Source: Arthrobacter sp. ov407 (GTDB taxonomy: Bacteria; Actinomycetota; Actinomycetes; Actinomycetales; Micrococcaceae). Taken from it: a stretch of 64,000 nt of DNA. The stretch is from positions 59,970-123,969 of the forward strand of contig NZ_FNGD01000006.1 of NCBI RefSeq assembly GCF_900102895.1, given 5' to 3'. Each line of letters starts with the position of its first letter. Position 1 is the first letter of the stretch. The notes beneath the pieces are model-generated. The model made no database searches. It worked only from the letters and a program-made list of their open reading frames with translations, and had not been told where the DNA came from. The position numbers and the translations under genes were made by a program. This document shows, in pieces, positions 1 to 64,000 of the stretch.

Positions 1-771
1 GCGGCGGGTTCGGGTGTGGCTCCTTCGCACACGTATGCTGCGGCGGGCACGTTCCAGGTGAAGCTGACGGTGACGGATAACCAGGGCGGCACGGGTTCGG
101 TGACGAAGCCGGTGACGGTCACGGCGACGGCTGCTCCGCTGGCACAGGATGGTTTTAACCGGACTGTAGCCAACGGGTTGGGCAACGCTGACATTGGTGG
201 CAGCTGGACCCTCGCGGGAGGCAACACTAGCTTCGCGGTGAGCAATGGGAGCGCCAAGCTGGTCACAGGGAAAAGCGTCCAGCTCTCGGCCATCCTCGGA
301 TCTGTCTCGTCCACGTCATCCGATACCCAGTTCAGGATCTCGCTGGACAAACAAGCGGACGGAGGCGGTTTCTTTACGACAGTGATCGGCCGCCGAGTCG
401 CCGGCGTCGGGAGTTATTTCAGCAAGGTCTGGATTACGAAGTCGGGAGCGATGACGTTGGAGCTGAAGTCGGCTGTCGGAAGCACCGAGACCAGCCTCAG
501 AAACGTTCTCGTTCCCAACCTGGTGTACACCGCGGGTATGGAACTACAAGTGCGGCTGCAGGTGTCCGGAACCTCGCCGACTGTCCTCCAGTCCAAGGTA
601 TGGAAAGCCGTCGACTCGGAGCCCACAGCCTGGCAAGTCACGGCGACGGACGCCACCCCGGCACTGCAAACCGCTGGATCAGTAGGGCTAATAACGTACC
701 TTTCTGCTTCGGCAACAAATGGTCCGGTCACGCTCACCCTCAAGGAATGGGTGACCAGGCGGCCAGAGTGA
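1..771 (+). CDS. PKD-domain surface protein, C-terminal fragment
   Basis: The reading frame is open from the first base, so the true start lies outside the window; about 256 residues are visible. The first ~40 residues are the end of a PKD domain (SHTYAAAGTFQVKLTVTD, then a VTVTA linker), a beta-sandwich fold of extracellular proteins. The remaining ~210 residues form a second beta-rich module beginning near DGFNRT and ending before a Trp-containing C-terminus. This module resembles the N-terminal module of the next gene (compare TGTSP..IQGRAWVAG with SGTSPTVLQSKVWKAV), so the two probably share an ancestral domain. No sortase motif or membrane anchor follows, so it is probably secreted or wall-associated by binding. 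A role in polysaccharide binding or processing is inferred from context only. Confidence 0.8.
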   Translation, partial: AAGSGVAPSHTYAAAGTFQVKLTVTDNQGGTGSVTKPVTVTATAAPLAQDGFNRTVANGLGNADIGGSWTLAGGNTSFAVSNGSAKLVTGKSVQLSAILGSVSSTSSDTQFRISLDKQADGGGFFTTVIGRRVAGVGSYFSKVWITKSGAMTLELKSAVGSTETSLRNVLVPNLVYTAGMELQVRLQVSGTSPTVLQSKVWKAVDSEPTAWQVTATDATPALQTAGSVGLITYLSASATNGPVTLTLKEWVTRRPE

Positions 772-797
772 TGCACCGGCTTAGCCGCTCGTAGCGG

Positions 798-837
798 ACG
801 GCTGGTCCGGGTACCCAAGGGTGCCCGGACCAGCCGT
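798..837 (+). terminator. Strong hairpin terminator after the PKD gene
   Basis: Arms at 798-816 and 819-837 are complementary over about 18 positions with one G-U pair. The hairpin is followed by a short T-rich stretch (840-846). It lies 26 bases after the stop codon and fits an intrinsic terminator. Confidence 0.75.
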
Positions 838-1132
838 TGTCGTTTTCACACCAATTTTCGGCTCCGTGGCGGGCTTGGCGGTGAGTTTCTGCTGGGCAGC
901 AGCATTGATCGAGAGTGCTTCAGCATGTAGCCTATCGTTTTGCATCAGAAGTCCATTTTCACGTATCCGCAAATTCGTCTCGGAGCTGTGTCACTGGGTC
1001 CTGCTGGGGGGACTCGTCTGAAGGCGACTCGAAAATGCGTCTCGCGTATTGAAAATACAAAAAGCCCGCGAGTCCGTGAAACAAAAAAACAAACTCGCCA
1101 TGGCTGCCACTACCCAGAGGAGCCCCTCTTTG
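838..1132 (+). other. Intergenic leader of the beta-helix gene
   Basis: This is the rest of the gap between the terminator and the next gene. It is more A/T-rich than its surroundings, especially 1020-1095 (runs of A), and must contain the promoter of the beta-helix gene. I could not pick a convincing -35/-10 pair. No coding frame here looks real. Confidence 0.4.
1116..1122 (+). promoter_or_regulatory. Shine-Dalgarno that decides the start of the beta-helix gene
   Basis: AGAGGAG lies 10 bases before ATG at 1133. Upstream in-frame starts (TTG 1049, ATG 1100) lack such a site. The 1133 start also places the signal peptide directly at the N-terminus. Confidence 0.6.
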
Positions 1133-3733
1133 ATGTGCAAAAACACAGAAAATCCACCCGGTTTTAGCTGGCGAAGGAAATTTCTTGCTCCAGCGACAGG
1201 AGCCGCAACACTTGTTATGGCCGTGGCCGGCATCGCGCCGGCAGCAAGCGCCGCGGGCCCCTCTTCCGTGGTTGTCCGCGACTCCTATGCTCGGACCTCA
1301 CTGGCAGGATGGGGTATCTCCGAGGTCGGAGGCGCCTACGAGGTTTACAATCCCTCCAAAGTCAGCCTCACCACCACGAACGGTGCCGCGAGGGTAAACG
1401 GGCTGCCACCTGGGCAATCAATGGCTGCCGCCCTTCCCTATGTCTCGGCTGCCGATGTCGACGTCCAGGGGACGTTGAGCCTACCTGTCGTTCCATCGAG
1501 CCAATTCGGCCTCTACCACGCCCTCTCATTCCGACGGCAAGCATCTGGTGCCGCATACCGCGGGCGCTTGGAAGTGATGAGCGGGGGCAAGCTATTCCTT
1601 GCCGTCTCCAGGGAGGCCAACGGTGCGGACGTTGGATTGGGCAAAGTGCAGTTGCCTAACGTAATGAGCGCCAATCAGAAGATCAACATCCAATATAGGG
1701 CCACTGGAACATCGCCGGTCGCGATTCAGGGACGTGCGTGGGTTGCAGGCAGCACCGCCCCGGCGTGGCAACTCTCTGTCACGGACTCCTCCGCGGCCCG
1801 GATCGCCGGCGCCGGATCCGTCGGCATTTGGGAATATATGTCCAGCGGCAACTCCTCGCCTGTCACCACAGTCATGGATGATTTCAGCGCTGTCGCAAAC
1901 CCCGCTCCTGCGCCTGCGCCCGCTCCGGCACCGGCACCGGCACCGGCACCTGCGCCCGCGCCCGCTCCGGCACCTGCGCCCGCTCCGGCACCTGCGCCCG
2001 CTCCGGCACCTGCGCCCGCGCCCGCGCCCGCTCCGGCACCTGCGCCCGCTCCGGCACCTGCGCCCGCTCCGGCACCTGCGCCCGCTCCGGCGCCGGCCCG
2101 TGGAGCAGCAGCCGTCGGATCGACCGCATATGCGGCGCCTGCGGATGCACTCTATGTCGACGTCGCCAAGGGCTCGGACAGTTCTGCCGGCACCCAGGGT
2201 GCCCCATTGAAGACGCTCAACGGCGCCGTTGCCAAAGCTAAATCCGGACAGACCATTGTGTTGCGTCAGGGCACCTACAACGAGTCGATCAACGTACCGT
2301 TCCAAAAGTCATTGACCATTCAGTCGTACCCGAAAGAAGCCGTCTGGTTGGATGGATCGGTGCCCGTGACTTCTTGGCAGAAATCCGGCTCATCCTGGGT
2401 CACCTCGGGATGGACGCACGAATTTTCAAGCTCTATGGATGGAGTGGCTAACAACCCCAGGTTTGTGAATCCCGCCGAGCCCATGGCAGCCCGGCCGGAC
2501 CAGGTCTTCCTGGACGGCGTTCAGCTCAAACAGGTCGGGTCTGCTGCACAGGTTGTGGCAGGAACATTCTTTGTCGACAATGCAGCCAACACGATCAGGC
2601 TAGGCAGCGATCCGGCCGGCCACGAAGTGCGGGCCAGTAATCTTGGTCAGGCCGTCTACTCACCTGCCACCAAGACGACGCTGCAAGGCATCGGCGTCCG
2701 GCGCTATGCCACGTCCTACGACGCGCCCGGAAGCGCCACCGTTGTCTTGGCCGCAGCATCCGCCGCCGCCCGAGACCTCGTGGTGGTCGACAACGCCATG
2801 ACGGGCCTCGCGATCCACAACAATGACAGCGTCGCCGAACGGGTTACCGTGCAGCGCAACGGCATGTTGGGCATGGGCGTCAATGCAGCCTACGGATTAG
2901 TGATCCGAGACTCGATTGTCACGTTCAATAATACGGCGGGGTTCAAGCCCGCGCCGGTAGCCGGTGGTATAAAGGTAACCCGCTCGCGTGGCGTCACGAT
3001 TGTGAATAACGATACGAGTAACAACCAGAAGAGTAGCGGGATTTGGCTGGATGAGTCCGTGTATAACGCCAACGTATCCAACAATATTTCCTCCTCAAAC
3101 GGATATACAGGAATCCAGTTGGAGCTCTCAGACACGGCCATCGTTGCGAACAACGAAACCAACGGTCAGGAAACCGGCATACTGATTTTCGACACCGGAA
3201 ACGTCAAGATTTTCAACAACAACGTGGGTGGAAACAGCCTGTTTGGCATCAGCTTGAGTCAGGATGAGCGCCGGCAGGCAATAGCGAGTTTCGCCGGACA
3301 GGATCCTCGGCAGCCCGCGGTTGATCCGACGGTTCCTTGGCTGACACGCAATATCGCAATTTCTAACAATGTGTTCGGTAATGGCGGGAGATTTCAGTTC
3401 TACGCGCTGGACAAAGCGACTAGGATTCCCGTGGACAATATGAATGTTTCCATTACAGGCAACCTCTTCAACAAACGTGTTGCCCTCACGGACCCGTGCA
3501 TGGTTGCCTGGGGTGGTAATGATGGGAGCACGCTCGTGCGGTACGAGACGCCTAGCGCTCTAGCCGCGGCTAAGGGGACCGGGTGGAAGAACGCCATAAC
3601 GGACGGCAGCCTTCCGATCGGTCAAATGGCCGCCCTGGCGTCGAAATCGGCGTCCATCGCCGTTCCGCTTCCGCAGGACGTTGCCAAGGCCATCGGTAAG
3701 CCAGCTGGCAGCATGGTCGTCGGCCGGTTCTGA
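1133..3733 (+). CDS. Secreted right-handed beta-helix protein with Pro-Ala linker
   Basis: From ATG 1133 the product is 866 residues; in-frame alternatives are TTG 1049 and ATG 1100. Residues 1-42 form a signal peptide (basic stretch with WRRK, hydrophobic core, cleavage near ASAAG). Residues ~45-250 are a beta-sandwich module like the one in the preceding gene. Residues 257-322 are about 33 Pro-Ala pairs. Then comes a DUF1565-like start (DALYVDVAKGSDSSAGTQ) leading into a parallel beta-helix rich in Asn ladders (VSNNISSSNG, IFNNNVGGNS). Such helices occur in pectate lyases, polysaccharide epimerases and phage-type depolymerases. The enzyme activity is not determinable from sequence. Its place beside an exopolysaccharide operon suggests that it modifies, trims or anchors that polymer outside the cell. 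Confidence 0.85.
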   Translation: MCKNTENPPGFSWRRKFLAPATGAATLVMAVAGIAPAASAAGPSSVVVRDSYARTSLAGWGISEVGGAYEVYNPSKVSLTTTNGAARVNGLPPGQSMAAALPYVSAADVDVQGTLSLPVVPSSQFGLYHALSFRRQASGAAYRGRLEVMSGGKLFLAVSREANGADVGLGKVQLPNVMSANQKINIQYRATGTSPVAIQGRAWVAGSTAPAWQLSVTDSSAARIAGAGSVGIWEYMSSGNSSPVTTVMDDFSAVANPAPAPAPAPAPAPAPAPAPAPAPAPAPAPAPAPAPAPAPAPAPAPAPAPAPAPAPAPAPAPAPAPARGAAAVGSTAYAAPADALYVDVAKGSDSSAGTQGAPLKTLNGAVAKAKSGQTIVLRQGTYNESINVPFQKSLTIQSYPKEAVWLDGSVPVTSWQKSGSSWVTSGWTHEFSSSMDGVANNPRFVNPAEPMAARPDQVFLDGVQLKQVGSAAQVVAGTFFVDNAANTIRLGSDPAGHEVRASNLGQAVYSPATKTTLQGIGVRRYATSYDAPGSATVVLAAASAAARDLVVVDNAMTGLAIHNNDSVAERVTVQRNGMLGMGVNAAYGLVIRDSIVTFNNTAGFKPAPVAGGIKVTRSRGVTIVNNDTSNNQKSSGIWLDESVYNANVSNNISSSNGYTGIQLELSDTAIVANNETNGQETGILIFDTGNVKIFNNNVGGNSLFGISLSQDERRQAIASFAGQDPRQPAVDPTVPWLTRNIAISNNVFGNGGRFQFYALDKATRIPVDNMNVSITGNLFNKRVALTDPCMVAWGGNDGSTLVRYETPSALAAAKGTGWKNAITDGSLPIGQMAALASKSASIAVPLPQDVAKAIGKPAGSMVVGRF
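1901..2098 (+). repeat. In-frame GC-rich tandem repeat encoding (Pro-Ala)n
   Basis: The stretch consists of repeated CCNGCN codon pairs, with longer sub-repeats of CCTGCGCCCGCTCCGGCA type. It encodes about 33 Pro-Ala dipeptides between the two folded halves of the beta-helix protein. Pro-Ala runs are typical rigid wall-spanning linkers. The nearly identical units make it prone to length change by slippage in multiples of 6 bases, which keeps frame. Confidence 0.9.
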
Positions 3734-3803
3734 CCGGATGGAGTTGTCGCCGGGCACTCAAGCATCTCGCTCTGCGGCATCTCGTCCGTAGCTTTTCTTC
3801 AGT

Positions 3804-3838
3804 GCCGGGGCAGGCCGTGCGTTAAAGCCTGCCCCGGC
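3804..3838. terminator. Hairpin between convergent genes
   Basis: A perfect 12-bp stem (GCCGGGGCAGGC at 3804-3815 with its complement at 3827-3838) and an 11-base loop lie between the converging beta-helix gene and the glycosyltransferase operon. It could end transcription from both sides. There is no long T-run. Confidence 0.55.
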
Positions 3839-3852
3839 TGGCACGGCTGCAC

Positions 3853-4875
3853 CTAGAGGTCGATGATCTCGGAGATGCGGCGGGCTAAATGGGCGGTGGT
3901 CATGCCGTCCGCGACCTCCCGTTGTCCTGCGAGTCCCATCTGGTGCGCAAGCTGCGGCTGCTCCAAAAGCCGGGCTACCGCCGCGGCCAGGGCCTTATGG
4001 TCCCCCTGCGGCGTCAGGAATCCTGACACGCCGTCGTTGATGTAATCCTCGATGCCCGGCGTGCGGGTCATTACGATCGGACGGCCGGTGGCCATGGCTT
4101 CCAGGCTGACTGTCATTCCGGAGGCGTGCAGGTTGTTGGCCGTGGCGACGGCAACGACGCTCGCACGGGCATAAAGTTCCCGCAGCTGACGGTGGCTCAC
4201 ATGTTTGACCTTCTCCACCCCGGGGGGAGCGGGAAGCGGGGAGGCGCTCTGCACAATGATCTCGGCGAAAGGAAACCGCTCGTGAACCCCTTGGAGTGCG
4301 CGGAAGAGCGTAGCCGGATCACGGTGCCGGTCGCCACCGATGCTGAGCACCAATGGGCGCTCCGGATATGGCTGGGCGGCAAAGAACTCCTTGTCTACTC
4401 CAAACTTCACGAACTCGATAGGCGGGCAGCCCTTCCCCAGGACCCGCCGGAGTGGCTCAAGCTGCGCGCGGCTTAGAACCCACAGTTTCCTCATCTGCCG
4501 GAGGGCGGCACAGATTCTTTGGTGGGGGCCGTGAGGGTCGGCAATGACGGAATCGGGAAGCCAGATCACACCCGAGTACATGTGCCGGCGCGGCTCGGCG
4601 GCCACCATCAACCGGGCCGCATTTTCGTCCCATGTGACACCAATGTCTCCAGCCACGGCCCGCTGGGCGCGCAGCCGCACCGGAAGGGCCCGGGCCGCGA
4701 GCTTCTGGGGCAAAGTGGCGACCCGCAAATTTCTCGCCTCGACGTCCGCAGGAGGCTTGGACAGCGCCTCGAGTCCATACGGCCAACGACTGGGGACTTC
4801 CAGTTGTTGGTTCCGTTGCGCCCAAGCCTTGAGGTCGCGCTCTGGTGGGTACAGGACAGAGATGCTCTTTTTCAT
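3853..4875 (-). CDS. Glycosyltransferase, GT4-like (GT-B fold)
   Basis: The product has 340 residues and no signal peptide. The C-terminal half has the GT4 donor-site pattern (SGMTVSLEAMATGRPIV, with the E-x7-E type spacing, then TPGIEDYI and GFLTP), where the nucleotide-sugar is held. It is the last gene of a leftward operon and overlaps the flippase gene by 4 bases (ATGA). GAAGGGG about 9 bases upstream supports this start. It would add one sugar to the lipid-linked repeat unit at the cytoplasmic membrane. Donor and acceptor cannot be read from sequence. Confidence 0.85.
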   Translation of the reverse strand: MKKSISVLYPPERDLKAWAQRNQQLEVPSRWPYGLEALSKPPADVEARNLRVATLPQKLAARALPVRLRAQRAVAGDIGVTWDENAARLMVAAEPRRHMYSGVIWLPDSVIADPHGPHQRICAALRQMRKLWVLSRAQLEPLRRVLGKGCPPIEFVKFGVDKEFFAAQPYPERPLVLSIGGDRHRDPATLFRALQGVHERFPFAEIIVQSASPLPAPPGVEKVKHVSHRQLRELYARASVVAVATANNLHASGMTVSLEAMATGRPIVMTRTPGIEDYINDGVSGFLTPQGDHKALAAAVARLLEQPQLAHQMGLAGQREVADGMTTAHLARRISEIIDL

Positions 4876-6269
4876 TTATTGACCCCTTCCAGTTGCGTCT
4901 CCGAGGGCTGTCGTTGCCGCTTCAGATCCCGTCGCACGTACCAAAAGTTGGGGATCACCTGGCAGAGGGCGACGGAGATTGCTGAGCCGATCACCGGGCC
5001 CCCGGCGCCCAGCAGGCCGATGAGGAACCAGGAAATCCCGAGGTTCAGCGGTACCAGAATGAGAATCGGAACGACTTGGAACCACAGCCCGCGCTGGTCG
5101 GTCATGTACATACCGATGGGATACTTCGCTGCCTGAAGGGTGACAAAAAGCACGAACCCGGCAACCAGCCACGGGTCCAAGGCGATTTGTCCCTCGGAGA
5201 TGAAGGCGGCGAGCCAGGGCGACAAGGCAGCGAGTCCTCCGGCGAGGCATAGGCCGCCGATAACGAACCAGACTGTGGGCAGCGCCGGCGACTCGACCCT
5301 GCCCTCCGCTCTCGCCCGGGCGTAGATTGGCCACAGCGCCACTCCAGCCGCGGCAATAGTCTGCAGGACCAAGCCGAAGAGCTGCGAGGCGAGGTTGTAC
5401 TGGGCAAGTTCGTCGCCTGTGGTGAGATGGCTCAAAAGCAGCCGATCAGTCTGCATGGCGATGGGCAACGCCGTCATCTGAATGATCACGGGCCACGCCA
5501 GGCCGAAGGCCGGTACGCCCGGGTAAACCCGGGGCTTCAGGACCCGGCGGAAGGCGAGTCCAAGTTGCGGCCGCACATGCCGGCTAGCCAGTACGAGGCA
5601 CACTGCTGAAACCAGGCTGTTACCCAAGAAGGAGAAGACAGCCAAGAAGTTCCCGGCCGGCAGCGACAGTGCCGATACGGCTAGCACGCTCAACAGCATG
5701 AAGGGCGCAACCACCGCCTGGGCCGCGACTTGGCTGGTCGTGCGCCCCAGGCCCACCAAGATGCGTTGACCCACCACCAGTGGCATGAAGGCCCCAAAAA
5801 TCCCAAGGCAGATAAAGGCTGCCGTGCTTCCCTCCGGTACGGCCAGACCGTTGCCCAGCAATGTCGGCCAGCCGTCAAGAAGTGTGACGAGGCCGGCCAA
5901 GGCGATAATGGTCAGTCCGGAAACAGACAGAATGCGCACAGCGGTGACCAGCGTCCGGCCAACTTCTTCATCCCTGCGGACCTCCTTTGAACCCGCCACG
6001 GCGTTGATGACTACCGCCGCGATCCCGAGGTCCGCGAACGGCAGGAGGGACGGAAAGGAGGCCAGGAGGCCGTACTGGGCATACGCCTCCGTGCCGAATT
6101 GGGCGATGATGAGGCGGCTTGTCAGCACTGCCAGTAAGCCCGAGGATCCCATGACCACTATCTTGGCGAGAGCTGCCCCGCCCACAACGGTCGACGTCCT
6201 TGGCGGGCCTCTTCGCTCCCCTGAACCGGTCTTTTTGGTCTTCCGGTCATTTAGCAATGGCGACCGCAT
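4872..6269 (-). CDS. Polysaccharide flippase, Wzx/MOP superfamily
   Basis: The product has 465 residues, a basic N-terminus, then 12-14 hydrophobic segments spread over the whole length, the size and layout of MOP-superfamily lipid-linked oligosaccharide flippases. The first segments (VVMGSSGLLAVLTSRLIIAQ followed by FGTEAYAQYG) are typical of Wzx-like proteins. It would move undecaprenyl-linked repeat units across the membrane for polymerisation by a Wzy protein, and a candidate Wzy lies at 13528-14883. It overlaps the upstream GT by 23 bases and the downstream GT by 4 bases, so translation is probably coupled. Confidence 0.85.
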   Translation of the reverse strand: MRSPLLNDRKTKKTGSGERRGPPRTSTVVGGAALAKIVVMGSSGLLAVLTSRLIIAQFGTEAYAQYGLLASFPSLLPFADLGIAAVVINAVAGSKEVRRDEEVGRTLVTAVRILSVSGLTIIALAGLVTLLDGWPTLLGNGLAVPEGSTAAFICLGIFGAFMPLVVGQRILVGLGRTTSQVAAQAVVAPFMLLSVLAVSALSLPAGNFLAVFSFLGNSLVSAVCLVLASRHVRPQLGLAFRRVLKPRVYPGVPAFGLAWPVIIQMTALPIAMQTDRLLLSHLTTGDELAQYNLASQLFGLVLQTIAAAGVALWPIYARARAEGRVESPALPTVWFVIGGLCLAGGLAALSPWLAAFISEGQIALDPWLVAGFVLFVTLQAAKYPIGMYMTDQRGLWFQVVPILILVPLNLGISWFLIGLLGAGGPVIGSAISVALCQVIPNFWYVRRDLKRQRQPSETQLEGVNK

Positions 6270-7356
6270 CCGTCTCGAAGAGCCATGAATCGGCCGCGAG
6301 GCGTCCGTCCTGCTCGGGGAGGGTGGCGGTGACCTGGCTTCGCGGGGTGGCCATGTCTAATTGGTGCCTAATCGCTTCGGCCAACTCGACCGCGGAACAT
6401 CCCGGTGCCAACACGGAATGGCGGTGCCCTGCCAGCCACGACGCCAGCCCTGTCTCGGTGGTGGTGACTATGGAACAGCCGTGTGCCAAGCCTTCGACGA
6501 TGGGGAGCCCCACCTGCTCCCGCCAGATCGGCGTGGACTGCGAGGGGAGAACCAGGACCTGAGCCCGCCGCAACTGGCGGTGGATTTCGTCCCTAGGAGG
6601 GTCGATGACGACATCGATGGTCCTGTCCGCGGCAGCGCTGGCCTGTGCCTCCTGGGCCAGAGCGCCTTTGCCGATAATTGTCAGGCGGGCAGTGGGATTC
6701 TCGCGGCGAACTGCCGGCCAGGCTGCCAGCAGCAAGGGAAATCCCTTGCGTTCGGAAAGGTCCCCCAGAAAGAGCACGCGATGGCGGTCCCCGACCACTC
6801 CATGCTGACAGGAACAGGCTGCGGGAAGGGCCGGGATGACAACCTCTTTCCGGCGGGTCGACGACGGCAACAGCGCGCGGTAGGTTTCCCGGGCCGCCGC
6901 CGTGCCGAACGCCATCCGATCCACCCGTTTCCAGACCATGGCCGCGAGGCCACGCTCGATTTTCTTGCGCAGTGTTGACTTCCACGTGGGGTTACGCCGG
7001 TGTGCATACGGATCGGTGTTTCCGATCGCATAACTGACGACTAGGACTCGTTTGCCTCCGAGCAGCCTCCGGACGGCCAGCGCCAGCAGCGCGATCGCCG
7101 TGGCCGGCAGACTGGACAGCATCAGCGGCTCATTGATCTCCAAAGCAGTCAGTCTGGAGCGGGCCAGGATTACTGCCGCCTTAAGGGGGCCGGCCTCGAT
7201 AAGCTCCAGCCCGTGTGCAAGATCCGCATCAAAGTCATAGCGTCGCCCGCGATATAGTATCGCCGCCGGTGCCAGCTGGTGGGCCCGTTCAAGGTGCGCG
7301 GTGCGGATGGACTCGTAAAGGCGGGCGCGTCTTAGTTTCATCCGTGTCATGGCCAT
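6247..7356 (-). CDS. Glycosyltransferase, GT4-like (GT-B fold)
   Basis: The product has 369 residues. The middle shows the start of the C-terminal Rossmann domain (VLFLGDLSERKGFPLLLAAW), followed by a donor site with E-x7-E-like spacing (REQVGLPIVEGLAHGCSIV, then TTETGLASWL). The N-terminal acceptor domain is divergent, as is usual. It lies in the middle of the leftward operon, with 28 bases to the deacetylase gene upstream and an overlap into the flippase gene downstream. The start ATG at 7356 is the first of several closely spaced ATGs, and the true start could be at 7350 or 7341. Confidence 0.8.
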   Translation of the reverse strand: MAMTRMKLRRARLYESIRTAHLERAHQLAPAAILYRGRRYDFDADLAHGLELIEAGPLKAAVILARSRLTALEINEPLMLSSLPATAIALLALAVRRLLGGKRVLVVSYAIGNTDPYAHRRNPTWKSTLRKKIERGLAAMVWKRVDRMAFGTAAARETYRALLPSSTRRKEVVIPALPAACSCQHGVVGDRHRVLFLGDLSERKGFPLLLAAWPAVRRENPTARLTIIGKGALAQEAQASAAADRTIDVVIDPPRDEIHRQLRRAQVLVLPSQSTPIWREQVGLPIVEGLAHGCSIVTTTETGLASWLAGHRHSVLAPGCSAVELAEAIRHQLDMATPRSQVTATLPEQDGRLAADSWLFETDAVAIAK

Positions 7357-7384
7357 AGCTTCAACCCACCTCCACTTTCCTGGT

Positions 7385-8119
7385 TTACCGTTTGAACCAC
7401 GCCGCGAGCACAGGAGTTCCGTGTTTCAGGGCTTCCTTCAGCGCCCACGCGCCCAGGCCGGCGTCAGCGCAGGCATCGAGAATGCGGGCCGTAAGGTCTC
7501 CCCTGTCCACCGACGGAGAGGGGCCGTCGTCGACGCCGTCCGCCGGACCGGCGTGGCCGTCGTGGGCGAGCAGGATGGCTCCTGGACGCGCCCCGGCCAT
7601 GGCCTGGCGGACACGATCCGCCTGCGAGGCCACCCTGGAATCCCAGCTGGTCGTTCCCCACATGACGGGCATAAGCCCAGCGGACTTTACGGCGCACCAT
7701 GTGGCCAGTGTCTGGCGACCATAGGGGGGACGGATCCAGTCGACCTGCGACCCGGTCAGGTCTTCGAGTTCCGCCCGCCCATCCTTGGTCCTTTGCTCGA
7801 CCTCGCGGGAGGAAAAGCCGGTGAGCCGTTGATGATCAAGTCCGTGGAGTGCGATTTCGTGACCGGCGGCGGCGACCTCGGCCAGCAGGCCGGGATGACG
7901 CCGCGCTCGGCTGAGCAGGACGAAAAAAGTAGCGGTAAGTTGCCTGTCATCGAGTACCTTCAGGATGTTGTCCGTCCCGCCAGGCTCCGGGCCGTCGTCA
8001 TACGTCAGGACAATCCTCGGAACCGCCGTGTCGACGGCCACTACGGAGCCGACAAAACCGGAATGGGATCGGATTACGGGCTTAACCACCCGGCCCAGGA
8101 CTCGCCGCACCTGCTTCAT
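7385..8119 (-). CDS. Polysaccharide deacetylase family protein (NodB domain, CE4)
   Basis: The product has 244 residues. CE4 motif 1 is TYDDGPEPGGT (usual T-F-D-D-G), motif 2 is HGLDH (metal-binding H-x3-H) and motif 3 is RPPYGR, so metal-binding and catalytic residues are present. The family removes N- or O-acetyl groups from chitin-like, peptidoglycan or exopolysaccharide sugars. No signal peptide or membrane segment is visible, so it may act in the cytoplasm on a lipid-linked or nucleotide-linked intermediate rather than outside. Its start overlaps the upstream GT2 gene by 4 bases, which places it in the same operon and suggests that the polymer contains acetylated amino sugars (inference). 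Confidence 0.85.
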   Translation of the reverse strand: MKQVRRVLGRVVKPVIRSHSGFVGSVVAVDTAVPRIVLTYDDGPEPGGTDNILKVLDDRQLTATFFVLLSRARRHPGLLAEVAAAGHEIALHGLDHQRLTGFSSREVEQRTKDGRAELEDLTGSQVDWIRPPYGRQTLATWCAVKSAGLMPVMWGTTSWDSRVASQADRVRQAMAGARPGAILLAHDGHAGPADGVDDGPSPSVDRGDLTARILDACADAGLGAWALKEALKHGTPVLAAWFKR

Positions 8120-9114
8120 CTGCTACCCCACGTCCGCTGGACAGCTCGCCGCTTCCACCAGGAGTGCAGACGTGCTTCGCGAGCGTACTCACGATAGGCG
8201 ACCCCGACCCCTCCGGCCAGCATGCCGGCCCCGCGATAAGCGGTGCGCAACCCCCGGGCCTGATGGCGGGGGGAATCGGCGATCATCCCGAACCCGAAGC
8301 GCAGCGAACCGCCGCACATGCGCAGCACGCCGCGCAAAACCGATCTCAGGCGGGCCGTCCCTTTCTGCATGGCCCTCTGCGCCGAATGGATGTCGACCAA
8401 TGCGGCTGAATTTCCGTGACTCCACGCTCTCCGGAGCACCCATTCACGGGTGGTGCGGTCCGCGGGGACAAAATCAGTGGCCACGGATTCGTCGCACCAA
8501 AGGATCGTTCCGCCCGCCTGCACGAGCAGCCGACTGAAAAGAGTGTCCTCGCCGCCCGTGAGGCCGAAACTGTTGTTGAAACGTACACCGGCCTTCCGGA
8601 CCTGGTGCATGTCGAGGAGCAGATTACCTGCGGCTGCCGCGGGTATCACCGTCCCCGTGGGCATCCTCCGCCGACGGAAGAAGGAACCAGCGGCGATCCA
8701 CGGGTCAAGGTCAGCTTCAAACTGCGAGACCACCCGTCCCATGACGGCGGCCGGGCGGGATTTTCGCCACGTGTCCAACAGCGGCTCGAGCCAAAGTTCT
8801 TGCGGCTCCTCGTCGTCATCGATGAAGGCAAGCAAATCATGGTGTGCAGCTTCGTCCAATGCCCGATTTCGGCCAGCTGATATGCCGGGCATTGGTTCGG
8901 CCACGTATCGGATCAATTCCGAATTGAAGGCAAGAACAGTGTCCTTGGCGCTTTCCGCGGGATCATTGTCAATAACAACGATACTGGGCGAAATTGACCT
9001 GTTTGTGTCCTGGGCGAGTTCCGTCACGTGCTCGAGCATGGTTGCCAGGCCTCGCTTGAGCGTGGTGGGCCGCCGGTACGTCAGCACTGCAACGAGAAGC
9101 GTCTGCGGCTTCAT
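8116..9114 (-). CDS. Glycosyltransferase family 2
   Basis: The product has 332 residues with a GT-A fold. The N-terminus is VAVLTYRRPTTLKRGL, followed by VVIDNDPAES and the metal-binding acidic motif LAFIDDDEEP. GISAGRNRALDEA is the standard GT2 helix. The C-terminal ~100 residues are basic and include a helical stretch that may sit on the membrane. It lies between two genes with 4-base overlaps at both ends, so it is co-translated with the deacetylase. The sugar specificity is unknown. Confidence 0.85.
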   Translation of the reverse strand: MKPQTLLVAVLTYRRPTTLKRGLATMLEHVTELAQDTNRSISPSIVVIDNDPAESAKDTVLAFNSELIRYVAEPMPGISAGRNRALDEAAHHDLLAFIDDDEEPQELWLEPLLDTWRKSRPAAVMGRVVSQFEADLDPWIAAGSFFRRRRMPTGTVIPAAAAGNLLLDMHQVRKAGVRFNNSFGLTGGEDTLFSRLLVQAGGTILWCDESVATDFVPADRTTREWVLRRAWSHGNSAALVDIHSAQRAMQKGTARLRSVLRGVLRMCGGSLRFGFGMIADSPRHQARGLRTAYRGAGMLAGGVGVAYREYAREARLHSWWKRRAVQRTWGSR

Positions 9115-10160
9115 GGGCGCACCGCCTTCTCGAGCACAGTGGCGTGCCCAGCGTCAGGAGCCAGTGCCTGTTCATAGGCTTCTTTGTGTGCCAACGAACC
9201 CTCGTGCCAGTCGCGCCTGCGAAGGTCCGGACGAGTGCGTGGGCCCTGCGCTGCAAGGGAGGCTAGGGTTCGGAGGATGCTCTCAGGCGTCAGCGCGCCG
9301 GTGTACTGAAATACCCAGCCCGGACCTACCTCCTCGGACAGCGCCTGGTTGACTTCATTGGCGGGAACCAGGACAGGTCGATCCAACGACAGGGCGGCCA
9401 GCGCTCCCCCCGAATTATGCATGAATCGGTAGGGGAGGACCACGAGCTCTGAACTGGTAATGGTGTCAACGAGTTCTGCATCGGAGACATAATCCAAATT
9501 CAGGCGAATCCGGGCGTCGCCCCGCGACAAGGCCGCTATCTTTTCCCCGAGTTCCGGTGTAGAGGGATTGCCTCCCAACCGAAGTGATAGCTCGGGGTGG
9601 GCTTTCGTCGTCTCTCGAAAGGCCTGGATCAGGTCCTCAACGCCCTTGTACCGCCGGATCAGGCCGACGTATCCGATTCGGCCGGGTATCTTTTCCGTCT
9701 TCGGAAAGTCGTGGAACCAGTCACGATAGTGGCCATGAGGAATTATGGTGCTGGGCCGGTCCGTGGGCAGAGGCGTTTCTGAGTTCAGTCGAATATAAAG
9801 CGTGGTTCGGCGGTCGACCAGACGCAACAGCAATACTTCAAGGACGGAGATGTCCTTCGGCAGTTCGATGTTGTGAATGGTCCGCACGATGGGGGTCTTG
9901 GTCAGAGCGAGCCGGCACAGCAGAGCCAGGGTGAGCACCTGCCGAACGAGTTTCTTCAGCGGACTGTGTCCACTGACCAAAATCTCGGGCCAGTGAACGT
10001 GGAAGACGTCGTATTTTCCGAGGAGCGCCACGCGCCAACTGAAATTCACCACGGTCACGCCGGGCAGCTTCCGCAGCCCGCGGGCCAGTTGAACGAGGTA
10101 GGGGTTGGTCGTGGAACGCGGCACAGGGAAAGACTGCAAGACAGCCAGTGAACTGTTCAA
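9111..10160 (-). CDS. Glycosyltransferase, GT4-like, first gene of the leftward operon
   Basis: The product has 349 residues and starts with TTG at 10160, supported by GAGGTG about 10 bases upstream. FHVHWPE in the N-terminal domain and IGYVGLIRRYKGVEDLIQAF at the start of the second Rossmann domain mark the GT-B fold, and GGALAALSLDRPVLVP lies at the donor site. It is the promoter-proximal gene of six leftward genes (10160 to 3853) and is divergent from the GT2 gene at 10281. The non-ATG start on the lead gene may lower output of the operon (inference). Confidence 0.8.
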   Translation of the reverse strand: MNSSLAVLQSFPVPRSTTNPYLVQLARGLRKLPGVTVVNFSWRVALLGKYDVFHVHWPEILVSGHSPLKKLVRQVLTLALLCRLALTKTPIVRTIHNIELPKDISVLEVLLLRLVDRRTTLYIRLNSETPLPTDRPSTIIPHGHYRDWFHDFPKTEKIPGRIGYVGLIRRYKGVEDLIQAFRETTKAHPELSLRLGGNPSTPELGEKIAALSRGDARIRLNLDYVSDAELVDTITSSELVVLPYRFMHNSGGALAALSLDRPVLVPANEVNQALSEEVGPGWVFQYTGALTPESILRTLASLAAQGPRTRPDLRRRDWHEGSLAHKEAYEQALAPDAGHATVLEKAVRP

Positions 10161-10280
10161 TAGTCAACACCTCGTCGAATGAGCAGCATTGAAATCCATT
10201 ACGCATGGGGCTTGGACGTATCCTCTCACAACGACCTTGAATTACTAGGCCACTTCTGGGCCAAAGGATAGTCTTCCCCT

Positions 10281-11213
10281 ATGACGCCTTCCGAACTTCC
10301 GCCGGTGGCAATTGTGGTGGTGAACTATGGCTCCCATGAGCTCCTGGAAAGAAATCTCGTACCTGTTTCCGAGCACTCACCAGATGCAAGAGTCGTCATC
10401 GTGGATAGCTTCTCGGACGTCCCGGAGCGGGAAGCAGTCGTGAGATTGGCGGAGCGTCGCGGGTGGTTGACCGTGCTGCCTTCTACAAACGTGGGTTTTG
10501 GCGGAGGTATGAACCTGGGCGTAGCCAAGGCCTATCAGGCAGGTGCCCGGTTCTTTCTGCTGTTGAATCCGGATGCCGCGCTCAACGCGGAGAGTTTTCG
10601 CTCGCTGCGGGTCGAAGCAAACGCGGAGCCCATGACGCTGCTGGCGCCGAAGATTTTCCGACCCGACGGTGCGATCTGGTTTGATGGCTCCGACCTGGAC
10701 CTGAACGATGGCTCAACCAGGGCGAGCCGAAAGAACTCCGCGGCCGCGCAGGAACGGAATGTTCCCTGGCTTACAGGTGCCTGCCTGATGATCAGCCACG
10801 AATTGTGGCAAAAAGTGGGCGGCTTCGATGAACGATATTTCTTGTATTGGGAAGACGTGGACCTCTCATACCGGGTTCTGGCCGCTGGCGCCCAAATCCG
10901 GGTCGTGCACGGCGCACCGGCCGTGCACGACGAAGGGGGCACCCACCCGGATGCGGCGGCAAACCCTGCAAACCGGGCCAAGTCGGCTATCTACTACTAC
11001 TACAACGCCCGCAATAGGTTGCTGTTTGCGGGCCTGAACCTCGGACCTGACGTCCAACGTGCGTGGAAGCGCACGGCGGTCCGCGCGGCCCGCGACATTC
11101 TCCTGCGTGGGGGTCGACGGCAGTTCCTCCGGCCGCTGCCGCCGTTACGCGCAGCCGCTATGGGAACGTGGGACGGCCTCCGGTTAATGCGGGACGCCCA
11201 AAAGTCCCGCTAG
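10281..11213 (+). CDS. Glycosyltransferase family 2, rhamnosyltransferase-like
   Basis: The product has 310 residues. The opening AIVVVNYGSHELLERNL, then VGFGGGMNLG, LLLNPDAAL (DxD-type site) and GGFDERYFLYWEDVDLSYR are the signature of WbbL/RfbF-type enzymes, which transfer rhamnose or a related deoxyhexose. It is transcribed divergently from the leftward operon with a 120-base gap. Its last 30 bases overlap the 3' end of the convergent phosphatase gene. The rhamnose assignment rests on family resemblance only. Confidence 0.85.
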   Translation: MTPSELPPVAIVVVNYGSHELLERNLVPVSEHSPDARVVIVDSFSDVPEREAVVRLAERRGWLTVLPSTNVGFGGGMNLGVAKAYQAGARFFLLLNPDAALNAESFRSLRVEANAEPMTLLAPKIFRPDGAIWFDGSDLDLNDGSTRASRKNSAAAQERNVPWLTGACLMISHELWQKVGGFDERYFLYWEDVDLSYRVLAAGAQIRVVHGAPAVHDEGGTHPDAAANPANRAKSAIYYYYNARNRLLFAGLNLGPDVQRAWKRTAVRAARDILLRGGRRQFLRPLPPLRAAAMGTWDGLRLMRDAQKSR

Positions 11214-11813
11214 GCTCGAACCGATAGCTTGACTCGCGAGGGCCACTTCCTCCAGTGTCTTCCGGTGCGCGCGCTCATTTCCCCAATGACCGTCCGCTAT
11301 TTCCGCATGGGCGGTGAAATCTGAATGCCGGCGCGGGAAAATGGCGAAGGATGGCTTAGGGGCGACCAGCTTGCCGGCTCCTCGCATGTCATTCATTTGC
11401 CGGACAATCGAACCCACGGCCTTCTCCACGGCTCCCGGTCCGCCCTGGGGGCTCGGCACCCCCGCGGCAACCACGCTCCGTATGAAGGCGCTGGCCTCCT
11501 TTAGTGTGAAGGTTTTCTGCCTGGCCATCGGACGCAACTGAGCGACGGCGGCCCGGTGCCCGTAGGCGGCTACAAGGATAAGGTCCGAGTCGTCGACCAG
11601 CTCGGCAGTAAGGACCTGCGCACGGTGAGCGCCCGGGGCGCCTCCGCGGCCTGTCATAGCCGAGGCGTGTTCGCACATTGAGTGGTCAGGAATGGCCCCG
11701 GTGCCCGCGCTCTGGACGATTAGACCGTCGAGGCCCGGATGTCCTCGGAGAATAGCTTCGGCCAAAGGTGACCGGCATACGTTTCCGGTACACACAACGA
11801 GGATTGTGGACAT
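11184..11813 (-). CDS. Low-molecular-weight protein-tyrosine phosphatase (Wzb-like)
   Basis: With the start at ATG 11813 the product has 209 residues and begins directly with MSTILVVCTGNVCRSPLAE, the C-x5-R-S active-site loop of LMW-PTPs. The open frame reaches back to 11885, but the added residues have no family match. The usual general-acid motif D-P-(Y/W) near the C-terminus reads IADGHWGN, so the acid Asp may be kept while the following residues differ. The protein is longer than the usual ~150 residues. It is divergent from the BY-kinase gene and is the expected partner that dephosphorylates it. The 3' end overlaps the convergent GT2 gene by 30 bases. Confidence 0.85.
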   Translation of the reverse strand: MSTILVVCTGNVCRSPLAEAILRGHPGLDGLIVQSAGTGAIPDHSMCEHASAMTGRGGAPGAHRAQVLTAELVDDSDLILVAAYGHRAAVAQLRPMARQKTFTLKEASAFIRSVVAAGVPSPQGGPGAVEKAVGSIVRQMNDMRGAGKLVAPKPSFAIFPRRHSDFTAHAEIADGHWGNERAHRKTLEEVALASQAIGSSLAGLLGVPH

Positions 11814-12074
11814 TTGACCCCGCTTCCCGGATAGCAATGAACCATGACTGGATTCCAAGATAGGCCGAAAGACGGCTTCCACCAACCGGTGAGTCGACCT
11901 GGAGCAGTCGCGTTGCCTTTACCCAAGTTGCGCTACGGCTCGGTAACGCGTCTGGTCGGTCACCAAATGCAGGACGAAAAGTCATCTGCGTGCCCGTTTC
12001 GCGAAATGTATGCAAATACGGCAGCGTCGCGGATACTGTTGGCCATGGGTACCCAAGGAGAGGCTGGGGGGCGG

Positions 12075-13520
12075 ATGGATTTTTCGGAGTACTTGGGAGC
12101 GCTGAAGCGGTGTTGGGTGCTCTTGTTCGTACTGACACTCTTGGGTGGCGCCGCTGGATTCGGGTATGCCCGAAGCACGCCTCCGATGTACAAGGCAAGT
12201 AGTAGTATTTTTGTTTCCACGCAGCGAGGTGCGACGCCGTCGGAATTGGTGCAGGGATCGACCTACACTCAAAATCTCATCCAGTCGTATGCGGAACTTG
12301 CAAGGTTGCCCTCTGTGCTGGAACCTGTCATTCTCCGCCTGCGGCTGACCACTACCCCGGAGCTGTTGGCCGATTCCGTTGCGGCTAGCGCCCCGCTGAA
12401 TACAGTCTTGATCGAAATTACTGTTACGGATTCGTCACCAGAGCAGGCGGCCCTAATCGCCAATGCCGTTACTGATTCCCTGGCATCCACAGTCCAGGGA
12501 ATTTCACCGAAAACTGCTGCGGGCACACCAGCGGTCGCCATGCAGCAAGTCGCTGAGGCTCAGGCGCCCAAGTTCCCGTTCGCCCCTAATACCAAGCTCC
12601 TGACCCTGACCGGGGCAGTCATAGGATTGGTGCTCGCGGCTATCTACGCCCTGGGCGGCGAACTGTTGGACACGCGAATTAAATCGTTGAAAGACCTCAG
12701 GCGGGTAACCGACCTTCCCCTTCTCGGCACAATACCGACCCGCCCGCGTCGCTCCAGTCCCGACGCGATCATTATGAGAATTGCCCCGCACGGACGCTCG
12801 GCGGAAGCCTACAGAAGGGTGGCGGCGAATCTTGAATACATCAATCCGGATGCGACCGTGCATTCGGTTGTGGTGACATCCGCCGTCGAGGGAGAAGGGA
12901 AGAGCTTGACTGCGGTTAACTTGGCCCTCGCCTTGAGCGAGAAGTTTGACCGTGTTCTACTCGTAGATGCCGATCTGCGGCAGCCGCGGATTGCCCACTA
13001 CTGTCAGATTGAGGGGGCCGCGGGCCTCAGCAAGGTATTGGCTGGCACCGCCGAACTGAGGGACGTCATTGTGACCTGGAGCGGGATCGACATCCTGCCG
13101 TCCGGCACGGTGCCGCCAAACCCTAACCAACTGATTAGCTCCGAGGCCATGGCCGCACTTATTCGGACCTGCACGGCGGAATACGACATAGTCGTTATCG
13201 ACTCTGCCCCGCTGCTTCCGGTAACGGACACGCTGCCGCTCTCCCGGATCACCGATGGCGCTGTGCTTGTGACCCGGGCATACGCCACTAGGCGGGGTTT
13301 GCTGGGCTCGGCCTTGGACGCGATCGAGGGGGTCAACGGCCACGTGCTGGGAATGGTGCTCAACGGTGTAAAGGCGCCCCGCAACGACCATTCTTACGGC
13401 TACGTCCCGGGCGGTCGACGGGCGGTTGCACGCGAAGGGCAAATGGCCCCTGCCAGCTCCGCAGGCATGCACCTTCCCGAGGGCCATAGCGACCCCGCGG
13501 GCGTGGCGACAGGGTCGTAG
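12075..13520 (+). CDS. Polysaccharide co-polymerase / BY-kinase (Wzc-CpsD type)
   Basis: From ATG 12075 the product has 481 residues; the frame extends upstream to 11844 without family-like sequence. The Wzz part starts at MDFSEYLGALKRCWVLLFVL with a first membrane segment near residues 14-30, an external domain, and a second segment near TGAVIGLVLAAIYALGGELL. The cytoplasmic kinase has Walker A (SAVEGEGKSLTAVNLA), Walker A' (VLLVDADLRQP) and Walker B (DIVVIDSAPLLP). Both parts are in one chain, as in proteobacterial Wzc and many actinobacteria. The C-terminal tail holds only one YGY cluster, fewer tyrosines than typical. It should set polymer length and export through phosphorylation cycles with the phosphatase encoded divergently. 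Confidence 0.9.
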   Translation: MDFSEYLGALKRCWVLLFVLTLLGGAAGFGYARSTPPMYKASSSIFVSTQRGATPSELVQGSTYTQNLIQSYAELARLPSVLEPVILRLRLTTTPELLADSVAASAPLNTVLIEITVTDSSPEQAALIANAVTDSLASTVQGISPKTAAGTPAVAMQQVAEAQAPKFPFAPNTKLLTLTGAVIGLVLAAIYALGGELLDTRIKSLKDLRRVTDLPLLGTIPTRPRRSSPDAIIMRIAPHGRSAEAYRRVAANLEYINPDATVHSVVVTSAVEGEGKSLTAVNLALALSEKFDRVLLVDADLRQPRIAHYCQIEGAAGLSKVLAGTAELRDVIVTWSGIDILPSGTVPPNPNQLISSEAMAALIRTCTAEYDIVVIDSAPLLPVTDTLPLSRITDGAVLVTRAYATRRGLLGSALDAIEGVNGHVLGMVLNGVKAPRNDHSYGYVPGGRRAVAREGQMAPASSAGMHLPEGHSDPAGVATGS

Positions 13521-13527
13521 CCACAAA

Positions 13528-14883
13528 ATGGCGGATATCCGAGCACGCGGCCCGTTCCGCAGTGCTATTGACTCGGCGCAACTTCCGGAGAAGGAAACGG
13601 CTTTGCGCTGGAAGCGGGCAACGTCCGTTGTAGCTTTCGTTCTGCTGGTCTTATTGGGCATGCGGCAGGAGATTAACCAGTTATTGACCCTTGGTGACGT
13701 TGCCGCCCTCGCACTCTGCCCGGTCTGGTTGTTCAGCCTGCGATTCTACCGGCGGGCGAGGAGCGTCATAGCGCTGGGCGCGATCGCACTCGTCATGGGC
13801 GTATTTTTGTCCGGTTTCAGCGCCCTGGACCATCAACTCGACCGAGTTAGCTACTTCAATAACGCGGTCACCCTCTGCTTTCTTTTGCTTTCCATTGGGG
13901 CGGTACTTTGGGCTCGAACGTTGATGCCTGATTGGCTGGTGGGACTCGGGTTCGGGGCGGGATTGTTTCTCGGAGTTTCCGGAACTGGGCGGGCAGCGGA
14001 GAACCTCTGGAAGTTCGGTTATGCCATCCCTTCGATCATCCTCGTGCTGTCATTGGTAAGTTATGCCAGCCGCAGATGGGATCGGGGCCAGCGCTTCATG
14101 GAAATGAGTGCGCTTCTAGGTCTGGCGCTCTTGTCTGGTCTGAATGACGCACGCTCTTTATTTGGCATGCTGATGCTGACGTTAGTGACAGTCATTTGGC
14201 AGCTGATTCCGCGGGGCAAGACTCTCCGGCGCGGAGCGGCCAAGACTTTGCTGCTTTTTGCCAGCATGATCCTTGTGGTATACAACCTGGGAACGAGCTT
14301 ATTGGTAGAGGGTTACCTTGGCGCCAACGCTAAAGACCGCTCTATCGAACAGATCTCGTTGACAGGCTCGCTCTTGCTGGGAGCGCGACCTGAAATGGCT
14401 GCGACCGCCGCATTGTTTCAGTCCCAGCCGTGGGGTTTCGGTTTGGGAATCACGCCATCGCTGGACGATATTATGGTGGCGAAGACGGGCATGGCGGGGC
14501 TCCACTATGAGCCCAACAACGGGTATGTGGAAAAGTACATGTTTGGAAAGTTCTTTGAATTGCATTCGGTCATAGGGGACATGTGGGTGCTCTTTGGCAT
14601 CGGTGGCGCGATCTTGGCGCTGGTGATTCTAACCCTGGTGATCCGTTGGATAGGGACATCGGTAGCACGGAGGCAGGCCAGCGGCCTCGTGCTATTTCTG
14701 GCCATCTTTACTCTATGGAATATGTGTTTCAGCCCGATGTACCCATCCGTGCCGACCATGGCACTGGCGGTCGGCCTCATTCTGTCGAGAAGGTCAGAGG
14801 CCCAGGGCCGCCCCGTCAGCGGTGGTTCCGCAGCCGCGTCCCGGGGTTTCGTGCTGTCCATGGACGGAAACCTGCCAAAGTAG
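13528..14883 (+). CDS. Wzy-like polysaccharide polymerase / O-antigen ligase-like membrane protein
   Basis: From ATG 13528, 7 bases after the kinase stop, the product has 451 residues; the frame also runs back to 13426 inside the kinase gene. About 10-12 hydrophobic segments are visible, with a larger hydrophilic loop around GYLGANAKDRSIEQ to EPNNGYVEKYMFGKFFELHS, the usual position of the catalytic periplasmic loop in Wzy/WaaL proteins. It would polymerise flipped repeat units. Primary sequence is poorly conserved in this family, so the call rests on topology and on its position beside the BY-kinase and Wzx. Confidence 0.75.
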   Translation: MADIRARGPFRSAIDSAQLPEKETALRWKRATSVVAFVLLVLLGMRQEINQLLTLGDVAALALCPVWLFSLRFYRRARSVIALGAIALVMGVFLSGFSALDHQLDRVSYFNNAVTLCFLLLSIGAVLWARTLMPDWLVGLGFGAGLFLGVSGTGRAAENLWKFGYAIPSIILVLSLVSYASRRWDRGQRFMEMSALLGLALLSGLNDARSLFGMLMLTLVTVIWQLIPRGKTLRRGAAKTLLLFASMILVVYNLGTSLLVEGYLGANAKDRSIEQISLTGSLLLGARPEMAATAALFQSQPWGFGLGITPSLDDIMVAKTGMAGLHYEPNNGYVEKYMFGKFFELHSVIGDMWVLFGIGGAILALVILTLVIRWIGTSVARRQASGLVLFLAIFTLWNMCFSPMYPSVPTMALAVGLILSRRSEAQGRPVSGGSAAASRGFVLSMDGNLPK

Positions 14884-14889
14884 CCCGGT

Positions 14890-16215
14890 TTACCGAACGA
14901 CGGACCTCAACTCGGCTCGAATGCGCGCGCCGTAGCTTTCCGAACTGTGCCGGTCGAAGGCTTTAACTGCGTCGGACTGCGCATGATCCCGGTAGCTCGC
15001 CCAGTCGTCGATTACGCGCTCAATGGCCCCGGCCAGCGCCGCTGCGTCGCCGGGGGGAACCATCTGGGCGCTCGGGTAGTTGCCGGCCGCTTCGCGAAGA
15101 CCGGACGTGTCACTGACAATGACCGGCCGGGCGGCGAGCAGGGCTTCAACGGCAGTATTTCCAAATGGTTCATCGAGTCTGGATGGCACGAGGACAATGT
15201 CGGCCCGCGCGATGCAGGGCCAGATGTCAGGCGCGAATCCATGGAAGGTCACGGCCTCTTCTAGGCCAAGGTCTTCCACGTGTTGGCGTAATTCGCTCTC
15301 GTACCACTCATAGCCAGGAAAAACACCCCCAACGATACTGAGGGAAGCCTTCACACTTTGCCTGTTGACAACACTCAGGGCGCTGATAGCCACGTCCACT
15401 CCCTTGCGCCACGAAAGTCGTCCCACGTAGAGAAGCCGAACAGGCTGCGTGAGTTCTGTGCGCGGCGTATCAGGGCAGGGTGGTCCCGGGACCCCGTTGT
15501 ATACCACCGCGGTACGAACAGACAGCCGACGAACAGCAGACGTCAGTACCGAGGCACTGTATTTGCTGTTGGCAATGATCGATGTGGAAAGTAGGAGGGG
15601 CGCCGCCAGCAGAAACTTGAGGGCCCTGGGCGCAGAGCCTTCCGCTTCATGCACATGAGTGAGAACCGGCTTCCCGGACAGCCTCGCGAGGACGGACCAT
15701 AGTGGAATCGTAACGGTGTTGACGTAGACGACGTCAGGGTTGCAGCTTCTCATCAAGCGCAGGCCGGCCGACATTCCCTTGGCACTCTGGACGACGAACA
15801 AGGCGAAGCCCCTTGGCTTCAAGATGCTTTTGCGCAGAACAGGGGTTGGGCAGATGGCCACGGTGGCCCCGCTCGCTTCGATCTTCTGCATCAGCGGGCC
15901 AGCCGAGGGTAATGCCACCGTCACTACGATTCCGCCGGCCACAAGCGCTTTGACACTTTCGAGTAAGACTCGGTCTGAACCGTAGAGTTCAGGACTCGGG
16001 TGGGCCACCAAAACGCTGCGGACGCGGCGGCCCGCAGATGACTCCTGTGCCCGGCGCGCTCCGAACGCGGTGAGGAAAGCGGAATTCACCCGTACTCCGA
16101 TCGTCGGGAATTGATATGCCGTAACACCCGATGCCTTAGCGGGGGGGCGAGTACGATACACCCTATACAACTTCAGCCTCGCATCCCAGAGCCGGCGAAC
16201 ACGTTTGACCGGCAC
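14890..16215 (-). CDS. Glycosyltransferase family 4
   Basis: The GT-B core begins near VRSVLVAHPSPELYGSDRVL and contains NTVTIPLWSVLAR, LTHVHEAEG, IIANSKYSA, VVYNGVPG, RLLYVGRLSWRKGVDVAISA and the donor site EPFGNTAVEALLAARPVIVS, a clear GT4 pattern. The open frame reaches GTG 16335, but that would overlap the divergent lipoprotein gene by 61 bases. GTG 16215 (about 441 residues) or TTG 16170, which has GAGG upstream, is more likely. It converges on the polymerase gene with only 6 bases between. It probably adds a further sugar to the same polymer. Confidence 0.8.
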   Translation of the reverse strand: MPVKRVRRLWDARLKLYRVYRTRPPAKASGVTAYQFPTIGVRVNSAFLTAFGARRAQESSAGRRVRSVLVAHPSPELYGSDRVLLESVKALVAGGIVVTVALPSAGPLMQKIEASGATVAICPTPVLRKSILKPRGFALFVVQSAKGMSAGLRLMRSCNPDVVYVNTVTIPLWSVLARLSGKPVLTHVHEAEGSAPRALKFLLAAPLLLSTSIIANSKYSASVLTSAVRRLSVRTAVVYNGVPGPPCPDTPRTELTQPVRLLYVGRLSWRKGVDVAISALSVVNRQSVKASLSIVGGVFPGYEWYESELRQHVEDLGLEEAVTFHGFAPDIWPCIARADIVLVPSRLDEPFGNTAVEALLAARPVIVSDTSGLREAAGNYPSAQMVPPGDAAALAGAIERVIDDWASYRDHAQSDAVKAFDRHSSESYGARIRAELRSVVR

Positions 16216-16274
16216 GCCCGAATGGTAGCGGCCGAAGCGGTTGATTACATGGCAGATAACAATCGAGAGGTGAT

Positions 16275-17738
16275 GTGTTGGCCAAGAGTCCAGCCCGCCG
16301 CATGCCCATGACAGGTAGATTCGCAGCTGCTTCACGCCGGGAATTCCTGCTTTTGTCGACAGCGTCCCTCGCGCTTACTGCCTGCAGCGAACAACCGCCC
16401 AGCCCTGCTCCCATCAGGAAATACACTATTGAGAGCCTGCTTGGAACCACTCCTTTTTACATTGCGCATCGCGGATCCGGAGATAACTGGCCAGAACATA
16501 CCGCCCTGGCATATTCGTCGGCGATTGCCTTCGGTGTCAAGGCCATCGAAATTTCGGTGTGCGCGACGGCGGACGGCGTTCTGGTCTGCCATCATGACAC
16601 CAACACTCTGGAGTTGACCGGGCACGATCTGGAAATTTCGAAGCAGACGTATGCGACGCTCTCAGGACTCCGCAATGACGCCAGGCAGTGGCTGGGACCG
16701 GCCTCACAGCCGCAGCCTATTCCTCGGCTGAAGGATGTCCTTGATGCTCATGCTGCCACGCATGTTATTTTCATCGAGGACAAACAGGCGACCAATACCA
16801 AGGCGTTGCTAGACCTTATGGATAGCTACCCGGATTCCAAAAATCATTTTGTCTGGAAACAGCCAGCCTCGTCCAAAACTCGTGTGGAGGCCGCCGCCCG
16901 CGGGTACAAGACATGGGGATATTTCATGGACGGAAGCAGCGCCACCTACGACAAATACGCGCCGAATCTCGATTTCCTAGGCGTGTATCAAGCGGCGACC
17001 GACGCCGAAGTGACCGCATTGATGGTGTACGGAAAGCCAGTCATTGCCTGGGAAGTCCACACACGGTGGATGCGAGACCGGCTGCAGGCCTTGGGCGTCC
17101 GGGGACTTATGTGTTCAAACGTTCCGTACGTCACTAACGACGTGGCGCTACTTACCTCTGACACCTTTGCCTCCGGCAACCGGAGCGCCGGTGACCTGCC
17201 TTGGACCATTGGCTGGGACTTACAGCCAAAGCTGCTGGCAGGCGCCGGGTCCATCGAGCTGGATGACGGATCGGACTTCAGCTATTCCATGGGGTCGCTT
17301 TGTCCGGTTCCCTCGGACAACTATTCAATCACCTTCGATGTGCGGTGGCCGGGCCGTGTCCCGCCGGGTGAAGCACAAGCAGGCATCGCCTTCGGCCTTC
17401 ACGACGACCGGCCGTACCGCCCCAATGTTCCCGGGACATCGGGTGGCTATCACCTGCTGATCAACGACGCCGGAAAGCTTGAGCTATACCGGCGCAGCGC
17501 GAACGGCGCCACCTCAGAGGTGGTCGCCGCATTGAACACAGCCGCACCCCAGGGAGGGCAATGGCTCAAGTTTTCCGTGACCGTGACCCCGGAGGAGATT
17601 CGGTGCTCGCGTCTGGACAGCGGAGGACAATCCCTATCGGCCGCCGACAACACCTACAGGGGTGGCTACCTGATGCTGTGCAAGGCCTATGACGGCGAGG
17701 ACGCGGTGGAGTTCCGGTCGGTCTCCGTTACGGCCTGA
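16275..17738 (+). CDS. Tat-exported GDPD-family lipoprotein with C-terminal beta-sandwich domain
   Basis: The product has 487 residues from GTG 16275; GAGAGGTGAT just upstream matches the 16S 3' end, and TTG 16278 is also possible. Residues 20-37 read SRREFLLLSTASLALTAC, combining a twin-arginine signal with a lipobox Cys at residue 37. The GDPD domain (about 55-300) has FYIAHRGSGDNWPEHT (catalytic His-Arg and Glu), AIEISVCATADGVLVCHHD (metal-binding and second His) and FIEDKQ. The family hydrolyses glycerophosphodiesters to glycerol-3-phosphate plus alcohol. The last ~190 residues look like a LamG/DUF1080-type beta-sandwich. Its place at the end of the exopolysaccharide locus suggests action on glycerol-phosphate-decorated wall polymer or released lipids (inference). 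Confidence 0.85.
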   Translation: MLAKSPARRMPMTGRFAAASRREFLLLSTASLALTACSEQPPSPAPIRKYTIESLLGTTPFYIAHRGSGDNWPEHTALAYSSAIAFGVKAIEISVCATADGVLVCHHDTNTLELTGHDLEISKQTYATLSGLRNDARQWLGPASQPQPIPRLKDVLDAHAATHVIFIEDKQATNTKALLDLMDSYPDSKNHFVWKQPASSKTRVEAAARGYKTWGYFMDGSSATYDKYAPNLDFLGVYQAATDAEVTALMVYGKPVIAWEVHTRWMRDRLQALGVRGLMCSNVPYVTNDVALLTSDTFASGNRSAGDLPWTIGWDLQPKLLAGAGSIELDDGSDFSYSMGSLCPVPSDNYSITFDVRWPGRVPPGEAQAGIAFGLHDDRPYRPNVPGTSGGYHLLINDAGKLELYRRSANGATSEVVAALNTAAPQGGQWLKFSVTVTPEEIRCSRLDSGGQSLSAADNTYRGGYLMLCKAYDGEDAVEFRSVSVTA

Positions 17739-17881
17739 GCTTGTAGCCCGGACCAGCCCAAGGTCTGGAACGCCCGCGGCCGGACGCGGCACGGCAACAG
17801 TTCGCGGAGCGTCATGGCCGTCGGGGCGCGCAGACCTCTATAGCCTAGATCCATGACTGTTCTCCCCAGGGAAGGCCGACG

Positions 17882-18805
17882 GTGGTAGAAGACCCAGCGC
17901 CGCCACTCGACGCCGAGCTGGATGCCGAGCCTGCCACCGGAAGCGCCGTTCCCCGGTTGACCCCGCGGCACCAGCAGCTAATCGTCACGATCTACGGCCT
18001 GTACGGGCGCTCCAACGGCGGCGCCCTGCCCGTCTCGGTGCTTATTTCCATGCTGGATGACCTTGGCGTCGAGTCTTCCGGGGTGCGCTCTTCCGTGTCC
18101 CGGCTCAAGCGCCGCGGTGTGCTGGAGAGTGTCAAGCTGGGCGGCGTGGCCGCCTACCGGCTGGCCCCCAACCTGGAGGATGTCTTCCAGGAGGGCGACC
18201 GCCGCATCTTTTCGCCCCGGCGTGCGACGGCGGCGGACCGCTGGCTCCTCATCGCCTTCTCCGTCCCGGAATCGCAGCGCCACCTTCGCCACCAGCTGCG
18301 CAGCATGCTGACCCGTATGGGCTTCGGTTCTGTGACCCCGGGGCTCTGGATTGCCCCGGGCAACACCTATGAGGACATCAGGCACCAGCTCGAGCGGACA
18401 GGGCTGACGGAATACGTGGAGTTCTTCAAGGCGGAGCACCTGACCGCCGAGGACGTCAAGGACAAAGTTTCCCGATGGTGGGACCTGCCGGCCCTGGAAT
18501 CGCTTTACGCGGAATTCATCGAACGCTTCGCTCCGGTGCTGGAACGCTGGGAATCCGCGGCCGCGTCGGCGTCCGGGCCCGACGCCGACCGGGCGGCCTT
18601 CGCGGACTACGTCCAGCTCCTCACCCAGTGGCGCCGGCTGCCCTATCTGGATCCCGGCCTGCCCGAGGAGTTCCTGCCGCCAGGCTGGCACGGGTTGACC
18701 GCGGAGCGGATCTTCGCGGAACTGCACCGTCTCCTGAACGGCCCGGCCCGGCAGCATTCCGAGCGGCTGCTGGGGACCTCCGGGAGTTCCGGGACTGCCC
18801 AGTAG
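17882..18805 (+). CDS. PaaX-family transcriptional regulator
   Basis: The product has 307 residues from GTG 17882. The N-terminal winged helix (LTPRHQQLIVTIYGLYGR, GVESSGVRSSVSRLKRRGVL) and the central PaaX domain (WLLIAFSVPESQRHLRHQLR, then LWIAPGN) match the PaaX family. PaaX represses phenylacetate genes and is released by phenylacetyl-CoA, so its relatives commonly sense aromatic CoA thioesters. It sits at the edge of a cluster with an aromatic-CoA ligase and a CoA-thioester monooxygenase, which fits control by anthraniloyl-CoA or salicylyl-CoA (inference). It converges on the Rid gene with 2 bases between. Confidence 0.88.
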   Translation: MVEDPAPPLDAELDAEPATGSAVPRLTPRHQQLIVTIYGLYGRSNGGALPVSVLISMLDDLGVESSGVRSSVSRLKRRGVLESVKLGGVAAYRLAPNLEDVFQEGDRRIFSPRRATAADRWLLIAFSVPESQRHLRHQLRSMLTRMGFGSVTPGLWIAPGNTYEDIRHQLERTGLTEYVEFFKAEHLTAEDVKDKVSRWWDLPALESLYAEFIERFAPVLERWESAAASASGPDADRAAFADYVQLLTQWRRLPYLDPGLPEEFLPPGWHGLTAERIFAELHRLLNGPARQHSERLLGTSGSSGTAQ

Positions 18806-18807
18806 TC

Positions 18808-19209
18808 CTAGCCCTGGCCCGACACGACGGCGATGGCCTGGATCTCGATCAGCGCCTCGTCCTGCCAGAGCCGTGTGACGCCGACGCCGGCCATCGCGGG
18901 ATAGTCGGTGCCCGCCATCTCGCGCCAGATCCGCCCGATTTCGCGGCCGTTCTTCTGGTAGTCCTCGACGTCGGTCAGGTAGATGGTGACGTTGACCAGG
19001 TCCGAGGGCATGCCCCCGGCCTCGGCCAGCGTGGTGAGGACGTTGGAGAAGCACTGGCGGAACTGCTCCACGATGCCGCCGGGAACAATCTTGCCGTTGC
19101 TGTCCATGGCCGTCTGGCCGCCCAAGTACACGGTGTTGCCGGCCAGGATGCCGTGGGCGAAGCCGGAGGGCTTGGCCAGGGCTGCGGGGTTGATGACCTT
19201 GTGGTTCAT
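18808..19209 (-). CDS. Rid (YjgF/YER057c/UK114) family protein lacking the usual catalytic Arg
   Basis: The product has 133 residues, the normal family length. LAGNTVYLGGQTAMDSNGKI and VNVTIYLTDVEDYQKNGREI are typical. In RidA enamine/imine deaminases a conserved Arg follows Pro-Ala near the C-terminus (PAR). Here the sequence is YPAMAGVGVTRLW, with Met in place of that Arg, so it belongs to a non-canonical Rid subgroup and may not be a standard imine deaminase. It is transcribed divergently from the catabolic operon starting at 19467, with a 257-base gap. Rid proteins accompany several aminated-aromatic pathways. The exact role here is open. Confidence 0.85.
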   Translation of the reverse strand: MNHKVINPAALAKPSGFAHGILAGNTVYLGGQTAMDSNGKIVPGGIVEQFRQCFSNVLTTLAEAGGMPSDLVNVTIYLTDVEDYQKNGREIGRIWREMAGTDYPAMAGVGVTRLWQDEALIEIQAIAVVSGQG

Positions 19210-19466
19210 GGTGGCTCCTCATTGAGTCGGCGGTGCTTTGGTGAATGCGAGCGTAACTGCGGGCCGGTCGGCGTCGGACGGGCGTCGGGCCGGTGGCCGG
19301 ATTCGGAGCAGCGGCCGGGTCTACCCAAACCGGTGAATCCGTGTTAACTTGAGCATATGTGACGACCGTAAAAATGTCGACATACCCGCTGGGGGATGGC
19401 GCACTGGACACGTCACCGGAATCGGCAAAGGCGCCGGTTTCGCCGTCGAACCGGAAGTGAAGAAAC

Positions 19467-20339
19467 ATGCGCCTTGCGACCGTTATTACGGCAGTCCGCG
19501 ACGCCAAGGGCGGTCCTGCCACCCGCGCCGCCGTGCAGTCGGGGGACCGGTTTGTGCTGCTGGCCGCACAGGACCTCAGCGAACTGCTGGGAAGCGCCGG
19601 CTGGCGGGAGGAGGCAGCCGCTGCCGTTGCCGCCGCGGAAACCGCTGGCGGCATCCCGGGCGACTCCATCCCCGTAGACGCCGCCCGGTTCGGCACCGTG
19701 CTGCCGCGCCCGTCCAAGGTCATCTGCTGTGGCCTGAACTACGCGGACCACATTGCGGAAATGGGCCGGGAGCTGCCCGAATACCCCACCCTGTTCGCCA
19801 AGTACGCGGACACCCTGATCGGCGACGGCGACGTCATCGACGCCGCGGGGCACGGCGCCCGGCTGGACTGGGAGGCGGAACTGGCGGTCGTCGTTGGCGC
19901 CCAGCTCAAGAATGCCTCGCCGGAGGAAGCCTCCGCCGCGATCGCCGGCTACACCGTGGCGAACGATATCTCCATGCGCGACTGGCAGAGCCGCACCCTG
20001 CAGTGGTTCCAGGGCAAGGCCTTCGACCGCACCACCCCGCTGGGACCCGTGCTTGTGACTCCGGACGAATGTGACCCCGAAGCCGGCGTTCGGGTCCGTT
20101 GCCTGGTCAACGGCGAGGAGGTCCAGAACGGCAGCACCAAGACACTCGTCTTCACCGCGGCCGCCCTGCTGTCCTATATCTCCACCTTCACCAGGCTGAG
20201 CCCCGGCGACGTCGTCCTCACCGGCACCCCCGGCGGCGTCGGCATGGGCGCCATTCCGCCGCGCTTCCTGCGCGACGGCGACGTCGTCAGCACCGAGGTC
20301 GAGGGCATCGGCACGCTCACCAACACGGTCCGTCTCTGA
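19467..20339 (+). CDS. Fumarylacetoacetate hydrolase (FAH) family protein
   Basis: The product has 290 residues. ICCGLNYADHIAEMG, then the metal ligands in LDWEAELAVVVG (E-x-E) and NDISMRDWQ (Asp), the Lys in FQGKAFD and the C-terminal VVLTGTPGGVGMG are all present, so it should be an active divalent-metal enzyme. Family members cleave acylpyruvates such as fumarylpyruvate or maleylpyruvate, the last step of gentisate-type pathways, or act as oxaloacetate decarboxylases or HHDD isomerases. It is the first gene of a rightward operon with cupin, thioesterase, ligase and monooxygenase genes. In that setting a fumarylpyruvate-type hydrolase is the best guess. Confidence 0.85.
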   Translation: MRLATVITAVRDAKGGPATRAAVQSGDRFVLLAAQDLSELLGSAGWREEAAAAVAAAETAGGIPGDSIPVDAARFGTVLPRPSKVICCGLNYADHIAEMGRELPEYPTLFAKYADTLIGDGDVIDAAGHGARLDWEAELAVVVGAQLKNASPEEASAAIAGYTVANDISMRDWQSRTLQWFQGKAFDRTTPLGPVLVTPDECDPEAGVRVRCLVNGEEVQNGSTKTLVFTAAALLSYISTFTRLSPGDVVLTGTPGGVGMGAIPPRFLRDGDVVSTEVEGIGTLTNTVRL

Positions 20340-20409
20340 CGCCTCCGGCTCCCACCCAACACCACCCCGCGGCGGCAACCCAGGCTGCCGCCGACAGAGA
20401 GGAAACACC

Positions 20410-20859
20410 ATGACCGAACAGATTGCCGATCAGCTGACAGAGCAGGTTGTCCCCGTCGTGACCCGCAAGGGTGCTGAGCACCGCGACACCGGCCAGTCCG
20501 GCGGAGCCGTCCGGATCTCCGGCGTCAGCCCGCAGCACACCCCTGCTACGAAGATTTGGTACGGCCAGGTCAGCAACGAACCCGGCTACCGCTCCTTCCC
20601 GCACCACCACGGCGAGGCCGAGACCGGCGGCTACGTGCTGCGCGGCCACGGCCGGATCTACTTCGGCGAGGACTACAAGGAGTTCATCGACATGACCGAG
20701 GGCGACTGGGTTTTTGTCCCGCCGTACATGCCGCACGTGGAAGCCAACATGAGCATCACCGAGGAACTCGTCTGGCTCACGGCGCGCACCCCGGAGAACA
20801 TTGTGGTGAACCTCGACGACGTCGACGATTCCGTCCTCGCTGGGTACCGCCGGGCATGA
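20410..20859 (+). CDS. Single-domain cupin protein, candidate ring-cleaving dioxygenase
   Basis: The product has 149 residues with AGAGG about 8 bases before ATG. Cupin motif 1 is seen in GYRSFPHHHGEAETGGY (H-x-H and Glu metal ligands) and motif 2 in GDWVFVPPYMPHVEAN (Pro, His, Asn). All four expected metal ligands are therefore present, which argues for an enzyme rather than a sugar-binding cupin. Gentisate dioxygenases are usually bicupins of ~340 residues, while 3-hydroxyanthranilate dioxygenases are single cupins nearer this size. It overlaps the thioesterase gene by 4 bases and lies between an FAH hydrolase and CoA enzymes. Alternative: a small-molecule-binding or isomerase cupin. Confidence 0.8.
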   Translation: MTEQIADQLTEQVVPVVTRKGAEHRDTGQSGGAVRISGVSPQHTPATKIWYGQVSNEPGYRSFPHHHGEAETGGYVLRGHGRIYFGEDYKEFIDMTEGDWVFVPPYMPHVEANMSITEELVWLTARTPENIVVNLDDVDDSVLAGYRRA

Positions 20860-21728
20860 CCCCGACGTCGGAGATCCTGCTGTCCGCCCTCGAGCTGACG
20901 CCTGTGGAGCCGGACTTCCTCGACGAGGCCTACACCGCCACGACGCAGTACGTGCCGTGGCCCAAGGCTTACGGCGGCGACATGGTGGCCCAGGCCGCGG
21001 CCGCAGCAATGCGCTCGGTGGGGGATGACCGCTCGCTGCACTCGATGCACAGCTACTTCATGCGGCCGGCGGACATCGGCGCCGAGGTCCGCTATGAGGT
21101 GGAGCGGCTCCGCGACGGAAGGGGCTACTCCACCAGGCAGGTCCGCGCCTACCAGGGCGGCAAGACCGTCTACGTGGCCATGGCCTCCTTCCACGCGGAG
21201 GAATCCGGCGAGGAATTCGCCCGTGCCATGCCGGCGGCGATCCCGGATCCGGAGTCGCTGCCGTCCTCCGCCGACGTGCTTGACGGCGTCGAGGGCGATG
21301 CCGCGGCCTACTGGTCCGGCGGCCGCAGCTTCGACATGCGGCATGTGCCGGGCGCCGTCTACCTCAGTGTTGAGGGGGAGCAGGTGCCGCACCAGGCAGT
21401 CTGGGTGAAGGCCTTCGACCGGCTGCCGGATGACCCGGACCTGCAACGGGCGGCGCTGGCCTACGTCTGCGACTACACCATCCTGGAACCGGTGCTCCGG
21501 GTGCACGGCTACGCCTGGGGCGACCCGGGCCTGGTCACGGCCAGCCTGGACCACGCCATGTGGTTCCACCGTGAAGGCCGGGTGGACGACTGGTTGCTGT
21601 ACGTCCAGGAAGCTGTCTCCGCCCAGGCCAGCCGCGGCCTGGCGCAGGGTCACTTCTACGACCGGCAGGGCCGGCTCCTGGCCACCGTGGTCCAGGAAGG
21701 CATGATCCGGATGTCGACTGCTCCATAA
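20856..21728 (+). CDS. Acyl-CoA thioesterase II (TesB-like, double hotdog)
   Basis: The product has 290 residues from ATG 20856, overlapping the cupin stop (ATGA); a longer open frame upstream is only an extension through the cupin gene. YVPWPKAYGGDMVAQAAAAA and SLHSMHSYFMRPAD are N-terminal TesB motifs. SLDHAMWFHR (catalytic Asp), RGLAQGHFYDRQGRLLATVV and QEGMIR (Gln) close the second hotdog. It should hydrolyse a CoA thioester to the free acid. In this operon it could release the hydroxylated aromatic acid from CoA before ring cleavage (inference). Confidence 0.87.
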   Translation: MTPTSEILLSALELTPVEPDFLDEAYTATTQYVPWPKAYGGDMVAQAAAAAMRSVGDDRSLHSMHSYFMRPADIGAEVRYEVERLRDGRGYSTRQVRAYQGGKTVYVAMASFHAEESGEEFARAMPAAIPDPESLPSSADVLDGVEGDAAAYWSGGRSFDMRHVPGAVYLSVEGEQVPHQAVWVKAFDRLPDDPDLQRAALAYVCDYTILEPVLRVHGYAWGDPGLVTASLDHAMWFHREGRVDDWLLYVQEAVSAQASRGLAQGHFYDRQGRLLATVVQEGMIRMSTAP

Positions 21729-21843
21729 CTGCCCTTTAGCGTCGCCATAACGGCCGTTACGGAGCAATCGATGAGCCGTTCCACCTCTTATGAATGACCT
21801 CTTACCAGTGACCTCTTATCAAGGACGATACGAAAGGTTTGCA

Positions 21844-23493
21844 ATGGAACTGACGCCCTCGGCGCACCAGGACACCTTTGCGCGTGACAATCTGCCGCCG
21901 GCGGAGCAGTGGCCCGCGCTGGAGTTCATCCTCCCGGAACTGCAGTACCCGCAGCAGCTCAACGCCGCCACCGTGCTGATTGACGACGCCGTCCGCAGCT
22001 TTGGTGCCGAGCGGCCGGCCCTGCTCACCCCGGACGGCAACGCCTGGAGCTACGGTGAGCTGCAGCGCCACGCCAACCAGGTGGCCCAGGTCTTGGTCGA
22101 GGACTTGGGGGTGGTCCCCGGGAACCGCGTGATGCTGCGCTCGCCGAACAACCCGTGGCTCGTCGCGGCGTGGCTCGGCGTGCTCAAGGCCGGCGCCGTG
22201 GTGGTCACGATCATGCCGGCACTGCGCGCCAACGAGATCCGGGCCCTGCTGGAGCTGACCCGACCGGCCGCCGCCCTGTGCGACAGCCGGTTCCTGGACG
22301 ACCTGGCCGAGGCAGCCGGAAACGACGTGCCGGTGCTGGCCATGGGGGGCAGCACCGGCACGGACCTCGTGGCCCGCTGTGCTGCCAAGAGCGGCGAGTT
22401 CAGCGCCGTCCCGACGGCGGCGGACGACGTCGCGCTGCTCGGCCCGACGTCGGGCACCACCGGGACGCCGAAGATCACAATGCACTTCCACCGCGACATT
22501 CTCGCCAACGCGGACACCTTCGCCCGGCACATCCTCCAGCCGACGCCGGAAGACGTCTTCGCGGGGTCCCCGCCGCTGGCCTTCACCTTCGGGCTGGGCG
22601 GCCTTGTGGTCTTCCCGTTGCGTTTCGGGGCCGCCGCGCTGCTGACCGAACGCGCCACGCCGCTCGAACTGGCGCAGGCCGTGCACGCAGCGAAGGCCAC
22701 CATCCTGTTCACCGCACCCACGGCCTACAAGGCGATCCTCAAGGAAGGCGCCGAAGGGCTCCTCGCCACGCTGCGCACGGCCGTCTCGGCCGGCGAGCAC
22801 CTGCCGGCCGAAACCTGGCGCGCGGTCCATGAACGCACCGGCCTGAAGCTGGTCAACGGCATCGGTGCCACCGAAATGCTGCACGTCTTCATCTCCGCGG
22901 CGGGGGAGGACATCCGCGCCGGCGCCACCGGCACGGCCGTCCCCGGTTACCGCGCCACGATCCTGGACGATGACGGCCGGGAACTCGGCCCGAACGCCGT
23001 CGGACGCCTTGCCGTCATCGGCCCCACCGGCTGCCGCTACCTCAACGATTCGCGCCAGCTGGACTACGTCGTCAACGGCTGGAACGTCACCGGCGACACC
23101 TTCCGCCGTGACGACGACGGCTACTTCTACTACCAGGCCCGCTCCGACAACATGATCGTGTCCTCCGGCTACAACATCGGCGCCCCGGAGGTCGAAGCCG
23201 CGATTGACCAGCACCCGGACGTGATGGAAAACGCCGTCGTCGGCAAGCCCGACCCGGACCGGGGCAGCGTTGTCTGCGCCTTCATCGTGCTGCGCGAGGG
23301 CGTCGGGGCCGATGACGCGAAGCGCAAGGAAATCCAGGACTTCGTCAAGCGGACCATCGCCCCGTACAAGTACCCGCGCCAGGTGCACTTCGTTGACGGC
23401 CTGCCCCGCAATCCCAGCGGCAAACTCCAGCACTTCCGGCTGCGCGAGCAGCTGGCCGCTGACACCGCCACCCCCGAACACCAGAACGCTTGA
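21844..23493 (+). CDS. Aromatic acid-CoA ligase, 2-aminobenzoate/benzoate-CoA ligase-like
   Basis: From ATG 21844 the product has 549 residues; GAAAGG 6 bases upstream decides this over the in-frame ATG at 21790. It is an ANL-superfamily adenylate-forming enzyme: A3 loop LGPTSGTTGTPK, A5 region NGIGATEML, A8 hinge YYQARSDNMIVSSGYNIG, and the catalytic Lys in NPSGKLQ. The N-terminus SAHQDTFARDNLPP resembles 2-aminobenzoate-CoA ligases. It would convert anthranilate or salicylate, with ATP and CoA, into the aroyl-CoA. It is followed 10 bases later by the monooxygenase that would use that thioester. Confidence 0.88.
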   Translation: MELTPSAHQDTFARDNLPPAEQWPALEFILPELQYPQQLNAATVLIDDAVRSFGAERPALLTPDGNAWSYGELQRHANQVAQVLVEDLGVVPGNRVMLRSPNNPWLVAAWLGVLKAGAVVVTIMPALRANEIRALLELTRPAAALCDSRFLDDLAEAAGNDVPVLAMGGSTGTDLVARCAAKSGEFSAVPTAADDVALLGPTSGTTGTPKITMHFHRDILANADTFARHILQPTPEDVFAGSPPLAFTFGLGGLVVFPLRFGAAALLTERATPLELAQAVHAAKATILFTAPTAYKAILKEGAEGLLATLRTAVSAGEHLPAETWRAVHERTGLKLVNGIGATEMLHVFISAAGEDIRAGATGTAVPGYRATILDDDGRELGPNAVGRLAVIGPTGCRYLNDSRQLDYVVNGWNVTGDTFRRDDDGYFYYQARSDNMIVSSGYNIGAPEVEAAIDQHPDVMENAVVGKPDPDRGSVVCAFIVLREGVGADDAKRKEIQDFVKRTIAPYKYPRQVHFVDGLPRNPSGKLQHFRLREQLAADTATPEHQNA

Positions 23494-23503
23494 GAGGCAC
23501 CAC

Positions 23504-25885
23504 ATGAAAATCGCAATCATCGGCGGCGGCCCGGGCGGACTGTACTTCGCCGCCCTCATGAAACAGCTGGACCAGAAACACGAGGTCACCGTCTGGGAAC
23601 GCAACGCCGCGAGCGACACGTTCGGCTTCGGCGTCGTCTTCAGCGACGAGACGCTCGGCGGAATCGGCAACGCGGACACCGTGATCGCGGAGTACATGTC
23701 CGAGCGCTTCGCCCGCTGGACCGACATCGACATCCACTTCAAGGGTGGGCAGCACACTGTCGGCGGGCAGGGCTTCGCCGCCATGAGCCGGAAAGAGCTG
23801 CTCGAGCTGCTGCAGCGCCGCTGCGCCGAACTCGGCGTCGACCTGCGCTTCAGCACGCTGGCGCCGGATGTTGAGGAACTCAGCCGGGACTACGACCTGG
23901 TCCTCGCCGCGGACGGCCTGAACTCCGCCGTCCGCTCCCGTTTCGCCGAGGTGTTCCGGCCCAGCCTGGACGTCCGCCAGTCCAAGTACATGTGGCTGGG
24001 CACCGACCTCGTCTTTGAGGCGTTCAAGTTCTTCGTCAAGGACACCGAGCACGGCGTCATGCAGATCCACGGCTACCCGTACTCGGACGAGGGCAGCACC
24101 TTCATCGTCGAAATGCACGAGGACGTCTGGCGCAACGCCGGATTCGACGCCACTGAGGACCAGGCCTTCCGGCCCGGCGAAAGCGACGAGGCGGCGGTAG
24201 AGGCGATCCGTGCCATCTTCGCCGAGGAGCTTGAGGGCCATGAAGTCTTGGTCAACAACTCCAAGTGGATTAACTTCACCACGGTCCGCAACGAGTCCTG
24301 GCGGCACGGCAACATCGTGCTCCTCGGCGATGCCGCCCACACAGCGCACTTCTCCATCGGCTCCGGCACCAAACTGGCCATGGAGGACTCCCTCGCCCTG
24401 GCGGCCTGCCTGCACGAGCACGCCGAGCTCGGGGCCGCCCTGGAAGCCTACGAAACCGAGCGCCGCCCCGTGGTCGAATCCACCCAGCGCGCCGCCCAGG
24501 CGTCGCTGGAATGGTTCGAGAACATCGGCATGTACAAGGACCAGAACCCGGTACAGTTCTGCTTTAACCTGCTCACCCGCAGCCGCCGGATCACCTACGA
24601 CAACCTCAAGCTGCGCGATCCCGAGTTCGCGGCCCGGGTGGACGAGGAATTCGCCCGCACGCAGGGCATCGCGGGCAGTGCCCCTGCCATGTTCCAGCCG
24701 TACCGGATCGGCGGGCTGGAGCTGAAGAACCGGATCGTCGTTTCACCGATGGACATGTACTCCGCGACAGACGGCGTCCCGGGCAACTTCCACTTGGTCC
24801 ACCTCGGCGGCAAGGCCCTCGGCGGCGCCGGCCTGGTCATGACCGAGATGGTCTGCGTCTCCGAGACCGGCCGCATCACGCCCGGTTGCAGCGGCCTCTA
24901 CAACGAGGCCCAGCAGGAGAGCTGGCGCGCGATCGTCGAGTTCGTGCACCACCGCTCGACGGCGGCCATCGGCGTCCAGCTTGGCCATTCCGGCCGTAAG
25001 GGCTCCACCAAACTCATGTGGGAAGGCATCGACGAGCCGCTCCCCGAGGGCGGCTGGGAGCCGGTGGGCCCCTCGGCCATCCCGTACGGCTCCGGCAACC
25101 CGGCGCCGCGAGAAATTGGCCGCGCTGAAATGGACCAGGTCCGGGACGAGTTCGTCGCCGCGACAGTCCGTGCGGCCGCTTCGGGCTTCGACCTCTTGGA
25201 GCTGCACTGCGCGCACGGCTACCTGCTCTCCTCCTTCCTCTCGCCGCTGGCCAACCGGCGCAGCGACGAATACGGCGGATCACTGGAGAGCCGGCTGCGC
25301 TACCCGCTGGAGGTGTTCGACGCCGTCCGCGCCGCCTGGCCGGCGGACAAGCCACTGACCGTGCGGCTTTCGGCGACGGACTGGGCCCCGGGAGGCAACG
25401 ACGAGCACGACGCCGTCGCGATTGCCCGGGCCTTCGTGGAGCACGGCGCCGACGGGGTGGACGTCTCCTCCGGCCAGGTGGTCAAGGAGGAGACGCCAGC
25501 CTACGGCCGCAGCTACCAGACGCCGTTCGCGGACCGGATCCGGCAGGAAGTGGCGCACAAGGCAGGCGTCGCCGTAATCGCGGTGGGGGCGGTGTCCTCC
25601 TACGACGACGTCAACTCAATCCTGCTGGCAGGCCGCGCGGACCTCTGCGCCCTCGGCCGCACGCACCTGTTTGATCCGCAGTGGACCCTGCATGCGGCGA
25701 TCGAGCAGGACTACCGGGGGCCCGGCGCCGACTGGCCGCAGCAGTTCCGGGCCGGCAGCCGGAAGCCGCCGGCGGCCCGCACCGACGCGGTCCGGCCCCG
25801 GCTGGCGCTCGTGCGGGAGCCGGAGGCCGCCGAACTGCCGACGCACCTGCGCTGGACGCCGGCCAAAGTACCGGCGTCGGTCTAG
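23504..25885 (+). CDS. Fused flavin monooxygenase / OYE reductase: 2-aminobenzoyl-CoA monooxygenase/reductase or salicylyl-CoA 5-hydroxylase type
   Basis: From ATG 23504 (GAGAGG upstream) the product has 793 residues. Residues 1-385 are a class A flavoprotein hydroxylase: IIGGGPGGLYFAALMK (FAD-binding) and GDAAHTAHFSIGSGTKLAME (second FAD motif). Residues ~396-793 are an old-yellow-enzyme domain: FQPYRIGGLELKNRIVVSPM, GVQLGHSGRKGS, LHCAHGYLLSSFLSPLANRR (substrate and FMN contacts). This two-domain order is that of the 2-aminobenzoyl-CoA monooxygenase/reductase described from Azoarcus, and of proteins called bifunctional salicylyl-CoA 5-hydroxylase/oxidoreductase. Hydroxylation at C5 is expected; whether the OYE half reduces the ring here is not decided by sequence. 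Confidence 0.88.
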   Translation: MKIAIIGGGPGGLYFAALMKQLDQKHEVTVWERNAASDTFGFGVVFSDETLGGIGNADTVIAEYMSERFARWTDIDIHFKGGQHTVGGQGFAAMSRKELLELLQRRCAELGVDLRFSTLAPDVEELSRDYDLVLAADGLNSAVRSRFAEVFRPSLDVRQSKYMWLGTDLVFEAFKFFVKDTEHGVMQIHGYPYSDEGSTFIVEMHEDVWRNAGFDATEDQAFRPGESDEAAVEAIRAIFAEELEGHEVLVNNSKWINFTTVRNESWRHGNIVLLGDAAHTAHFSIGSGTKLAMEDSLALAACLHEHAELGAALEAYETERRPVVESTQRAAQASLEWFENIGMYKDQNPVQFCFNLLTRSRRITYDNLKLRDPEFAARVDEEFARTQGIAGSAPAMFQPYRIGGLELKNRIVVSPMDMYSATDGVPGNFHLVHLGGKALGGAGLVMTEMVCVSETGRITPGCSGLYNEAQQESWRAIVEFVHHRSTAAIGVQLGHSGRKGSTKLMWEGIDEPLPEGGWEPVGPSAIPYGSGNPAPREIGRAEMDQVRDEFVAATVRAAASGFDLLELHCAHGYLLSSFLSPLANRRSDEYGGSLESRLRYPLEVFDAVRAAWPADKPLTVRLSATDWAPGGNDEHDAVAIARAFVEHGADGVDVSSGQVVKEETPAYGRSYQTPFADRIRQEVAHKAGVAVIAVGAVSSYDDVNSILLAGRADLCALGRTHLFDPQWTLHAAIEQDYRGPGADWPQQFRAGSRKPPAARTDAVRPRLALVREPEAAELPTHLRWTPAKVPASV

Positions 25886-25898
25886 CGCTGGACGGCGC

Positions 25899-25930
25899 GG
25901 TGCCGGGCGGGGCTAGACCCGCCCGGCGCC
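25899..25930. terminator. Bidirectional hairpin terminator
   Basis: A 13-bp stem with one G-U pair (25899-25911 with 25918-25930) and loop GCTAGA lies between the convergent monooxygenase and thioesterase genes, and includes the thioesterase stop codon. It probably ends transcripts from both sides. Confidence 0.65.
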
Positions 25931-26401
25931 CTCGCGGCCGGTGACCTTGGCCGTCAGCTCCGCCGGCCACGGGGTGGCGGCCGTGCCGCCCTGGGCCACA
26001 TGAGCGGTGACAAAGGATCCGTAGGCGGCTAGGGCGCGGGGTTCGCCGCGGAACTCCTCGCCCCACACCTCAAAGCTGAATGTCATGGACGTGCGGCCGA
26101 TTTTCTCCACCACGACGGTGGTGGTGACCGGCTGGCCGAAGTACAACTTCGCCCGGTAGTTGAGCTCGTGGCGAACCCGCGGGGCCGTCGGGAAATACTC
26201 CGGCAGATCCAGGTCCCGGAACAACTTGGCCTCGCAGGCCTCAACAAAGCGGAGCACGGCCGAATTGTGCTGGTGCCCCGCGGCGTCCGTATCCACCCAT
26301 TCAATGGTCCGTTCCAGAGTCGCCGTCGTGGCCGTGCAGGGAAGGGACTGGGTGGGGTTCATGGAGGCCGCCTGGAAGTTCGAAGAACTGGAAGAGTGCA
26401 T
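25913..26401 (-). CDS. Acyl-CoA thioesterase, 4HBT hotdog fold
   Basis: The product has 162 residues from ATG 26401, or 149 from ATG 26362, which gives a more usual N-terminus. RTIEWVDTDAAGHQHNSAVL carries the catalytic Asp and the conserved GH-x-N of 4-hydroxybenzoyl-CoA-type thioesterases, and FVEACEAKLF and ELNYRAKLYFG are typical. It is the second thioesterase of the cluster, divergent from the TPP-enzyme gene with only 21 bases between ATG 26401 and ATG 26423. It may recycle CoA from dead-end aroyl-CoA thioesters or serve as the main hydroxyaroyl-CoA hydrolase. Confidence 0.83.
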   Translation of the reverse strand: MHSSSSSNFQAASMNPTQSLPCTATTATLERTIEWVDTDAAGHQHNSAVLRFVEACEAKLFRDLDLPEYFPTAPRVRHELNYRAKLYFGQPVTTTVVVEKIGRTSMTFSFEVWGEEFRGEPRALAAYGSFVTAHVAQGGTAATPWPAELTAKVTGREGAGRV

Positions 26402-26407
26402 TACTTA

Positions 26408-26415
26408 GGGGGAGG
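26408..26415 (+). promoter_or_regulatory. Shine-Dalgarno deciding the start of the TPP-enzyme gene
   Basis: GGGGGAGG lies 7 bases before ATG 26423. The longer open frame upstream runs through the antisense of the thioesterase gene and has no such site. Confidence 0.6.
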
Positions 26416-26422
26416 TAAGTCC

Positions 26423-28186
26423 ATGCTAGTAGCTTCACAAGATTCGCCCGGCACGCTTGCGCAGCCGCTCGATGACCCGCAGCAAGCGGCCGGAACAGTA
26501 GCCCAGCTGGTCGGCCGGACCCTGGCGGAGCTCGGCGTCGGGCATGTCTTCGGCGTCGTCGGCAGCGGCAATTTCGAGGTGACCAACGCCCTGCGCCTGG
26601 CCGGGGTGCCCTTCACCGCCGCCCGGCACGAGGGCGGCGCTGCCACAATGGCCGACGCCTACGCCCGGATGTCCGGCCGGGTGGGCGTCGTGAGCACACA
26701 CCAGGGCTGCGGGCTGAGCAATGCCGTCACCGGGATCGGGGAAGCCGCCAAGAGCCGCACGCCGTTGATCGTGCTGACGGCCGACACCCAGGCCTCCGCG
26801 GTCCGCTCCAACTTCAAAATCGACCAGGATGCGCTCGCCCGCAGCGTCGGAGCCGTGAGCGAACGGATCCATTCGCCGGCCACTGCTGTCGCGGACACCC
26901 TCCGGGCCTTCCGCACGGCCCGGAACGAACGCCGCACCGTGGTGCTGAGCCTCCCCCTCGACGTCCAGTCCGCCCCGGCCCCTGCAACCGCACAGGCTGC
27001 GGCCGCGCACCCGGCCGCTGTCGCCGAAGCCCAGCCGGTCCGCCCCGCCGCCCCCAGCGTCCGGCGCCTGGCACACCTGATCAACGCCGCGGAGCGCCCC
27101 GTCTTTGTGGCAGGCCGCGGGGCCAGGCATGCGCGGGAGGAACTGCTCAGTCTTGCCGCCCACGCCGGTGCCCTCGTGGCCACCTCCGCGGTGGCGAGCG
27201 GGTTGTTCCATGACGAAGAGTTCGCCCTCGGGATCTCGGGCGGATTCTCGTCACCACTCAGCGCCGAGCTGATCCAGGGCGCCGACCTGATCGTCGGCTG
27301 GGGCTGCGCCCTGAACATGTGGACCATGCGCCACGGCCGCCTGATCTCGGACGGGACCGCCGTGGTCCAGGTCGATGTCGAGGACTCCGCGCTTGGTGCC
27401 AACCGGCCTATCGGCCTGGGCGTGGTGGGGGATGCCGCGCTGACGGCATCGGATGTCCTCACCGAGCTGCGGACGCTCCAGCCGGCCCCCGCCCAAAGGT
27501 ACCGCACCGCGCGGAACGCGACGGCCATCGCAGAACGCTCGCGCTGGAACGACGTCGAAACGCCGGACCTCTCCGGTGGCGGACGGATCGATCCGCGGGT
27601 GCTGAGCCGCGAACTGGACGCCATCCTGCCGCCGGAGAGAATCGTCTCGATCGACTCCGGCAACTTCATGGGCTATCCCAGCACCTATTTGAAGGTCCCG
27701 GACGAGTTCGGCTTCTGCTTCACTCAGGCCTTCCAGTCGATCGGCCTCGGGCTCTCCACTGCGATCGGGGCTGCGCTGGCCCGGCCGGACCGGCTGCCCG
27801 TGCTCGGCGCCGGGGACGGCGGCTTCCTGATGGGCATCAGCGAACTGGAGACCGCTGTCCGGCTGGAGCTGCCGCTCGTCTGCATCATCTACAACGACGC
27901 CGGCTACGGGGCGGAAGTCCACCACTTCGGCGCGGGAGCTGCGGACGGCGCCGGTCCCGCCGTCGACCCCGCCGTTGATCTCAGTACCGTTACCTTCCCG
28001 GATACGGACATCGCCGCGATCGCCCGGGGCTTCGGCGCCGACGCAGTGACGGTCCGCAGCGTGGCGGATCTTGAGGGGGTCCGCACCTGGGTGCGCGAGC
28101 GGCCCTCCCGCCCGCTGGTCATCGATGCCAAGATCGCGTCCGACGGCGGCGCCTGGTGGCTCGCCGAGGCGTTCAAGGGACACTGA
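26423..28186 (+). CDS. Thiamine-pyrophosphate-dependent enzyme, benzoylformate decarboxylase / acetolactate synthase-like
   Basis: The product has 587 residues. The N-terminal pyrimidine-binding domain has GVVGSGNFEVTNAL and the catalytic Glu in AARHEGGAATMADAYAR. The central domain has FVAGRGARHAREEL. The C-terminal PP domain has GDGGFLMGISELETAVRLEL followed by YNDAGYG, the GDG...N motif that binds TPP with Mg. The family decarboxylates 2-keto acids or forms C-C bonds, and this protein cannot be assigned to one substrate. It lies within the aromatic cluster just before the AAHS transporter, so it may handle a 2-oxo acid such as an arylglyoxylate or a ring-cleavage product. Thiamine-precursor transport genes occur further right in the window but are not linked. 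Confidence 0.82.
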   Translation: MLVASQDSPGTLAQPLDDPQQAAGTVAQLVGRTLAELGVGHVFGVVGSGNFEVTNALRLAGVPFTAARHEGGAATMADAYARMSGRVGVVSTHQGCGLSNAVTGIGEAAKSRTPLIVLTADTQASAVRSNFKIDQDALARSVGAVSERIHSPATAVADTLRAFRTARNERRTVVLSLPLDVQSAPAPATAQAAAAHPAAVAEAQPVRPAAPSVRRLAHLINAAERPVFVAGRGARHAREELLSLAAHAGALVATSAVASGLFHDEEFALGISGGFSSPLSAELIQGADLIVGWGCALNMWTMRHGRLISDGTAVVQVDVEDSALGANRPIGLGVVGDAALTASDVLTELRTLQPAPAQRYRTARNATAIAERSRWNDVETPDLSGGGRIDPRVLSRELDAILPPERIVSIDSGNFMGYPSTYLKVPDEFGFCFTQAFQSIGLGLSTAIGAALARPDRLPVLGAGDGGFLMGISELETAVRLELPLVCIIYNDAGYGAEVHHFGAGAADGAGPAVDPAVDLSTVTFPDTDIAAIARGFGADAVTVRSVADLEGVRTWVRERPSRPLVIDAKIASDGGAWWLAEAFKGH

Positions 28187-28209
28187 CACCGTCCGTACAA
28201 TGCCTGACG

Positions 28210-28226
28210 ATCGTTACGCAAACGAT
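28210..28226. promoter_or_regulatory. Inverted repeat upstream of the aromatic-acid transporter
   Basis: ATCGTT-N5-AACGAT lies about 105 bases before the transporter start, in the most A/T-rich part of a 143-base gap. The spacing and position fit a regulator operator, possibly for the PaaX-family protein. No equally clear copy was found upstream of 19467. Confidence 0.35.
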
Positions 28227-28329
28227 ATATGCTGATTTGTTTACTGTCGGAATATAAGCGTGACACAGTGGGCACAGCATGTGAGCCACCGCACAAATCT
28301 CCTACGAAATCTCAACGAGAGGTACATCC

Positions 28330-29652
28330 ATGACGCAGTCAATGTCGACTGAGTTGCGCAACGAGGCCACAACCCACTGGAAGGGCCACGCCGTCCTCAT
28401 CCTGTGTTTCCTGGCCATCGTCTTTGATGGCTACGACCTGGTGGTCTACGGATCCACCGTCCCCACGATCCTGAAATTCCAGGAATGGGGTGTCACTCCC
28501 GCGCAGGCCGGCCTGATCGGCAGCCTCGCCCTGGTCGGCATGCTGGTCGGCACGCTCTCGGTCGGCATCCTGACAGACAAGCTGGGTCGCCGCCGCATCA
28601 TGCTCGCCTGCATCGCGTGGTTCTCCATCTGCATGCTGCTCACGGCCTTCGCGCCGTCCGCCGAGGTCTTCGGCTTCCTGCGGTTCCTGACAGGCCTCGG
28701 CCTGGGTGGCATCGTGCCGACCTGCATTGCGCTGACGGTCGAATACGCCCGCAAGGAGCGCCGCCAGATCGCCAACGCCGTGATGTTCAGCGGGTACTCG
28801 GTGGGCGGCGTCGGCGCCGCGCTGCTCGCCATCAACCTCCTGCAGCACATCGACTTCCGCTGGATGTACGCCATCGGCGCCCTGCCTCTGGTCACACTGC
28901 TCCCCATCGCCTGGAAGGTCCTGCCCGAATCGGTGGCGTACCTGGCCCGCAAACAGCGGATCGAAGAAGCGAAGGCCACCGCGGACCGCTACGGCCTGGT
29001 CTACTCGGACATCGTCACTGCCGAGGACGTCAAGACTGGCGCCGAGGCGCCGAAATCGGCCATGAAGACCCTGTTCACCCGCAAGTGGGTCCGCTCCACC
29101 GTCCTGTTTGCGCTCGCGAACTTCTGCGGACTGCTGCTGGTCTACGGGCTGAACACCTGGCTCCCGCAGATCATGCGCCAGGCCGGGTTCCAGCTCGGGG
29201 ATGCCCTGACGTTCCTGCTGGTCCTCAACGCCGGCGCGATAGTCGGCTCCATCAGCGCCTCCGTGCTGGCGGACAAGATCGGCATCCGCAAGGTGGTCAC
29301 CGGGTCCTTCATCCTGGCCTTCGTGGCGATCCTCATGCTGAGCCTCCAGCTGCCGCTGGCGATGCTGCTCGTGATTGTCGCGTTCGCCGGCCTCGGCTCG
29401 GTGGGCACCCAGATCCTCGTGGGCGGCTACTGTGCCACCCACTACCCGCAGTCCCTGAGTGCCACCGCACTGAGCTGGTCTCTGGGAATCGGACGCATCG
29501 GCGCCATCTGCGGGCCGCTGATCGGCGGGCTGATTGCCGGAATGGCCTTCGGCTGGCAGCTCAACTTCTACATGTTCGCGGCCTTCGCCGTGATCGGGGC
29601 GATCGTAGTGTTCTCGGTGCCGAAGCTGACCGAAATAGCCCCTGCGAAGTAG
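28330..29652 (+). CDS. MFS transporter, aromatic acid:H+ symporter (AAHS) family
   Basis: The product has 440 residues with 12 membrane segments; GAGAGG lies 7 bases before ATG. FDGYDLVVYGSTVPTI near residue 34 carries the conserved Asp residues in TM1 of PcaK/BenK-type carriers, and GILTDKLGRRRIM is the MFS loop 2-3 motif. The family imports 4-hydroxybenzoate, benzoate, gentisate and similar acids with protons. It is the last gene of the aromatic cluster and is the probable uptake system for its substrate. Confidence 0.9.
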   Translation: MTQSMSTELRNEATTHWKGHAVLILCFLAIVFDGYDLVVYGSTVPTILKFQEWGVTPAQAGLIGSLALVGMLVGTLSVGILTDKLGRRRIMLACIAWFSICMLLTAFAPSAEVFGFLRFLTGLGLGGIVPTCIALTVEYARKERRQIANAVMFSGYSVGGVGAALLAINLLQHIDFRWMYAIGALPLVTLLPIAWKVLPESVAYLARKQRIEEAKATADRYGLVYSDIVTAEDVKTGAEAPKSAMKTLFTRKWVRSTVLFALANFCGLLLVYGLNTWLPQIMRQAGFQLGDALTFLLVLNAGAIVGSISASVLADKIGIRKVVTGSFILAFVAILMLSLQLPLAMLLVIVAFAGLGSVGTQILVGGYCATHYPQSLSATALSWSLGIGRIGAICGPLIGGLIAGMAFGWQLNFYMFAAFAVIGAIVVFSVPKLTEIAPAK

Positions 29653-29699
29653 CCACGGAGCAGCACACACCTCGGAGAGGCCCATACCTCTTCGGCAAA

Positions 29700-29729
29700 G
29701 GCCCGTCCCGCAGCAGCGCGGGGCGGGCC
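29700..29729 (+). terminator. GC-rich hairpin after the transporter gene
   Basis: A 12-bp stem with one G-U pair (29700-29711 with 29718-29729) and loop AGCAGC lies 48 bases after the stop. No T-run follows, so termination is probable but not certain. Confidence 0.5.
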
Positions 29730-29900
29730 CCGCTGTCTCGACGCCCCGTGGCCGCGGACTTCGAAGACATCTAAGCCCGGACGGGGGAAGAGATCCACGA
29801 AGATATGCTCGCCGCGGAATGGACGGCCGAGTGAAGTCACACTCGGTGGCTGCGCCCGTCCGTGCAGCCCGGCAGGGCGCTGTGGGGTACTTTTGAACCT

Positions 29901-30476
29901 GTGCTGATCTCTGACCGCGACATTCGAACCGAAATCGACTCCGAGCGGATTGTCCTGGAACCGTTCGATCCCGCCATGGTCCAGCCGTCCTCCGTGGACG
30001 TCAGGATCGACAAGTTCTTTCGGCTGTTCGACAACCACAAATACGCCCACATTGACCCGGCCGAGGAGCAGCCCGAGCTGACCCGCCTGGTGGAAGTGGA
30101 GTCCGGCGAACCGTTTATCCTGCACCCGGGGGAGTTTGTTCTTGGCTCCACCTACGAGACAGTGACGCTGCCGGATGACATCGCGGCCCGCCTTGAGGGC
30201 AAGTCCTCACTTGGCCGGCTCGGCCTGCTGACGCACTCGACGGCGGGCTTCATCGATCCCGGATTCTCCGGCCACGTCACGCTGGAACTTTCCAACATGG
30301 CCACGCTGCCCATCAAGCTGTGGCCCGGCATGAAGATCGGCCAGCTGTGCTTCTTCCGGCTGTCCTCGGCCGCGGAGCACCCCTACGGTTCGGGGGAGTA
30401 CGGCAACCGCTACCAGGGCCAGCGCGGCCCCACTGCCAGCCGCAGCCACCTGAATTTCCACCTCACCGACATCTAG
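29901..30476 (+). CDS. dcd: dCTP deaminase (possibly bifunctional dCTP deaminase/dUTPase)
   Basis: From GTG 29901 the product has 191 residues, the length of known Dcd proteins; the frame also opens at 29862. [11 protein letters not shown] at the start, QPSSVDVR, the active-site block [19 protein letters not shown], and GHVTLELSN with the catalytic Glu are all conserved. It converts dCTP to dUTP; in Mycobacterium-type relatives it also hydrolyses dUTP to dUMP, which feeds thymidylate synthesis. It stands alone between the aromatic cluster and the convergent antiporter gene. Confidence 0.93.
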
Positions 30477-30530
30477 CCCGGATAGCTAGCGCAGACATCT
30501 GGCGCCGCGATTCTCGTACCGGCGGCAGCC

Positions 30531-31727
30531 TTACGCCGGGCCGGAGGTCCGGAAAGCGGGCCCTCTCACGGGACGGCGCAGGAGCCGGACGATCGGCTCC
30601 ACGAAGCGGGCGGCCAGTGGCCCCGCGATCGCCATGATCAGAACATAGGCGGTGGCGAGGGCTGCCAGCTCCGAGGGCACCACGCCGGAGGCAACGGCGA
30701 GGCCGGCGATGACAATCGAGAACTCGCCGCGCGCGATCAGGGCGGCCCCCGCACGGTAACGGCCGGGAATGCCAATCCCGGCCCGTTTGGCCGCCCAGAA
30801 CCCGGTGATCATCTTGGTGGCTGCCGTCACAACGGCCAGCAACAGGGCCCAGCCAAGGACCGGAGGGATGGACCGGGGGTCGGTGTTGAGGCCAAAAACA
30901 ACGAAGAAGATCGCCGCGAAGAGGTCGCGGAGCGGTTCCAGGACGCGGGTGGCGCTGTGGGCCGTGGCGCCGGAAATCGCGATGCCGAGCATGAACGCTC
31001 CAACGGCCGCAGAAACCTGCATGGCGGCGGCGAGCCCGGCCACAAGAAGCGCCGCGCCCAGCAGGTTCAGCAGGAAGACTTCGGAGTTCTCGCTGTGCAC
31101 GGCCTTGGACACGTGGTGGCCGTGCCGCAGGGCTACCACCAGGACCAGGGTGACGACGGCCAGGGAGATGCCCACGGTCTGCAGGCCCATCAGCAGGCTG
31201 ACGCCGGCCAGGGTGGCGGTCAGGACCGGCAGGTACACGGCCATGGCCAGGTCCTCGAAGACCAGGATGGAAAGGACCACCGGGGTTTCCCGGTTGCCGA
31301 TCCGGCCGAGATCGGTGATCACCTTGGCCGCGATCCCGGAGGAAGAAATATAGGTGACGCCGCCCATCACCATCGCCCCCACGACGCCCCATCCCAGCAT
31401 CACCGCGAGCCCTGCGCCGGGCAGGAAATTGAGCAGCAGATCCAGGATGCCGGCTTGCCAAGACCTGCGCAGCCCGGTGACGAGCTCGGCCGCCGTATAT
31501 TCCAGTCCGAGCATAAGCAGGAGGAGGATCACGCCGATCTCGGCGGAAAGATGGGCAAACTCGTGCATGCCTTCGAGTTTGACGAGGCCGCCAGCCCCGA
31601 AGAACAGCCCGCCCACCAGATAGAGCGGGATGGGGGACATGCCGATCCGCCCGGCCAGCCGGGCCAGCAGGCCGAGACAGAAGACGACGGCCCCCAGCTC
31701 GATCAGGGTCAGGGCGAGCGGATCCAT
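30531..31727 (-). CDS. CPA2-family cation:proton antiporter (Kef/KhtU-like)
   Basis: The product has 398 residues with 11-13 membrane segments. GVILLLLMLGLEYTAAELV and LVFEDLAMAVYLP are characteristic of the Na+/H+ exchanger domain of CPA2 proteins, with the acidic pair in VFEDLA at the ion site, and ALIARGEFSIVIAGLA is a further family motif. It lacks a cytosolic RCK domain of its own. A TrkA-C protein is encoded 5 bases upstream, which resembles the KhtT-KhtU K+/H+ antiporter arrangement of Bacillus. The likely role is K+ (or Na+) efflux and pH control. Confidence 0.88.
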   Translation of the reverse strand: MDPLALTLIELGAVVFCLGLLARLAGRIGMSPIPLYLVGGLFFGAGGLVKLEGMHEFAHLSAEIGVILLLLMLGLEYTAAELVTGLRRSWQAGILDLLLNFLPGAGLAVMLGWGVVGAMVMGGVTYISSSGIAAKVITDLGRIGNRETPVVLSILVFEDLAMAVYLPVLTATLAGVSLLMGLQTVGISLAVVTLVLVVALRHGHHVSKAVHSENSEVFLLNLLGAALLVAGLAAAMQVSAAVGAFMLGIAISGATAHSATRVLEPLRDLFAAIFFVVFGLNTDPRSIPPVLGWALLLAVVTAATKMITGFWAAKRAGIGIPGRYRAGAALIARGEFSIVIAGLAVASGVVPSELAALATAYVLIMAIAGPLAARFVEPIVRLLRRPVRGPAFRTSGPA

Positions 31728-31732
31728 GCCGC

Positions 31733-32215
31733 TTATCCGTTGCGCAGGATGCCGGCCGCCGTGTCCAGGCCTTCTTGCGTTCCCACCGCAACCAGGAGGT
31801 CACCGGGGTGAAGGACGACGTCGGGTCCCGGGGAGGGCACGACCTCGCCTTCGCGCATGATGGCCACGATCGAGACCCCGCTGCGGGTCCGGATGCACGC
31901 CTTGCCCATCGGCTGGTTCTGGAAGGGGGACTCGGCGCTGATCGAAAACTGGCGCGTGACGATGCCGGGAATTTCCCGGTGGGCTTCCGAGAGTTTCATG
32001 GCAAGGCGCTGGCCGCCCAGGAGGTTGCCCAGAGTGGCGGCCTCGTCCGCGGTCAGCGGGATGGAGGCCTGGCAGGTGTCAGGATCGTCCCAGGTCGAGA
32101 CGATGAGTTCCGTCTGGCCCTCCCGGTATTCGACTACGCCGATCCGGCGTCCGGAGGCAGTCATGAAGTCCTTGCGCCGGCCGAGGCCGGGGAGGTCCGT
32201 CTCATCCACGTTCAT
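31733..32215 (-). CDS. TrkA-C (RCK_C) domain regulatory subunit of the antiporter (KhtT-like)
   Basis: The product has 160 residues. The N-terminal ~75 residues are a small domain (RIGVVEYREGQTELIVSTWD, then LTADEAATLGNLLGG). Residues 85-155 are a TrkA-C domain (GKACIRTRSGVSIVAIMREG, VVLHPGDLLVAVGTQEGL), which binds nucleotides or cations in related regulators. It is translated just before the antiporter gene and probably gates it. The size and order match KhtT-type subunits. Confidence 0.85.
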   Translation of the reverse strand: MNVDETDLPGLGRRKDFMTASGRRIGVVEYREGQTELIVSTWDDPDTCQASIPLTADEAATLGNLLGGQRLAMKLSEAHREIPGIVTRQFSISAESPFQNQPMGKACIRTRSGVSIVAIMREGEVVPSPGPDVVLHPGDLLVAVGTQEGLDTAAGILRNG

Positions 32216-32253
32216 ATCATCAGCCTAGTGCGCGAACCGGCTTTTGGGCCGTC

Positions 32254-33654
32254 TCAGGCCTCCGGGACCACCGCGATTGCTGTCTGGTCGGGGGCCTTGA
32301 CCGGCAGGAGCACGAGCAGGCCCACGAGCAGCACCACCATGATGCCGAGGATGCCCCAGCGCTGGGCCTCACCGGTCGCCACGAAGGGGGTGGCGACGGT
32401 GATGCACAGGGTGAAAAGGGCGGGGGCGAGGAAGCTCACGGCCCGGCCCGTGGTGGCGTAGAGGCCGAAGAGCTCGCCGGATTCGCCGTGCGGGGCGAGC
32501 CGGGCGAGGTAGGCGCGGGAGGACGACTGGGCCGGTCCCACGAAGAGGCACAGCAGCAGGCCGAAAATCCAGAATGTGGTGGTCCCGGCCCAGGCCATGC
32601 CGAAGAACTCGTAGCTTCCGTTGCCGAGGACCAGGATTGCGGTGCCCGCAACCAGCAGGCCGGCGAGGGACGTGATGATCACGGCCTTCGGCCCGATCTT
32701 GTCATCCAGGAAGCCGCCGAGGATGGCGCCGACGGCGGCCACGACATTTCCGAAGATCGCGAAGAAGATGACGTCCTTGAGTTCGAAGCCAAAGGTGCCG
32801 GCCGCGATCACCCCGCCAAAGGTGAAAACTGCGGCCAGCCCGTCCCGGAAGATGGCGCTCGCGAGGAGGAAGTAGATGGTGTGCGGGCTGGTCCGGTAGA
32901 TCGCCTTGATACGCCGGACGAGCAGGCCGTAGGACGCGAGGAACCCAATCCCCGCGTCCCGCTCGGAGCGTGGCAGCTCCGGCACCGCGAACAGCACGGG
33001 CAAGGCAAAGATGAAGAACCACAGGGCCGAGAACACTGCCACCAGCCGGATGTTCAGGCTGTCCACGGTGGTGGCGCCGAACCAGTCAAAGCCGGGCTGG
33101 ACAAAGAGCTGGAGCACAATCAGCAGGGCCACGATGCCGCCGAGATACCCCATTCCCCAGCCGAAGCCGCTGACCTTGCCGATGTTCCGCGGGGTGGAGA
33201 TCTGGGTGAGCATGGCGTTGTAGTTGACCCCGGCAAATTCGAAGAAGACGTTGCCCAGTGCTATCAGCGTGACGCCGAGGATCAGGAAGTCCGGCCGCGG
33301 GAAGACGAAGAAGCACAGCCCGGTCAGGAGTGCGACGGCGGCCGTGTTGACCCCCAGCCACAGCTTGCGCCTGCCGCCGGCGTCCGAGCGCTGCCCGGTG
33401 ACCGGGGCCAGGAGGGCGACGGCCAGGCCAGCGACGGCCAGCGCGGCGCCCAGGACCGCCGAGGCCTGGTCTTCCCCGCCGAATGCCTTGGAGGTCAGGT
33501 AGACGGTGAAAACAAATGTTGTCATGACGGCGTTGAAGGCTGCCGAACCCCAGTCCCACGCGGCCCAGGCGAGGACCCGGCCCCTGTGCGTGACGGGACG
33601 TCCCGATTCCAGTTCCGAGGGGCGCATGGCCTCGGGGGCGGCGGCAGTGTTCAT
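32254..33654 (-). CDS. MFS transporter, UMF1-like (Atg22-like) family
   Basis: From ATG 33654 the product has 466 residues; the longer open frame upstream is an antisense extension across the mrpA region. AWAAWDWGSAAFNAVMTTFVF at the first membrane segment is the hallmark of UMF1-type MFS proteins (related to fungal vacuolar effluxer Atg22). About 12 membrane segments follow, with SSRAYLARLAPHGESGELFG in the second half. The substrate in bacteria is unknown. It is divergent from the Mrp operon with a 234-base gap and ends 38 bases from the TrkA-C gene start. Confidence 0.83.
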   Translation of the reverse strand: MNTAAAPEAMRPSELESGRPVTHRGRVLAWAAWDWGSAAFNAVMTTFVFTVYLTSKAFGGEDQASAVLGAALAVAGLAVALLAPVTGQRSDAGGRRKLWLGVNTAAVALLTGLCFFVFPRPDFLILGVTLIALGNVFFEFAGVNYNAMLTQISTPRNIGKVSGFGWGMGYLGGIVALLIVLQLFVQPGFDWFGATTVDSLNIRLVAVFSALWFFIFALPVLFAVPELPRSERDAGIGFLASYGLLVRRIKAIYRTSPHTIYFLLASAIFRDGLAAVFTFGGVIAAGTFGFELKDVIFFAIFGNVVAAVGAILGGFLDDKIGPKAVIITSLAGLLVAGTAILVLGNGSYEFFGMAWAGTTTFWIFGLLLCLFVGPAQSSSRAYLARLAPHGESGELFGLYATTGRAVSFLAPALFTLCITVATPFVATGEAQRWGILGIMVVLLVGLLVLLPVKAPDQTAIAVVPEA

Positions 33655-33888
33655 AGCCTGAATGGTAGCCGCCCAGGGTGTTCTCCGAGGTGAGCGTACG
33701 GAGTCTCCGGCGGGTTTTGCCGGGCATGGTCTAACTCCGGCGTTGCTTTGGCGTCGAAATGCGCAGCGGCCGGCGTCCCCGCCAAAAGAATTTGTACACG
33801 CTTGGTAAACTGTCGGCACCGAACCTAACAAATGACCCGCCTGCTCCAACTTGCTGACAATCGACTTTCTGACGTTGCGGAGACACCA

Positions 33889-36800
33889 GTGATCACAGTC
33901 CTTGCCGTGCACTTTGCGGTGGCTGCTGTGGCCCCGCTGCTGTTCCGAAAGTTTGGCAGGAATTCGTTCTTCGCACTGGCCGCGGTCCCCGCGGCCTCGT
34001 TTATCTGGCTGCTGCTGCAGCACGACGCAGTCTATTCGTCCGGGGCGATCACCGAAGTGGTGCCCTGGATTCCCGGGCTGCAGCTCGACCTCGCGTTCCG
34101 AATGGATGCCCTGGCCTGGGTCATGTCCCTGCTGGTGCTGGGGGTCGGTGCGCTGGTGCTGGTTTATTGCGCCCGCTACTTCGAGAACAAGGACGACTAC
34201 CTCGGCGGTTTCGGCGCGCAGCTCCTGGCCTTCGCCGGTGCGATGTTCGGCCTCGTTACCGCTGATGACCTCCTGCTGATGTTCATCTTCTGGGAACTGA
34301 CTACGGTGCTGTCCTACCTGCTGATCGGCTACGCCCGCACCCGGCTGTCCGCGCGTCGCTCGGCGCTGCAGGCGCTGGTGGTGACCACCGCCGGCGGGCT
34401 GGCCATGCTTGTGGGGCTCATCATCCTCGGTTCGACGGCCGGAACCTACCGGATCCAGGCCATCGTGGAGCTGGCCCCCGCCCTGATTGCCGGTCCCGCG
34501 GGCGGGGCCGTGAGTGCCGCCGTCGTCCTGATCCTGGTCGGTGCGATCACCAAATCCGCTCTGGTGCCGTTCCACTTCTGGCTCCCCGGCGCGATGGCTG
34601 CCCCCACACCCGTGAGCGCCTACCTGCACGCCGCGGCCATGGTGAAGGCAGGGATCTACCTGGTGGCCCGGCTGGCCCCCGGATTCGCGGAAACCGCGCC
34701 GTGGCTGCCGATCGTGCTCGGCCTGGGCCTGGCCACCATGCTGGTGGGCGGCTACCGGGCCCTGCGGCAGACCGACATCAAGCTCATCCTCGCCTACGGC
34801 ACCGTGAGCCAGTTGGGCTTCATGACCATGGTGGTGGGCCTGGGCACCCCCGAGGCGGCGCTCGCCGGACTAGCCTTCCTCCTGGCGCACGGACTGTTCA
34901 AGGCCACGCTCTTCCTGGTGGTGGGCATCATTGACCACCAGGCCGGGACCCGGGACATCCGCGAGCTCTCCGGCGTCTACGGCTCGGCCCGGGCACTGGC
35001 GATCGTAGCGGCGATCGGCGCGGCCTCGATGGCAGGCGTACCGCCGCTGGCCGGCTACGTCGCCAAGGAATCGGTGTTCGAGGCCTTCATCCAGTACAGC
35101 TCGGAGTCCGGGACCGGGCCCTGGCTGCTGGGAGGCGTGGTCCTCGGCTCCGTCCTGACCTTCGCCTACAGCGCCCGCTTCATGTGGGGCGCCTTCGCCG
35201 TCAAGCCCGGCGTGGAGCCCACCGCCTTCAAGCCGGTCAAACCCGCCTTCCTTGCCGCGCCGGCGATCCTGAGCCTCCTCACGGTCCTTTACGGACTATG
35301 GCCCGCCCCCGTTGACGGCTGGATCCAGCCGTATGCGGAGCTCTTTGTGGACGGCCCCGAGTCCTCGCCCGGGCACCTGACACTGTGGCACGGCATTACC
35401 CCGGCCCTGGGGCTGACCGCGGTGACGTTCGTCCTGGGCCTGGCCATGTTCTACGGCCGCAACGCCGTGGCCCGGCTTCAGGCACTGGTGCCGGGCTGGA
35501 TCGACAGCGACCGCGCCTACCAGTACACGATCGGCGCCCTGGACGACACCGCCGTCTGGATTACCGGCCGGACCCAGCGAGGCTCGCTGTTCTTCTACCT
35601 CTCCGTCATCCTGACCGTTGCGTTCGTCCTGCCGCTGACGGCGCTGCTGCTGGCCAACAAGCCGCTGCCGGAGGGTCTTTACTTCATAGATCCCGGTGCG
35701 CCGCTGCAACTGGTGGCCGGCGCCGGGATCGTGATCGGGGCGCTGGCCGCGGTGCGCGCCAATAAACGGTTCCTGGCCGTCCTGATGGTGTCCGTCACCG
35801 GTTACGGGATTGCCCTCATGTTCGCGCTGCAGGGGGCCCCCGACCTTGCCCTGACCCAGATGCTGGTCGAAACCATCATCCTGGTGGCGTTCGTGCTGGC
35901 CATGCGGAGCCTTCCGCCGGGGCTGCGGGACCGCACCGGCGGCAAATACCGGGTCATCCGCGTGGTGATCGGGCTGGCCTTCGGCGTCACGATGATTTTC
36001 GTGGCCATCTACGCCCTCGGCGCCCGGGTGGCACCGCCGGTCTCCCTGCAGTTCCCGCAACTGGCCTATGAGGGCGGCGGCGGCCTCAACGTCGTCAACG
36101 TGACCCTGGTGGACATCCGGGCCTGGGACACCTTTGGCGAGATTTCCGTCCTGGCCCTGGCCGCCACCGGCGTGGCCAGCCTCATCTTCGTCCGGGGCCG
36201 CGGCGACCGCATCCGGACGTCCGCGACTGTCGCGGAAGGGACCGTGGGCCGGCGGACCGGGGCCAGGGGCAGCACCAGGGATGATGCCGCCCTGGCGATG
36301 AACCGTCGGTTCGCTGCCGCCACGCGCGACGCCTGGCTGGTGGCCGGCCGGACCCTTGCGCCGGAACGCCGCTCGATCATCTTCGAGGTGGTCACCCGCC
36401 TGATCTTCCACTCGATCATCGTGTTCTCCCTCTATCTGCTCCTCGCCGGCCACAATCTGCCCGGTGGAGGCTTCGCCGGTGGCCTCACCGCCGGCCTCGC
36501 CCTGACCATCCGCTACCTGGCCGGTGGCCGCTTCGAACTCCGCGAAGCCACACCCGTCGGCGCCGGCACCCTGCTGGGGATCGGCCTGGCCACGGCGGCG
36601 GCCGCCGGAATGACGCCGCTGCTGCTGGGCGGCGAGGTGTTCCAGAGCGCCATCGTGGAGCTGTGGCTGCCGGTCTTCGGCGACATCAAGTTCGTCACCT
36701 CGACCATCTTCGACATCGGTGTGTACATCGTGGTGGTCGGACTGGCACTGGACGTGCTGCGCAGCCTCGGTGCGGAAATCGACGAGCACTTCGAAGAGCC

Positions 36801-36897
36801 CGCCGAACCCCCGGAAGACGAGGAGAGTGGCGGAGCCCCAGCCGAGGCCCCCGTCGAGGCCGCCGACGCGGAAACCACTTCCAAGGGGAGAACATGA
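33889..36897 (+). CDS. mrpA: Mrp Na+/H+ antiporter subunit A fused to subunit B
   Basis: From GTG 33889 (GGAG 6 bases upstream) the product has 1002 residues; ATG 33832 in frame is less supported. The NuoL-like core has FIFWELTTVLSYLLIGY, KSALVPFHFWLPGAMAAPTP with its key Lys, and LAHGLFKATLFLVVG. After a DUF4040-type region (QGAPDLALTQMLVETIILVA) the last ~190 residues are an MnhB domain (IIVFSLYLLLAGHNLPGGGF). This explains why no separate mrpB exists. It is the largest membrane subunit of the multi-protein Na+/H+ exchanger needed for alkali and salt tolerance, and the first gene of mrpA-C-D-E-F-G. Confidence 0.93.
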   Translation: MITVLAVHFAVAAVAPLLFRKFGRNSFFALAAVPAASFIWLLLQHDAVYSSGAITEVVPWIPGLQLDLAFRMDALAWVMSLLVLGVGALVLVYCARYFENKDDYLGGFGAQLLAFAGAMFGLVTADDLLLMFIFWELTTVLSYLLIGYARTRLSARRSALQALVVTTAGGLAMLVGLIILGSTAGTYRIQAIVELAPALIAGPAGGAVSAAVVLILVGAITKSALVPFHFWLPGAMAAPTPVSAYLHAAAMVKAGIYLVARLAPGFAETAPWLPIVLGLGLATMLVGGYRALRQTDIKLILAYGTVSQLGFMTMVVGLGTPEAALAGLAFLLAHGLFKATLFLVVGIIDHQAGTRDIRELSGVYGSARALAIVAAIGAASMAGVPPLAGYVAKESVFEAFIQYSSESGTGPWLLGGVVLGSVLTFAYSARFMWGAFAVKPGVEPTAFKPVKPAFLAAPAILSLLTVLYGLWPAPVDGWIQPYAELFVDGPESSPGHLTLWHGITPALGLTAVTFVLGLAMFYGRNAVARLQALVPGWIDSDRAYQYTIGALDDTAVWITGRTQRGSLFFYLSVILTVAFVLPLTALLLANKPLPEGLYFIDPGAPLQLVAGAGIVIGALAAVRANKRFLAVLMVSVTGYGIALMFALQGAPDLALTQMLVETIILVAFVLAMRSLPPGLRDRTGGKYRVIRVVIGLAFGVTMIFVAIYALGARVAPPVSLQFPQLAYEGGGGLNVVNVTLVDIRAWDTFGEISVLALAATGVASLIFVRGRGDRIRTSATVAEGTVGRRTGARGSTRDDAALAMNRRFAAATRDAWLVAGRTLAPERRSIIFEVVTRLIFHSIIVFSLYLLLAGHNLPGGGFAGGLTAGLALTIRYLAGGRFELREATPVGAGTLLGIGLATAAAAGMTPLLLGGEVFQSAIVELWLPVFGDIKFVTSTIFDIGVYIVVVGLALDVLRSLGAEIDEHFEEPAEPPEDEESGGAPAEAPVEAADAETTSKGRT

Positions 36898-37454
36898 GCG
36901 TCAACCTGACCCTGCTGACGGTCATGGGCGCCCTTTACGCCTGTGGCATCTACCTGATCCTTGAGCGCAGCCTCACCCGGGTCCTGCTGGGCCTGATGCT
37001 GCTGGCCAACGCCACTAACCTGCTGATCCTCGCCACCGGCGGCTACGCCGGGCTGGCGCCGATCTTTGACAAGGACACCCCGGCGGTGGACTACAACGAC
37101 CCCCTGCCGCAGGCCCTGATCCTGACCTCGATCGTGATCTCCTTCGCCGTCACGGCGTTCATGCTTGGCATCATCTACCGCACCTGGGTCCTGGCCCGCC
37201 AGGATGAAATCCAGGACGACGCAGAGGACCGCCGCGTCGCAGAAACGCCGAGCTTCGATGCCGAGGACGACTCCGTGATACCGGTCGAGACTTCAGAGTT
37301 CCCGCTGGCCATGGTCGGCTCCGACGGCCCCGTACCCACAGGCACAGCCGCGGTCATGTCCGGTGGCCGCCCCGTGCGGGCCGACAAGGCCGCCTCTGAA
37401 GAACAGCCCGGTTCCCTGAACGTTGACCCCAGAAAGGAAGGAGGCGGAAAGTGA
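36894..37454 (+). CDS. mrpC: Mrp antiporter subunit C with long hydrophilic tail
   Basis: From ATG 36894, overlapping the mrpA stop by 4 bases, the product has 186 residues. The first ~115 are the NuoK-like MrpC domain with three membrane segments (YLILERSLTRVLLGLMLLAN, LPQALILTSIVISFAVTAFM). The last ~70 residues are charged and without hydrophobic segments (from DEIQDDAEDRR onward), absent from the usual ~113-residue MrpC. It works beside MrpD in proton and cation transfer. The tail should face the cytoplasm, and its function is unknown. Confidence 0.92.
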   Translation: MSVNLTLLTVMGALYACGIYLILERSLTRVLLGLMLLANATNLLILATGGYAGLAPIFDKDTPAVDYNDPLPQALILTSIVISFAVTAFMLGIIYRTWVLARQDEIQDDAEDRRVAETPSFDAEDDSVIPVETSEFPLAMVGSDGPVPTGTAAVMSGGRPVRADKAASEEQPGSLNVDPRKEGGGK

Positions 37455-39106
37455 ACATCACCAGCTTTGCCCCGCTCGCCGTCGTACTCCCCATCCTGGG
37501 CGCCGCCCTGACGTTCCTGCTCATCCATTACCCCCGGGCCCAGCGCGCGATCAGCATCGCCGTCCTGACCCTGACCCTGCTGCTGGAATGCTGGCTGTTG
37601 GCCTCCGTCTGGGAAGGCGGGACGGCCGCGGTGGACATCGGCGGCTGGCTGCCGCCCTGGGGCATCGTGCTGGTAGTGGATCAGTTCTCCTCGCTCATGC
37701 TCGTGGTGTCCTCGGCCGTGAGCCTTGCGGTGCTGATCTACGCAACGGGACAGGGCATGGCCGACGGCGACCGCGACGCGCCGGTCTCGATCTTCCACCC
37801 GACCTACCTAATCCTGGTTGCCGGGGTGTCCAACGCGTTCCTCTCCGGAGACCTCTTCAACCTCTACGTCGGCTTCGAGATCCTGCTGACGGCCAGCTAC
37901 GTGCTCATCACCCTCGGCGGGACTGGCCCGCGCATCCGGGCCGGCGTGACCTACGTGGTGGTTTCCGTCGTGTCCTCGGTGCTGTTCCTGATCGCGATCG
38001 CCATGATCTACGGCGCCACCGGAACCATCAACATGGCGGACCTCGCCATCAAGCTCGGGGACCTTGACCAGGGCACCCGGACGCTGTTGCACGTCATGCT
38101 GCTGGTGGCCTTCGGCATCAAGGCCGCCGTCTTCCCGCTGTCCTTCTGGCTCCCTGACTCCTACCCCACTGCACCGGCCCCGGTCACCGCGGTGTTTGCC
38201 GGCCTGCTGACCAAGGTGGGCGTCTATGCGATGGTCCGCACGGAGACGCTGCTCTTCCCGGGGGATGCGCTCAACGCCCCTCTCATGGTCGCGGCGCTGC
38301 TGACCATGGTGGTGGGCATCCTCGGCGCCCTGGCCCAAAGCGACATCAAGAGGCTCTTGTCCTTCACCCTGGTCAGCCACATTGGCTACATGGTGTTCGG
38401 CCTGGCCATGTCCACGGTGGCCGGCCTGGGCGCCGCGGTGTTCTACGTGGCCCACCACATCACCATCCAGACCAGCCTGTTCCTGGTGACCGGCCTGATT
38501 GAGCGCCGCGGCGGCAGCTCGTCCATGGACCGCGTGGCCGGGCTGGCCAAACTCTCCCCGGTTTTGGGGGTCCTGTTCTTCGTTCCCGCCATGAACCTGG
38601 CCGGAATCCCGCCGTTCTCGGGTTTCCTGGGCAAGCTGGGGCTGCTTCAGGCAGGTGTAGAACTGGGCACGCCGCTGGCCTACGCCCTGGTGATCGGCGG
38701 AGTGCTGACCAGCCTGCTGACCCTGCTGGCGATCGCGAGGGTCTGGAACCGGGCGTTCTGGCGCAAGCCCGAGGACGCTGAGCACCCCGATCCGGTGCTC
38801 CTGGCGGCACCGGAGGACTCCGCCACCGGGGACCGGGCCGGGAGGACGAACGTGACCCTGCTGCCCCGCACCATGGTGGGCTCCACCCTGGGCCTGGTGG
38901 TCTTCGGCGTGGCCCTGACGGTCTTCGCCGGGCCGCTGTTCAGGGTGGCTGACCAGTCCGCCGAGGAGATGCTGGACAGGTCCCCCTACATCCACGCCGT
39001 GCTTGGCGAGGACGTGCCGGTGCCGCCGGTACCGCCAGCGGCCCAGACCGGGCCGCGCCAGCAGCAGGGCCAGCCGCAGGGCCAGCCGCAGGGCGGCGGC
39101 AAATGA
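37451..39106 (+). CDS. mrpD: Mrp antiporter subunit D (NuoN/NuoL-like)
   Basis: The product has 551 residues from GTG 37451, overlapping mrpC by 4 bases with a strong AAGGAGG upstream. The proton-channel motifs FNLYVGFEILLTASYVLITL (Glu in TM5) and GIKAAVFPLSFWLPDSYPTA (Lys in TM7) are intact, and SFTLVSHIGYMVFGLA matches the family. About 14 membrane segments are visible. The C-terminus adds a short tail rich in Pro and Gln. With MrpA it forms the ion-translocating core. Confidence 0.94.
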   Translation: MNITSFAPLAVVLPILGAALTFLLIHYPRAQRAISIAVLTLTLLLECWLLASVWEGGTAAVDIGGWLPPWGIVLVVDQFSSLMLVVSSAVSLAVLIYATGQGMADGDRDAPVSIFHPTYLILVAGVSNAFLSGDLFNLYVGFEILLTASYVLITLGGTGPRIRAGVTYVVVSVVSSVLFLIAIAMIYGATGTINMADLAIKLGDLDQGTRTLLHVMLLVAFGIKAAVFPLSFWLPDSYPTAPAPVTAVFAGLLTKVGVYAMVRTETLLFPGDALNAPLMVAALLTMVVGILGALAQSDIKRLLSFTLVSHIGYMVFGLAMSTVAGLGAAVFYVAHHITIQTSLFLVTGLIERRGGSSSMDRVAGLAKLSPVLGVLFFVPAMNLAGIPPFSGFLGKLGLLQAGVELGTPLAYALVIGGVLTSLLTLLAIARVWNRAFWRKPEDAEHPDPVLLAAPEDSATGDRAGRTNVTLLPRTMVGSTLGLVVFGVALTVFAGPLFRVADQSAEEMLDRSPYIHAVLGEDVPVPPVPPAAQTGPRQQQGQPQGQPQGGGK

Positions 39107-39648
39107 ACCGGAAAAGGATCTCGCTGCGTCAGGAACTGCCGCTGTTGGTGTGGCTCGTTTTTGTCTGGGGCGCGTTGTGGCAGAACTTCAGCGCAGGCAA
39201 CCTCCTGTTCGGGGCCATCATCGCGGTGCTCGTGGCGCGCATTTTCTATCTGCCCCCGGTGGAGCTCGGCGGCCGCTTCAACGTGCTCCGTGCCGTGCCC
39301 TTCGCCCTCAGCTTCCTCGGAAAAGTCGTCGCGGCAAGCTTCCAGGTCCTGTACCTCGCCGTGGTCCGCGGGCCCAGCGTGGTCAGTGCAATTGTCGCCG
39401 TGCCGCTCCGGAGCCATTCCGACCTCCTGGTCACGGCCACCGGGCATGTGATCTCGCTGATTCCGGGATCCCTCGTGGTGGAGGTGGACAGGTCAACGTC
39501 CACGCTCTACATCCACGGCATCAACGTCCGCAATCCAGAGGACGCGGCCAAGCTGCGCAAGGAGGTCCGGGACACCGAGGCCGGGCTGATCAGAATCATG
39601 GGGACCAAAGACGAACTGTCCGCCCTGACACAGGAGATCGCCGCATGA
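39103..39648 (+). CDS. mrpE: Mrp antiporter subunit E
   Basis: The product has 181 residues with a 4-base overlap with mrpD. It has 2-3 N-terminal membrane segments (LPLLVWLVFVWGALWQNFSA) and then the soluble MNHE domain with VTATGHVISLIPGSLVVEVD and LYIHGINVRNPEDA. MrpE is needed for assembly and full activity of the complex and is not a transporter alone. Confidence 0.92.
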   Translation: MNRKRISLRQELPLLVWLVFVWGALWQNFSAGNLLFGAIIAVLVARIFYLPPVELGGRFNVLRAVPFALSFLGKVVAASFQVLYLAVVRGPSVVSAIVAVPLRSHSDLLVTATGHVISLIPGSLVVEVDRSTSTLYIHGINVRNPEDAAKLRKEVRDTEAGLIRIMGTKDELSALTQEIAA

Positions 39649-39923
39649 TGCAGACCGTCCTGACGGTGACCGCCGTCGTACTTTCCCTGGCCGCCGCGGG
39701 AGCGATCGTCCGGATCGGGCGGGGCCCCTCGCTGCTGGACCGGGTTCTCGCCGCCGACGTGCTGCTGGCCATTTTCGGTGCGGCCCTCTGCATCGACATG
39801 GCCGTGAACCGGCACCTCAACAACCTGATGCTGCTCGTTGCGATTTCCCTCATCGGCTTCGTCGGCTCGGTCACCGTGGCCCGGTTCGTGGCTGAGCGGA
39901 GGGAGAGCGTCCGTGAATCCTGA
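39645..39923 (+). CDS. mrpF: Mrp antiporter subunit F
   Basis: The product has 92 residues from ATG 39645 (ATG 39648 follows at once), overlapping mrpE by 4 bases. It has three membrane segments with the conserved IVRIGRGPSLLDRVLAADV near the first loop, and NNLMLLVAISLIGFVGSVTV at the end. It is a small membrane subunit of the Mrp complex. Confidence 0.92.
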   Translation: MMQTVLTVTAVVLSLAAAGAIVRIGRGPSLLDRVLAADVLLAIFGAALCIDMAVNRHLNNLMLLVAISLIGFVGSVTVARFVAERRESVRES

Positions 39924-40311
39924 AACAGTGATCGACGCCGTCTCCGCCGTGTTCATGGTGACGGGCGCGCTCATGTCCCTCGCCGCCGCCGTCGGGCTGT
40001 TGCGGTTCCCGGACCTCATGAGCAGGATGCACGCCGCCACCAAACCGCAGGTCCTCGGCCTGTTCCTGCTGCTGGCGGCCCTTGGCCTGCAGATGCGCAC
40101 CTGGTGGGTGTGGCCCGTCCTGGTGGTGGCCTGGCTCTTCCAGCTGCTCACCGTCCCAGTGTCGGCCCACATGGTGGGCCGGGCCGGCTACCGGACCAAG
40201 CACCTGCATCCGGAGCTGCTGAGCTCCGACGAGCTCGAGGCCGTAGTTCAACAGGCAGCGGGCCAGCAGGCGGCCAAGCACGGAGTGGACGACGACGAAG
40301 CCGGCCGCTGA
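39913..40311 (+). CDS. mrpG: Mrp antiporter subunit G
   Basis: The product has 132 residues from GTG 39913, overlapping mrpF by 11 bases. It has three membrane segments; GLLRFPDLMSRMHAATKPQV is the diagnostic PhaG_MnhG motif and VPVSAHMVGRAGY closes the domain. A ~35-residue hydrophilic tail follows. It is the last gene of the Mrp operon. Confidence 0.92.
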   Translation: MNPETVIDAVSAVFMVTGALMSLAAAVGLLRFPDLMSRMHAATKPQVLGLFLLLAALGLQMRTWWVWPVLVVAWLFQLLTVPVSAHMVGRAGYRTKHLHPELLSSDELEAVVQQAAGQQAAKHGVDDDEAGR

Positions 40312-40374
40312 GCGCGTTAGGTGCACTGCCCGGCGACCGGCGCCTCGACCGGCGCCGCGGCTAGTCGAGTCCGG

Positions 40375-40638
40375 TCAGACGATGTCCTGGGTCTTGGCGA
40401 AGCGGGTGATCGCGCGCTGGGTGCCCCGGTTGGCGAGCACCTGGATGATGGCGCTGACCGATGCGGAGATCAGGGCGAACGTCAGGGCCGAGCGCAGCGT
40501 GGTGGGGACGTCGTCCTCCTGGCCCTTGGGCGGCTTGTTGCCCGTGGACTTTTCCCACATGGTGTCCACGAGCTTGGTGCCGGCAAAGCCGGCCAGGAGG
40601 CTGATGCCGGTGCCGAGCAGCTTGATGAGGATGTTCAT
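40375..40638 (-). CDS. DUF4235 small membrane protein
   Basis: The product has 87 residues with AAGGAG 8 bases before ATG. LIKLLGTGISLLAGFAGTKL is one membrane segment, followed by VDTMWEKSTGNKPPKG and a second, weaker segment (LTFALISASVSAIIQVLANR). This matches the actinobacterial DUF4235 family, of unknown function. It converges on mrpG with 63 bases between and stands next to the UPF0303 gene. Confidence 0.8.
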   Translation of the reverse strand: MNILIKLLGTGISLLAGFAGTKLVDTMWEKSTGNKPPKGQEDDVPTTLRSALTFALISASVSAIIQVLANRGTQRAITRFAKTQDIV

Positions 40639-40679
40639 TCTTCGGTCTCCTTGGGACGGGAACGGGGTCTCTCCCTAGC

Positions 40680-41225
40680 CTAGCGTTCCGGGGTGAGGAC
40701 CATTCGCAGGGCCTCGACCACGAGTTCGTGGTCGGCCTTCTGGGGCAGGCCCGAGACGGTGACGACGGCGACGGCGCCTGTGCCGCGCACGTAAATGGGG
40801 AACGCCCCGCCGTGGGCGGCGAACTCCATCTGATCCCACCAAGCGTTGTCCTCGACCCTTCCGCCGGCTGCCCGGGCCCGGAGACCCACCAGCAGGGACG
40901 GGACCTCGTACCGCACGGCGGTGCGCTTCTTGGCGTTGATCCAGCGCTCGTTGTCCGGTGTGGCGCCGTCGAGAGCGGCGTGGAAGAGCACCTGCTCGCC
41001 TTTGGTTATATCGACGGCAATGGGCAGCGAGCGTTGCCTGCCCAGCTCGACAAGGAGCAGTCCGAGGTCCAGGGCGTCGTCCTTGCTGAACGACGCGAAC
41101 TGGAGCGCATCCATCTCGGCCAGCACGCGGCCGATGAGCGCCGCCAGGGATCCCTGCGGCTGCGGCTCGCTCGAGTCGGGGTCGTACTCCCCGGAGGGAT
41201 CCTGTGTAGCCGGTGTGTGCGTCAA
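40680..41225 (-). CDS. UPF0303 / heme-degrading-domain (DUF336-like) family protein
   Basis: The most likely start is TTG 41225 (181 residues); the open frame reaches 41414 but would run through the promoter and riboswitch region. FSKDDALDLGLLLVELGR, VLFHAALDGATPDNERWINA and VTVSGLPQKADHELVVEAL match the UPF0303 family, related to HbpS-like heme-binding proteins and yeast YBR137W. The function is not settled. It is divergent from the thiamine riboswitch transcript. Confidence 0.75.
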   Translation of the reverse strand: MTHTPATQDPSGEYDPDSSEPQPQGSLAALIGRVLAEMDALQFASFSKDDALDLGLLLVELGRQRSLPIAVDITKGEQVLFHAALDGATPDNERWINAKKRTAVRYEVPSLLVGLRARAAGGRVEDNAWWDQMEFAAHGGAFPIYVRGTGAVAVVTVSGLPQKADHELVVEALRMVLTPER

Positions 41226-41360
41226 AATAATCCAGCTTTCCGGTGGGTGACGAGGCCGCCGGCTGGCGGGTCCAGGTGTCCGACACGTCGACTCTACCAA
41301 GGGGCTGTTCCCGGCCGCGGTGGCCGTCTCTGCCCGGTCCCGGATTGTGACGGCCCACCA

Positions 41361-41389
41361 CTGAAAACCCGGCCGCCCGGGTGTAAACT
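41361..41389 (+). promoter_or_regulatory. Candidate promoter of the riboswitch transcript
   Basis: CTGAAA (41361-41366) and TAAACT (41384-41389) are 17 bases apart and would start transcription about 25-30 bases before the riboswitch. The -10 fits; the -35 is weak. The rest of the 41226-41420 gap shows nothing else recognisable. Confidence 0.35.
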
Positions 41390-41420
41390 GAGCCAGCCCA
41401 CAAGGGCGAAACAATTTACG

Positions 41421-41545
41421 ACAGGGGAGCGCCGCCGTCGGGCATCGCCGGAAAATCCGGGGACACCTTTGGTGGGCGCTGAGAGTGCGGACAGCCGCAG
41501 ACCCTCGAACCTGATCCGGTTAGTACCGGCGCAAGGGAGTCGAGT
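41421..41545 (+). promoter_or_regulatory. TPP riboswitch (THI element)
   Basis: Conserved TPP-aptamer segments are present in order: ACAGGGGAGC at 41421, GCTGAGAGTGCGG around 41478, GACCCTCGAACCTGATCCGG around 41500, then the GTTAGTACCGGCGCAAGGGAGT segment ending near 41540. The aptamer binds thiamine pyrophosphate and lowers expression of thiamine genes when TPP is plentiful. It lies about 75 bases before ykoE, which fits control of thiamine-precursor uptake. Confidence 0.93.
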
Positions 41546-41597
41546 TCTCAGGGTGCGCGGAGGGCGGCGGAAGCCGAGCCCGGCCGGAGCACCCTCC

Positions 41598-41616
41598 CCT
41601 CCTGTTCCTCAGGAGG
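41598..41616 (+). promoter_or_regulatory. Hairpin sequestering the ykoE Shine-Dalgarno
   Basis: CCTCCTG (41598-41604) pairs perfectly with CAGGAGG (41610-41616) around a 5-base loop. The 3' arm is the AGGAGG ribosome site 5 bases before ATG 41622. This is the expected expression platform of a translation-blocking riboswitch. GGAGGG at 41559-41564 could pair with CCCTCC at 41592-41597 as the alternative structure (inference). Confidence 0.7.
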
Positions 41617-41621
41617 ACGAC

Positions 41622-42269
41622 ATGACAGATATTTCAGCACAGCATGGTTCCGCCAGCCGATCATCGGCCCGGCGCAACTACAACTGGCGTGTGGTGGACA
41701 TTGTGGTGGCCGCGTTGATCGCCGTTGCCGGCGGCGTCATTTTCTGGGCCTGGTCCCAGGGCGCGAACCTTGTTTACGTCCCGCTGAACGCGCTCTACCC
41801 GCCGCTGACCGGACTCTACGCCGGCGGCTGGATGATCCCGGCGGTGCTGGGCATGCTCATCATCCGCAAGCCGGGCGCGGCGCTCTTCTGCGAAACCGTC
41901 GCGGCCACGGGCGAGCTCATCATGGGGTCGCAGTACGGCACCACGGTGCTGATCTCCGGTGTCCTGCAGGGCCTCGGCGCGGAACTCGTCTTCGCGGCCT
42001 TCCTCTACAAGAAGTTCAACCTGCCGGTGTCCCTGCTGGCCGGAGCCGGCGCGGGCCTCTTCTGCGGCCTCAACGATTCCTTCCTGCCGTGGGGCTGGAA
42101 CATCGCCTACGCAGCCGGCGACAAGCTCGCCTACATCGTCTTCACCACGATCTCCGGCGCGGTGATTGCCGGCGGACTGGCCTGGCTCGCCACCCGCGGC
42201 CTGGCCAAGACCGGAGTGCTGGGTTCCTTTGCCTCCCGCAAGGCCGCGACGGAGCCCGTCTTCTCCTGA
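41622..42269 (+). CDS. ykoE: ECF transporter substrate-binding component, YkoE family
   Basis: From ATG 41622 the product has 215 residues; the longer open frame upstream would run through the riboswitch. It has about six membrane segments (YNWRVVDIVVAALIAVAGGV, LYPPLTGLYAGGWMIPAVLG, CGLNDSFLPWGWNIAYAAGD), matching YkoE S-components for hydroxymethylpyrimidine or other thiamine precursors. It is the first gene of ykoE-ykoD-ykoC under the TPP riboswitch. Confidence 0.9.
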   Translation: MTDISAQHGSASRSSARRNYNWRVVDIVVAALIAVAGGVIFWAWSQGANLVYVPLNALYPPLTGLYAGGWMIPAVLGMLIIRKPGAALFCETVAATGELIMGSQYGTTVLISGVLQGLGAELVFAAFLYKKFNLPVSLLAGAGAGLFCGLNDSFLPWGWNIAYAAGDKLAYIVFTTISGAVIAGGLAWLATRGLAKTGVLGSFASRKAATEPVFS

Positions 42270-42300
42270 ACCTTCTTATCCTGAATCCCGCAGAGAACCC

Positions 42301-43962
42301 ATGAGATCTTCAACAGGCGTCCGGCCGGCCGCCGTCACGGCCCGCGGCTGGGGCTGGCGGCACGCCGGAAGGCCCCGGCCCGCGCTCAGTGGCCTGGACC
42401 TGGACATCCAGCCGGGGGAGCGCGTGCTCCTGCTGGGCCCCTCCGGCGCCGGCAAATCGACGCTGCTCCACGCCTTGGCCGGCGTGCTGGGCGACGGCGC
42501 GGCCGGCGCCTCGGGGCCAGCCGGCGACGCCGGCGACACGGAAGATACTGACGAGACCGGAAGCCTGCTGATCGACGGTGCCCCGCCACGGGCGCAGCGC
42601 GGCCGCGCCGGGCTTGTGCAGCAGGACCCGGAAACCCAGGTGGTGCTTTCCCGCCTCGGCGACGACGTCGCCTTCGGAGCGGAGAACCTGGCGGTACCGG
42701 CGGCGGAGATCTGGCCGCGCGTGCGCGAGGCGCTCGACGACGTCGGGCTGGGCCGGCTGCCGCTGGACCACCCCACGTCGGCCCTCTCCGGCGGACAAAA
42801 GCAGCGTCTGGCGCTCGCAGGGATCCTCGCGATGCGGCCCGGGCTGCTGCTGCTCGACGAGCCGACCGCCAACCTCGACCCCGCGGGCGTCCTGGAGGTC
42901 CGTGACGCCGTGGGCCGCTGCCTGGACAAGACCGGCGCAACCCTGGTGGTCGTGGAGCACCGGGTGGGGGTCTGGAAAGACCTGGTGGACAGGATCGTGG
43001 TGCTGCAGCCCGGATCCGCCACGGACTCCGCCGTATTGAACTCTGCGGTACTGATCGACGGGCCGCCGGACCGGGTCCTGGCCGAGGCGCGGGACATGCT
43101 CATCGGCGCGGGAGTCTGGGTGCCGGGCTACGTCCCGGCGACCCGGACGCGGCTGCCGGCACGGGACGCAGGGCAGCTCCTGCTCGCGGCCGACGGCCTC
43201 GCGGTGTCCCGCGAGCGGCCGCGGCGGGCCGGGCTGCGCGACGGCTTCCGCACGATCGCGCCGCGTCCGGTCCAGTCCGGGGTTTCGGTCCAGGTCCGCG
43301 CAGGCGAGGCCCTGACCATCACCGGACCGAACGGAGCGGGGAAGTCCGCCCTGGCGCTGACGCTGGCCGGTCTCCTGCGGCCCGTTGCCGGAACGGTCTC
43401 GGCCGCGCCGGCGCTCAGCGGTGGCGCCAGTGGTGGCGCCATAGGACACGGAAGCGGGGACGCCGGAACCGATCCGTACCGGTGGAAGGCCCAGCAGCTG
43501 ATCGCCCGGATAGGCACCGTGTTCCAGGAACCCGAGCACCAGTTCGTCACCGGCAGGGTCCTGGACGAGCTCATGTTCGGCCCCCGCCACCTCGGCTATG
43601 GCGAGGACCGCGTGGACGAGCTGCTGGAGCGGCTGCGGCTGACGGAGCTCGTGGACGCCAACCCCTACACGCTCTCCGGCGGCGAGAAGCGCCGCCTTTC
43701 GGTAGCCACCGTGCTGGCGGCGCACCCGCAGGTGCTGGTCCTGGACGAGCCAACCTTCGGCCAGGATGCCAATACCTGGGCAGAACTCGCGTCGTTCCTG
43801 TCCGAACTCCTCGACGCCGGCACCGCCGTCGTCTCCGTGACGCACGACGCCGAATTCAGCGCCGTCCTCGGCGGCACCGAACTCCGCCTCCGGCCACTGG
43901 AAACGGCTGCCGCGGATGCTCCCGGCCCGGACCTTGAACTGCCGGAGGGGGCCTCACCATGA
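42301..43962 (+). CDS. ykoD: ECF transporter ATPase with two ABC domains (YkoD-type)
   Basis: From ATG 42301 the product has 553 residues. Domain 1: Walker A GPSGAGKST, signature LSGGQKQR, Walker B LLLLDEPTANLD. Domain 2: Walker A GPNGAGKSA, signature LSGGEKRR, Walker B VLVLDEPTFGQD. Both sites look intact. It replaces the EcfA-EcfA' pair and powers uptake of the YkoE ligand. It lies 31 bases after ykoE and overlaps ykoC by 4 bases. Confidence 0.92.
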   Translation: MRSSTGVRPAAVTARGWGWRHAGRPRPALSGLDLDIQPGERVLLLGPSGAGKSTLLHALAGVLGDGAAGASGPAGDAGDTEDTDETGSLLIDGAPPRAQRGRAGLVQQDPETQVVLSRLGDDVAFGAENLAVPAAEIWPRVREALDDVGLGRLPLDHPTSALSGGQKQRLALAGILAMRPGLLLLDEPTANLDPAGVLEVRDAVGRCLDKTGATLVVVEHRVGVWKDLVDRIVVLQPGSATDSAVLNSAVLIDGPPDRVLAEARDMLIGAGVWVPGYVPATRTRLPARDAGQLLLAADGLAVSRERPRRAGLRDGFRTIAPRPVQSGVSVQVRAGEALTITGPNGAGKSALALTLAGLLRPVAGTVSAAPALSGGASGGAIGHGSGDAGTDPYRWKAQQLIARIGTVFQEPEHQFVTGRVLDELMFGPRHLGYGEDRVDELLERLRLTELVDANPYTLSGGEKRRLSVATVLAAHPQVLVLDEPTFGQDANTWAELASFLSELLDAGTAVVSVTHDAEFSAVLGGTELRLRPLETAAADAPGPDLELPEGASP

Positions 43963-44762
43963 GGGACGCACTGAGCCTGCGCGGCAACCATGCGCTGCTG
44001 ACCCGCGCCAACCCGCTCGCCAAGTTCACGGCGGTCACCCTGATCACGCTGGTCCTGGCGCTGTCGATTGACTGGGTCTCGGCGTCGGTGGCGCTGGCCC
44101 TCGAACTGCTGCTCCTGCCGCTGGCCGGCCTGACCCTGGCCTTGCTGTGGCAGCGCGGCTGGCCGCTGATCCTCGCGGCGGCGCTGGGCGGCTGGAGCAC
44201 CGCCATCCTGGCCCCCGACGCCGGCCCCGTCCTGCTCGACGCCGGGATCTGGTCCATCAGCGCCGGCTCCCTGCAGTTGGGGATCGGCTTCATGCTCCGC
44301 GGGCTCGCGATCGCACTGCCTGCGGTGCTGCTGATGAGCTGCACTGACCCCACAGACCTGGCCGACGCCCTGGCCCAGAACGCAAAACTGCCGCACCGGT
44401 TCGTCCTGGGCACCCTGGCCGCTATGCGGCTGGTCGGGATCATGGCCGAGCAATGGCAGACAATTGGCATGGCCCGGCGGGCCCGCGGAGTGGGCTCAAG
44501 CGGCAACCCCTATCAGCGGTTCCGCGCCACACTGGGCCAGAGTTTCGGCCTGCTGGTGCAGGCGATCCGGAGCGCGTCGCGGCTTGCGGTGACCATGGAG
44601 GCCCGCGGGTTCGGCGGCGCGGCGCGGACCTGGGCCCGGCCGTCCACGTTCAGCGGAATCGACGCCTGGGTGCTGCTGGGCGGACTCGGCATCGCGGCAG
44701 CCGCCGTCGCCGCGGCCCTCGGCGCGGGCACCTGGAACCTCGTCTTCCTCACGCGCCAGTAG
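43959..44762 (+). CDS. ykoC: ECF transporter transmembrane component (EcfT/YkoC)
   Basis: The product has 267 residues with 5-6 membrane segments. NPLAKFTAVTLITLVLALSI opens the CbiQ/EcfT domain. MARRARGVG and TMEARGFGG carry the two A-R-G motifs of the coupling helices that contact the ATPase. It completes the three-gene thiamine-precursor ECF system. Confidence 0.92.
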   Translation: MRDALSLRGNHALLTRANPLAKFTAVTLITLVLALSIDWVSASVALALELLLLPLAGLTLALLWQRGWPLILAAALGGWSTAILAPDAGPVLLDAGIWSISAGSLQLGIGFMLRGLAIALPAVLLMSCTDPTDLADALAQNAKLPHRFVLGTLAAMRLVGIMAEQWQTIGMARRARGVGSSGNPYQRFRATLGQSFGLLVQAIRSASRLAVTMEARGFGGAARTWARPSTFSGIDAWVLLGGLGIAAAAVAAALGAGTWNLVFLTRQ

Positions 44763-44826
44763 ACGGCGCCCCAGCGCGCCGCTGGCCGGTATTTATCGCA
44801 TGGTGCGGGTATCCCTGTGAGATTAA

Positions 44827-44848
44827 CGGCATTCCGGCCGGAATGCCG
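44827..44848. promoter_or_regulatory. Perfect 22-bp palindrome upstream of the XRE-MurA fusion
   Basis: CGGCATTCCGG is followed directly by its reverse complement, with no mismatch. Outer ATTAAC (44822-44827) and GTTAAT (44852-44857) arms extend the symmetry with a few unpaired G. It ends 34 bases before ATG 44883, with A/T-rich -10-like sequences (TAATAA at 44854, TATTTT at 44871) between. The position fits an operator for the XRE domain of the downstream protein. A terminator for ykoC is the alternative, but no T-run follows. Confidence 0.6.
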
Positions 44849-44882
44849 GGGGTTAATAAATCATCCGTGATATTTTCGGGAC

Positions 44883-46406
44883 ATGACTCAACCGACTGCT
44901 GAACACGTAGGCCTCCTGCTCCGCGAAGCCCGCGGGGGGAAGGGTTGGACCCAGGGGCAACTCGCCGCCGAGCTTGGCACCAGCCAGAGCGCCATCGCCC
45001 GGATGGAACAGGGCAAGCAGAACCTGAGCCTGAAGATGATCCAGCGCCTCGAGACGATCGTCGGGCACAGCATCGTCAAGGTAGGCCGGCCCCAGATGAC
45101 CCACCTCCGTGTCGAAGGCGGACGCACGCTCGCCGGCGCGGTGGACGTCAACAGCAGCAAGAATGCCGGCGTCGCGCTGTTGTGCGCCAGCCTCATCAAC
45201 CGCGGCACCACCATCCTGCGCCGGCTGGCCAGGATCGAGGAAGTCAACCGAATCGTGGAGGTGCTGACCAGCATCGGCGTCGAGTGCACCTGGCTCAACG
45301 CGAACGACCTCCAGATCCGCCGCCCCGCGGTTCTGGACCTGGCGTCCATGGATGTGGAGGCGGCCCGCCGCACCCGCAGCGTGATCATGCTACTGGGACC
45401 GCTGCTGGACGAGGCGGAAACCTACCGGCTGCCCTACGCCGGCGGCTGCGACCTCGGCACCCGCACGGTGCAGCCGCACATGCAGGCACTGCACCAGTTC
45501 GGCCTGAGTGTGGAGGCGAAATCCGGGTTCTACGCGGTGCAGGCGCCGCCGTCGGACGGTCATGACCGCTCCTTCGTTCTGAGCGAACGCGGCGACACCG
45601 TCACCGAGAACGCCATCATGGCCGCAGCCCACCGCCGTGGCACCACCATCATCCGCAACGCCAGCCCCAACTACATGGTGCAGGATCTCTGCTTCTACCT
45701 GCAGATGCTCGGCGTGGAAATCGCTGGGGTTGGCACCACCACGCTGAAGATCACCGGCCGCCCGTCGATCGACGCCGACGTCGAATACTTCCCGTCCGAG
45801 GACCCGATCGAGGCGATGAGCCTCATCACCGCCGGCATCGTGACGAACTCGGAAGTCACCATCCGCCGCGTCCCGATCGAGTTCATGGAAATCGAACTCG
45901 CGACGCTCGAGCAGATGGGCCAGCGGCTTGAGGTCTCCGGGGAATACTTTGCCCGCAACGGCCGCACCCGCCTGGTGGACGTCACCACCAAGCCTTCGGA
46001 GCTGCGGGCGCCGGAGGACAAGATCCACCCCATGCCCTTCCCCGGCCTGAACATCGACAACCTGCCCTTCTTCGCGGTGATCGCCGCCAACGCTCACGGC
46101 CAGACCATGATCCATGACTGGGTCTACGAGAACCGGGCCATCTACCTGACCGAGCTCAACAAACTGGGCGCCCAGGTGCAGCTGCTCGATCCCCACCGTA
46201 TTTACGTCAACGGGCCCACCAAGTGGCGTGCCGCCGAGGTGGGCTGCCCGCCGGCCCTCCGTCCCGCCGCCTGCCTGCTGCTGGCCATGCTGGCGGCCCG
46301 TGGCGTCTCGGAGCTGCGGAACATCTATGTCATTGAGCGCGGCTATGAGGATCTGGCCGAAAGGCTCAACACCATCGGCGCGAAGATCGAGTATTTCCAA
46401 GACTAA
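44883..46406 (+). CDS. UDP-GlcNAc 1-carboxyvinyltransferase (MurA) fused to an N-terminal XRE helix-turn-helix
   Basis: The product has 507 residues. Residues ~8-65 are an XRE/Cro HTH (LLREARGGKGWTQGQLAAEL, GTSQSAIARMEQGKQNLS). Residues ~73-507 are a full MurA. Lys-Asn of the UDP-GlcNAc site is in NSSKNAGVALL, the fosfomycin-target Cys is in AGGCDLGTRTVQPH, the catalytic-base Asp region is PFPGLNIDNLP, and MIHDWVYENR and ALRPAACLLL (Arg) are present. It therefore looks catalytically competent for the first committed step of peptidoglycan synthesis. A DNA-binding domain on MurA suggests feedback control of wall synthesis, or a paralogue used mainly as regulator. It is monocistronic. Confidence 0.9.
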   Translation: MTQPTAEHVGLLLREARGGKGWTQGQLAAELGTSQSAIARMEQGKQNLSLKMIQRLETIVGHSIVKVGRPQMTHLRVEGGRTLAGAVDVNSSKNAGVALLCASLINRGTTILRRLARIEEVNRIVEVLTSIGVECTWLNANDLQIRRPAVLDLASMDVEAARRTRSVIMLLGPLLDEAETYRLPYAGGCDLGTRTVQPHMQALHQFGLSVEAKSGFYAVQAPPSDGHDRSFVLSERGDTVTENAIMAAAHRRGTTIIRNASPNYMVQDLCFYLQMLGVEIAGVGTTTLKITGRPSIDADVEYFPSEDPIEAMSLITAGIVTNSEVTIRRVPIEFMEIELATLEQMGQRLEVSGEYFARNGRTRLVDVTTKPSELRAPEDKIHPMPFPGLNIDNLPFFAVIAANAHGQTMIHDWVYENRAIYLTELNKLGAQVQLLDPHRIYVNGPTKWRAAEVGCPPALRPAACLLLAMLAARGVSELRNIYVIERGYEDLAERLNTIGAKIEYFQD

Positions 46407-46413
46407 TCCCAAG

Positions 46414-46475
46414 CAACGCGGGGCAGACCGCGCCCACCCGAAGGGGTGACGTGGGCGCGGAGTGACCCCGCGTTG
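46414..46475. terminator. Two-tier inverted repeat, probable bidirectional terminator
   Basis: The outer stem CAACGCGGGG (46414-46423) pairs with 46466-46475 and the inner stem CCGCGCCCAC (46428-46437) pairs with 46451-46460, both perfect. It starts 8 bases after the MurA stop. The nested structure is more elaborate than a simple terminator and could be a dispersed repeat element. Confidence 0.55.
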
Positions 46476-46516
46476 GTGTAGGGGCGTTTCTGCGGATCCT
46501 GACGCACAATAGATTC

Positions 46517-47704
46517 ATGCGCACGTTCGGCGTGGAGGAAGAACTGCTGATAGTGGACCCCGAATCGGGGATGCTGCTTGCCCTAGCCGACCTGATGCTG
46601 CCCAGCCTGGTTCCGCCGAAGCAGCAGGACGCCACCAGGGTTCCCGCGGCAGGGAAACCGGTCCACGAGGGCGCCGACTTCAGCTACGAGCTCAAGCTCG
46701 AACAGATCGAGACCCAGACGCATCCGTGCCTTGAGTACACGGAACTGCTCCGGCAGCTCAGGCATGGCCGGGGCCGCGCGGACCAGGCCGCCCGGGCCCA
46801 CGGCGGCCGCGTCGCAGCCCTGGCCACGTCGCCCCAAGGCTCCGCCACACACCTGACGCCGAATCCGCGCTATATGACCATGCAGCAACGCTTCGGGCTC
46901 ACCGTCCGGAACCAACTGACCTGCGGCCTCCACGTCCACACCTTTGTGGAGTCCCCGGAGGAGGGCGTGGCCGTGATGGACCGGATCCGCGACAAGCTTG
47001 CCGTGCTGATAGCCCTCAGCGCGAATTCCCCGTACTGGAACGGGGCCGAGACCGGATTCGAAAGCTACCGCACCCAGGCGTGGAACCGCTGGCCGGGGTC
47101 AGGTCCCACGATGATCTTCGGGAGCCTGCCAATCTACCGCCGGGTGGTGACCCGACTGGTGGAAAGCAGCGTCCTGATGGATGAGGGGATGGTCTATTTC
47201 GACGCGCGGCTGAGCCGGCTGCATCCCACCGTGGAGATCCGGGTCGCCGATGTCTGCCTGCGGGCCGAGGATTCTGCCCTGATTGCCGTGCTGGTGCGCG
47301 CCCTCGTGGAGTCGGCGGCGCGGGAGTGGAACGACGGCGTCGACCCCGCCCCGGTGCCCACGCTGCTGCTGCGGATGGCCGCCTGGCAGGCCAGCAACTG
47401 CGGGCTGCGCGGGGAGCTCCTGGACTTTGGAACCTTTACCCCTGCCCCGGCCGCGGACGTGGTCAGGGCGCTGGTGGGTTTCGTGGCCCCGGTGCTTGAG
47501 GAGCAGGGCGAGCTGGAGCTGGTGCGCGAGGGCGTCGAACGGATCCTGGCCGAGGGCACTGGTTCGCAACTGCAGCGCGGGCCGTTCCGGGCGGGCGGGC
47601 TGCCCGCCGTCGTCGAACGGGCCGTCGAACTGACGACTCATGGGTCCGTCACCGAGGGACGGGCCGACGACGGTTCGCCCCTGGGCAGGGTGCGCGGGGC
47701 CTGA
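46517..47704 (+). CDS. Carboxylate-amine ligase, YbdK / glutamate-cysteine ligase type 2 family
   Basis: The product has 395 residues (E. coli YbdK has 372). The start [53 protein letters not shown] and [20 protein letters not shown] are family landmarks with the acidic and His residues that hold Mg-ATP. The family has weak glutamate-cysteine ligase activity. In actinobacteria, which use mycothiol, the physiological substrate is uncertain. It converges on metZ with 28 bases between. Confidence 0.88.
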
Positions 47705-47732
47705 CTGGGAGCCGGCAGCCCCAGCTTGGGCG

Positions 47733-48941
47733 CTAGACCTGCTTGAGCGCTTGGCCGAGGTCGCGGATCAGGTCCTCGACGTCCTCCAGGCCCACCGAAA
47801 GCCGGACCACGCCGTCGCTGAGCCCGATCGCCGCGCGGCCTTCCGGGCCCATCGCGCGGTGCGTGGTGGTGGCCGGGTGCGTGATGAGCGTCTTGGCATC
47901 GCCAAGGTTGTTGGAGATGTCGATGATTCGCAGCGCGTCCAGGAGCGCGAAGGCGGCCTGCTTCGCAGTGCGTCCCGGCGAGGGCGAAAGCTCCAGCGTG
48001 AGTACAGTCCCGCCGGCCTTCATCTGCTTTGCCGCGAGTGGGTACTGCGGGTGGGACGGCAGCAGCGGGTACAAAACCGTGCTGACCGCGGGCTGCGCCT
48101 CGAGCCATTCGGCCAGCCGCAGGGCGGAGGCCGAGGAATGGTTGACGCGCAGGGCCATGGTCTCCAGGCCCTTGGTGAGCACCCACGCGTTGAACGCCGA
48201 GAGCGCCGGGCCGGTGTGGCGCATGAGTTGCTTGACGGGCCCGTCAATGAATTCCTTGGTGCCCAGGATGGCCCCGCCCAGGACCCGGCCCTGGCCGTCG
48301 ATGTGCTTGGTGCCGGAGTAGACGATCACGTCGGCGCCGAGGTCTCCGCAGCGCTGCAGCAGCGGGGTGGCAAAGACGTTGTCGACCACCACCGTGGCGC
48401 CGGCCGCATGCGCCAGTTCGCTCACGGCGGCGATGTCCACGATTTCCTGCATGGGGTTCGACGGCGACTCGAAGAAGACCGCCGTCGTGGGTTCCGAGAG
48501 CGCAGACCGCCACTGCTCCAGATCCGGGCCGTCCACGAAGACCGTCTCGACACCCCAGCGCGGCAGGATCTCGTTGAGGATCACAAAGCACGAGCCGAAC
48601 AGCGAGCGGGCCGCGACCACGCGGTCGCCGGCAGCCAACAGCGCGCCAAGGGCGGTGAAGACGGCGGACATGCCGGACGCCGTCGCAAAACACGCCTCGG
48701 TTCCCTCGAGCAGCCGGAGCCGCTCCTGGAAGGTCGCGACGGAGGGGTTGCCGTAGCGGGAGTAGACGAAGCGCTCGTCCTCCCCGGTGAAGGCGCGCTC
48801 TGCGGCGGCCGCGGACTCGTAGACGAATCCTGAGTTGAGGAAGATCGGCTCGGTGGTTTCCTGGAAGCCCGTGCGGTCCAGTCCGCCACGGACGGCCTGG
48901 GTGTCCGGGCTCCAGCCGGCGGCGTCGGGATTGAAAGTCAC
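47733..48941 (-). CDS. metZ: O-succinylhomoserine sulfhydrylase (Cys/Met metabolism PLP enzyme)
   Basis: The product has 402 residues from GTG 48941. FATASGMSAVFTALGALLAA, FFESPSNPMQ, VVVDNVFATPLLQ and the PLP-binding Lys in VYSGTKHIDGQGR are all present. The GTKHIDGQGR form of the Lys motif and the SLFGS segment favour MetZ over cystathionine gamma-synthase. It makes homocysteine from O-succinyl- (or O-acetyl-) homoserine and sulfide. It directly follows the rhodanese gene in an operon headed by a SAM riboswitch, which fits methionine feedback. Confidence 0.9.
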   Translation of the reverse strand: MTFNPDAAGWSPDTQAVRGGLDRTGFQETTEPIFLNSGFVYESAAAAERAFTGEDERFVYSRYGNPSVATFQERLRLLEGTEACFATASGMSAVFTALGALLAAGDRVVAARSLFGSCFVILNEILPRWGVETVFVDGPDLEQWRSALSEPTTAVFFESPSNPMQEIVDIAAVSELAHAAGATVVVDNVFATPLLQRCGDLGADVIVYSGTKHIDGQGRVLGGAILGTKEFIDGPVKQLMRHTGPALSAFNAWVLTKGLETMALRVNHSSASALRLAEWLEAQPAVSTVLYPLLPSHPQYPLAAKQMKAGGTVLTLELSPSPGRTAKQAAFALLDALRIIDISNNLGDAKTLITHPATTTHRAMGPEGRAAIGLSDGVVRLSVGLEDVEDLIRDLGQALKQV

Positions 48942-49361
48942 TTAGATCTTTCCGAGGTTGGTGGGCAGGCCGCGGTTCTTCCAGCCGTTGACGGTGCGTC
49001 CGCCAAAGCGGTCGGTCTCGCCTTCGAAGCCCTCAAGAACGTTGTACGAGGTGTAGCCGGCCTGCGTCGCGGCGGTCGCGGCGGCGATCGACCGGGCACC
49101 GGAGCGGCAAAGGAACACCAGTTCGACGGCTGTGTCCTCCGGGGCCTGCCGCGTTAGCTGTTCCACGAAGTGCGGGTTCGGCGCGCCGCCGGCGAGGTTC
49201 CATTGGATGAAGAGCGGATCGTTTCGCCGTTCGCCCGCGGACGTCGTGTCCGGGATGCCGATGTGGGCCCATTCGCCCTCGGTGCGGACATCCACCAGAA
49301 TGGCTCCCGCCTCCAGCTTGGCCCACGCCTCATTGGGGCTGAGGTCTCCGGCGTAGCTCAT
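48942..49361 (-). CDS. Rhodanese-like domain protein
   Basis: The product has 139 residues, one rhodanese domain. ILVDVRTEGEWAHIGIPDT opens the fold and FLCRSGARSIAAA holds the active-site Cys loop (CRSGARS), so sulfur transfer is possible. It overlaps the DUF1737 gene by 4 bases and abuts metZ. This linkage suggests that it supplies or handles sulfane sulfur for homocysteine formation (inference). Confidence 0.88.
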   Translation of the reverse strand: MSYAGDLSPNEAWAKLEAGAILVDVRTEGEWAHIGIPDTTSAGERRNDPLFIQWNLAGGAPNPHFVEQLTRQAPEDTAVELVFLCRSGARSIAAATAATQAGYTSYNVLEGFEGETDRFGGRTVNGWKNRGLPTNLGKI

Positions 49362-49702
49362 GCGTGGCCCTCGAATGCCCCGTCAGCGCCAAACTCGTCG
49401 GCGTCGAGCTCATCAACGGCATTGGCCACGGCGGCGTCCGCGCTCGCAATCGCGGCCGGCAGGACCAGCGCCTGCGCCACGATCACGGTGCTGCCGTTGA
49501 AGCTGGCGGCGGGGCTTCCGTGCAGGACATAGCCTTCGGCCAGGGCGGCGGACACGCGCTCACAAAAGGCGCGGTCATCCGCGCCTGTGAACAGGCGGTA
49601 GGCCAGCTTTTCCTCGCCGACGGGTGGTGTACTGGTCGCCGCACTGAGGGGTGCTGTGGTGCTGAGTTTTTCGGGTATCGCGGGTGTTGACGTGTGGGGC
49701 AC
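49358..49702 (-). CDS. DUF1737-containing small protein, first gene of the metZ operon
   Basis: The product has 114 residues from GTG 49702, with AGAGGAG 7 bases upstream. After a ~30-residue Thr/Pro/Ser-rich N-terminus, LAYRLFTGADDRAFCERVSA with AEGYVLHGSPAASFNG matches the DUF1737 pattern (function unknown). The C-terminus is acidic and Ala-rich. It is translated from the riboswitch-controlled messenger and coupled to the rhodanese gene. Confidence 0.78.
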   Translation of the reverse strand: MPHTSTPAIPEKLSTTAPLSAATSTPPVGEEKLAYRLFTGADDRAFCERVSAALAEGYVLHGSPAASFNGSTVIVAQALVLPAAIASADAAVANAVDELDADEFGADGAFEGHA

Positions 49703-49747
49703 GACGGATCTCCTCTTTCACGCTTGCAGCTCGAATTTTCGATTGCC

Positions 49748-49830
49748 GAGTATTCACCTGAGGCACCCCGCCGCGAAAAGGGAGGGTTGCCGACCGGCCA
49801 GTCAGGGCTTGGCACCGGTTCTCATTACTC
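49748..49830 (-). promoter_or_regulatory. SAM-IV-type riboswitch upstream of the metZ operon
   Basis: On the minus strand the order is GAGTA (P1 5' arm), GGTGCCAAGCCCTGAC, GGCCGGTCGGCAACCCTCC, CGGGGTGCC, GGTGAA, then TACTC (P1 3' arm, at 49748-49752). These are the conserved blocks of the actinobacterial SAM-IV (SAM-I/IV-like) aptamer. It ends about 45 bases before the first start codon and should lower expression of DUF1737-rhodanese-metZ when S-adenosylmethionine is high. No clear terminator follows, so control of translation is more likely. Confidence 0.85.
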
Positions 49831-49857
49831 CCCAAAAACGTAACACCTACGACGCCG

Positions 49858-49918
49858 GCCCGCACCGCCGCCGTCGTCATGTTCCGTAACGGGGCCACGC
49901 GCAGCGGCCGGTGCGGGC
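49858..49918. other. Intergenic hairpin upstream of the SAM riboswitch
   Basis: GCCCGCACCG (49858-49867) is complementary to 49909-49918 around a 41-base loop. It lies in the 498-base gap between 49703 and 50200, which otherwise holds the SAM riboswitch (49748-49830) and the 16-bp repeats (50051-50114). The region 49919-50050 shows nothing recognisable. Confidence 0.35.
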
Positions 49919-50050
49919 TGGTGGATCTTAAGTGGGCATCTCAGACAAGTAGTAGCGGGCTCCACTTTCAGGTACTGCCCACTCGTGTGTGCGCGGGCGT
50001 TTCGCCGTCTACTGGGGGAGAGGTCCTACGTCTCGGCCGGAGTTGCAGCT

Positions 50051-50114
50051 GATTCAAGCAGTCCCTGATTAGAGCAGTTTGTGAATCGAGCAGTCCGTAG
50101 ATCGAGTCGCCTGT
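50051..50114. repeat. Four imperfect 16-bp tandem repeats
   Basis: Consecutive units GATTCAAGCAGTCCCT, GATTAGAGCAGTTTGT, GAATCGAGCAGTCCGT and a diverged AGATCGAGTCGCCTGT lie head to tail. GTGAATCGA recurs once more near 50132. They sit about 90-150 bases before the ATP-grasp gene and could be iterated binding sites. Function unknown. Confidence 0.65.
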
Positions 50115-50200
50115 CCATCAACAAGTTATCTGTGAATCGATGGCCGGAACCGTCGGAGCCGCAGCCGCGGCCCGGCCGGTGACGGCGGAATGGAGCAATT

Positions 50201-51157
50201 GTGGGTCCGCGCATACTGGTTACCGGGATTGCAAGCGCCGCCGGCCGGACTGTCGCGGCCCAACTCGGAGCCCGCGGCCTCCCGTATCTCGGCTCCGACG
50301 CCCGCGCCGACACCCGTCAGGCGCAGGACGCTCCCGCCGCGGCCGCGGTCACGCTCCTGCCGGTGACGGACCCGGACATGATCCTGGACCTTCGCCGGCT
50401 GGTGGATCGTGAAGCCATCAACGTCATCATTCCGACCCTGACTGTGGAACTTCCGGTCCTGGCCGCGGCCCGTGCCGGATTCGCCCAGGACGTGCGGATC
50501 ATCGTGGGTGACCCTGCCGCAGTGGCCGTCGCCAACGATCACCTGTTCACCACCTGGGCGTTGCATGCAGCCGGAATTCCGGTGCCCCGGTTCGCGGTTC
50601 CGGGCGATCTCGCCGCCGCGCCGGCATCCCTCGCCGGCCTCAGCGGCCCCGTGGTAGTCAAGCCGCGGGTCTTCAAAGGCTCCCATGGTGTCCACGTGCT
50701 GGCCGGAACCGACTCCGTTAGCTGGAAGAACATGCCGGCGGGGCAACTTGTCCAGGAGTTTATCCCGGGCGCCGACTATGTGTGCTTGGTGTTTGGCACC
50801 CCGGCACGCAACGCGATGGCGCCAGTGGCGGTGGTCCTCGAGAAGACCAGGACTCCGTATGGACGCGCCGGCAGCGACGAAGTCAGCCGCCGGGTGCCAG
50901 CGAGCCAGGCCGGGGACGTGCGGAAGCTGGGCCTGGCCGCCGTCCGCACGCTCGGGCTGACCGGGCCGGTCCAGGTCCAGATCCGCCGCCGCGCGGACGG
51001 AACCCCCGTGGTGCTGGGCGTCTGTGCGACCCTGGGCGAGAACAGCACGTGGGCCCCGGAAATCCTCGACGCCGTGCTGGCCACCTTCATGCTCCCGGCG
51101 TTCAACCCGGCTTCCTTCCGGCGGTGCCCGGCGGTTCCCGCGGACGCCCTGGGGTGA
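50201..51157 (+). CDS. ATP-grasp domain protein, carbamoyl-phosphate-synthase-like
   Basis: The product has 318 residues from GTG 50201. The N-terminus PRILVTGIASAAGRTVAAQL is a Rossmann-like preATP-grasp domain; PVVVKPRVFKGSHGVHVLAG is the ATP-binding Lys and Gly loop; LVQEFIPGADY is the next ATP-grasp motif. In the usual metal-binding segment the sequence reads VQVQIRRRADGTPVVLGVCA, where the common Glu and Asn ligands are not obvious, so activity is uncertain. ATP-grasp enzymes form amide or peptide bonds via acyl phosphates. It stands alone, convergent with pabC, and no substrate can be assigned. Confidence 0.78.
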   Translation: MGPRILVTGIASAAGRTVAAQLGARGLPYLGSDARADTRQAQDAPAAAAVTLLPVTDPDMILDLRRLVDREAINVIIPTLTVELPVLAAARAGFAQDVRIIVGDPAAVAVANDHLFTTWALHAAGIPVPRFAVPGDLAAAPASLAGLSGPVVVKPRVFKGSHGVHVLAGTDSVSWKNMPAGQLVQEFIPGADYVCLVFGTPARNAMAPVAVVLEKTRTPYGRAGSDEVSRRVPASQAGDVRKLGLAAVRTLGLTGPVQVQIRRRADGTPVVLGVCATLGENSTWAPEILDAVLATFMLPAFNPASFRRCPAVPADALG

Positions 51158-51176
51158 GGTGCCGGCCCGCACAACC

Positions 51177-51215
51177 ATTCGCCCGGCATAACTATTCGCC
51201 CGGCATAACTATTCG
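51177..51215. repeat. 17-bp tandem duplication overlapping the pabC stop
   Basis: ATTCGCCCGGCATAACT occurs twice without change (51177-51193 and 51194-51210), followed by a partial third ATTCG. The second copy overlaps the stop codon of pabC (51209-51211). It looks like a slippage duplication between two convergent genes. Confidence 0.8.
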
Positions 51216-52177
51216 ATGGTGGCGAACAGGGCGTTGAGTTCGGCTGTGAGCTGGCGTCGCAGTTCCGGGGTACCGATTTCCTGCCCGTCGATGTGGTTCA
51301 CCGGGGCCAGGAGCCGGATGCTGGAGATCAGCCAGACGGCGTCGGCGTCCAGCAGGTCCTTCGGCTCCAGCGGGCCGTAGCCCAACTCCCAGCCGGCGGC
51401 CTTGGCGGCGGTGAACAGGGCGCCCTGTGAAGTGCCCGGCAGGATGCCGCTGTCCAGCTGGGGCGTAATGAGCCGTCGGATGGTGCGTACGCCGCCGGCG
51501 CCGTCGTCCGAAGTTTCCAGGTGGGCCAGCAGAACGGTCGACGTCGGGCCCTCCAGGACCCGGCCGTCCGCGGACGTGAAGATGACGTCGTCCGCGCCGT
51601 GCCGGTGGGCGTACCGCAGCGCTGCCATGTTCACGGCATAGGAGAGGGTCTTGGCGCCGAGCAGCAGCCAAGGGGCGCGCTCGCCGACTTCGCTGTCGTA
51701 GCCGCGGTCCAGCAGGATGACGTCGATTCCGGTCTCGCGCTGCCGCCGACCCGCCGCCGCCGGGCCCGAGGCCTGGACCCAGCAGGTGGGGGCCGAGGCG
51801 CCCTCCGGCCCGCGGGTGACGAGCAGCTTCACCACAACCTCGTCCTCTGCCGTGCCGCCGGCTGCCGTCACGGCGGGATCCTGGTGCCTGTACTCGCCGA
51901 TGGCGGTTTCCACCGCCCGCCGCCAGGCGTCCTCGGCCGGAATGTCCAGCTCCAGCAGCCGGGCCGACCCGGCCAGCCGGGTCAGGTGCGCCTGGATCTT
52001 GCGGGGCCGGCCGCCGACGGCGAGCAGCGATTCGAAAACGTCGTCACCGCGGGTGGCGCCAAGGTCGGTGGCCATCAGTTGCGGCTGCGACGCGTCGGCA
52101 ACGCGGCCACCGTCGAACGCCGGGTCGAGGAAGACCAGCACGGTTGCGGGCGCAGGAACAGAGGCAGGAGGGGTCAT
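51209..52177 (-). CDS. pabC: Aminodeoxychorismate lyase / class IV aminotransferase
   Basis: The product has 322 residues. GDDVFESLLAVGG, the PLP Lys in GAKTLSYAVNMAALRYAHR, and DDVIFTSADGRVLEGPTSTV are class IV (BCAT/PabC) motifs. It should convert 4-amino-4-deoxychorismate to 4-aminobenzoate and pyruvate in folate synthesis. A pabB fusion lies about 1.6 kb away on the same strand, which supports PabC over a branched-chain or D-amino acid aminotransferase. Confidence 0.85.
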   Translation of the reverse strand: MTPPASVPAPATVLVFLDPAFDGGRVADASQPQLMATDLGATRGDDVFESLLAVGGRPRKIQAHLTRLAGSARLLELDIPAEDAWRRAVETAIGEYRHQDPAVTAAGGTAEDEVVVKLLVTRGPEGASAPTCWVQASGPAAAGRRQRETGIDVILLDRGYDSEVGERAPWLLLGAKTLSYAVNMAALRYAHRHGADDVIFTSADGRVLEGPTSTVLLAHLETSDDGAGGVRTIRRLITPQLDSGILPGTSQGALFTAAKAAGWELGYGPLEPKDLLDADAVWLISSIRLLAPVNHIDGQEIGTPELRRQLTAELNALFATIE

Positions 52178-52270
52178 GGTTACAGCTTAGTCTCGGGGGT
52201 CCCGGGATAGGATTTGCACACTGCCCGTTCCGGAACTGTTCCGCGGGCTTGTACTTTGAGGGGTTCGCCT

Positions 52271-53746
52271 GTGCTTTGGCCATTTCCGCTGGCGGAGACG
52301 TTACCGTCCTGGGCGATTCTGATCCTGACCCTGCTCGACTTCGCCATCCGCGTGCTGGCACTGGGCATCATCCCCGGGAATAGGCGGCCCACCACCGCGA
52401 TGGCCTGGCTGCTGTGCATCTTCATTGTGCCCACCCTGGGCCTGCTCTTGTTCGTGCTGTTCGGCAACTTCCGGCTCTCCCGCCGACGCCGTGCCCAGCA
52501 GGACGCCGTCAACACCCGGATCCGGGCCGGGACGTCGGAGCTGGAAGAGATGGAAAGCCGTTACGACGGACCCGAATGGGTGGCGTCCGCCGCTGAACTG
52601 AACAAAACGCTGGGGTCGCTGCCGATGGTGGACGGCAACAGCGTGGAGTTGCTGCCCGGCTACCCCGACTCTATTAAGGCGATGGCCGAGGCCGTCCGCG
52701 GCGCCAAATCCTTCGTCAATGCCGAGTTCTACATCATGAGTACGGACCACGTCACGGACGATCTGTTGACCGCCATGGAGGAGGCGGCCGAGCGCGGCGT
52801 CGAGGTCCGCGTCCTGTTCGACCACCTCGGCAGCCTACGCATCAAGGGTTACAAGAACCTCAAGGCCCGGCTCAACGCCAGCAAGATCCGCTGGCGCCCC
52901 ATGCTGCCGCTGAACCCGTTGCACGGGCAGTGGCGGCGGCCGGATCTGCGCAACCACCGCAAGATCATGGTGATCGACGGCGAGATCGCCTTCACGGGAT
53001 CCCAGAACCTGATCGAGCCGTCCTACAACAACCCCAGGCACCGCAAAGTGGGCCGCGAATGGGTGGAGCTCATGGCCTGCATGCGCGGGCCGATTGTCAC
53101 CACTCTGAACGTTGCCTTCGCGACCGACTGGCTCAGCGAAACCGACGAATCCCTTGAACGGCAGCTTGAACATCGGCCCGAGCCCCACCCCGGCAATGTC
53201 ACCGCCCAGGTGGTACCCAGCGGCCCGGGTTTTGTCACCGAGAACAACCTGCGGCTGTTCAACACCCTCATTTACTCGGCGCAGCACAGGATCTCCCTCT
53301 GCAGCCCCTACTTCGTCCCGGACGACTCGCTGCTCTATGCGGTGACCACGGCGGCGCAGCGCGGCGTCGAAGTGGAGCTCTTCGTCTCGGAAAAGGGCGA
53401 CCAGTTCCTCGTCCACCACGCACAGCAGTCGTACTACAAGGCGCTGCTCGAGGCCGGCGTGCGGATCTACCTTTACAAGGCGCCGTTCGTGCTGCACGCC
53501 AAGCACTTCACGATCGACAACGAGGTTGCCGTGCTGGGCTCCAGCAACATGGACATGCGCTCCTTCTCCCTGAACCTCGAGGTGTCCGTGATGCTCCTCG
53601 GCGAGGACATCGTGCAGCGGATCCGTGCCGTGGAGGACACCTACCGCGACATTTCGCACGAACTCCTGCTGGAGGACTGGATGAAACGGCCCATGAAGGT
53701 CAAGTACGTGGACAATGTCGCGAGGCTGACGGCAGTCCTGCAGTAG
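52271..53746 (+). CDS. cls: Cardiolipin synthase (phospholipase D family)
   Basis: From GTG 52271 (GAGGGG 7 bases upstream) the product has 491 residues; the frame opens at 52214. Two N-terminal membrane segments (SWAILILTLLDFAIRVLALG, MAWLLCIFIVPTLGLLLFVL) are followed by two HKD catalytic motifs: NHRKIMVIDGEIAFTGSQN and HAKHFTIDNEVAVLGSSNMD. This is the ClsA architecture, which condenses phosphatidylglycerol or CDP-diacylglycerol into cardiolipin at the membrane. It is divergent from pabC and convergent with the pabB fusion. Confidence 0.92.
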   Translation: MLWPFPLAETLPSWAILILTLLDFAIRVLALGIIPGNRRPTTAMAWLLCIFIVPTLGLLLFVLFGNFRLSRRRRAQQDAVNTRIRAGTSELEEMESRYDGPEWVASAAELNKTLGSLPMVDGNSVELLPGYPDSIKAMAEAVRGAKSFVNAEFYIMSTDHVTDDLLTAMEEAAERGVEVRVLFDHLGSLRIKGYKNLKARLNASKIRWRPMLPLNPLHGQWRRPDLRNHRKIMVIDGEIAFTGSQNLIEPSYNNPRHRKVGREWVELMACMRGPIVTTLNVAFATDWLSETDESLERQLEHRPEPHPGNVTAQVVPSGPGFVTENNLRLFNTLIYSAQHRISLCSPYFVPDDSLLYAVTTAAQRGVEVELFVSEKGDQFLVHHAQQSYYKALLEAGVRIYLYKAPFVLHAKHFTIDNEVAVLGSSNMDMRSFSLNLEVSVMLLGEDIVQRIRAVEDTYRDISHELLLEDWMKRPMKVKYVDNVARLTAVLQ

Positions 53747-53789
53747 CCCCGGAGTAGCCCGGCCGCCGGCGGGACAATCGTCGGGAACG

Positions 53790-55841
53790 TCAGCCTTTGG
53801 GAAACTCAGCGCCGAGCGCCGAGAGGACGCCGAACGCTTTGGCCCGGACTTCCTCGTACTCCTCCTGCGGAGACGAATCGGCGGTGACGGCACCGCCGAC
53901 GCCGAGACTGAGGTTCGCGGTGCCGTCGTCCAGGCTGATCACGAGGGTCCGGATCGCCACGGAAAGGTCGGCAGCCCCGTTCAGGGAGAAGTAGCCGATC
54001 GCCCCGGAGTACACGCCACGCGGCGCGGCCTCCAGCCGGTCCAGGATGGCCATGGTGCTGACCTTCGGGGCCCCGGTCATCGAGCCGGCGGGGAAGCAGG
54101 CGGCGACCGCCTCGGCCCGCGGAAGTCCGGGCCGCAGCCGGGCGTCGATGGTGCTCACCATTTGGTGCACGGTGGCGTAGCTCTCGATCGCACACAGCCG
54201 GCTGACAGCCAGCGAGCCCGGGACGGCGAAATGGCTGAGGTCATTGCGCAGCAGGTCCACGATCATGATGTTTTCCGCGCGGTCCTTGGCCGAAGACGCC
54301 AGTTCCTCCCGCAGGGCGGCGTCCGCGCCCGGTTCCGTATCCCGTCGGCGCGTGCCCTTGATCGGTTCGGCCCGCATCCTGCCGTCCGCGGCAATCTGCA
54401 GGAAGCGTTCCGGCGACGTGCTCGCCACGGCGAGCTCGCCGAAGCGCAGATAGCTGGCGAAGGGAGCCGGGTTGCGGCGCCGCAGGTCCACGTACGTCGG
54501 CCACGGATCCATGCCCCGAGGGCCCGCAGGCGAGGCGGCGGTCAGCGCCGTGGTCAGGCAGACCTCGTACGTGTTGCCTTCCGCAATCTCACGCTGGGCC
54601 TCCGTGACCTTTGCCTTGTAGCCGGCTTCCGTGTCCTTTGCGGTGAAATGCGGGGCGGCCGGTTGCCGGGCAGTGAAGGCCCGCGGCGCGGACCCGGGCG
54701 CCGAGGTGGCCGTGGCGACGGCGGCGCGGGCCGCCTCGAGCCAGGCCCCGGCGTCGGGCGCGTCCAGCGTCAGCAGCCAGACTGTGCCCTCGGCATGGTC
54801 AAGGACTACAGCGCGGCCGGCGAAGATCAGGCAGGCGTCCGGGGTGGCTGCGGCCACGTCGTTGCCGCCGGTTTCGCGTTTGAGCTCATAGCCGAGGTAC
54901 CCGAGCCAGCCCAGGGTGAATTCGCACGGGTAGGCCTCGGGCGCACGGAGCGCCCGGCGCCCCCAAACGCCGTCGAGCCAGCGGAAGAACGGGCCGTCGG
55001 TGGTCACCGTGGCCCGGCCCGTACTGACAAGGGTCCGTCCGGAACTGTGCTGGACGGCCTGGCCGAAGCGGCCGCCGTCATCGGCCAGGATGCTGAAGCG
55101 GCAGCGCTCCGCGGCCTCCGGGGAGAGGCCTGCCGGGTCCAGCGAGGAGTCGAGCCACACCGCGTTGGTTGAACCGCCGAAGAGCGCCGCAAACAGCTGC
55201 TCGGCCTCGGGTTGGGCGTCGATCCGTTCTGCCAGCAACTGCAGGCCGCGCCGGGCGGCGAGTTCGGGCACCAGGGCGGGGGCGACGGCTGGGACGTACT
55301 GAAGGGCCTGCAGGACGTCGTCGGGGGCGGTGCCGTCCGCACGGTTGAGCACATGCACATCCGCGCGGGCCGGGACGTCGTCGGCCGCCAGCCACTCCGC
55401 TTCCTGGGCGGCCCACTGGTCCCAAAACGGTTCGTAGGTGCCACCGTCCCGGGCCAGCGCCCTGGCCCGACGATCGGCGTCGGAGGAGTCGGCCCAGATC
55501 ACGGCGTCCAACAGGGGGAATGCTGCCGCTGCGGCGGCGCCGACGCCCTCCACCAGGACGATTTCGGCAGGGCGTGTGGTGCGGGCGTCGCCGTCGTAGT
55601 GCCGCTCCCAGTCCCAGCTGACCCACTCCGCGTTCTCCCCGCGCCGCAAGGGCGAAAGCACTGTGGTGACGTAGCGTTCAATTCCGGCCGCAAGCCCGTT
55701 CCAGCCGGGATAGATGTCCTCGAGGTGGAAGAGAGAGACTTTGTGGTGCTCCCTGAGCCGCGCCGCCAGTTCGATGGCCAGGGTGGTCTTGCCGGAGCCG
55801 GACCGTCCGTCGATTGCGATGATGACGGGTGCGGGGCTCAT
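53790..55841 (-). CDS. pabB: Aminodeoxychorismate synthase component I (PabB) with N-terminal P-loop kinase domain
   Basis: From ATG 55841 the product has 683 residues. Residues 1-~185 are a uridine-kinase-like P-loop domain: IIAIDGRSGSGKTTLAIELA (Walker A), FHLEDIYPGWNG, and ARTTRPAEIVLVEGVG. Residues ~200-683 are a chorismate-binding enzyme: EGNTYEVCLTT, MRAEPIKGTRRRDTEP with the Lys that marks PabB (TrpE has Ala), CFPAGSMTGAPK, GVYSGAIGYFSLNG and LGVGGAVTADSSPQEEY. The usual fused PabA glutaminase is absent. The kinase half has no known role in folate synthesis. It overlaps the phosphatase gene upstream by 4 bases. Confidence 0.9.
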   Translation of the reverse strand: MSPAPVIIAIDGRSGSGKTTLAIELAARLREHHKVSLFHLEDIYPGWNGLAAGIERYVTTVLSPLRRGENAEWVSWDWERHYDGDARTTRPAEIVLVEGVGAAAAAAFPLLDAVIWADSSDADRRARALARDGGTYEPFWDQWAAQEAEWLAADDVPARADVHVLNRADGTAPDDVLQALQYVPAVAPALVPELAARRGLQLLAERIDAQPEAEQLFAALFGGSTNAVWLDSSLDPAGLSPEAAERCRFSILADDGGRFGQAVQHSSGRTLVSTGRATVTTDGPFFRWLDGVWGRRALRAPEAYPCEFTLGWLGYLGYELKRETGGNDVAAATPDACLIFAGRAVVLDHAEGTVWLLTLDAPDAGAWLEAARAAVATATSAPGSAPRAFTARQPAAPHFTAKDTEAGYKAKVTEAQREIAEGNTYEVCLTTALTAASPAGPRGMDPWPTYVDLRRRNPAPFASYLRFGELAVASTSPERFLQIAADGRMRAEPIKGTRRRDTEPGADAALREELASSAKDRAENIMIVDLLRNDLSHFAVPGSLAVSRLCAIESYATVHQMVSTIDARLRPGLPRAEAVAACFPAGSMTGAPKVSTMAILDRLEAAPRGVYSGAIGYFSLNGAADLSVAIRTLVISLDDGTANLSLGVGGAVTADSSPQEEYEEVRAKAFGVLSALGAEFPKG

Positions 55842-56398
55842 GAAATAGAGCGTACCCGCTGACCTTCGCTGCCGTGACGTTGTCCGTCCTGCCGCAGAAG
55901 CTCCGTGCGCACGTGCTGCACAATCCCCGGAACTGAGGCCCGGATGAGGTTCCAGGTGGTGTCGAAATCGGTGTGGCCGCCGTACCACGGGTCCTCGATG
56001 CCCTGCTCCAGCGGGTCCTTGTCCGCCACCGCGGGGTCGAAGCTGCGGAGCATGCGGATCTTGGCCAGGGATTCCCGGTCCGGTGCCGCCTGCCGGAGCC
56101 AGCCGTAGTGGTCGACGTCGAGGGCCAGGATCAGATCCCGGCTGGCGAACCATTCCGGCCGCCATTCGCGCGCCACGTGGCGGTTCGATGCGATGTTGTG
56201 GGCTGTGAGCTTCCGCGCGGCCCGGGGATCGATCGGCCGGCCGGACTCATACGCGGTGGTGCCGGCGGAATCGACCACGGCCCCGGTGAGGCCCTCGGCG
56301 CGGAATGCCTCCGCCAGCATGAGTTCGGCCATCGGAGACCGGCAGATATTTCCGGTGCAGACCGCGATGATCCGGTACTGGCTCGACATTGAGGTCAT
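55838..56398 (-). CDS. Low-molecular-weight protein-tyrosine phosphatase
   Basis: From ATG 56398 the product has 186 residues; upstream ATG 56473 adds residues without family match. YRIIAVCTGNICRSPMAELM holds the C-x5-R-S loop, and IEDPWYGGHTDFDTTW has the general-acid Asp in D-P-W-Y form, so it should be active. Unlike the phosphatase at 11184-11813 it has no kinase beside it, and its 4-base overlap with the pabB fusion means the two are co-translated. Its targets are unknown; related actinobacterial enzymes act on host or wall-synthesis phosphotyrosines. Confidence 0.88.
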   Translation of the reverse strand: MTSMSSQYRIIAVCTGNICRSPMAELMLAEAFRAEGLTGAVVDSAGTTAYESGRPIDPRAARKLTAHNIASNRHVAREWRPEWFASRDLILALDVDHYGWLRQAAPDRESLAKIRMLRSFDPAVADKDPLEQGIEDPWYGGHTDFDTTWNLIRASVPGIVQHVRTELLRQDGQRHGSEGQRVRSIS

Positions 56399-56473
56399 AG
56401 CTAAGCATGAACGATCACGGGCCTCTTGGCTAGCTGGCCCCCGCGAAGTATTACAAAAAATGTCAACCGACAT

Positions 56474-57028
56474 TCAGTTTCTGTCACGCCGGTTCCCGTC
56501 GGCAGGCGCGTCGCGTGTTGCCGGGCCCAGCCCCAGGTGCCGGAGCAGCGCGTCGAGGACCGGCAGCTGGCCCTTGACCAGCCTGGACCGGGCTTCGGGC
56601 TCGGCGGTCCACTCGGCGCGGTCGATCTCGGGGAAACTGCTGATCGTGCCGGATCCTCTTGGCCACTCCAGTGTGAAGGTGTTGCTCACGATTCGTTCGG
56701 GCTGAAAGTCCGATTCGGCCGTGAAGACCGTAATGATCTTGCCGGAGGGCTGGCGGAAGTCGCCGAGCCGGTGGTAGTCGGCGGCAGGTGCTGGCGTGCC
56801 GATTTCCTCCGCGAATTCGCGGTGCGCAGCCGCCAGCGGTTCCTCGCCGGCCGGGTATTCACCCTTGGGGATGGACCAGCCTTGAGCGTCCTTGCGGGCC
56901 CAGAAGGGTCCGCCCATGTGGGCTATCCAGACCTCAAGCTGCGGTGCGCCGGCGGGGTGGGGCGCACCGCTGGGCGGGAATGCACTCCTTATCCGGTACA
57001 GCAGAATGCCGGCGCTCCGAACGGTCAT
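56474..57028 (-). CDS. Nudix hydrolase
   Basis: The product has 184 residues. The Nudix box reads GEYPAGEEPLAAAHREFAEE followed by IG, matching G-x5-E-x7-R-E-x2-E-E-x-G, with WSIPKGEYPAGEEP before it. The arrangement with ITVFTAESDFQPE resembles DATP/diadenosine-type Nudix proteins, but the substrate (a nucleoside diphosphate linked to X) cannot be named. It stands between the phosphatase and the LysE gene, all on the same strand. Confidence 0.88.
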   Translation of the reverse strand: MTVRSAGILLYRIRSAFPPSGAPHPAGAPQLEVWIAHMGGPFWARKDAQGWSIPKGEYPAGEEPLAAAHREFAEEIGTPAPAADYHRLGDFRQPSGKIITVFTAESDFQPERIVSNTFTLEWPRGSGTISSFPEIDRAEWTAEPEARSRLVKGQLPVLDALLRHLGLGPATRDAPADGNRRDRN

Positions 57029-57064
57029 GGCTCCTCCTGCCCCAAGGCTATTCCTCTTGCCCCG

Positions 57065-57090
57065 CAGCCGGCCCGGAACCAGGCCGGCTG
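57065..57090 (-). terminator. Hairpin after the LysE-family gene
   Basis: CAGCCGGCC (57065-57073) pairs perfectly with 57082-57090 around an 8-base loop, about 40 bases past the stop of the LysE gene. No T-run is visible. Confidence 0.45.
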
Positions 57091-57127
57091 GTGCCCGCCT
57101 GGTGTGGCCGGCGCCCGCCCGCCGCGC

Positions 57128-57751
57128 TTAGTGGATCGCGGCCAGAAGGATGCCGACGCCGACAAAGAGGCCGCCGAATGTCCGGTTCAGCACCTTCTGT
57201 CCGCCGGCGTCGCGGGTGAAGCGCTGGAAGGACCGGGCCGCGGCCGCGAAGAAGAACCACATGACCAGGACGTCGATCACGATCACGGTGGCGGCCAGGA
57301 CCACGTACTGCGGCAGCAGCGGCTGCTCCGGCCGGATGAACTGGGGCATGAAGGCCAGGAAGAAGACCACGGCTTTGGGGTTGAGCAGATTGACCCAGAG
57401 GCCGCGCCGGAACATGGAGAGTCCCGCTTCGTTGCGCAGGGCGGCGGCCTTCTCCTGGTCCAGGTCCGGCTTGTGCAGGAACTGCCGGATGCCCAGGTAG
57501 ACCAGGTAGGCGGCGCCGGCGTAGCGGATCACGTTGAAGGCGACCGGTGAGCTCGCCACGAGCACCCCGACGCCGAGGGCCACGATCAGGATGTGCACCA
57601 CGAGGGCGGCCTGCTGGCCCAGGATGCCCCAAAGGGAACGGCGGAATCCCGAGTTCAGGGAGTTGCTCATGGTGTTGATGGCGCCCGCGCCGGGAGTGAA
57701 GCTGATCAGGACGCCGGCGCCGGCCAGGGCCAGCCAAAGTGAGGGTTGCAC
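57128..57751 (-). CDS. LysE family amino acid exporter
   Basis: The product has 207 residues with 5-6 membrane segments. LWLALAGAGVLISFTPGAGA with the conserved NTMSNSLNSGFRRSLWGILG, and RRGLWVNLLNPKAVVFFLAF, are RhtB/LysE landmarks. The family exports amino acids or homoserine lactones. The substrate is unknown and no LysG-type regulator is adjacent. Confidence 0.9.
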   Translation of the reverse strand: MQPSLWLALAGAGVLISFTPGAGAINTMSNSLNSGFRRSLWGILGQQAALVVHILIVALGVGVLVASSPVAFNVIRYAGAAYLVYLGIRQFLHKPDLDQEKAAALRNEAGLSMFRRGLWVNLLNPKAVVFFLAFMPQFIRPEQPLLPQYVVLAATVIVIDVLVMWFFFAAAARSFQRFTRDAGGQKVLNRTFGGLFVGVGILLAAIH

Positions 57752-57800
57752 CCGCCAAGTTTACGGTCCCGGCCGCCGTTGACCTGATTGATGACGGGAG

Positions 57801-58352
57801 TCAGTCGCCACGGAGTCCGTAGCTGAGAATCATGTTGCCTTTGCTGGTCTGCTGGGACGACTGCAGCTCCAGCCGGGTGAGGGGATCCCCGTCATTGAAC
57901 AGCCGCCGACCGCTGCCCGCGACCACGGGATGGACGATCAGCATCAAAGTGTCGAGCAGCCCGGCGAACAGCAGCTGGCGGACCAGCGAAATGCTGCTGA
58001 AGATCCCTATTTCGCCGCCGTCGCTGTCCTTCAGGCCCGCAACGAAGTCCTCCAGCGGGCCCTCGATCAGGCGCGAATTCTGCCACTCCAGCTCCCCGGC
58101 CAGGGTCCGGGACGCGACAAACTTCGGCAGCGGATTGATGAACCCCGCGAAGTCGGCGTCGCTTTCGGCGTTGGGCCAGTACTCTGCCCACTGCTGGTAC
58201 CCGATGCGGCCCAGGAGCGCGGTATCGATCCGGCCCATCATCTCGCCCATCCCGGCGCCCAGCTCTTCGTCGAAGCTATCGAATTGCCACAGGAACGGGT
58301 CTTCAACCACGCCGTCCACAGAGCAGAAAAGGCCGGCCGTCAATTTGCGCAT
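57801..58352 (-). CDS. Dihydrofolate reductase family protein (RibD C-terminal-like)
   Basis: From ATG 58352 the product has 183 residues; the frame opens at 58439 with a start lying in the repeat region. MRKLTAGLFCSVDGVVEDP, LLGRIGYQQWAEYWP, KFVASRTLAGELEWQNSRLI, and LVRQLLFAGLLDTLMLIVHP match the stand-alone RibD_C/YyaP-like family. These proteins share the DHFR fold and bind NADPH, but most have no known reaction. It is monocistronic with an unusual repeat upstream. Confidence 0.87.
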   Translation of the reverse strand: MRKLTAGLFCSVDGVVEDPFLWQFDSFDEELGAGMGEMMGRIDTALLGRIGYQQWAEYWPNAESDADFAGFINPLPKFVASRTLAGELEWQNSRLIEGPLEDFVAGLKDSDGGEIGIFSSISLVRQLLFAGLLDTLMLIVHPVVAGSGRRLFNDGDPLTRLELQSSQQTSKGNMILSYGLRGD

Positions 58353-58386
58353 GAGGGTTCTCCTTGCCGTGGGTCTCGAGTGCACC

Positions 58387-58428
58387 GTGGATTTCCATAC
58401 GTGGATATCCATACGTGGGTCTCCAGTG
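58387..58428. repeat. Three 14-bp tandem units with palindromic cores
   Basis: GTGGATTTCCATAC, GTGGATATCCATAC and a diverged GTGGGTCTCCAGTG are head to tail, 35 bases upstream of the DHFR-family start. The core TGGATATCCA is a perfect palindrome, so each unit looks like a dimeric regulator site. GGTCTCCA recurs at 58431. Confidence 0.6.
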
Positions 58429-58531
58429 AAGGTCTCCAATGCACCCTATCCGCAGACCCCGAAACAGGGAATGGCTGACGGTAACTCGCTGGTAAACGCC
58501 CCCGGATGCCAGCTGTGCGGCCGGGATCGCA

Positions 58532-58565
58532 GGCCTTGGGCGTGCCCCGGGGCGCGCCCAAGGCC
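58532..58565. terminator. Long hairpin after the PepSY gene
   Basis: The two halves 58532-58548 and 58549-58565 are complementary with one G-U mismatch, giving a stem of about 15 bp and a tiny CCGG loop. It lies 10 bases past the PepSY stop (minus strand) and probably terminates it. Confidence 0.55.
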
Positions 58566-58574
58566 CGCTAAGGG

Positions 58575-59015
58575 TTAGCCGATGGACGTGTAGCCGTCCA
58601 TGGCTGCGCCGCCAGGGCCGCCATGGCCGCCCTGACCTTCCTGGGTTGCGGTCACGGTGAAGTTCGCATCCAGCAGGACGGTGGCGCGCGTGCCGTCCGC
58701 CTTCGTGATGTGGGCTTCGTAGGTGGCGCCGTCGGCGTCGGTCTCCATCCTTTCGATCGTCGCGTCCGGCTGGGCGGCCTTTACCGCCGCCTCGACCTTC
58801 GTGGCGGTGTCGCCGGTGAGGACCTCCTCCGTCTTCCCGTTGGCCTGGTGCGGGCCCCGCTGGCCGCCGGTGCCGTAGCCATCGGTGGCCTGGGTCGAGG
58901 ACGAGCTGCCGGTGGAATCGGCAGCCATCGCGGGGATGGCCGACGCGCCGATGGCGCCACCGCCGATCACCGCAGCGAGCATGATGCCCGCGGTGGTCTT
59001 GTTGATTCTTGCCAT
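58575..59015 (-). CDS. Secreted PepSY-domain protein
   Basis: The product has 146 residues. Residues 1-31 form a signal peptide (KTTAGIMLAAVIGGGAIGAS, cleavage near AMAAD). A Ser/Gly-rich linker follows, then a PepSY-like domain (DTATKVEAAVKAAQPDATIE, YEAHITKADGTRATVLLDAN). PepSY domains often inhibit or regulate peptidases outside the cell. The C-terminus is Gly-rich. It is monocistronic. Confidence 0.82.
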   Translation of the reverse strand: MARINKTTAGIMLAAVIGGGAIGASAIPAMAADSTGSSSSTQATDGYGTGGQRGPHQANGKTEEVLTGDTATKVEAAVKAAQPDATIERMETDADGATYEAHITKADGTRATVLLDANFTVTATQEGQGGHGGPGGAAMDGYTSIG

Positions 59016-59141
59016 GGTGTTACTCCTTTGCTGGGGCCCGGATGCCGGGCCGGCCGAGTTTTCGGCCTGTACCCAGCCTCAGCGCGGCAGGTATGGCAGC
59101 ACTTAGGCGGTGCTGTGCCGGCGCTGTGAGTGCAAACGCGT

Positions 59142-59597
59142 TTAGCCGCATTTGCCCAGCTTCGAATGAGCCCAGTGGACCATGGTCCTGGGAAGGTCAT
59201 CGTGATTCGGATATTGGTCAAAATAGGAGAGCGCGCGGGCAGACATATAGCCCGTTTCGTCGATGGCGAAGTGGCCGATCAGCTGCATGCCCCGTTCCGC
59301 TGCCTTCGATTCCAATGCGCCTGCCTCGTCCATGATTGGTTCCGAGAAGTCGTATTCGCTGAATCTGCCAGGGTGGGCGATCGCAAAGTACTTGGTGAAT
59401 TCCGGATTCAGCGCCGCTAGGACAGCATCGTGGAAAGGGGTCAGGGAACCAGCAAAATCTTCGGCCATGACCTCGACGGTGTCCAAACGCATTTCCTCGT
59501 CCACACATATCAGCACCAGCTTTGGCATGAGCTTGCCGCCCTGGACGATATACGGGCGGGCGAGATCCTGGAAGTCATAACCTGCTTGGATGATCAT
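59142..59597 (-). CDS. Hypothetical protein, no recognised family
   Basis: The product has 151 residues from ATG 59597; ATG 59528 (MPKLVLICVDEE) is an alternative start. No signal peptide, membrane segment or known motif is visible. It is acidic, with the segments LTPFHDAVLAALNPEFTKYF and LIGHFAIDETGYMSARALSY, and looks like a small globular alpha/beta protein. Its base composition is visibly less GC-rich than its neighbours, which may mean recent acquisition. I do not assign a function. Confidence 0.6.
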   Translation of the reverse strand: MIIQAGYDFQDLARPYIVQGGKLMPKLVLICVDEEMRLDTVEVMAEDFAGSLTPFHDAVLAALNPEFTKYFAIAHPGRFSEYDFSEPIMDEAGALESKAAERGMQLIGHFAIDETGYMSARALSYFDQYPNHDDLPRTMVHWAHSKLGKCG

Positions 59598-59667
59598 TCT
59601 TTGATGCTAGAGAGCGGACGTCTGCGGCCCCAGAGCCAGACACGCCTATGTGGAAAAGGCCTGCGCC

Positions 59668-60483
59668 TCAGGCCCGGGCGATGACCTCGCCGTTGGGAAT
59701 CAGGAACCAGCCGTCGTCGGTGGAGCCCCACCGGTGCCAGCCCGCGGAAATCCGGGCCAAGTCCGCCTCGCTGGCGAAGCCGTACTCGAGCGCCTGGTCG
59801 GCAAAGGAGGAGTGCAGCACCCGTTCGCCCCACACCCGGGCCTGCCAGCGCCGCTCATGCCCGGTGGCGTAGAGCCAGTTGCTGCTGGACGGCGCCACGT
59901 CCGTGAACCCCGCGGCCTGCGCCCAGGACACGAGCCGGCGGCCGGCGTCAGGCTCGGCGCCGTTGCGGCGGGCGATCCGCTGGTACAACTCCATCCAGTC
60001 GTCGAGCTCGGGGATGGCCGGGTACCAGCTCATGCCGTGGAAATCGGCGTCGCGCACCGCCACAATCCCGCCGGCCTTGGCCGCCCGGCGCATCTCCCGC
60101 AGGGCCGCGACAGGGTCCGTGAGGTGCTGGAGGACCTGATGGGCGTGGACAACGTCGAACGACTCCTCCGGAAAGTCGAGGTCGTAGATGTTGCCGGTGG
60201 CAAAGTCGACATTGTCCACGCCTCGCTCGACGGCGAGGGTCCCGGCCTGGGCGACGATGTCGGGGGAGCGGTCCAGGCCTGTGACCCTGCCCGGAGCCAC
60301 CAGTTCGGCGAAGTCGCACGTGATGCTGCCCGGCCCGCAGCCGACGTCGAGGACGGACACCCCCGGCGTGAGATGCGGGATCACGAACGCCGCCGAGTTT
60401 TCCGCCGTGCGGGAGGCATGGGCACGGACCACCGACTCGTGGTGGCCGTGCGTGTACACGTCGTCAGGCTGCTGCGCACTCAT
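59668..60483 (-). CDS. Class I SAM-dependent methyltransferase
   Basis: The product has 271 residues. Motif I VSVLDVGCGPGSITCDFAEL binds SAM, GLDRSPDIV follows as the acidic loop, and FDVVHAHQVLQHLTDPVAAL is motif II-III. The layout is that of UbiE/COQ5-like small-molecule methyltransferases. The substrate is unknown. It is divergent from the APC permease gene with a 138-base gap. Confidence 0.9.
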   Translation of the reverse strand: MSAQQPDDVYTHGHHESVVRAHASRTAENSAAFVIPHLTPGVSVLDVGCGPGSITCDFAELVAPGRVTGLDRSPDIVAQAGTLAVERGVDNVDFATGNIYDLDFPEESFDVVHAHQVLQHLTDPVAALREMRRAAKAGGIVAVRDADFHGMSWYPAIPELDDWMELYQRIARRNGAEPDAGRRLVSWAQAAGFTDVAPSSSNWLYATGHERRWQARVWGERVLHSSFADQALEYGFASEADLARISAGWHRWGSTDDGWFLIPNGEVIARA

Positions 60484-60621
60484 AATGGAACGCTACCCTC
60501 CTGCGGTCGGAAAAGTGCAGACCCTCCCAGGGTGCTCGCCTTTTCGGTCGCCGCGCGCGGGAAGGCAGTTTTTTGCGGCTGGCCGTCAGTTTTGCCGCTT
60601 CCGGCGCCGGAGATTCTGCGG

Positions 60622-61944
60622 ATGAATGGAGGAGTGGAAATCAACAACAATAGTGACGGCAACGGACTGGGCCTGTTCCGGGCCACCGGAATCTATGTGG
60701 GGGCGATTCTGGGCTCGGGCGTCCTGGTGCTTCCCGCCATCGCAGCCAAGGAGGCCGGCCCGGCATCGCTCCTGGCATGGGCCGTGCTGCTGGTGTTCTG
60801 CATTCCTGTCGCCTTCAGCTTCGCCGAAATGAGCCGCCAGCAGCCCGACGCCGGAGGGATCGCCCACTTCGTCAAGCGTGCCTTTGGGCGCCGCGCTTCG
60901 GTGGTGGCCGGGTACCTCTTCTACTTTTCTATCCCCTTCGGCGCCCCGGCAACGGCCGTGATCGGCGGCAATTACATCGCCCACGCCGTCGGTGGAGGCC
61001 GGGAAACCGCGGTCCTCGCGGCGGCGGTGATCCTGCTGGCCGCCTTCGCGAGCAACGCCGTCGGCATCAGGGTTTCCAGTCGCATGCAGCTCGCGCTCAT
61101 GGTCCTGCTGGTGGCACTGCTCGCGCTCGCCGTCGTGCTCGCAGCGCCCCAGGCCAAGGCGGAAAATTTCCAGCCCTTTGCCCCGCACGGCTACTGGGCG
61201 GTCGGCGGCGCCGCCAGCCTGCTGTTCTTCTGCTTCGCCGGCTGGGAAGCGGTCTCCCACCTGGCCGGGGAGTTCCGGAATCCCGGGCGCGATCTCCGGC
61301 GGGCCACGTGGCTCACCCTGATTGTGGTGGGCGCGGTCTACATCGGCGTTGTCGCCGCCTCGGTGGCGGTCCTCGGCCCGGAGCTGCCGGCAACGGCCGT
61401 GCCCGTCGCGGCGTTGCTGGAGAAGGGGTTGGGCTCACTGGCGGCCCCGCTCACCGCCGTCGCCGCCGCCGTGCTGACTTTCGGCCCCATCAACACCTTC
61501 GTTGCCGGCGCCAGCCGGCTCGGGGCCTCCCTGGCGTCCGACGGCGTGCTGCCGCCCGCCCTTGCCCGCGGCGCCGGGCGGGGACAGGTGCCCGTCGGAA
61601 GCCTGGCAACCCTGGCCGTCCTGACGCTGCTGTCGTTCGCCGCGGCCATTGCCGGACTCACCGACATGCAGTTCCAGATCGGGGCCGCCTCGGCGTGCTT
61701 CACGGCCGTCACCGCGTTTGGCCTGGCTGCCGGCATCCGGCTGCTGCAGCCGCGGACCGTCGCCTGGTACGGCGTGATCGTGGCGGCGGCCGTCATGGTG
61801 GCCGTCCTGCTCTTTAGTGGCTGGGCGCTCGCGGTCCCGCTGGCGCTGGCAGCGGCCGCCGTCGGCGTCGGCAGGCACTTCGGCCGGAGCCCGGCGCCCG
61901 AAGCGGCGCTTCCTCGCCCGCCCAAGGCAGCTGCGCGCCTGTGA
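60622..61944 (+). CDS. APC superfamily amino acid permease
   Basis: From ATG 60622 the product has 440 residues; the much longer open frame upstream is antisense to the methyltransferase gene. It has 12 membrane segments. GIYVGAILGSGVLVLPAIAA holds the GSG-type unwound TM1 that binds substrate, FCFAGWEAVSHLAGEFRNPG is the TM6 motif, and AGASRLGASLASDGVLPP is in the C-terminal half. The substrate is probably an amino acid or amine. Confidence 0.88.
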   Translation: MNGGVEINNNSDGNGLGLFRATGIYVGAILGSGVLVLPAIAAKEAGPASLLAWAVLLVFCIPVAFSFAEMSRQQPDAGGIAHFVKRAFGRRASVVAGYLFYFSIPFGAPATAVIGGNYIAHAVGGGRETAVLAAAVILLAAFASNAVGIRVSSRMQLALMVLLVALLALAVVLAAPQAKAENFQPFAPHGYWAVGGAASLLFFCFAGWEAVSHLAGEFRNPGRDLRRATWLTLIVVGAVYIGVVAASVAVLGPELPATAVPVAALLEKGLGSLAAPLTAVAAAVLTFGPINTFVAGASRLGASLASDGVLPPALARGAGRGQVPVGSLATLAVLTLLSFAAAIAGLTDMQFQIGAASACFTAVTAFGLAAGIRLLQPRTVAWYGVIVAAAVMVAVLLFSGWALAVPLALAAAAVGVGRHFGRSPAPEAALPRPPKAAARL

Positions 61945-61960
61945 CGGCGCGCGCTGCGCA

Positions 61961-62527
61961 TCAGCCGGGGCGGTGCTCCGGCGCGGGGCCGCGGGCGGCT
62001 TCTTCGCCGGCCCGAACGGTGGCATCGATCATTGAGTTCATGAACCGGGTAACAATCTCCAGTTCCTCCGGCGTGAAGCTTTCCATCGCCGCGCCCATGT
62101 GGCGGGCCAGTGGGAGGAACATGGCGCCGCCGTCGCGGAAGGCCTTGGGGGTCATGCGCAGCTGCACCTGGCGACGGTCCGCGCCCTCGCGCTCGCGGAC
62201 CACGTGGCCGGAACTGTGGAGCCGATCGATCAGTGCGGTGGTGGCAGGGGAGCTGAGGTTCAGCTCTTTCCGGAGCACTCCCGGAGTGACAATCTGGTCC
62301 CTCGCCGTGTGCCGCATGATCACGGCGAGGGCGTTGAGATCCGTTCGGTGCATGTCATTGCGGCCGCCGGCGGAGTCCACATAGCGGTTGGCTTCGAGGG
62401 TGAATTCCTGCAGGAGCCGGACCAGGGGCGGCGGCCCGGCCGCTTCGGACGGGCCTGCGCCTTCGGCCGGGCCCGCATTTGCGGATGGGCCTGCCTTTTC
62501 GGTTGGGACTTGGGATTCGGCTGACAC
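61961..62527 (-). CDS. MarR-family transcriptional regulator
   Basis: The product has 188 residues. A low-complexity Ala/Gly/Pro N-terminus of about 35 residues is followed by the MarR winged helix: MHRTDLNALAVIMR, VTPGVLRKELNLSSPATTAL, and HVVREREGADRRQVQLRMTP (wing). It is divergent from an MMPL transporter gene with operator-like repeats between, a common layout for a repressor of its neighbouring exporter. Confidence 0.9.
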   Translation of the reverse strand: MSAESQVPTEKAGPSANAGPAEGAGPSEAAGPPPLVRLLQEFTLEANRYVDSAGGRNDMHRTDLNALAVIMRHTARDQIVTPGVLRKELNLSSPATTALIDRLHSSGHVVREREGADRRQVQLRMTPKAFRDGGAMFLPLARHMGAAMESFTPEELEIVTRFMNSMIDATVRAGEEAARGPAPEHRPG

Positions 62528-62682
62528 GGCGGACCTCCTTCATCCCTTGATGTGGCCGTGGCGGCCTGGCCCCGGCGGGTCGGCGCTGCCGACGGCCTCT
62601 TTGGGAGTTTACTTCAGGTCCACTGCAGCGGCCTGACGCCGGGTGTCCTTCAATTCTCCTCCGGCACTTCGCACCATCGCCT

Positions 62683-62710
62683 TATCTCTATGATGGAGAT
62701 AGTCTACTAT
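62683..62710. promoter_or_regulatory. MarR-type operator and -10 region before the MMPL gene
   Basis: TATCTC-N7-GAGATA is a perfect inverted repeat (62683-62701) enclosing TATGAT (62689-62694), a good -10 hexamer. It runs into a second one, ATAGT-CT-ACTAT (62699-62710). They lie 45-72 bases before ATG 62755. A regulator bound here would block the MMPL promoter and possibly its own. Confidence 0.6.
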
Positions 62711-62754
62711 GGAGTTGTTCCTGGCATCACTCCGAAGCGCCCCCAGAAGGACAC

Positions 62755-64000
62755 ATGAAAACGACTTCGCCCACCACGCGCGTCCCGTTCTGGTTGCGGT
62801 GGCTGGTTCCCGCAGTGCTCGTGGCCTGGCTGGCGATCGCCGGCGTCGGTGGCCCGACATTCGGCCGCTTGAGCGAGGTGTCATCCAACGATCAGGCATC
62901 ATTCCTTCCCGCCGGGGCGGAGGCCACCGGGGCCGCGGACTGGCAGGCCAAGTTCCGGGACTCCAAGGAAATTCCCGCCGTGATCGTGGTCGAGAGCGAC
63001 TCCGCCTTCACTCCGGCCCAGCTCCGCGAGGCCGCGGCACTCAAGGACAGACTGGAGGCCCTCCAGGCCGGGAGTACGGTGATCGGCCCCATCCCCTCCG
63101 GGGACGCCAAGGCGGTCCAGTTCGTGGTGCCCATTCCTTCCTCGGCGGAAGTGAAGACGGTGGTCAAGGAACTGCGCAACGAGGTTCAGGGGTCCGCGCC
63201 GGCAGGAATGCAGACCTTCGTTACCGGACCGGCCGGGCTTACGGCAGACCTGGTGAGTGCCTTTGCGGGAATTGACGGCATCCTGCTGCTGGTCGCCCTC
63301 GGAGCCGTGTTCCTGATCCTGCTGATCGTCTACCGTTCCCTGCTGCTGCCTGTCATGGTGCTGTTCACGTCCGTGTTCGCGCTGTGCGCCGCGATCCTGC
63401 TGGTGTTCGGCATGGCCAAGGCCGGCTGGATCCAGCTGAACGGCCAAAGCCAGGGCATCCTGTCCATCCTGGTGATCGGCGCGGCCACCGACTATGCCCT
63501 GCTCTATGTGGCACGGTTCCGCGAAGCCCTGACCCACACCACCGACCGGACGGCCGCCGCCCTCACCGCGTGGAAGGCGGCCTGGGAGCCGATCCTGGCC
63601 TCCGGCGCCACCGTGATCATCGCACTGCTCTGCCTGCTCTTCTCCGACCTCAACTCCAACAAGGCGCTCGGCCCCGTGGCGGCGGCGGGCATTCTCTGCG
63701 CGCTGTTCGCGGCACTGACCCTGCTGCCGGCCCTGATGGCGCTGCTGGGCAGGGCGGCGTTCTGGCCGTTCCGGCCCAAGCTGCTGCCGGAAACCCAGCG
63801 GGAACCGGAACTGGTTACCGGGCTGGAAGGCCAGAAGGGACTGTGGCGGGCCACCGGTTCGCTGGTTGCCCGCCGGCCGCGCACGGTCTGGGTTGCCTCG
63901 GTGCTGCTGCTCCTTGTGGCCGGTGCCGGCATCCTGCAGCTCAAGGCCAACGGCGTGGCCCAGACTGACGTCATCCTCACCGCCTCCAACGCCGTCGACG
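62755..64000 (+). CDS. MMPL (RND superfamily) transporter, N-terminal part
   Basis: ATG 62755 follows AGAAGGA; 415 residues are visible and the frame is open at the window edge. A first membrane segment (WLRWLVPAVLVAWLAIAGVG) is followed by an external domain, and then by a cluster of membrane segments (GILLLVALGAVFLILLIVY, SILVIGAATDYALLYVARFR, TVIIALLCLLFSDLNSNKAL). GAATDYALLY carries the Asp-Tyr proton-relay motif of MMPL proteins. The family exports lipids or drugs across the membrane using protons. The divergent MarR gene is its probable repressor. Confidence 0.9.
   Translation, partial: MKTTSPTTRVPFWLRWLVPAVLVAWLAIAGVGGPTFGRLSEVSSNDQASFLPAGAEATGAADWQAKFRDSKEIPAVIVVESDSAFTPAQLREAAALKDRLEALQAGSTVIGPIPSGDAKAVQFVVPIPSSAEVKTVVKELRNEVQGSAPAGMQTFVTGPAGLTADLVSAFAGIDGILLLVALGAVFLILLIVYRSLLLPVMVLFTSVFALCAAILLVFGMAKAGWIQLNGQSQGILSILVIGAATDYALLYVARFREALTHTTDRTAAALTAWKAAWEPILASGATVIIALLCLLFSDLNSNKALGPVAAAGILCALFAALTLLPALMALLGRAAFWPFRPKLLPETQREPELVTGLEGQKGLWRATGSLVARRPRTVWVASVLLLLVAGAGILQLKANGVAQTDVILTASNAVD

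Follow-up and report, generated by a model that had tools for sequence, protein, structure and literature searches.

A gene cluster of Arthrobacter and other actinobacteria that probably degrades anthranilate through cupin cleavage of a reduced, CoA-bound ring

Introduction

Anthranilate is the meeting point of the breakdown of tryptophan, kynurenine, the quinolone signal, indole and quinaldine. A 64,000-nucleotide stretch of the genome of Arthrobacter sp. ov407 (hereafter the window) carries a cluster that resembles the aerobic 2-aminobenzoyl-CoA pathway of Azoarcus evansii in its anthranilate-CoA ligase, assigned by similarity, and in a monooxygenase/OYE fusion with an intact OYE site. The likeness extends to Rid and 4HBT genes, which are seen in relatives with genes of the β-oxidation type, A. 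evansii itself being known here by description. However, the window has no linked genes for enoyl-CoA hydratase, acyl-CoA dehydrogenase, SDR or thiolase, and a cupin, a TesB thioesterase and an FAH hydrolase are found instead. How, then, would the ring be opened and degraded?

The cluster, which occurs in various actinobacteria, probably degrades anthranilate by CoA activation, hydroxylation, reduction and removal of the amino group, followed by cleavage by the cupin. We put the probability that it encodes a complete aerobic CoA-dependent anthranilate pathway ending in oxygenolytic cleavage of an alicyclic ring at roughly 0.55. The comparison of loci presented below assigns a testable step to each gene of the cluster and suggests a new function for a cupin. 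As far as the available open-licence literature goes, we found this lower route nowhere described, nor any cupin, FAH or TesB protein placed in a 2-aminobenzoyl-CoA pathway, and the terms “succinylpyruvate” and “dihydrogentisate” did not turn up there on this topic.

Gene content of the cluster

Genes were called from open frames and matches to Pfam and TIGRFAM/NCBIfam models. A PaaX-family repressor (17882..18805, + strand; Pfam PaaX, PaaX_M and PaaX_C, with TIGR02277 below cut-off) is followed on the opposite strand by a Rid enamine/imine deaminase (18808..19209, −; PF01042), for which a role in enamine hydrolysis is proposed. Next come an FAH-family hydrolase (19467..20339, +; PF01557), a single-domain cupin of 149 aa (20410..20859, +; Cupin_2) that we propose to be a metal dioxygenase, and a TesB-type acyl-CoA thioesterase (20856..21728, +; TIGR00189 at 235.7 bits, cut-off 292.9), whose reading frame overlaps that of the cupin by 4 bp. 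The benzoate-type CoA ligase (21790..23493, +; TIGR02262 at 343 bits, cut-off 375) precedes the FAD monooxygenase/OYE fusion of the 2-aminobenzoyl-CoA monooxygenase/reductase type (23504..25885, +; NCBIfam NF006101 at 1220 bits, cut-off 1078). The remaining genes encode a 4HBT hotdog thioesterase (25913..26401, −; PF13279/PF03061), a TPP-dependent enzyme with three TPP_enzyme domains (26423..28186, +) and an AAHS-family aromatic acid importer (28330..29652, +; TIGR00895 at 314.6 bits, cut-off 418.6). All nine genes named in a preliminary description of this DNA are thus present, the TPP enzyme having gone unlisted there.

That description had also reported the lack of β-oxidation genes, and indeed none of five marker types (enoyl-CoA hydratase, acyl-CoA dehydrogenase, SDR, HAD and thiolase, with sequences from loci L012 and L013) matched anywhere in the whole 64-kb window by tblastn at E 1e-6. 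A bicupin marker gave no tblastn match in the window either; the same genome does have a TIGR02272-like gene (272 bits, cut-off 442), on contig C22 outside the window. The gene set is far beyond chance, since it is present a second time in the same genome, also as a block, and since the core of cupin, TesB and ligase/fusion recurs in 22 of 80 loci fetched with the fusion enzyme, the ligase not being matched in every one. Of 593 relatives, these loci are the best 80; most come from Actinomycetota, many of them from Streptomyces.

Anthranilate as the substrate

Anthranilate is well supported as the substrate. The window ligase is 74–75 % identical to that of the quinaldine plasmid pAL1 of Arthrobacter sp. 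Rue61a, an enzyme verified biochemically as an anthranilate-CoA ligase according to the available text of PMC3534580. Because the published primer for the verified ligase matches the start of the ligase gene in the pAL1 copy of the cluster, the verified enzyme is the product of this cluster on pAL1. By similarity the window ligase would also be an anthranilate-CoA ligase, which bears out the CoA activation of anthranilate put forward earlier. The pAL1/pARUE113 copy (locus L005) shares the PaaX, Rid, FAH, cupin, TesB, ligase, fusion enzyme and 4HBT genes with the window, but neither the TPP enzyme nor the AAHS importer had a homologue there.

The neighbourhoods of other copies concern the same compound. 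A kynureninase gene adjoins the cluster in loci L006 and L031, tryptophan dioxygenase (TDO) and a kynureninase-like gene lie near it in L009, TDO in L026, and aqd quinolone genes in L010. In the genome of the window itself, TDO and kynureninase genes are adjacent on contig C7.

Rue61a grows on anthranilate and not on 5-hydroxyanthranilate, gentisate or salicylate, and CoA esters of C7H8O4 and C7H7NO3 acids are reported only from anthranilate-grown cells (PMC3534580). The authors of that work concluded that anthranilate is degraded solely via CoA thioesters; the available text leaves the lower enzymes unidentified, and the word “cupin” is absent from its main text. The C7H8O4-CoA may have a source other than the pAL1 cluster, because the Rue61a chromosome carries a second ligase/fusion pair and growth on anthranilate persists in the absence of the plasmid.

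Proposed route

The AAHS protein would import anthranilate, which the ligase would convert to anthraniloyl-CoA, the reaction known from the literature for the pAL1 homologue. The fusion enzyme would then hydroxylate C5, and its OYE half would reduce the hydroxylated product to the non-aromatic 2-amino-5-oxocyclohex-1-ene-carbonyl-CoA. Both activities have been described for the fusion-type enzyme of A. evansii (as cited in the available texts of PMC3534580 and PMC4539516), and their assignment to the cluster is supported by conserved residues together with this precedent; we infer that the preliminary description was right to place hydroxylation on the thioester. Rid would hydrolyse the enamine to 2,5-dioxocyclohexane-carbonyl-CoA, the dienol of which would be a dihydro-gentisyl-CoA; the acid of this thioester has the formula C7H8O4, that of one of the CoA esters reported from anthranilate-grown Rue61a. 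With O2, the small cupin would split the C1–C2 bond of this β-keto thioester, after which TesB would free CoA to give 2,4-dioxopimelate (succinylpyruvate), an order of cupin before TesB that is itself part of the proposal. FAH would finally yield succinate and pyruvate. The atom balance of this scheme closes (C7H8O4 + O2 → C7H8O6; + H2O → C3H4O3 + C4H6O4).

The small cupin

Residues H65, H67, E71 and H109 of the cupin are invariant in 23 aligned members; in a weak match to the first cupin domain of oxalate decarboxylase (OxdC), they fall on its HxH...E...H motif. They fit the 3His-1Glu metal-binding motif, and metal binding is thus predicted; in the L022 homologue the first His of the motif is replaced by R. 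In PDB sequence searches no characterized close homologue was found, the best matches being oxalate decarboxylases, at E 2e-5 for profile A4 and 3e-4 for A3, and the cupin did not match the gentisate 1,2-dioxygenase model TIGR02272 at E 0.001. An AlphaFold2 model based on A4 (23 close members) reached a pLDDT of 43 and was unusable. For these reasons the term “dioxygenase” rests on gene context and on the metal motif.

The β-diketone dioxygenase Dke1 offers a parallel in being a small cupin that uses O2 to cleave a 1,3-dicarbonyl, the reaction proposed here. However, the metal ligands of Dke1 are three His, whereas a Glu ligand is conserved in the window cupin, and no match named Dke1 was returned for it in the PDB sequence searches.

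Cupins have many functions besides that of an oxygenase. A second reading of the locus, which we regard as possible though clearly less probable than oxygenolytic cleavage, therefore keeps the reduced and deaminated ring and makes the cupin a metal-dependent hydrolase or tautomerase by which the cyclic β-keto thioester is opened or rearranged, with FAH and TesB taking the product. This would agree with the absence of any characterized dioxygenase resembling the cupin and with oxalate decarboxylases as its nearest solved relatives. However, hydrolytic opening between C1 and C2 would give 4-oxopimeloyl-CoA; the usual type of FAH substrate is a 2,4-dioxo acid, which this compound is not, so that FAH would be left without a role. 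Oxygenolytic cleavage to succinylpyruvate remains the reading that we prefer.

Two scans of viral contigs for distant relatives of the cupin yielded a single one, 38 % identical. Fifteen Actinomycetes regions of about 10 kb around remote cupins (33–46 %) contained no match to Rid, FAH or the fusion enzyme and are uninformative on function. In alphaproteobacteria the cupin adjoins an SDR whose best model, below cut-off, is trans-4-hydroxycyclohexanecarboxylate dehydrogenase; a 65 % relative occurs in L018, which has no fusion gene. The alphaproteobacterial cupin clusters also have extra SDRs, superfluous to the proposed scheme.

Conservation of the OYE site and probable reduction of the ring

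The state of the ring when it meets the cupin can be approached through the OYE half of the fusion enzyme. The triad H568/H571/Y573 (HxxHGY) is intact in the window protein, as it is in 91 of 97 monooxygenase/OYE fusions: in 34/34 loci with the cupin, 52/52 of the β-oxidation type (ECH/ACAD, i.e. any match to either marker in the stretch) and 5/5 unassigned ones. It is broken in all six loci that carry a bicupin of the gentisate dioxygenase family. In a second sample, covering 40 of 53 places in other genomes (the 13 left out being matches of at most 45 % identity), the site is intact in 25 of 26 fusions; the sole broken one, L191, adjoins a bicupin gene whose product shares 65 % identity with the L101 marker. 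Since the triad is kept in all cupin loci and lost in bicupin loci, the ring that reaches the cupin is most likely already reduced and non-aromatic.

This speaks against the ring cleavage envisaged in the preliminary description, in which aromatic 5-hydroxyanthraniloyl-CoA is released, TesB frees 5-hydroxyanthranilate, and the cupin opens the aromatic ring in the manner of gentisate dioxygenase before deamination and FAH hydrolysis. The gene families fit such a sequence of events. Moreover, the available texts report that 5-hydroxyanthraniloyl-CoA is formed when NADH is limiting and that hydroxyanthraniloyl-CoA is detected in Rue61a (PMC3534580), and they mention 5-hydroxyanthranilate and gentisate in Nocardia opaca (Cain 1968, as cited in PMC4539516). 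However, besides the intact OYE site, the cupin module changes places with genes of a type that acts on the reduced product, and the failure of Rue61a to grow on 5-hydroxyanthranilate or gentisate points the same way, with the reservation that uptake may be limiting and that 5-hydroxyanthranilate is converted cometabolically (PMC3534580). We thus consider the aromatic route unlikely; the upper part of the earlier pathway is supported and its ring cleavage is not.

Two loci were examined as departures from this pattern. In L037 the OYE site is intact and a weakly matching bicupin (33 %) is present, but the latter sits at the edge of the contig beside a ligase (28 %) and an FAH of its own, separate from the block of Rid, ligase and fusion genes. 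L191 was rejected as a broken site without a bicupin, the latter lying just past the stretch first fetched. The site is intact in L174, L175 and L177, which have cyclase and TPP genes and in which no lower module or Rid was seen, in L176 and L185, with neither the cupin nor the ECH/ACAD pair, and in L047, L048, L071, L089 and L103, where no module was seen. L203 has a stand-alone monooxygenase and FAH and no bicupin match. A Pfam search of an arbitrarily chosen stretch, L201:8500-9000, gave no match.

Exchange of the lower modules

Among the best 80 of 593 loci, the cupin and ECH/ACAD never occur together (0/80) and occur alone in 22 and 47, respectively, an exclusion with a Fisher value of 7e-12 that is uncorrected for kinship; presence here means a tblastn match no more than about 10 kb away from the fusion gene, and absence may reflect contig ends. 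TesB was matched in 22/22 cupin and 0/47 ECH/ACAD loci of this set and is cupin-specific, while Rid, matched in 21/22 and 39/47 (and in 0/6 bicupin loci), is common to both anthranilate-type modules. FAH was matched in 18/22 cupin loci. The earlier proposal that thioesterase, cupin and FAH replace β-oxidation therefore holds. Homologous clusters lacking cupin and FAH, which had been named as contrary evidence, do exist, but most of them have another lower module, ECH/ACAD or bicupin.

In a tree of the monooxygenase domain, made by a quick method from the 68 of 97 rows that were left after thinning by hand, which took out L006 and 28 ECH/ACAD rows of Streptomyces, the cupin label needs five changes, four of them forced by starred branches. 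The cupin module and ECH/ACAD have been exchanged several times on this tree. As the 80 loci were fetched with the fusion enzyme, their cupin-fusion linkage arises by construction, and searches starting from the cupin are the fair test. These led to the cluster in 6/6 other genomes with a close cupin (296-genome sample). Of 18 plasmid records whose cupin is at least 60 % identical, 14 have the cluster, three are without it and one was not looked at; the genome samples may overlap in species.

Unlinked β-oxidation genes are common in genomes. It could thus be argued that degradation follows the A. evansii type, whose early genes are those of the window, with β-oxidation enzymes encoded elsewhere and with cupin, TesB and FAH serving detoxification or another substrate, the more so as four cupin homologues (L018, L019, L022 and L024) have no fusion gene. 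However, the return of the cupin-first searches to the cluster, and the presence of TesB but never of linked ECH/ACAD in the cupin loci, make this improbable.

We rate at about even odds the broader view that the cluster represents a further aerobic ring-cleavage strategy. A CoA-bound aromatic acid would be hydroxylated, dearomatized by reduction and deaminated, and the alicyclic 1,3-dicarbonyl (dihydro-gentisyl-CoA) would be split to succinylpyruvate by a new small cupin dioxygenase. Anthranilate would thus be converted to succinate and pyruvate by neither an aromatic-ring dioxygenase nor β-oxidation, with the module swapped several times with β-oxidation in Actinomycetota and Alphaproteobacteria and with cupin relatives serving other alicyclic acids.

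Separation from salicylate pathways

The preliminary description allowed that the same genes turn salicylate into gentisate via salicylyl-CoA and gentisyl-CoA, a reading invited by the name of the NCBI family NF006101, whose cut-off the fusion enzyme exceeds, and by the CoA-dependent route of Streptomyces sp. WA46 (as cited in the available text of PMC4600096), but this is very improbable, given that loci likely to be of the salicylate type have the bicupin, a broken or absent OYE site and no Rid, that the window cupin belongs to a different, single-domain family, and that the pAL1 ligase acts on anthranilate in a strain without growth on salicylate (PMC3534580). The window shares a ligase and thioester hydroxylation with the Sdg pathway of WA46, and a homologous FAD monooxygenase and FAH with its likely relatives, taken as stand-ins for the Sdg genes. 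In these relatives, however, the gentisate-dioxygenase-family bicupin is accompanied by no or a degenerate OYE and no Rid, whereas the window has the single-domain cupin, an intact OYE and Rid. OYE triad, Rid and lower module together provide a simple rule to separate the two kinds of pathway, the salicylate type (no functional OYE, no Rid) being inferred from six fusion loci, L191 and six bicupin loci with a stand-alone monooxygenase. Judged by the same comparison of loci, the name “salicylyl-CoA 5-hydroxylase/oxidoreductase” appears to give the wrong substrate for most fusion enzymes examined here.

Other lower-pathway genes

The best curated model for FAH is NF053535, 2,4-didehydro-3-deoxy-L-rhamnonate hydrolase (184 bits, cut-off 500). 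Five of 33 loci with cupin and fusion gene are without FAH (L008, L028, L030, L044 and L095), and none was seen near L182 and L183. A gene of the Asp/Glu-racemase superfamily occurs in 5/6 bicupin loci and in L191 and in no cupin locus (141 sources), as would be expected if the cupin route gives a saturated product; this is weak evidence, since the bicupin locus L094 and all six stand-alone-monooxygenase bicupin loci also lack the gene. Homologues of the 4HBT thioesterase are found in some cupin loci, and the enzyme possibly proofreads stalled thioesters. Homologues of the TPP enzyme adjoin “cyclase family” genes and anthranilate genes, and our guess is an upper-pathway enzyme of the isatinate type.

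Gene content of the cluster

The cluster at 17,882-29,652 opens with genes for a PaaX regulator (+), a Rid protein (-), an FAH hydrolase (+), a single-domain cupin of 149 residues (+) and a TesB thioesterase (+). These are followed by a benzoate-type CoA ligase (+), a fusion of an FAD monooxygenase with an OYE reductase (+) and a 4HBT thioesterase (-), and finally by a TPP enzyme (26,423-28,186, +) and an AAHS importer (+). The genes from FAH through the fusion enzyme, with intergenic gaps of 70, -4, 61 and 10 bp, look like one operon. Every gene named in the preliminary description is present, the TPP enzyme alone being absent from its list. Markers for enoyl-CoA hydratase (ECH), acyl-CoA dehydrogenase (ACAD), SDR, HAD and thiolase gave no match at E 1e-6 anywhere in the 64-kb window. 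The cluster is best read as a reductive-dearomatising form of the aerobic 2-aminobenzoyl-CoA route with a proposed alicyclic cleavage by the cupin; no description of such a form was found in the open-licence literature searched.

Third-position GC of the chosen reading frames is 0.66-0.76 in 1-17,738 and mostly 0.8-0.9 in 17,882-64,000, where some chosen frames are spurious; the step coincides with the cluster's left boundary. The segment to its left may be foreign.

Substrate of the pathway

NCBIfam NF006101, "bifunctional salicylyl-CoA 5-hydroxylase/oxidoreductase", matches the fusion enzyme with a score exceeding the model's cut-off. Despite this name, the genomic context points to anthranilate as the substrate. 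An equivalent gene set, in nearly identical order, is found on pAL1, a plasmid of Arthrobacter sp. Rue61a. The Rue61a ligase ARUE_113p00220 makes anthraniloyl-CoA, according to the published study (PMC3534580), and the primer with which it was cloned coincides with the beginning of the cluster ligase, at position 12,333 of our pAL1 stretch (L005). Other copies of the cluster are accompanied by kynureninase (L006, L031), tryptophan dioxygenase and a kynureninase-like gene (L009), tryptophan dioxygenase (L026) or aqd quinolone genes (L010). In the window's own genome, tryptophan dioxygenase adjoins kynureninase on contig C7, and contig C11 holds a second PaaX-to-fusion set (9,618-17,914 of L011) whose fusion enzyme is 78 % identical to the window's; no TPP or AAHS gene was matched in the 20 kb fetched around it. 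A gentisate-dioxygenase-like gene (272 bits, cut-off 442) lies on contig C22, away from both copies.

Of the first proposal, anthranilate as the substrate and its activation with CoA are supported, both by the pAL1 ligase (74-75 % identical to that of the window) and by these neighbours. The salicylate option offered there is unsupported: the salicylate-like pattern is a bicupin of the gentisate-dioxygenase family plus FAH and no Rid, whereas the window has the single-domain cupin and Rid. In our material NF006101 covers mostly anthranilate-type fusions, and KEGG-type sdgC calls, such as that in Massilia M117 (PMC13215587), may need a recheck of Rid, lower module and OYE residues. In the Arthrobacter ERGS1:01 cluster (L006, 8,262-10,230), FAH and TesB are each split over two frames and unannotated, through either decay or sequencing error.

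Lower modules and the state of the ring

Among the loci of the best 80 of 593 relatives, which were fetched via the fusion enzyme so that cupin-fusion linkage is there by construction, three lower modules stand beside the ligase/fusion core. Twenty-two loci carry cupin plus TesB; 21 of them also have Rid (the exception is on an 8.3-kb contig) and 18 have FAH. Matches to ECH and/or ACAD mark 47 loci, with Rid in 39 and FAH in 1; TesB is specific to the cupin loci (22/22 versus 0/47). The bicupin occurs at six loci, all with FAH and none with Rid; its marker, taken from L101, reaches 304 bits on TIGR02272 (cut-off 442) and is a family member only. None of the 80 loci combines the cupin and ECH/ACAD modules, and 11, including the six bicupin loci, have neither. 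Fisher's test for this exclusion gives 7e-12, many rows being kin.

Where the ring that the cupin or bicupin opens is still aromatic, the OYE half has no use; where it is already reduced, that half is required. The HxxHGY motif, whose catalytic role is established for the OYE family, lines up in the fusions with solved OYEs. The triad H568/H571/Y573 was scored in 97 fusions: the window's, those of the 80 loci (best 80 of 593), the own second copy and 15 plasmid loci. It is intact in 52/52 ECH/ACAD and 5/5 unassigned loci. The aromatic cleavage of 5-hydroxyanthranilate that the preliminary description put forward finds no support here, since the triad is kept in 34/34 cupin loci and broken in 6/6 bicupin loci (HHF, HHH, QHF, QHH twice, QHQ). 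On the monooxygenase-domain tree these six require two separate changes. A further 197 genomes of the class were sampled, and 40 of the 53 places found beyond the window's own genome were fetched. They yielded 26 fusions, 25 with an intact OYE; four of the 25 carry the cupin (L180-L183, from genomes also in the 296-genome cupin sample). The one broken OYE, in L191, adjoins a bicupin 65 % identical to the L101 marker. The other 14 regions have a stand-alone monooxygenase, six of them with a bicupin (35-40 %), FAH and no match to Rid, a pattern which we infer to be that of salicylate-to-gentisate clusters.

The modules also appear to be exchanged. In the tree, which covers the monooxygenase domain without the rest of the fusion (quick method, 68 of 97 rows), the cupin label needs at least five changes, four of them forced by starred branches. 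In the alphaproteobacterial clusters L017, L020, L021 and L023 the fusion enzymes are just 46-49 % identical to the window's and the cupins are close to it (68-78 %). According to PMC4539516, the reduced product is processed by enzymes of the ECH/ACAD type. Given the free exchange between the two modules, the cupin module is likely to start from that reduced intermediate or from the one after it.

Proposed chemistry and its rivals

In the reductive route, Rid would hydrolyse the enamine 2-amino-5-oxocyclohex-1-ene-carbonyl-CoA to 2,5-dioxocyclohexane-carbonyl-CoA. The acid of the latter has the composition C7H8O4. The cupin would then cleave the C1-C2 bond oxygenolytically to the CoA ester of 2,4-dioxopimelate, TesB would free the acid and FAH would split it into pyruvate and succinate. 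This sequence would require no cis-trans isomerase. Maleate isomerases belong to the Asp/Glu-racemase superfamily, a gene of which (best models EutA and arylmalonate decarboxylase) matches five of the six bicupin loci and L191 but nothing in the remaining 135 sources. Since bicupin locus L094 and the six stand-alone-monooxygenase bicupin loci are among those without a match, the gene does not mark aromatic cleavage in general, and its distribution is weakly in keeping with an isomerase-free cupin route. Rue61a cells contained CoA esters of C7H8O4 and C7H7NO3 acids only when grown on anthranilate (PMC3534580). When NADH is limiting, 5-hydroxyanthraniloyl-CoA is known to arise as a by-product (as cited in PMC3534580), and the 4HBT protein may remove it.

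Several observations count against these steps. FAH is absent from 5 of 33 cupin-plus-fusion loci, and none was seen near L182 and L183, two of the four cupin loci of the second sample; the alphaproteobacterial clusters carry additional SDRs. The cupin step may, with lower probability, be a non-oxygenase reaction. The Rue61a esters may not stem from the pAL1 cluster, because another ligase/fusion pair lies on the chromosome of that strain (ARUE_c41730/c41720) and the strain grows on anthranilate without the plasmid. Hydroxyanthraniloyl-CoA is also present in Rue61a, and both 5-hydroxyanthranilate and gentisate have been reported from Nocardia opaca (PMC4539516), as an aromatic route would have it. 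Rue61a grew on neither 5-hydroxyanthranilate nor gentisate, but it converts the former cometabolically (PMC3534580).

The cupin family

Close cupins (at least 68 % identity) occur in 7 genomes, including the window's own, of 296 sampled from the class, and in all six others the gene lies in this cluster. Among 18 plasmid records with a cupin of at least 60 % identity, 14 have a fusion gene within a few kb; three (L018, L019, L022) have none in the stretch seen, and NZ_CP154652.1 fell outside the comparison. All 23 aligned members keep H65, H67, E71 and H109, residues that align, in a weak match, with the HxH...E...H motif of oxalate decarboxylase in its first cupin domain; the L022 relative has R for the first motif His. 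The window cupin gave no match to TIGR02272 at E 0.001 and does not belong to the gentisate-dioxygenase family.

Relatives with no linked fusion gene (L018, L019, L022, L024; 47-79 %) occur with FAH and with genes for SDR, OYE or TRAP transporters, and may represent an alicyclic acid pathway not yet described. For the SDR beside cupin and FAH in L017, which has a 65 % relative in L018, the closest model is trans-4-hydroxycyclohexanecarboxylate dehydrogenase (240 bits, cut-off 400); this fits an alicyclic substrate.

The TPP enzyme and cyclase-family neighbours

In L151 and L152, homologues of the TPP enzyme are immediate neighbours of genes with the annotation "cyclase family"; in L092, L174, L175, L177 and L180 they share a stretch with a cyclase-marker match. 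Several of these loci hold anthranilate genes. The marker, from L007, is PF04199, the family of isatin hydrolases; a search of the window's own genome with PF04199 gave no match. Our guess is that the window TPP enzyme acts on isatinate. Large indolepyruvate oxidoreductase-like genes lie near anthranilate- or bicupin-type clusters in L007, L015, L021, L034, L073, L084, L101, L185 and L216, mostly accompanied by a cyclase-family gene, as in the bicupin loci L073 and L101. They perhaps serve oxidative decarboxylation directly to aryl-CoA.
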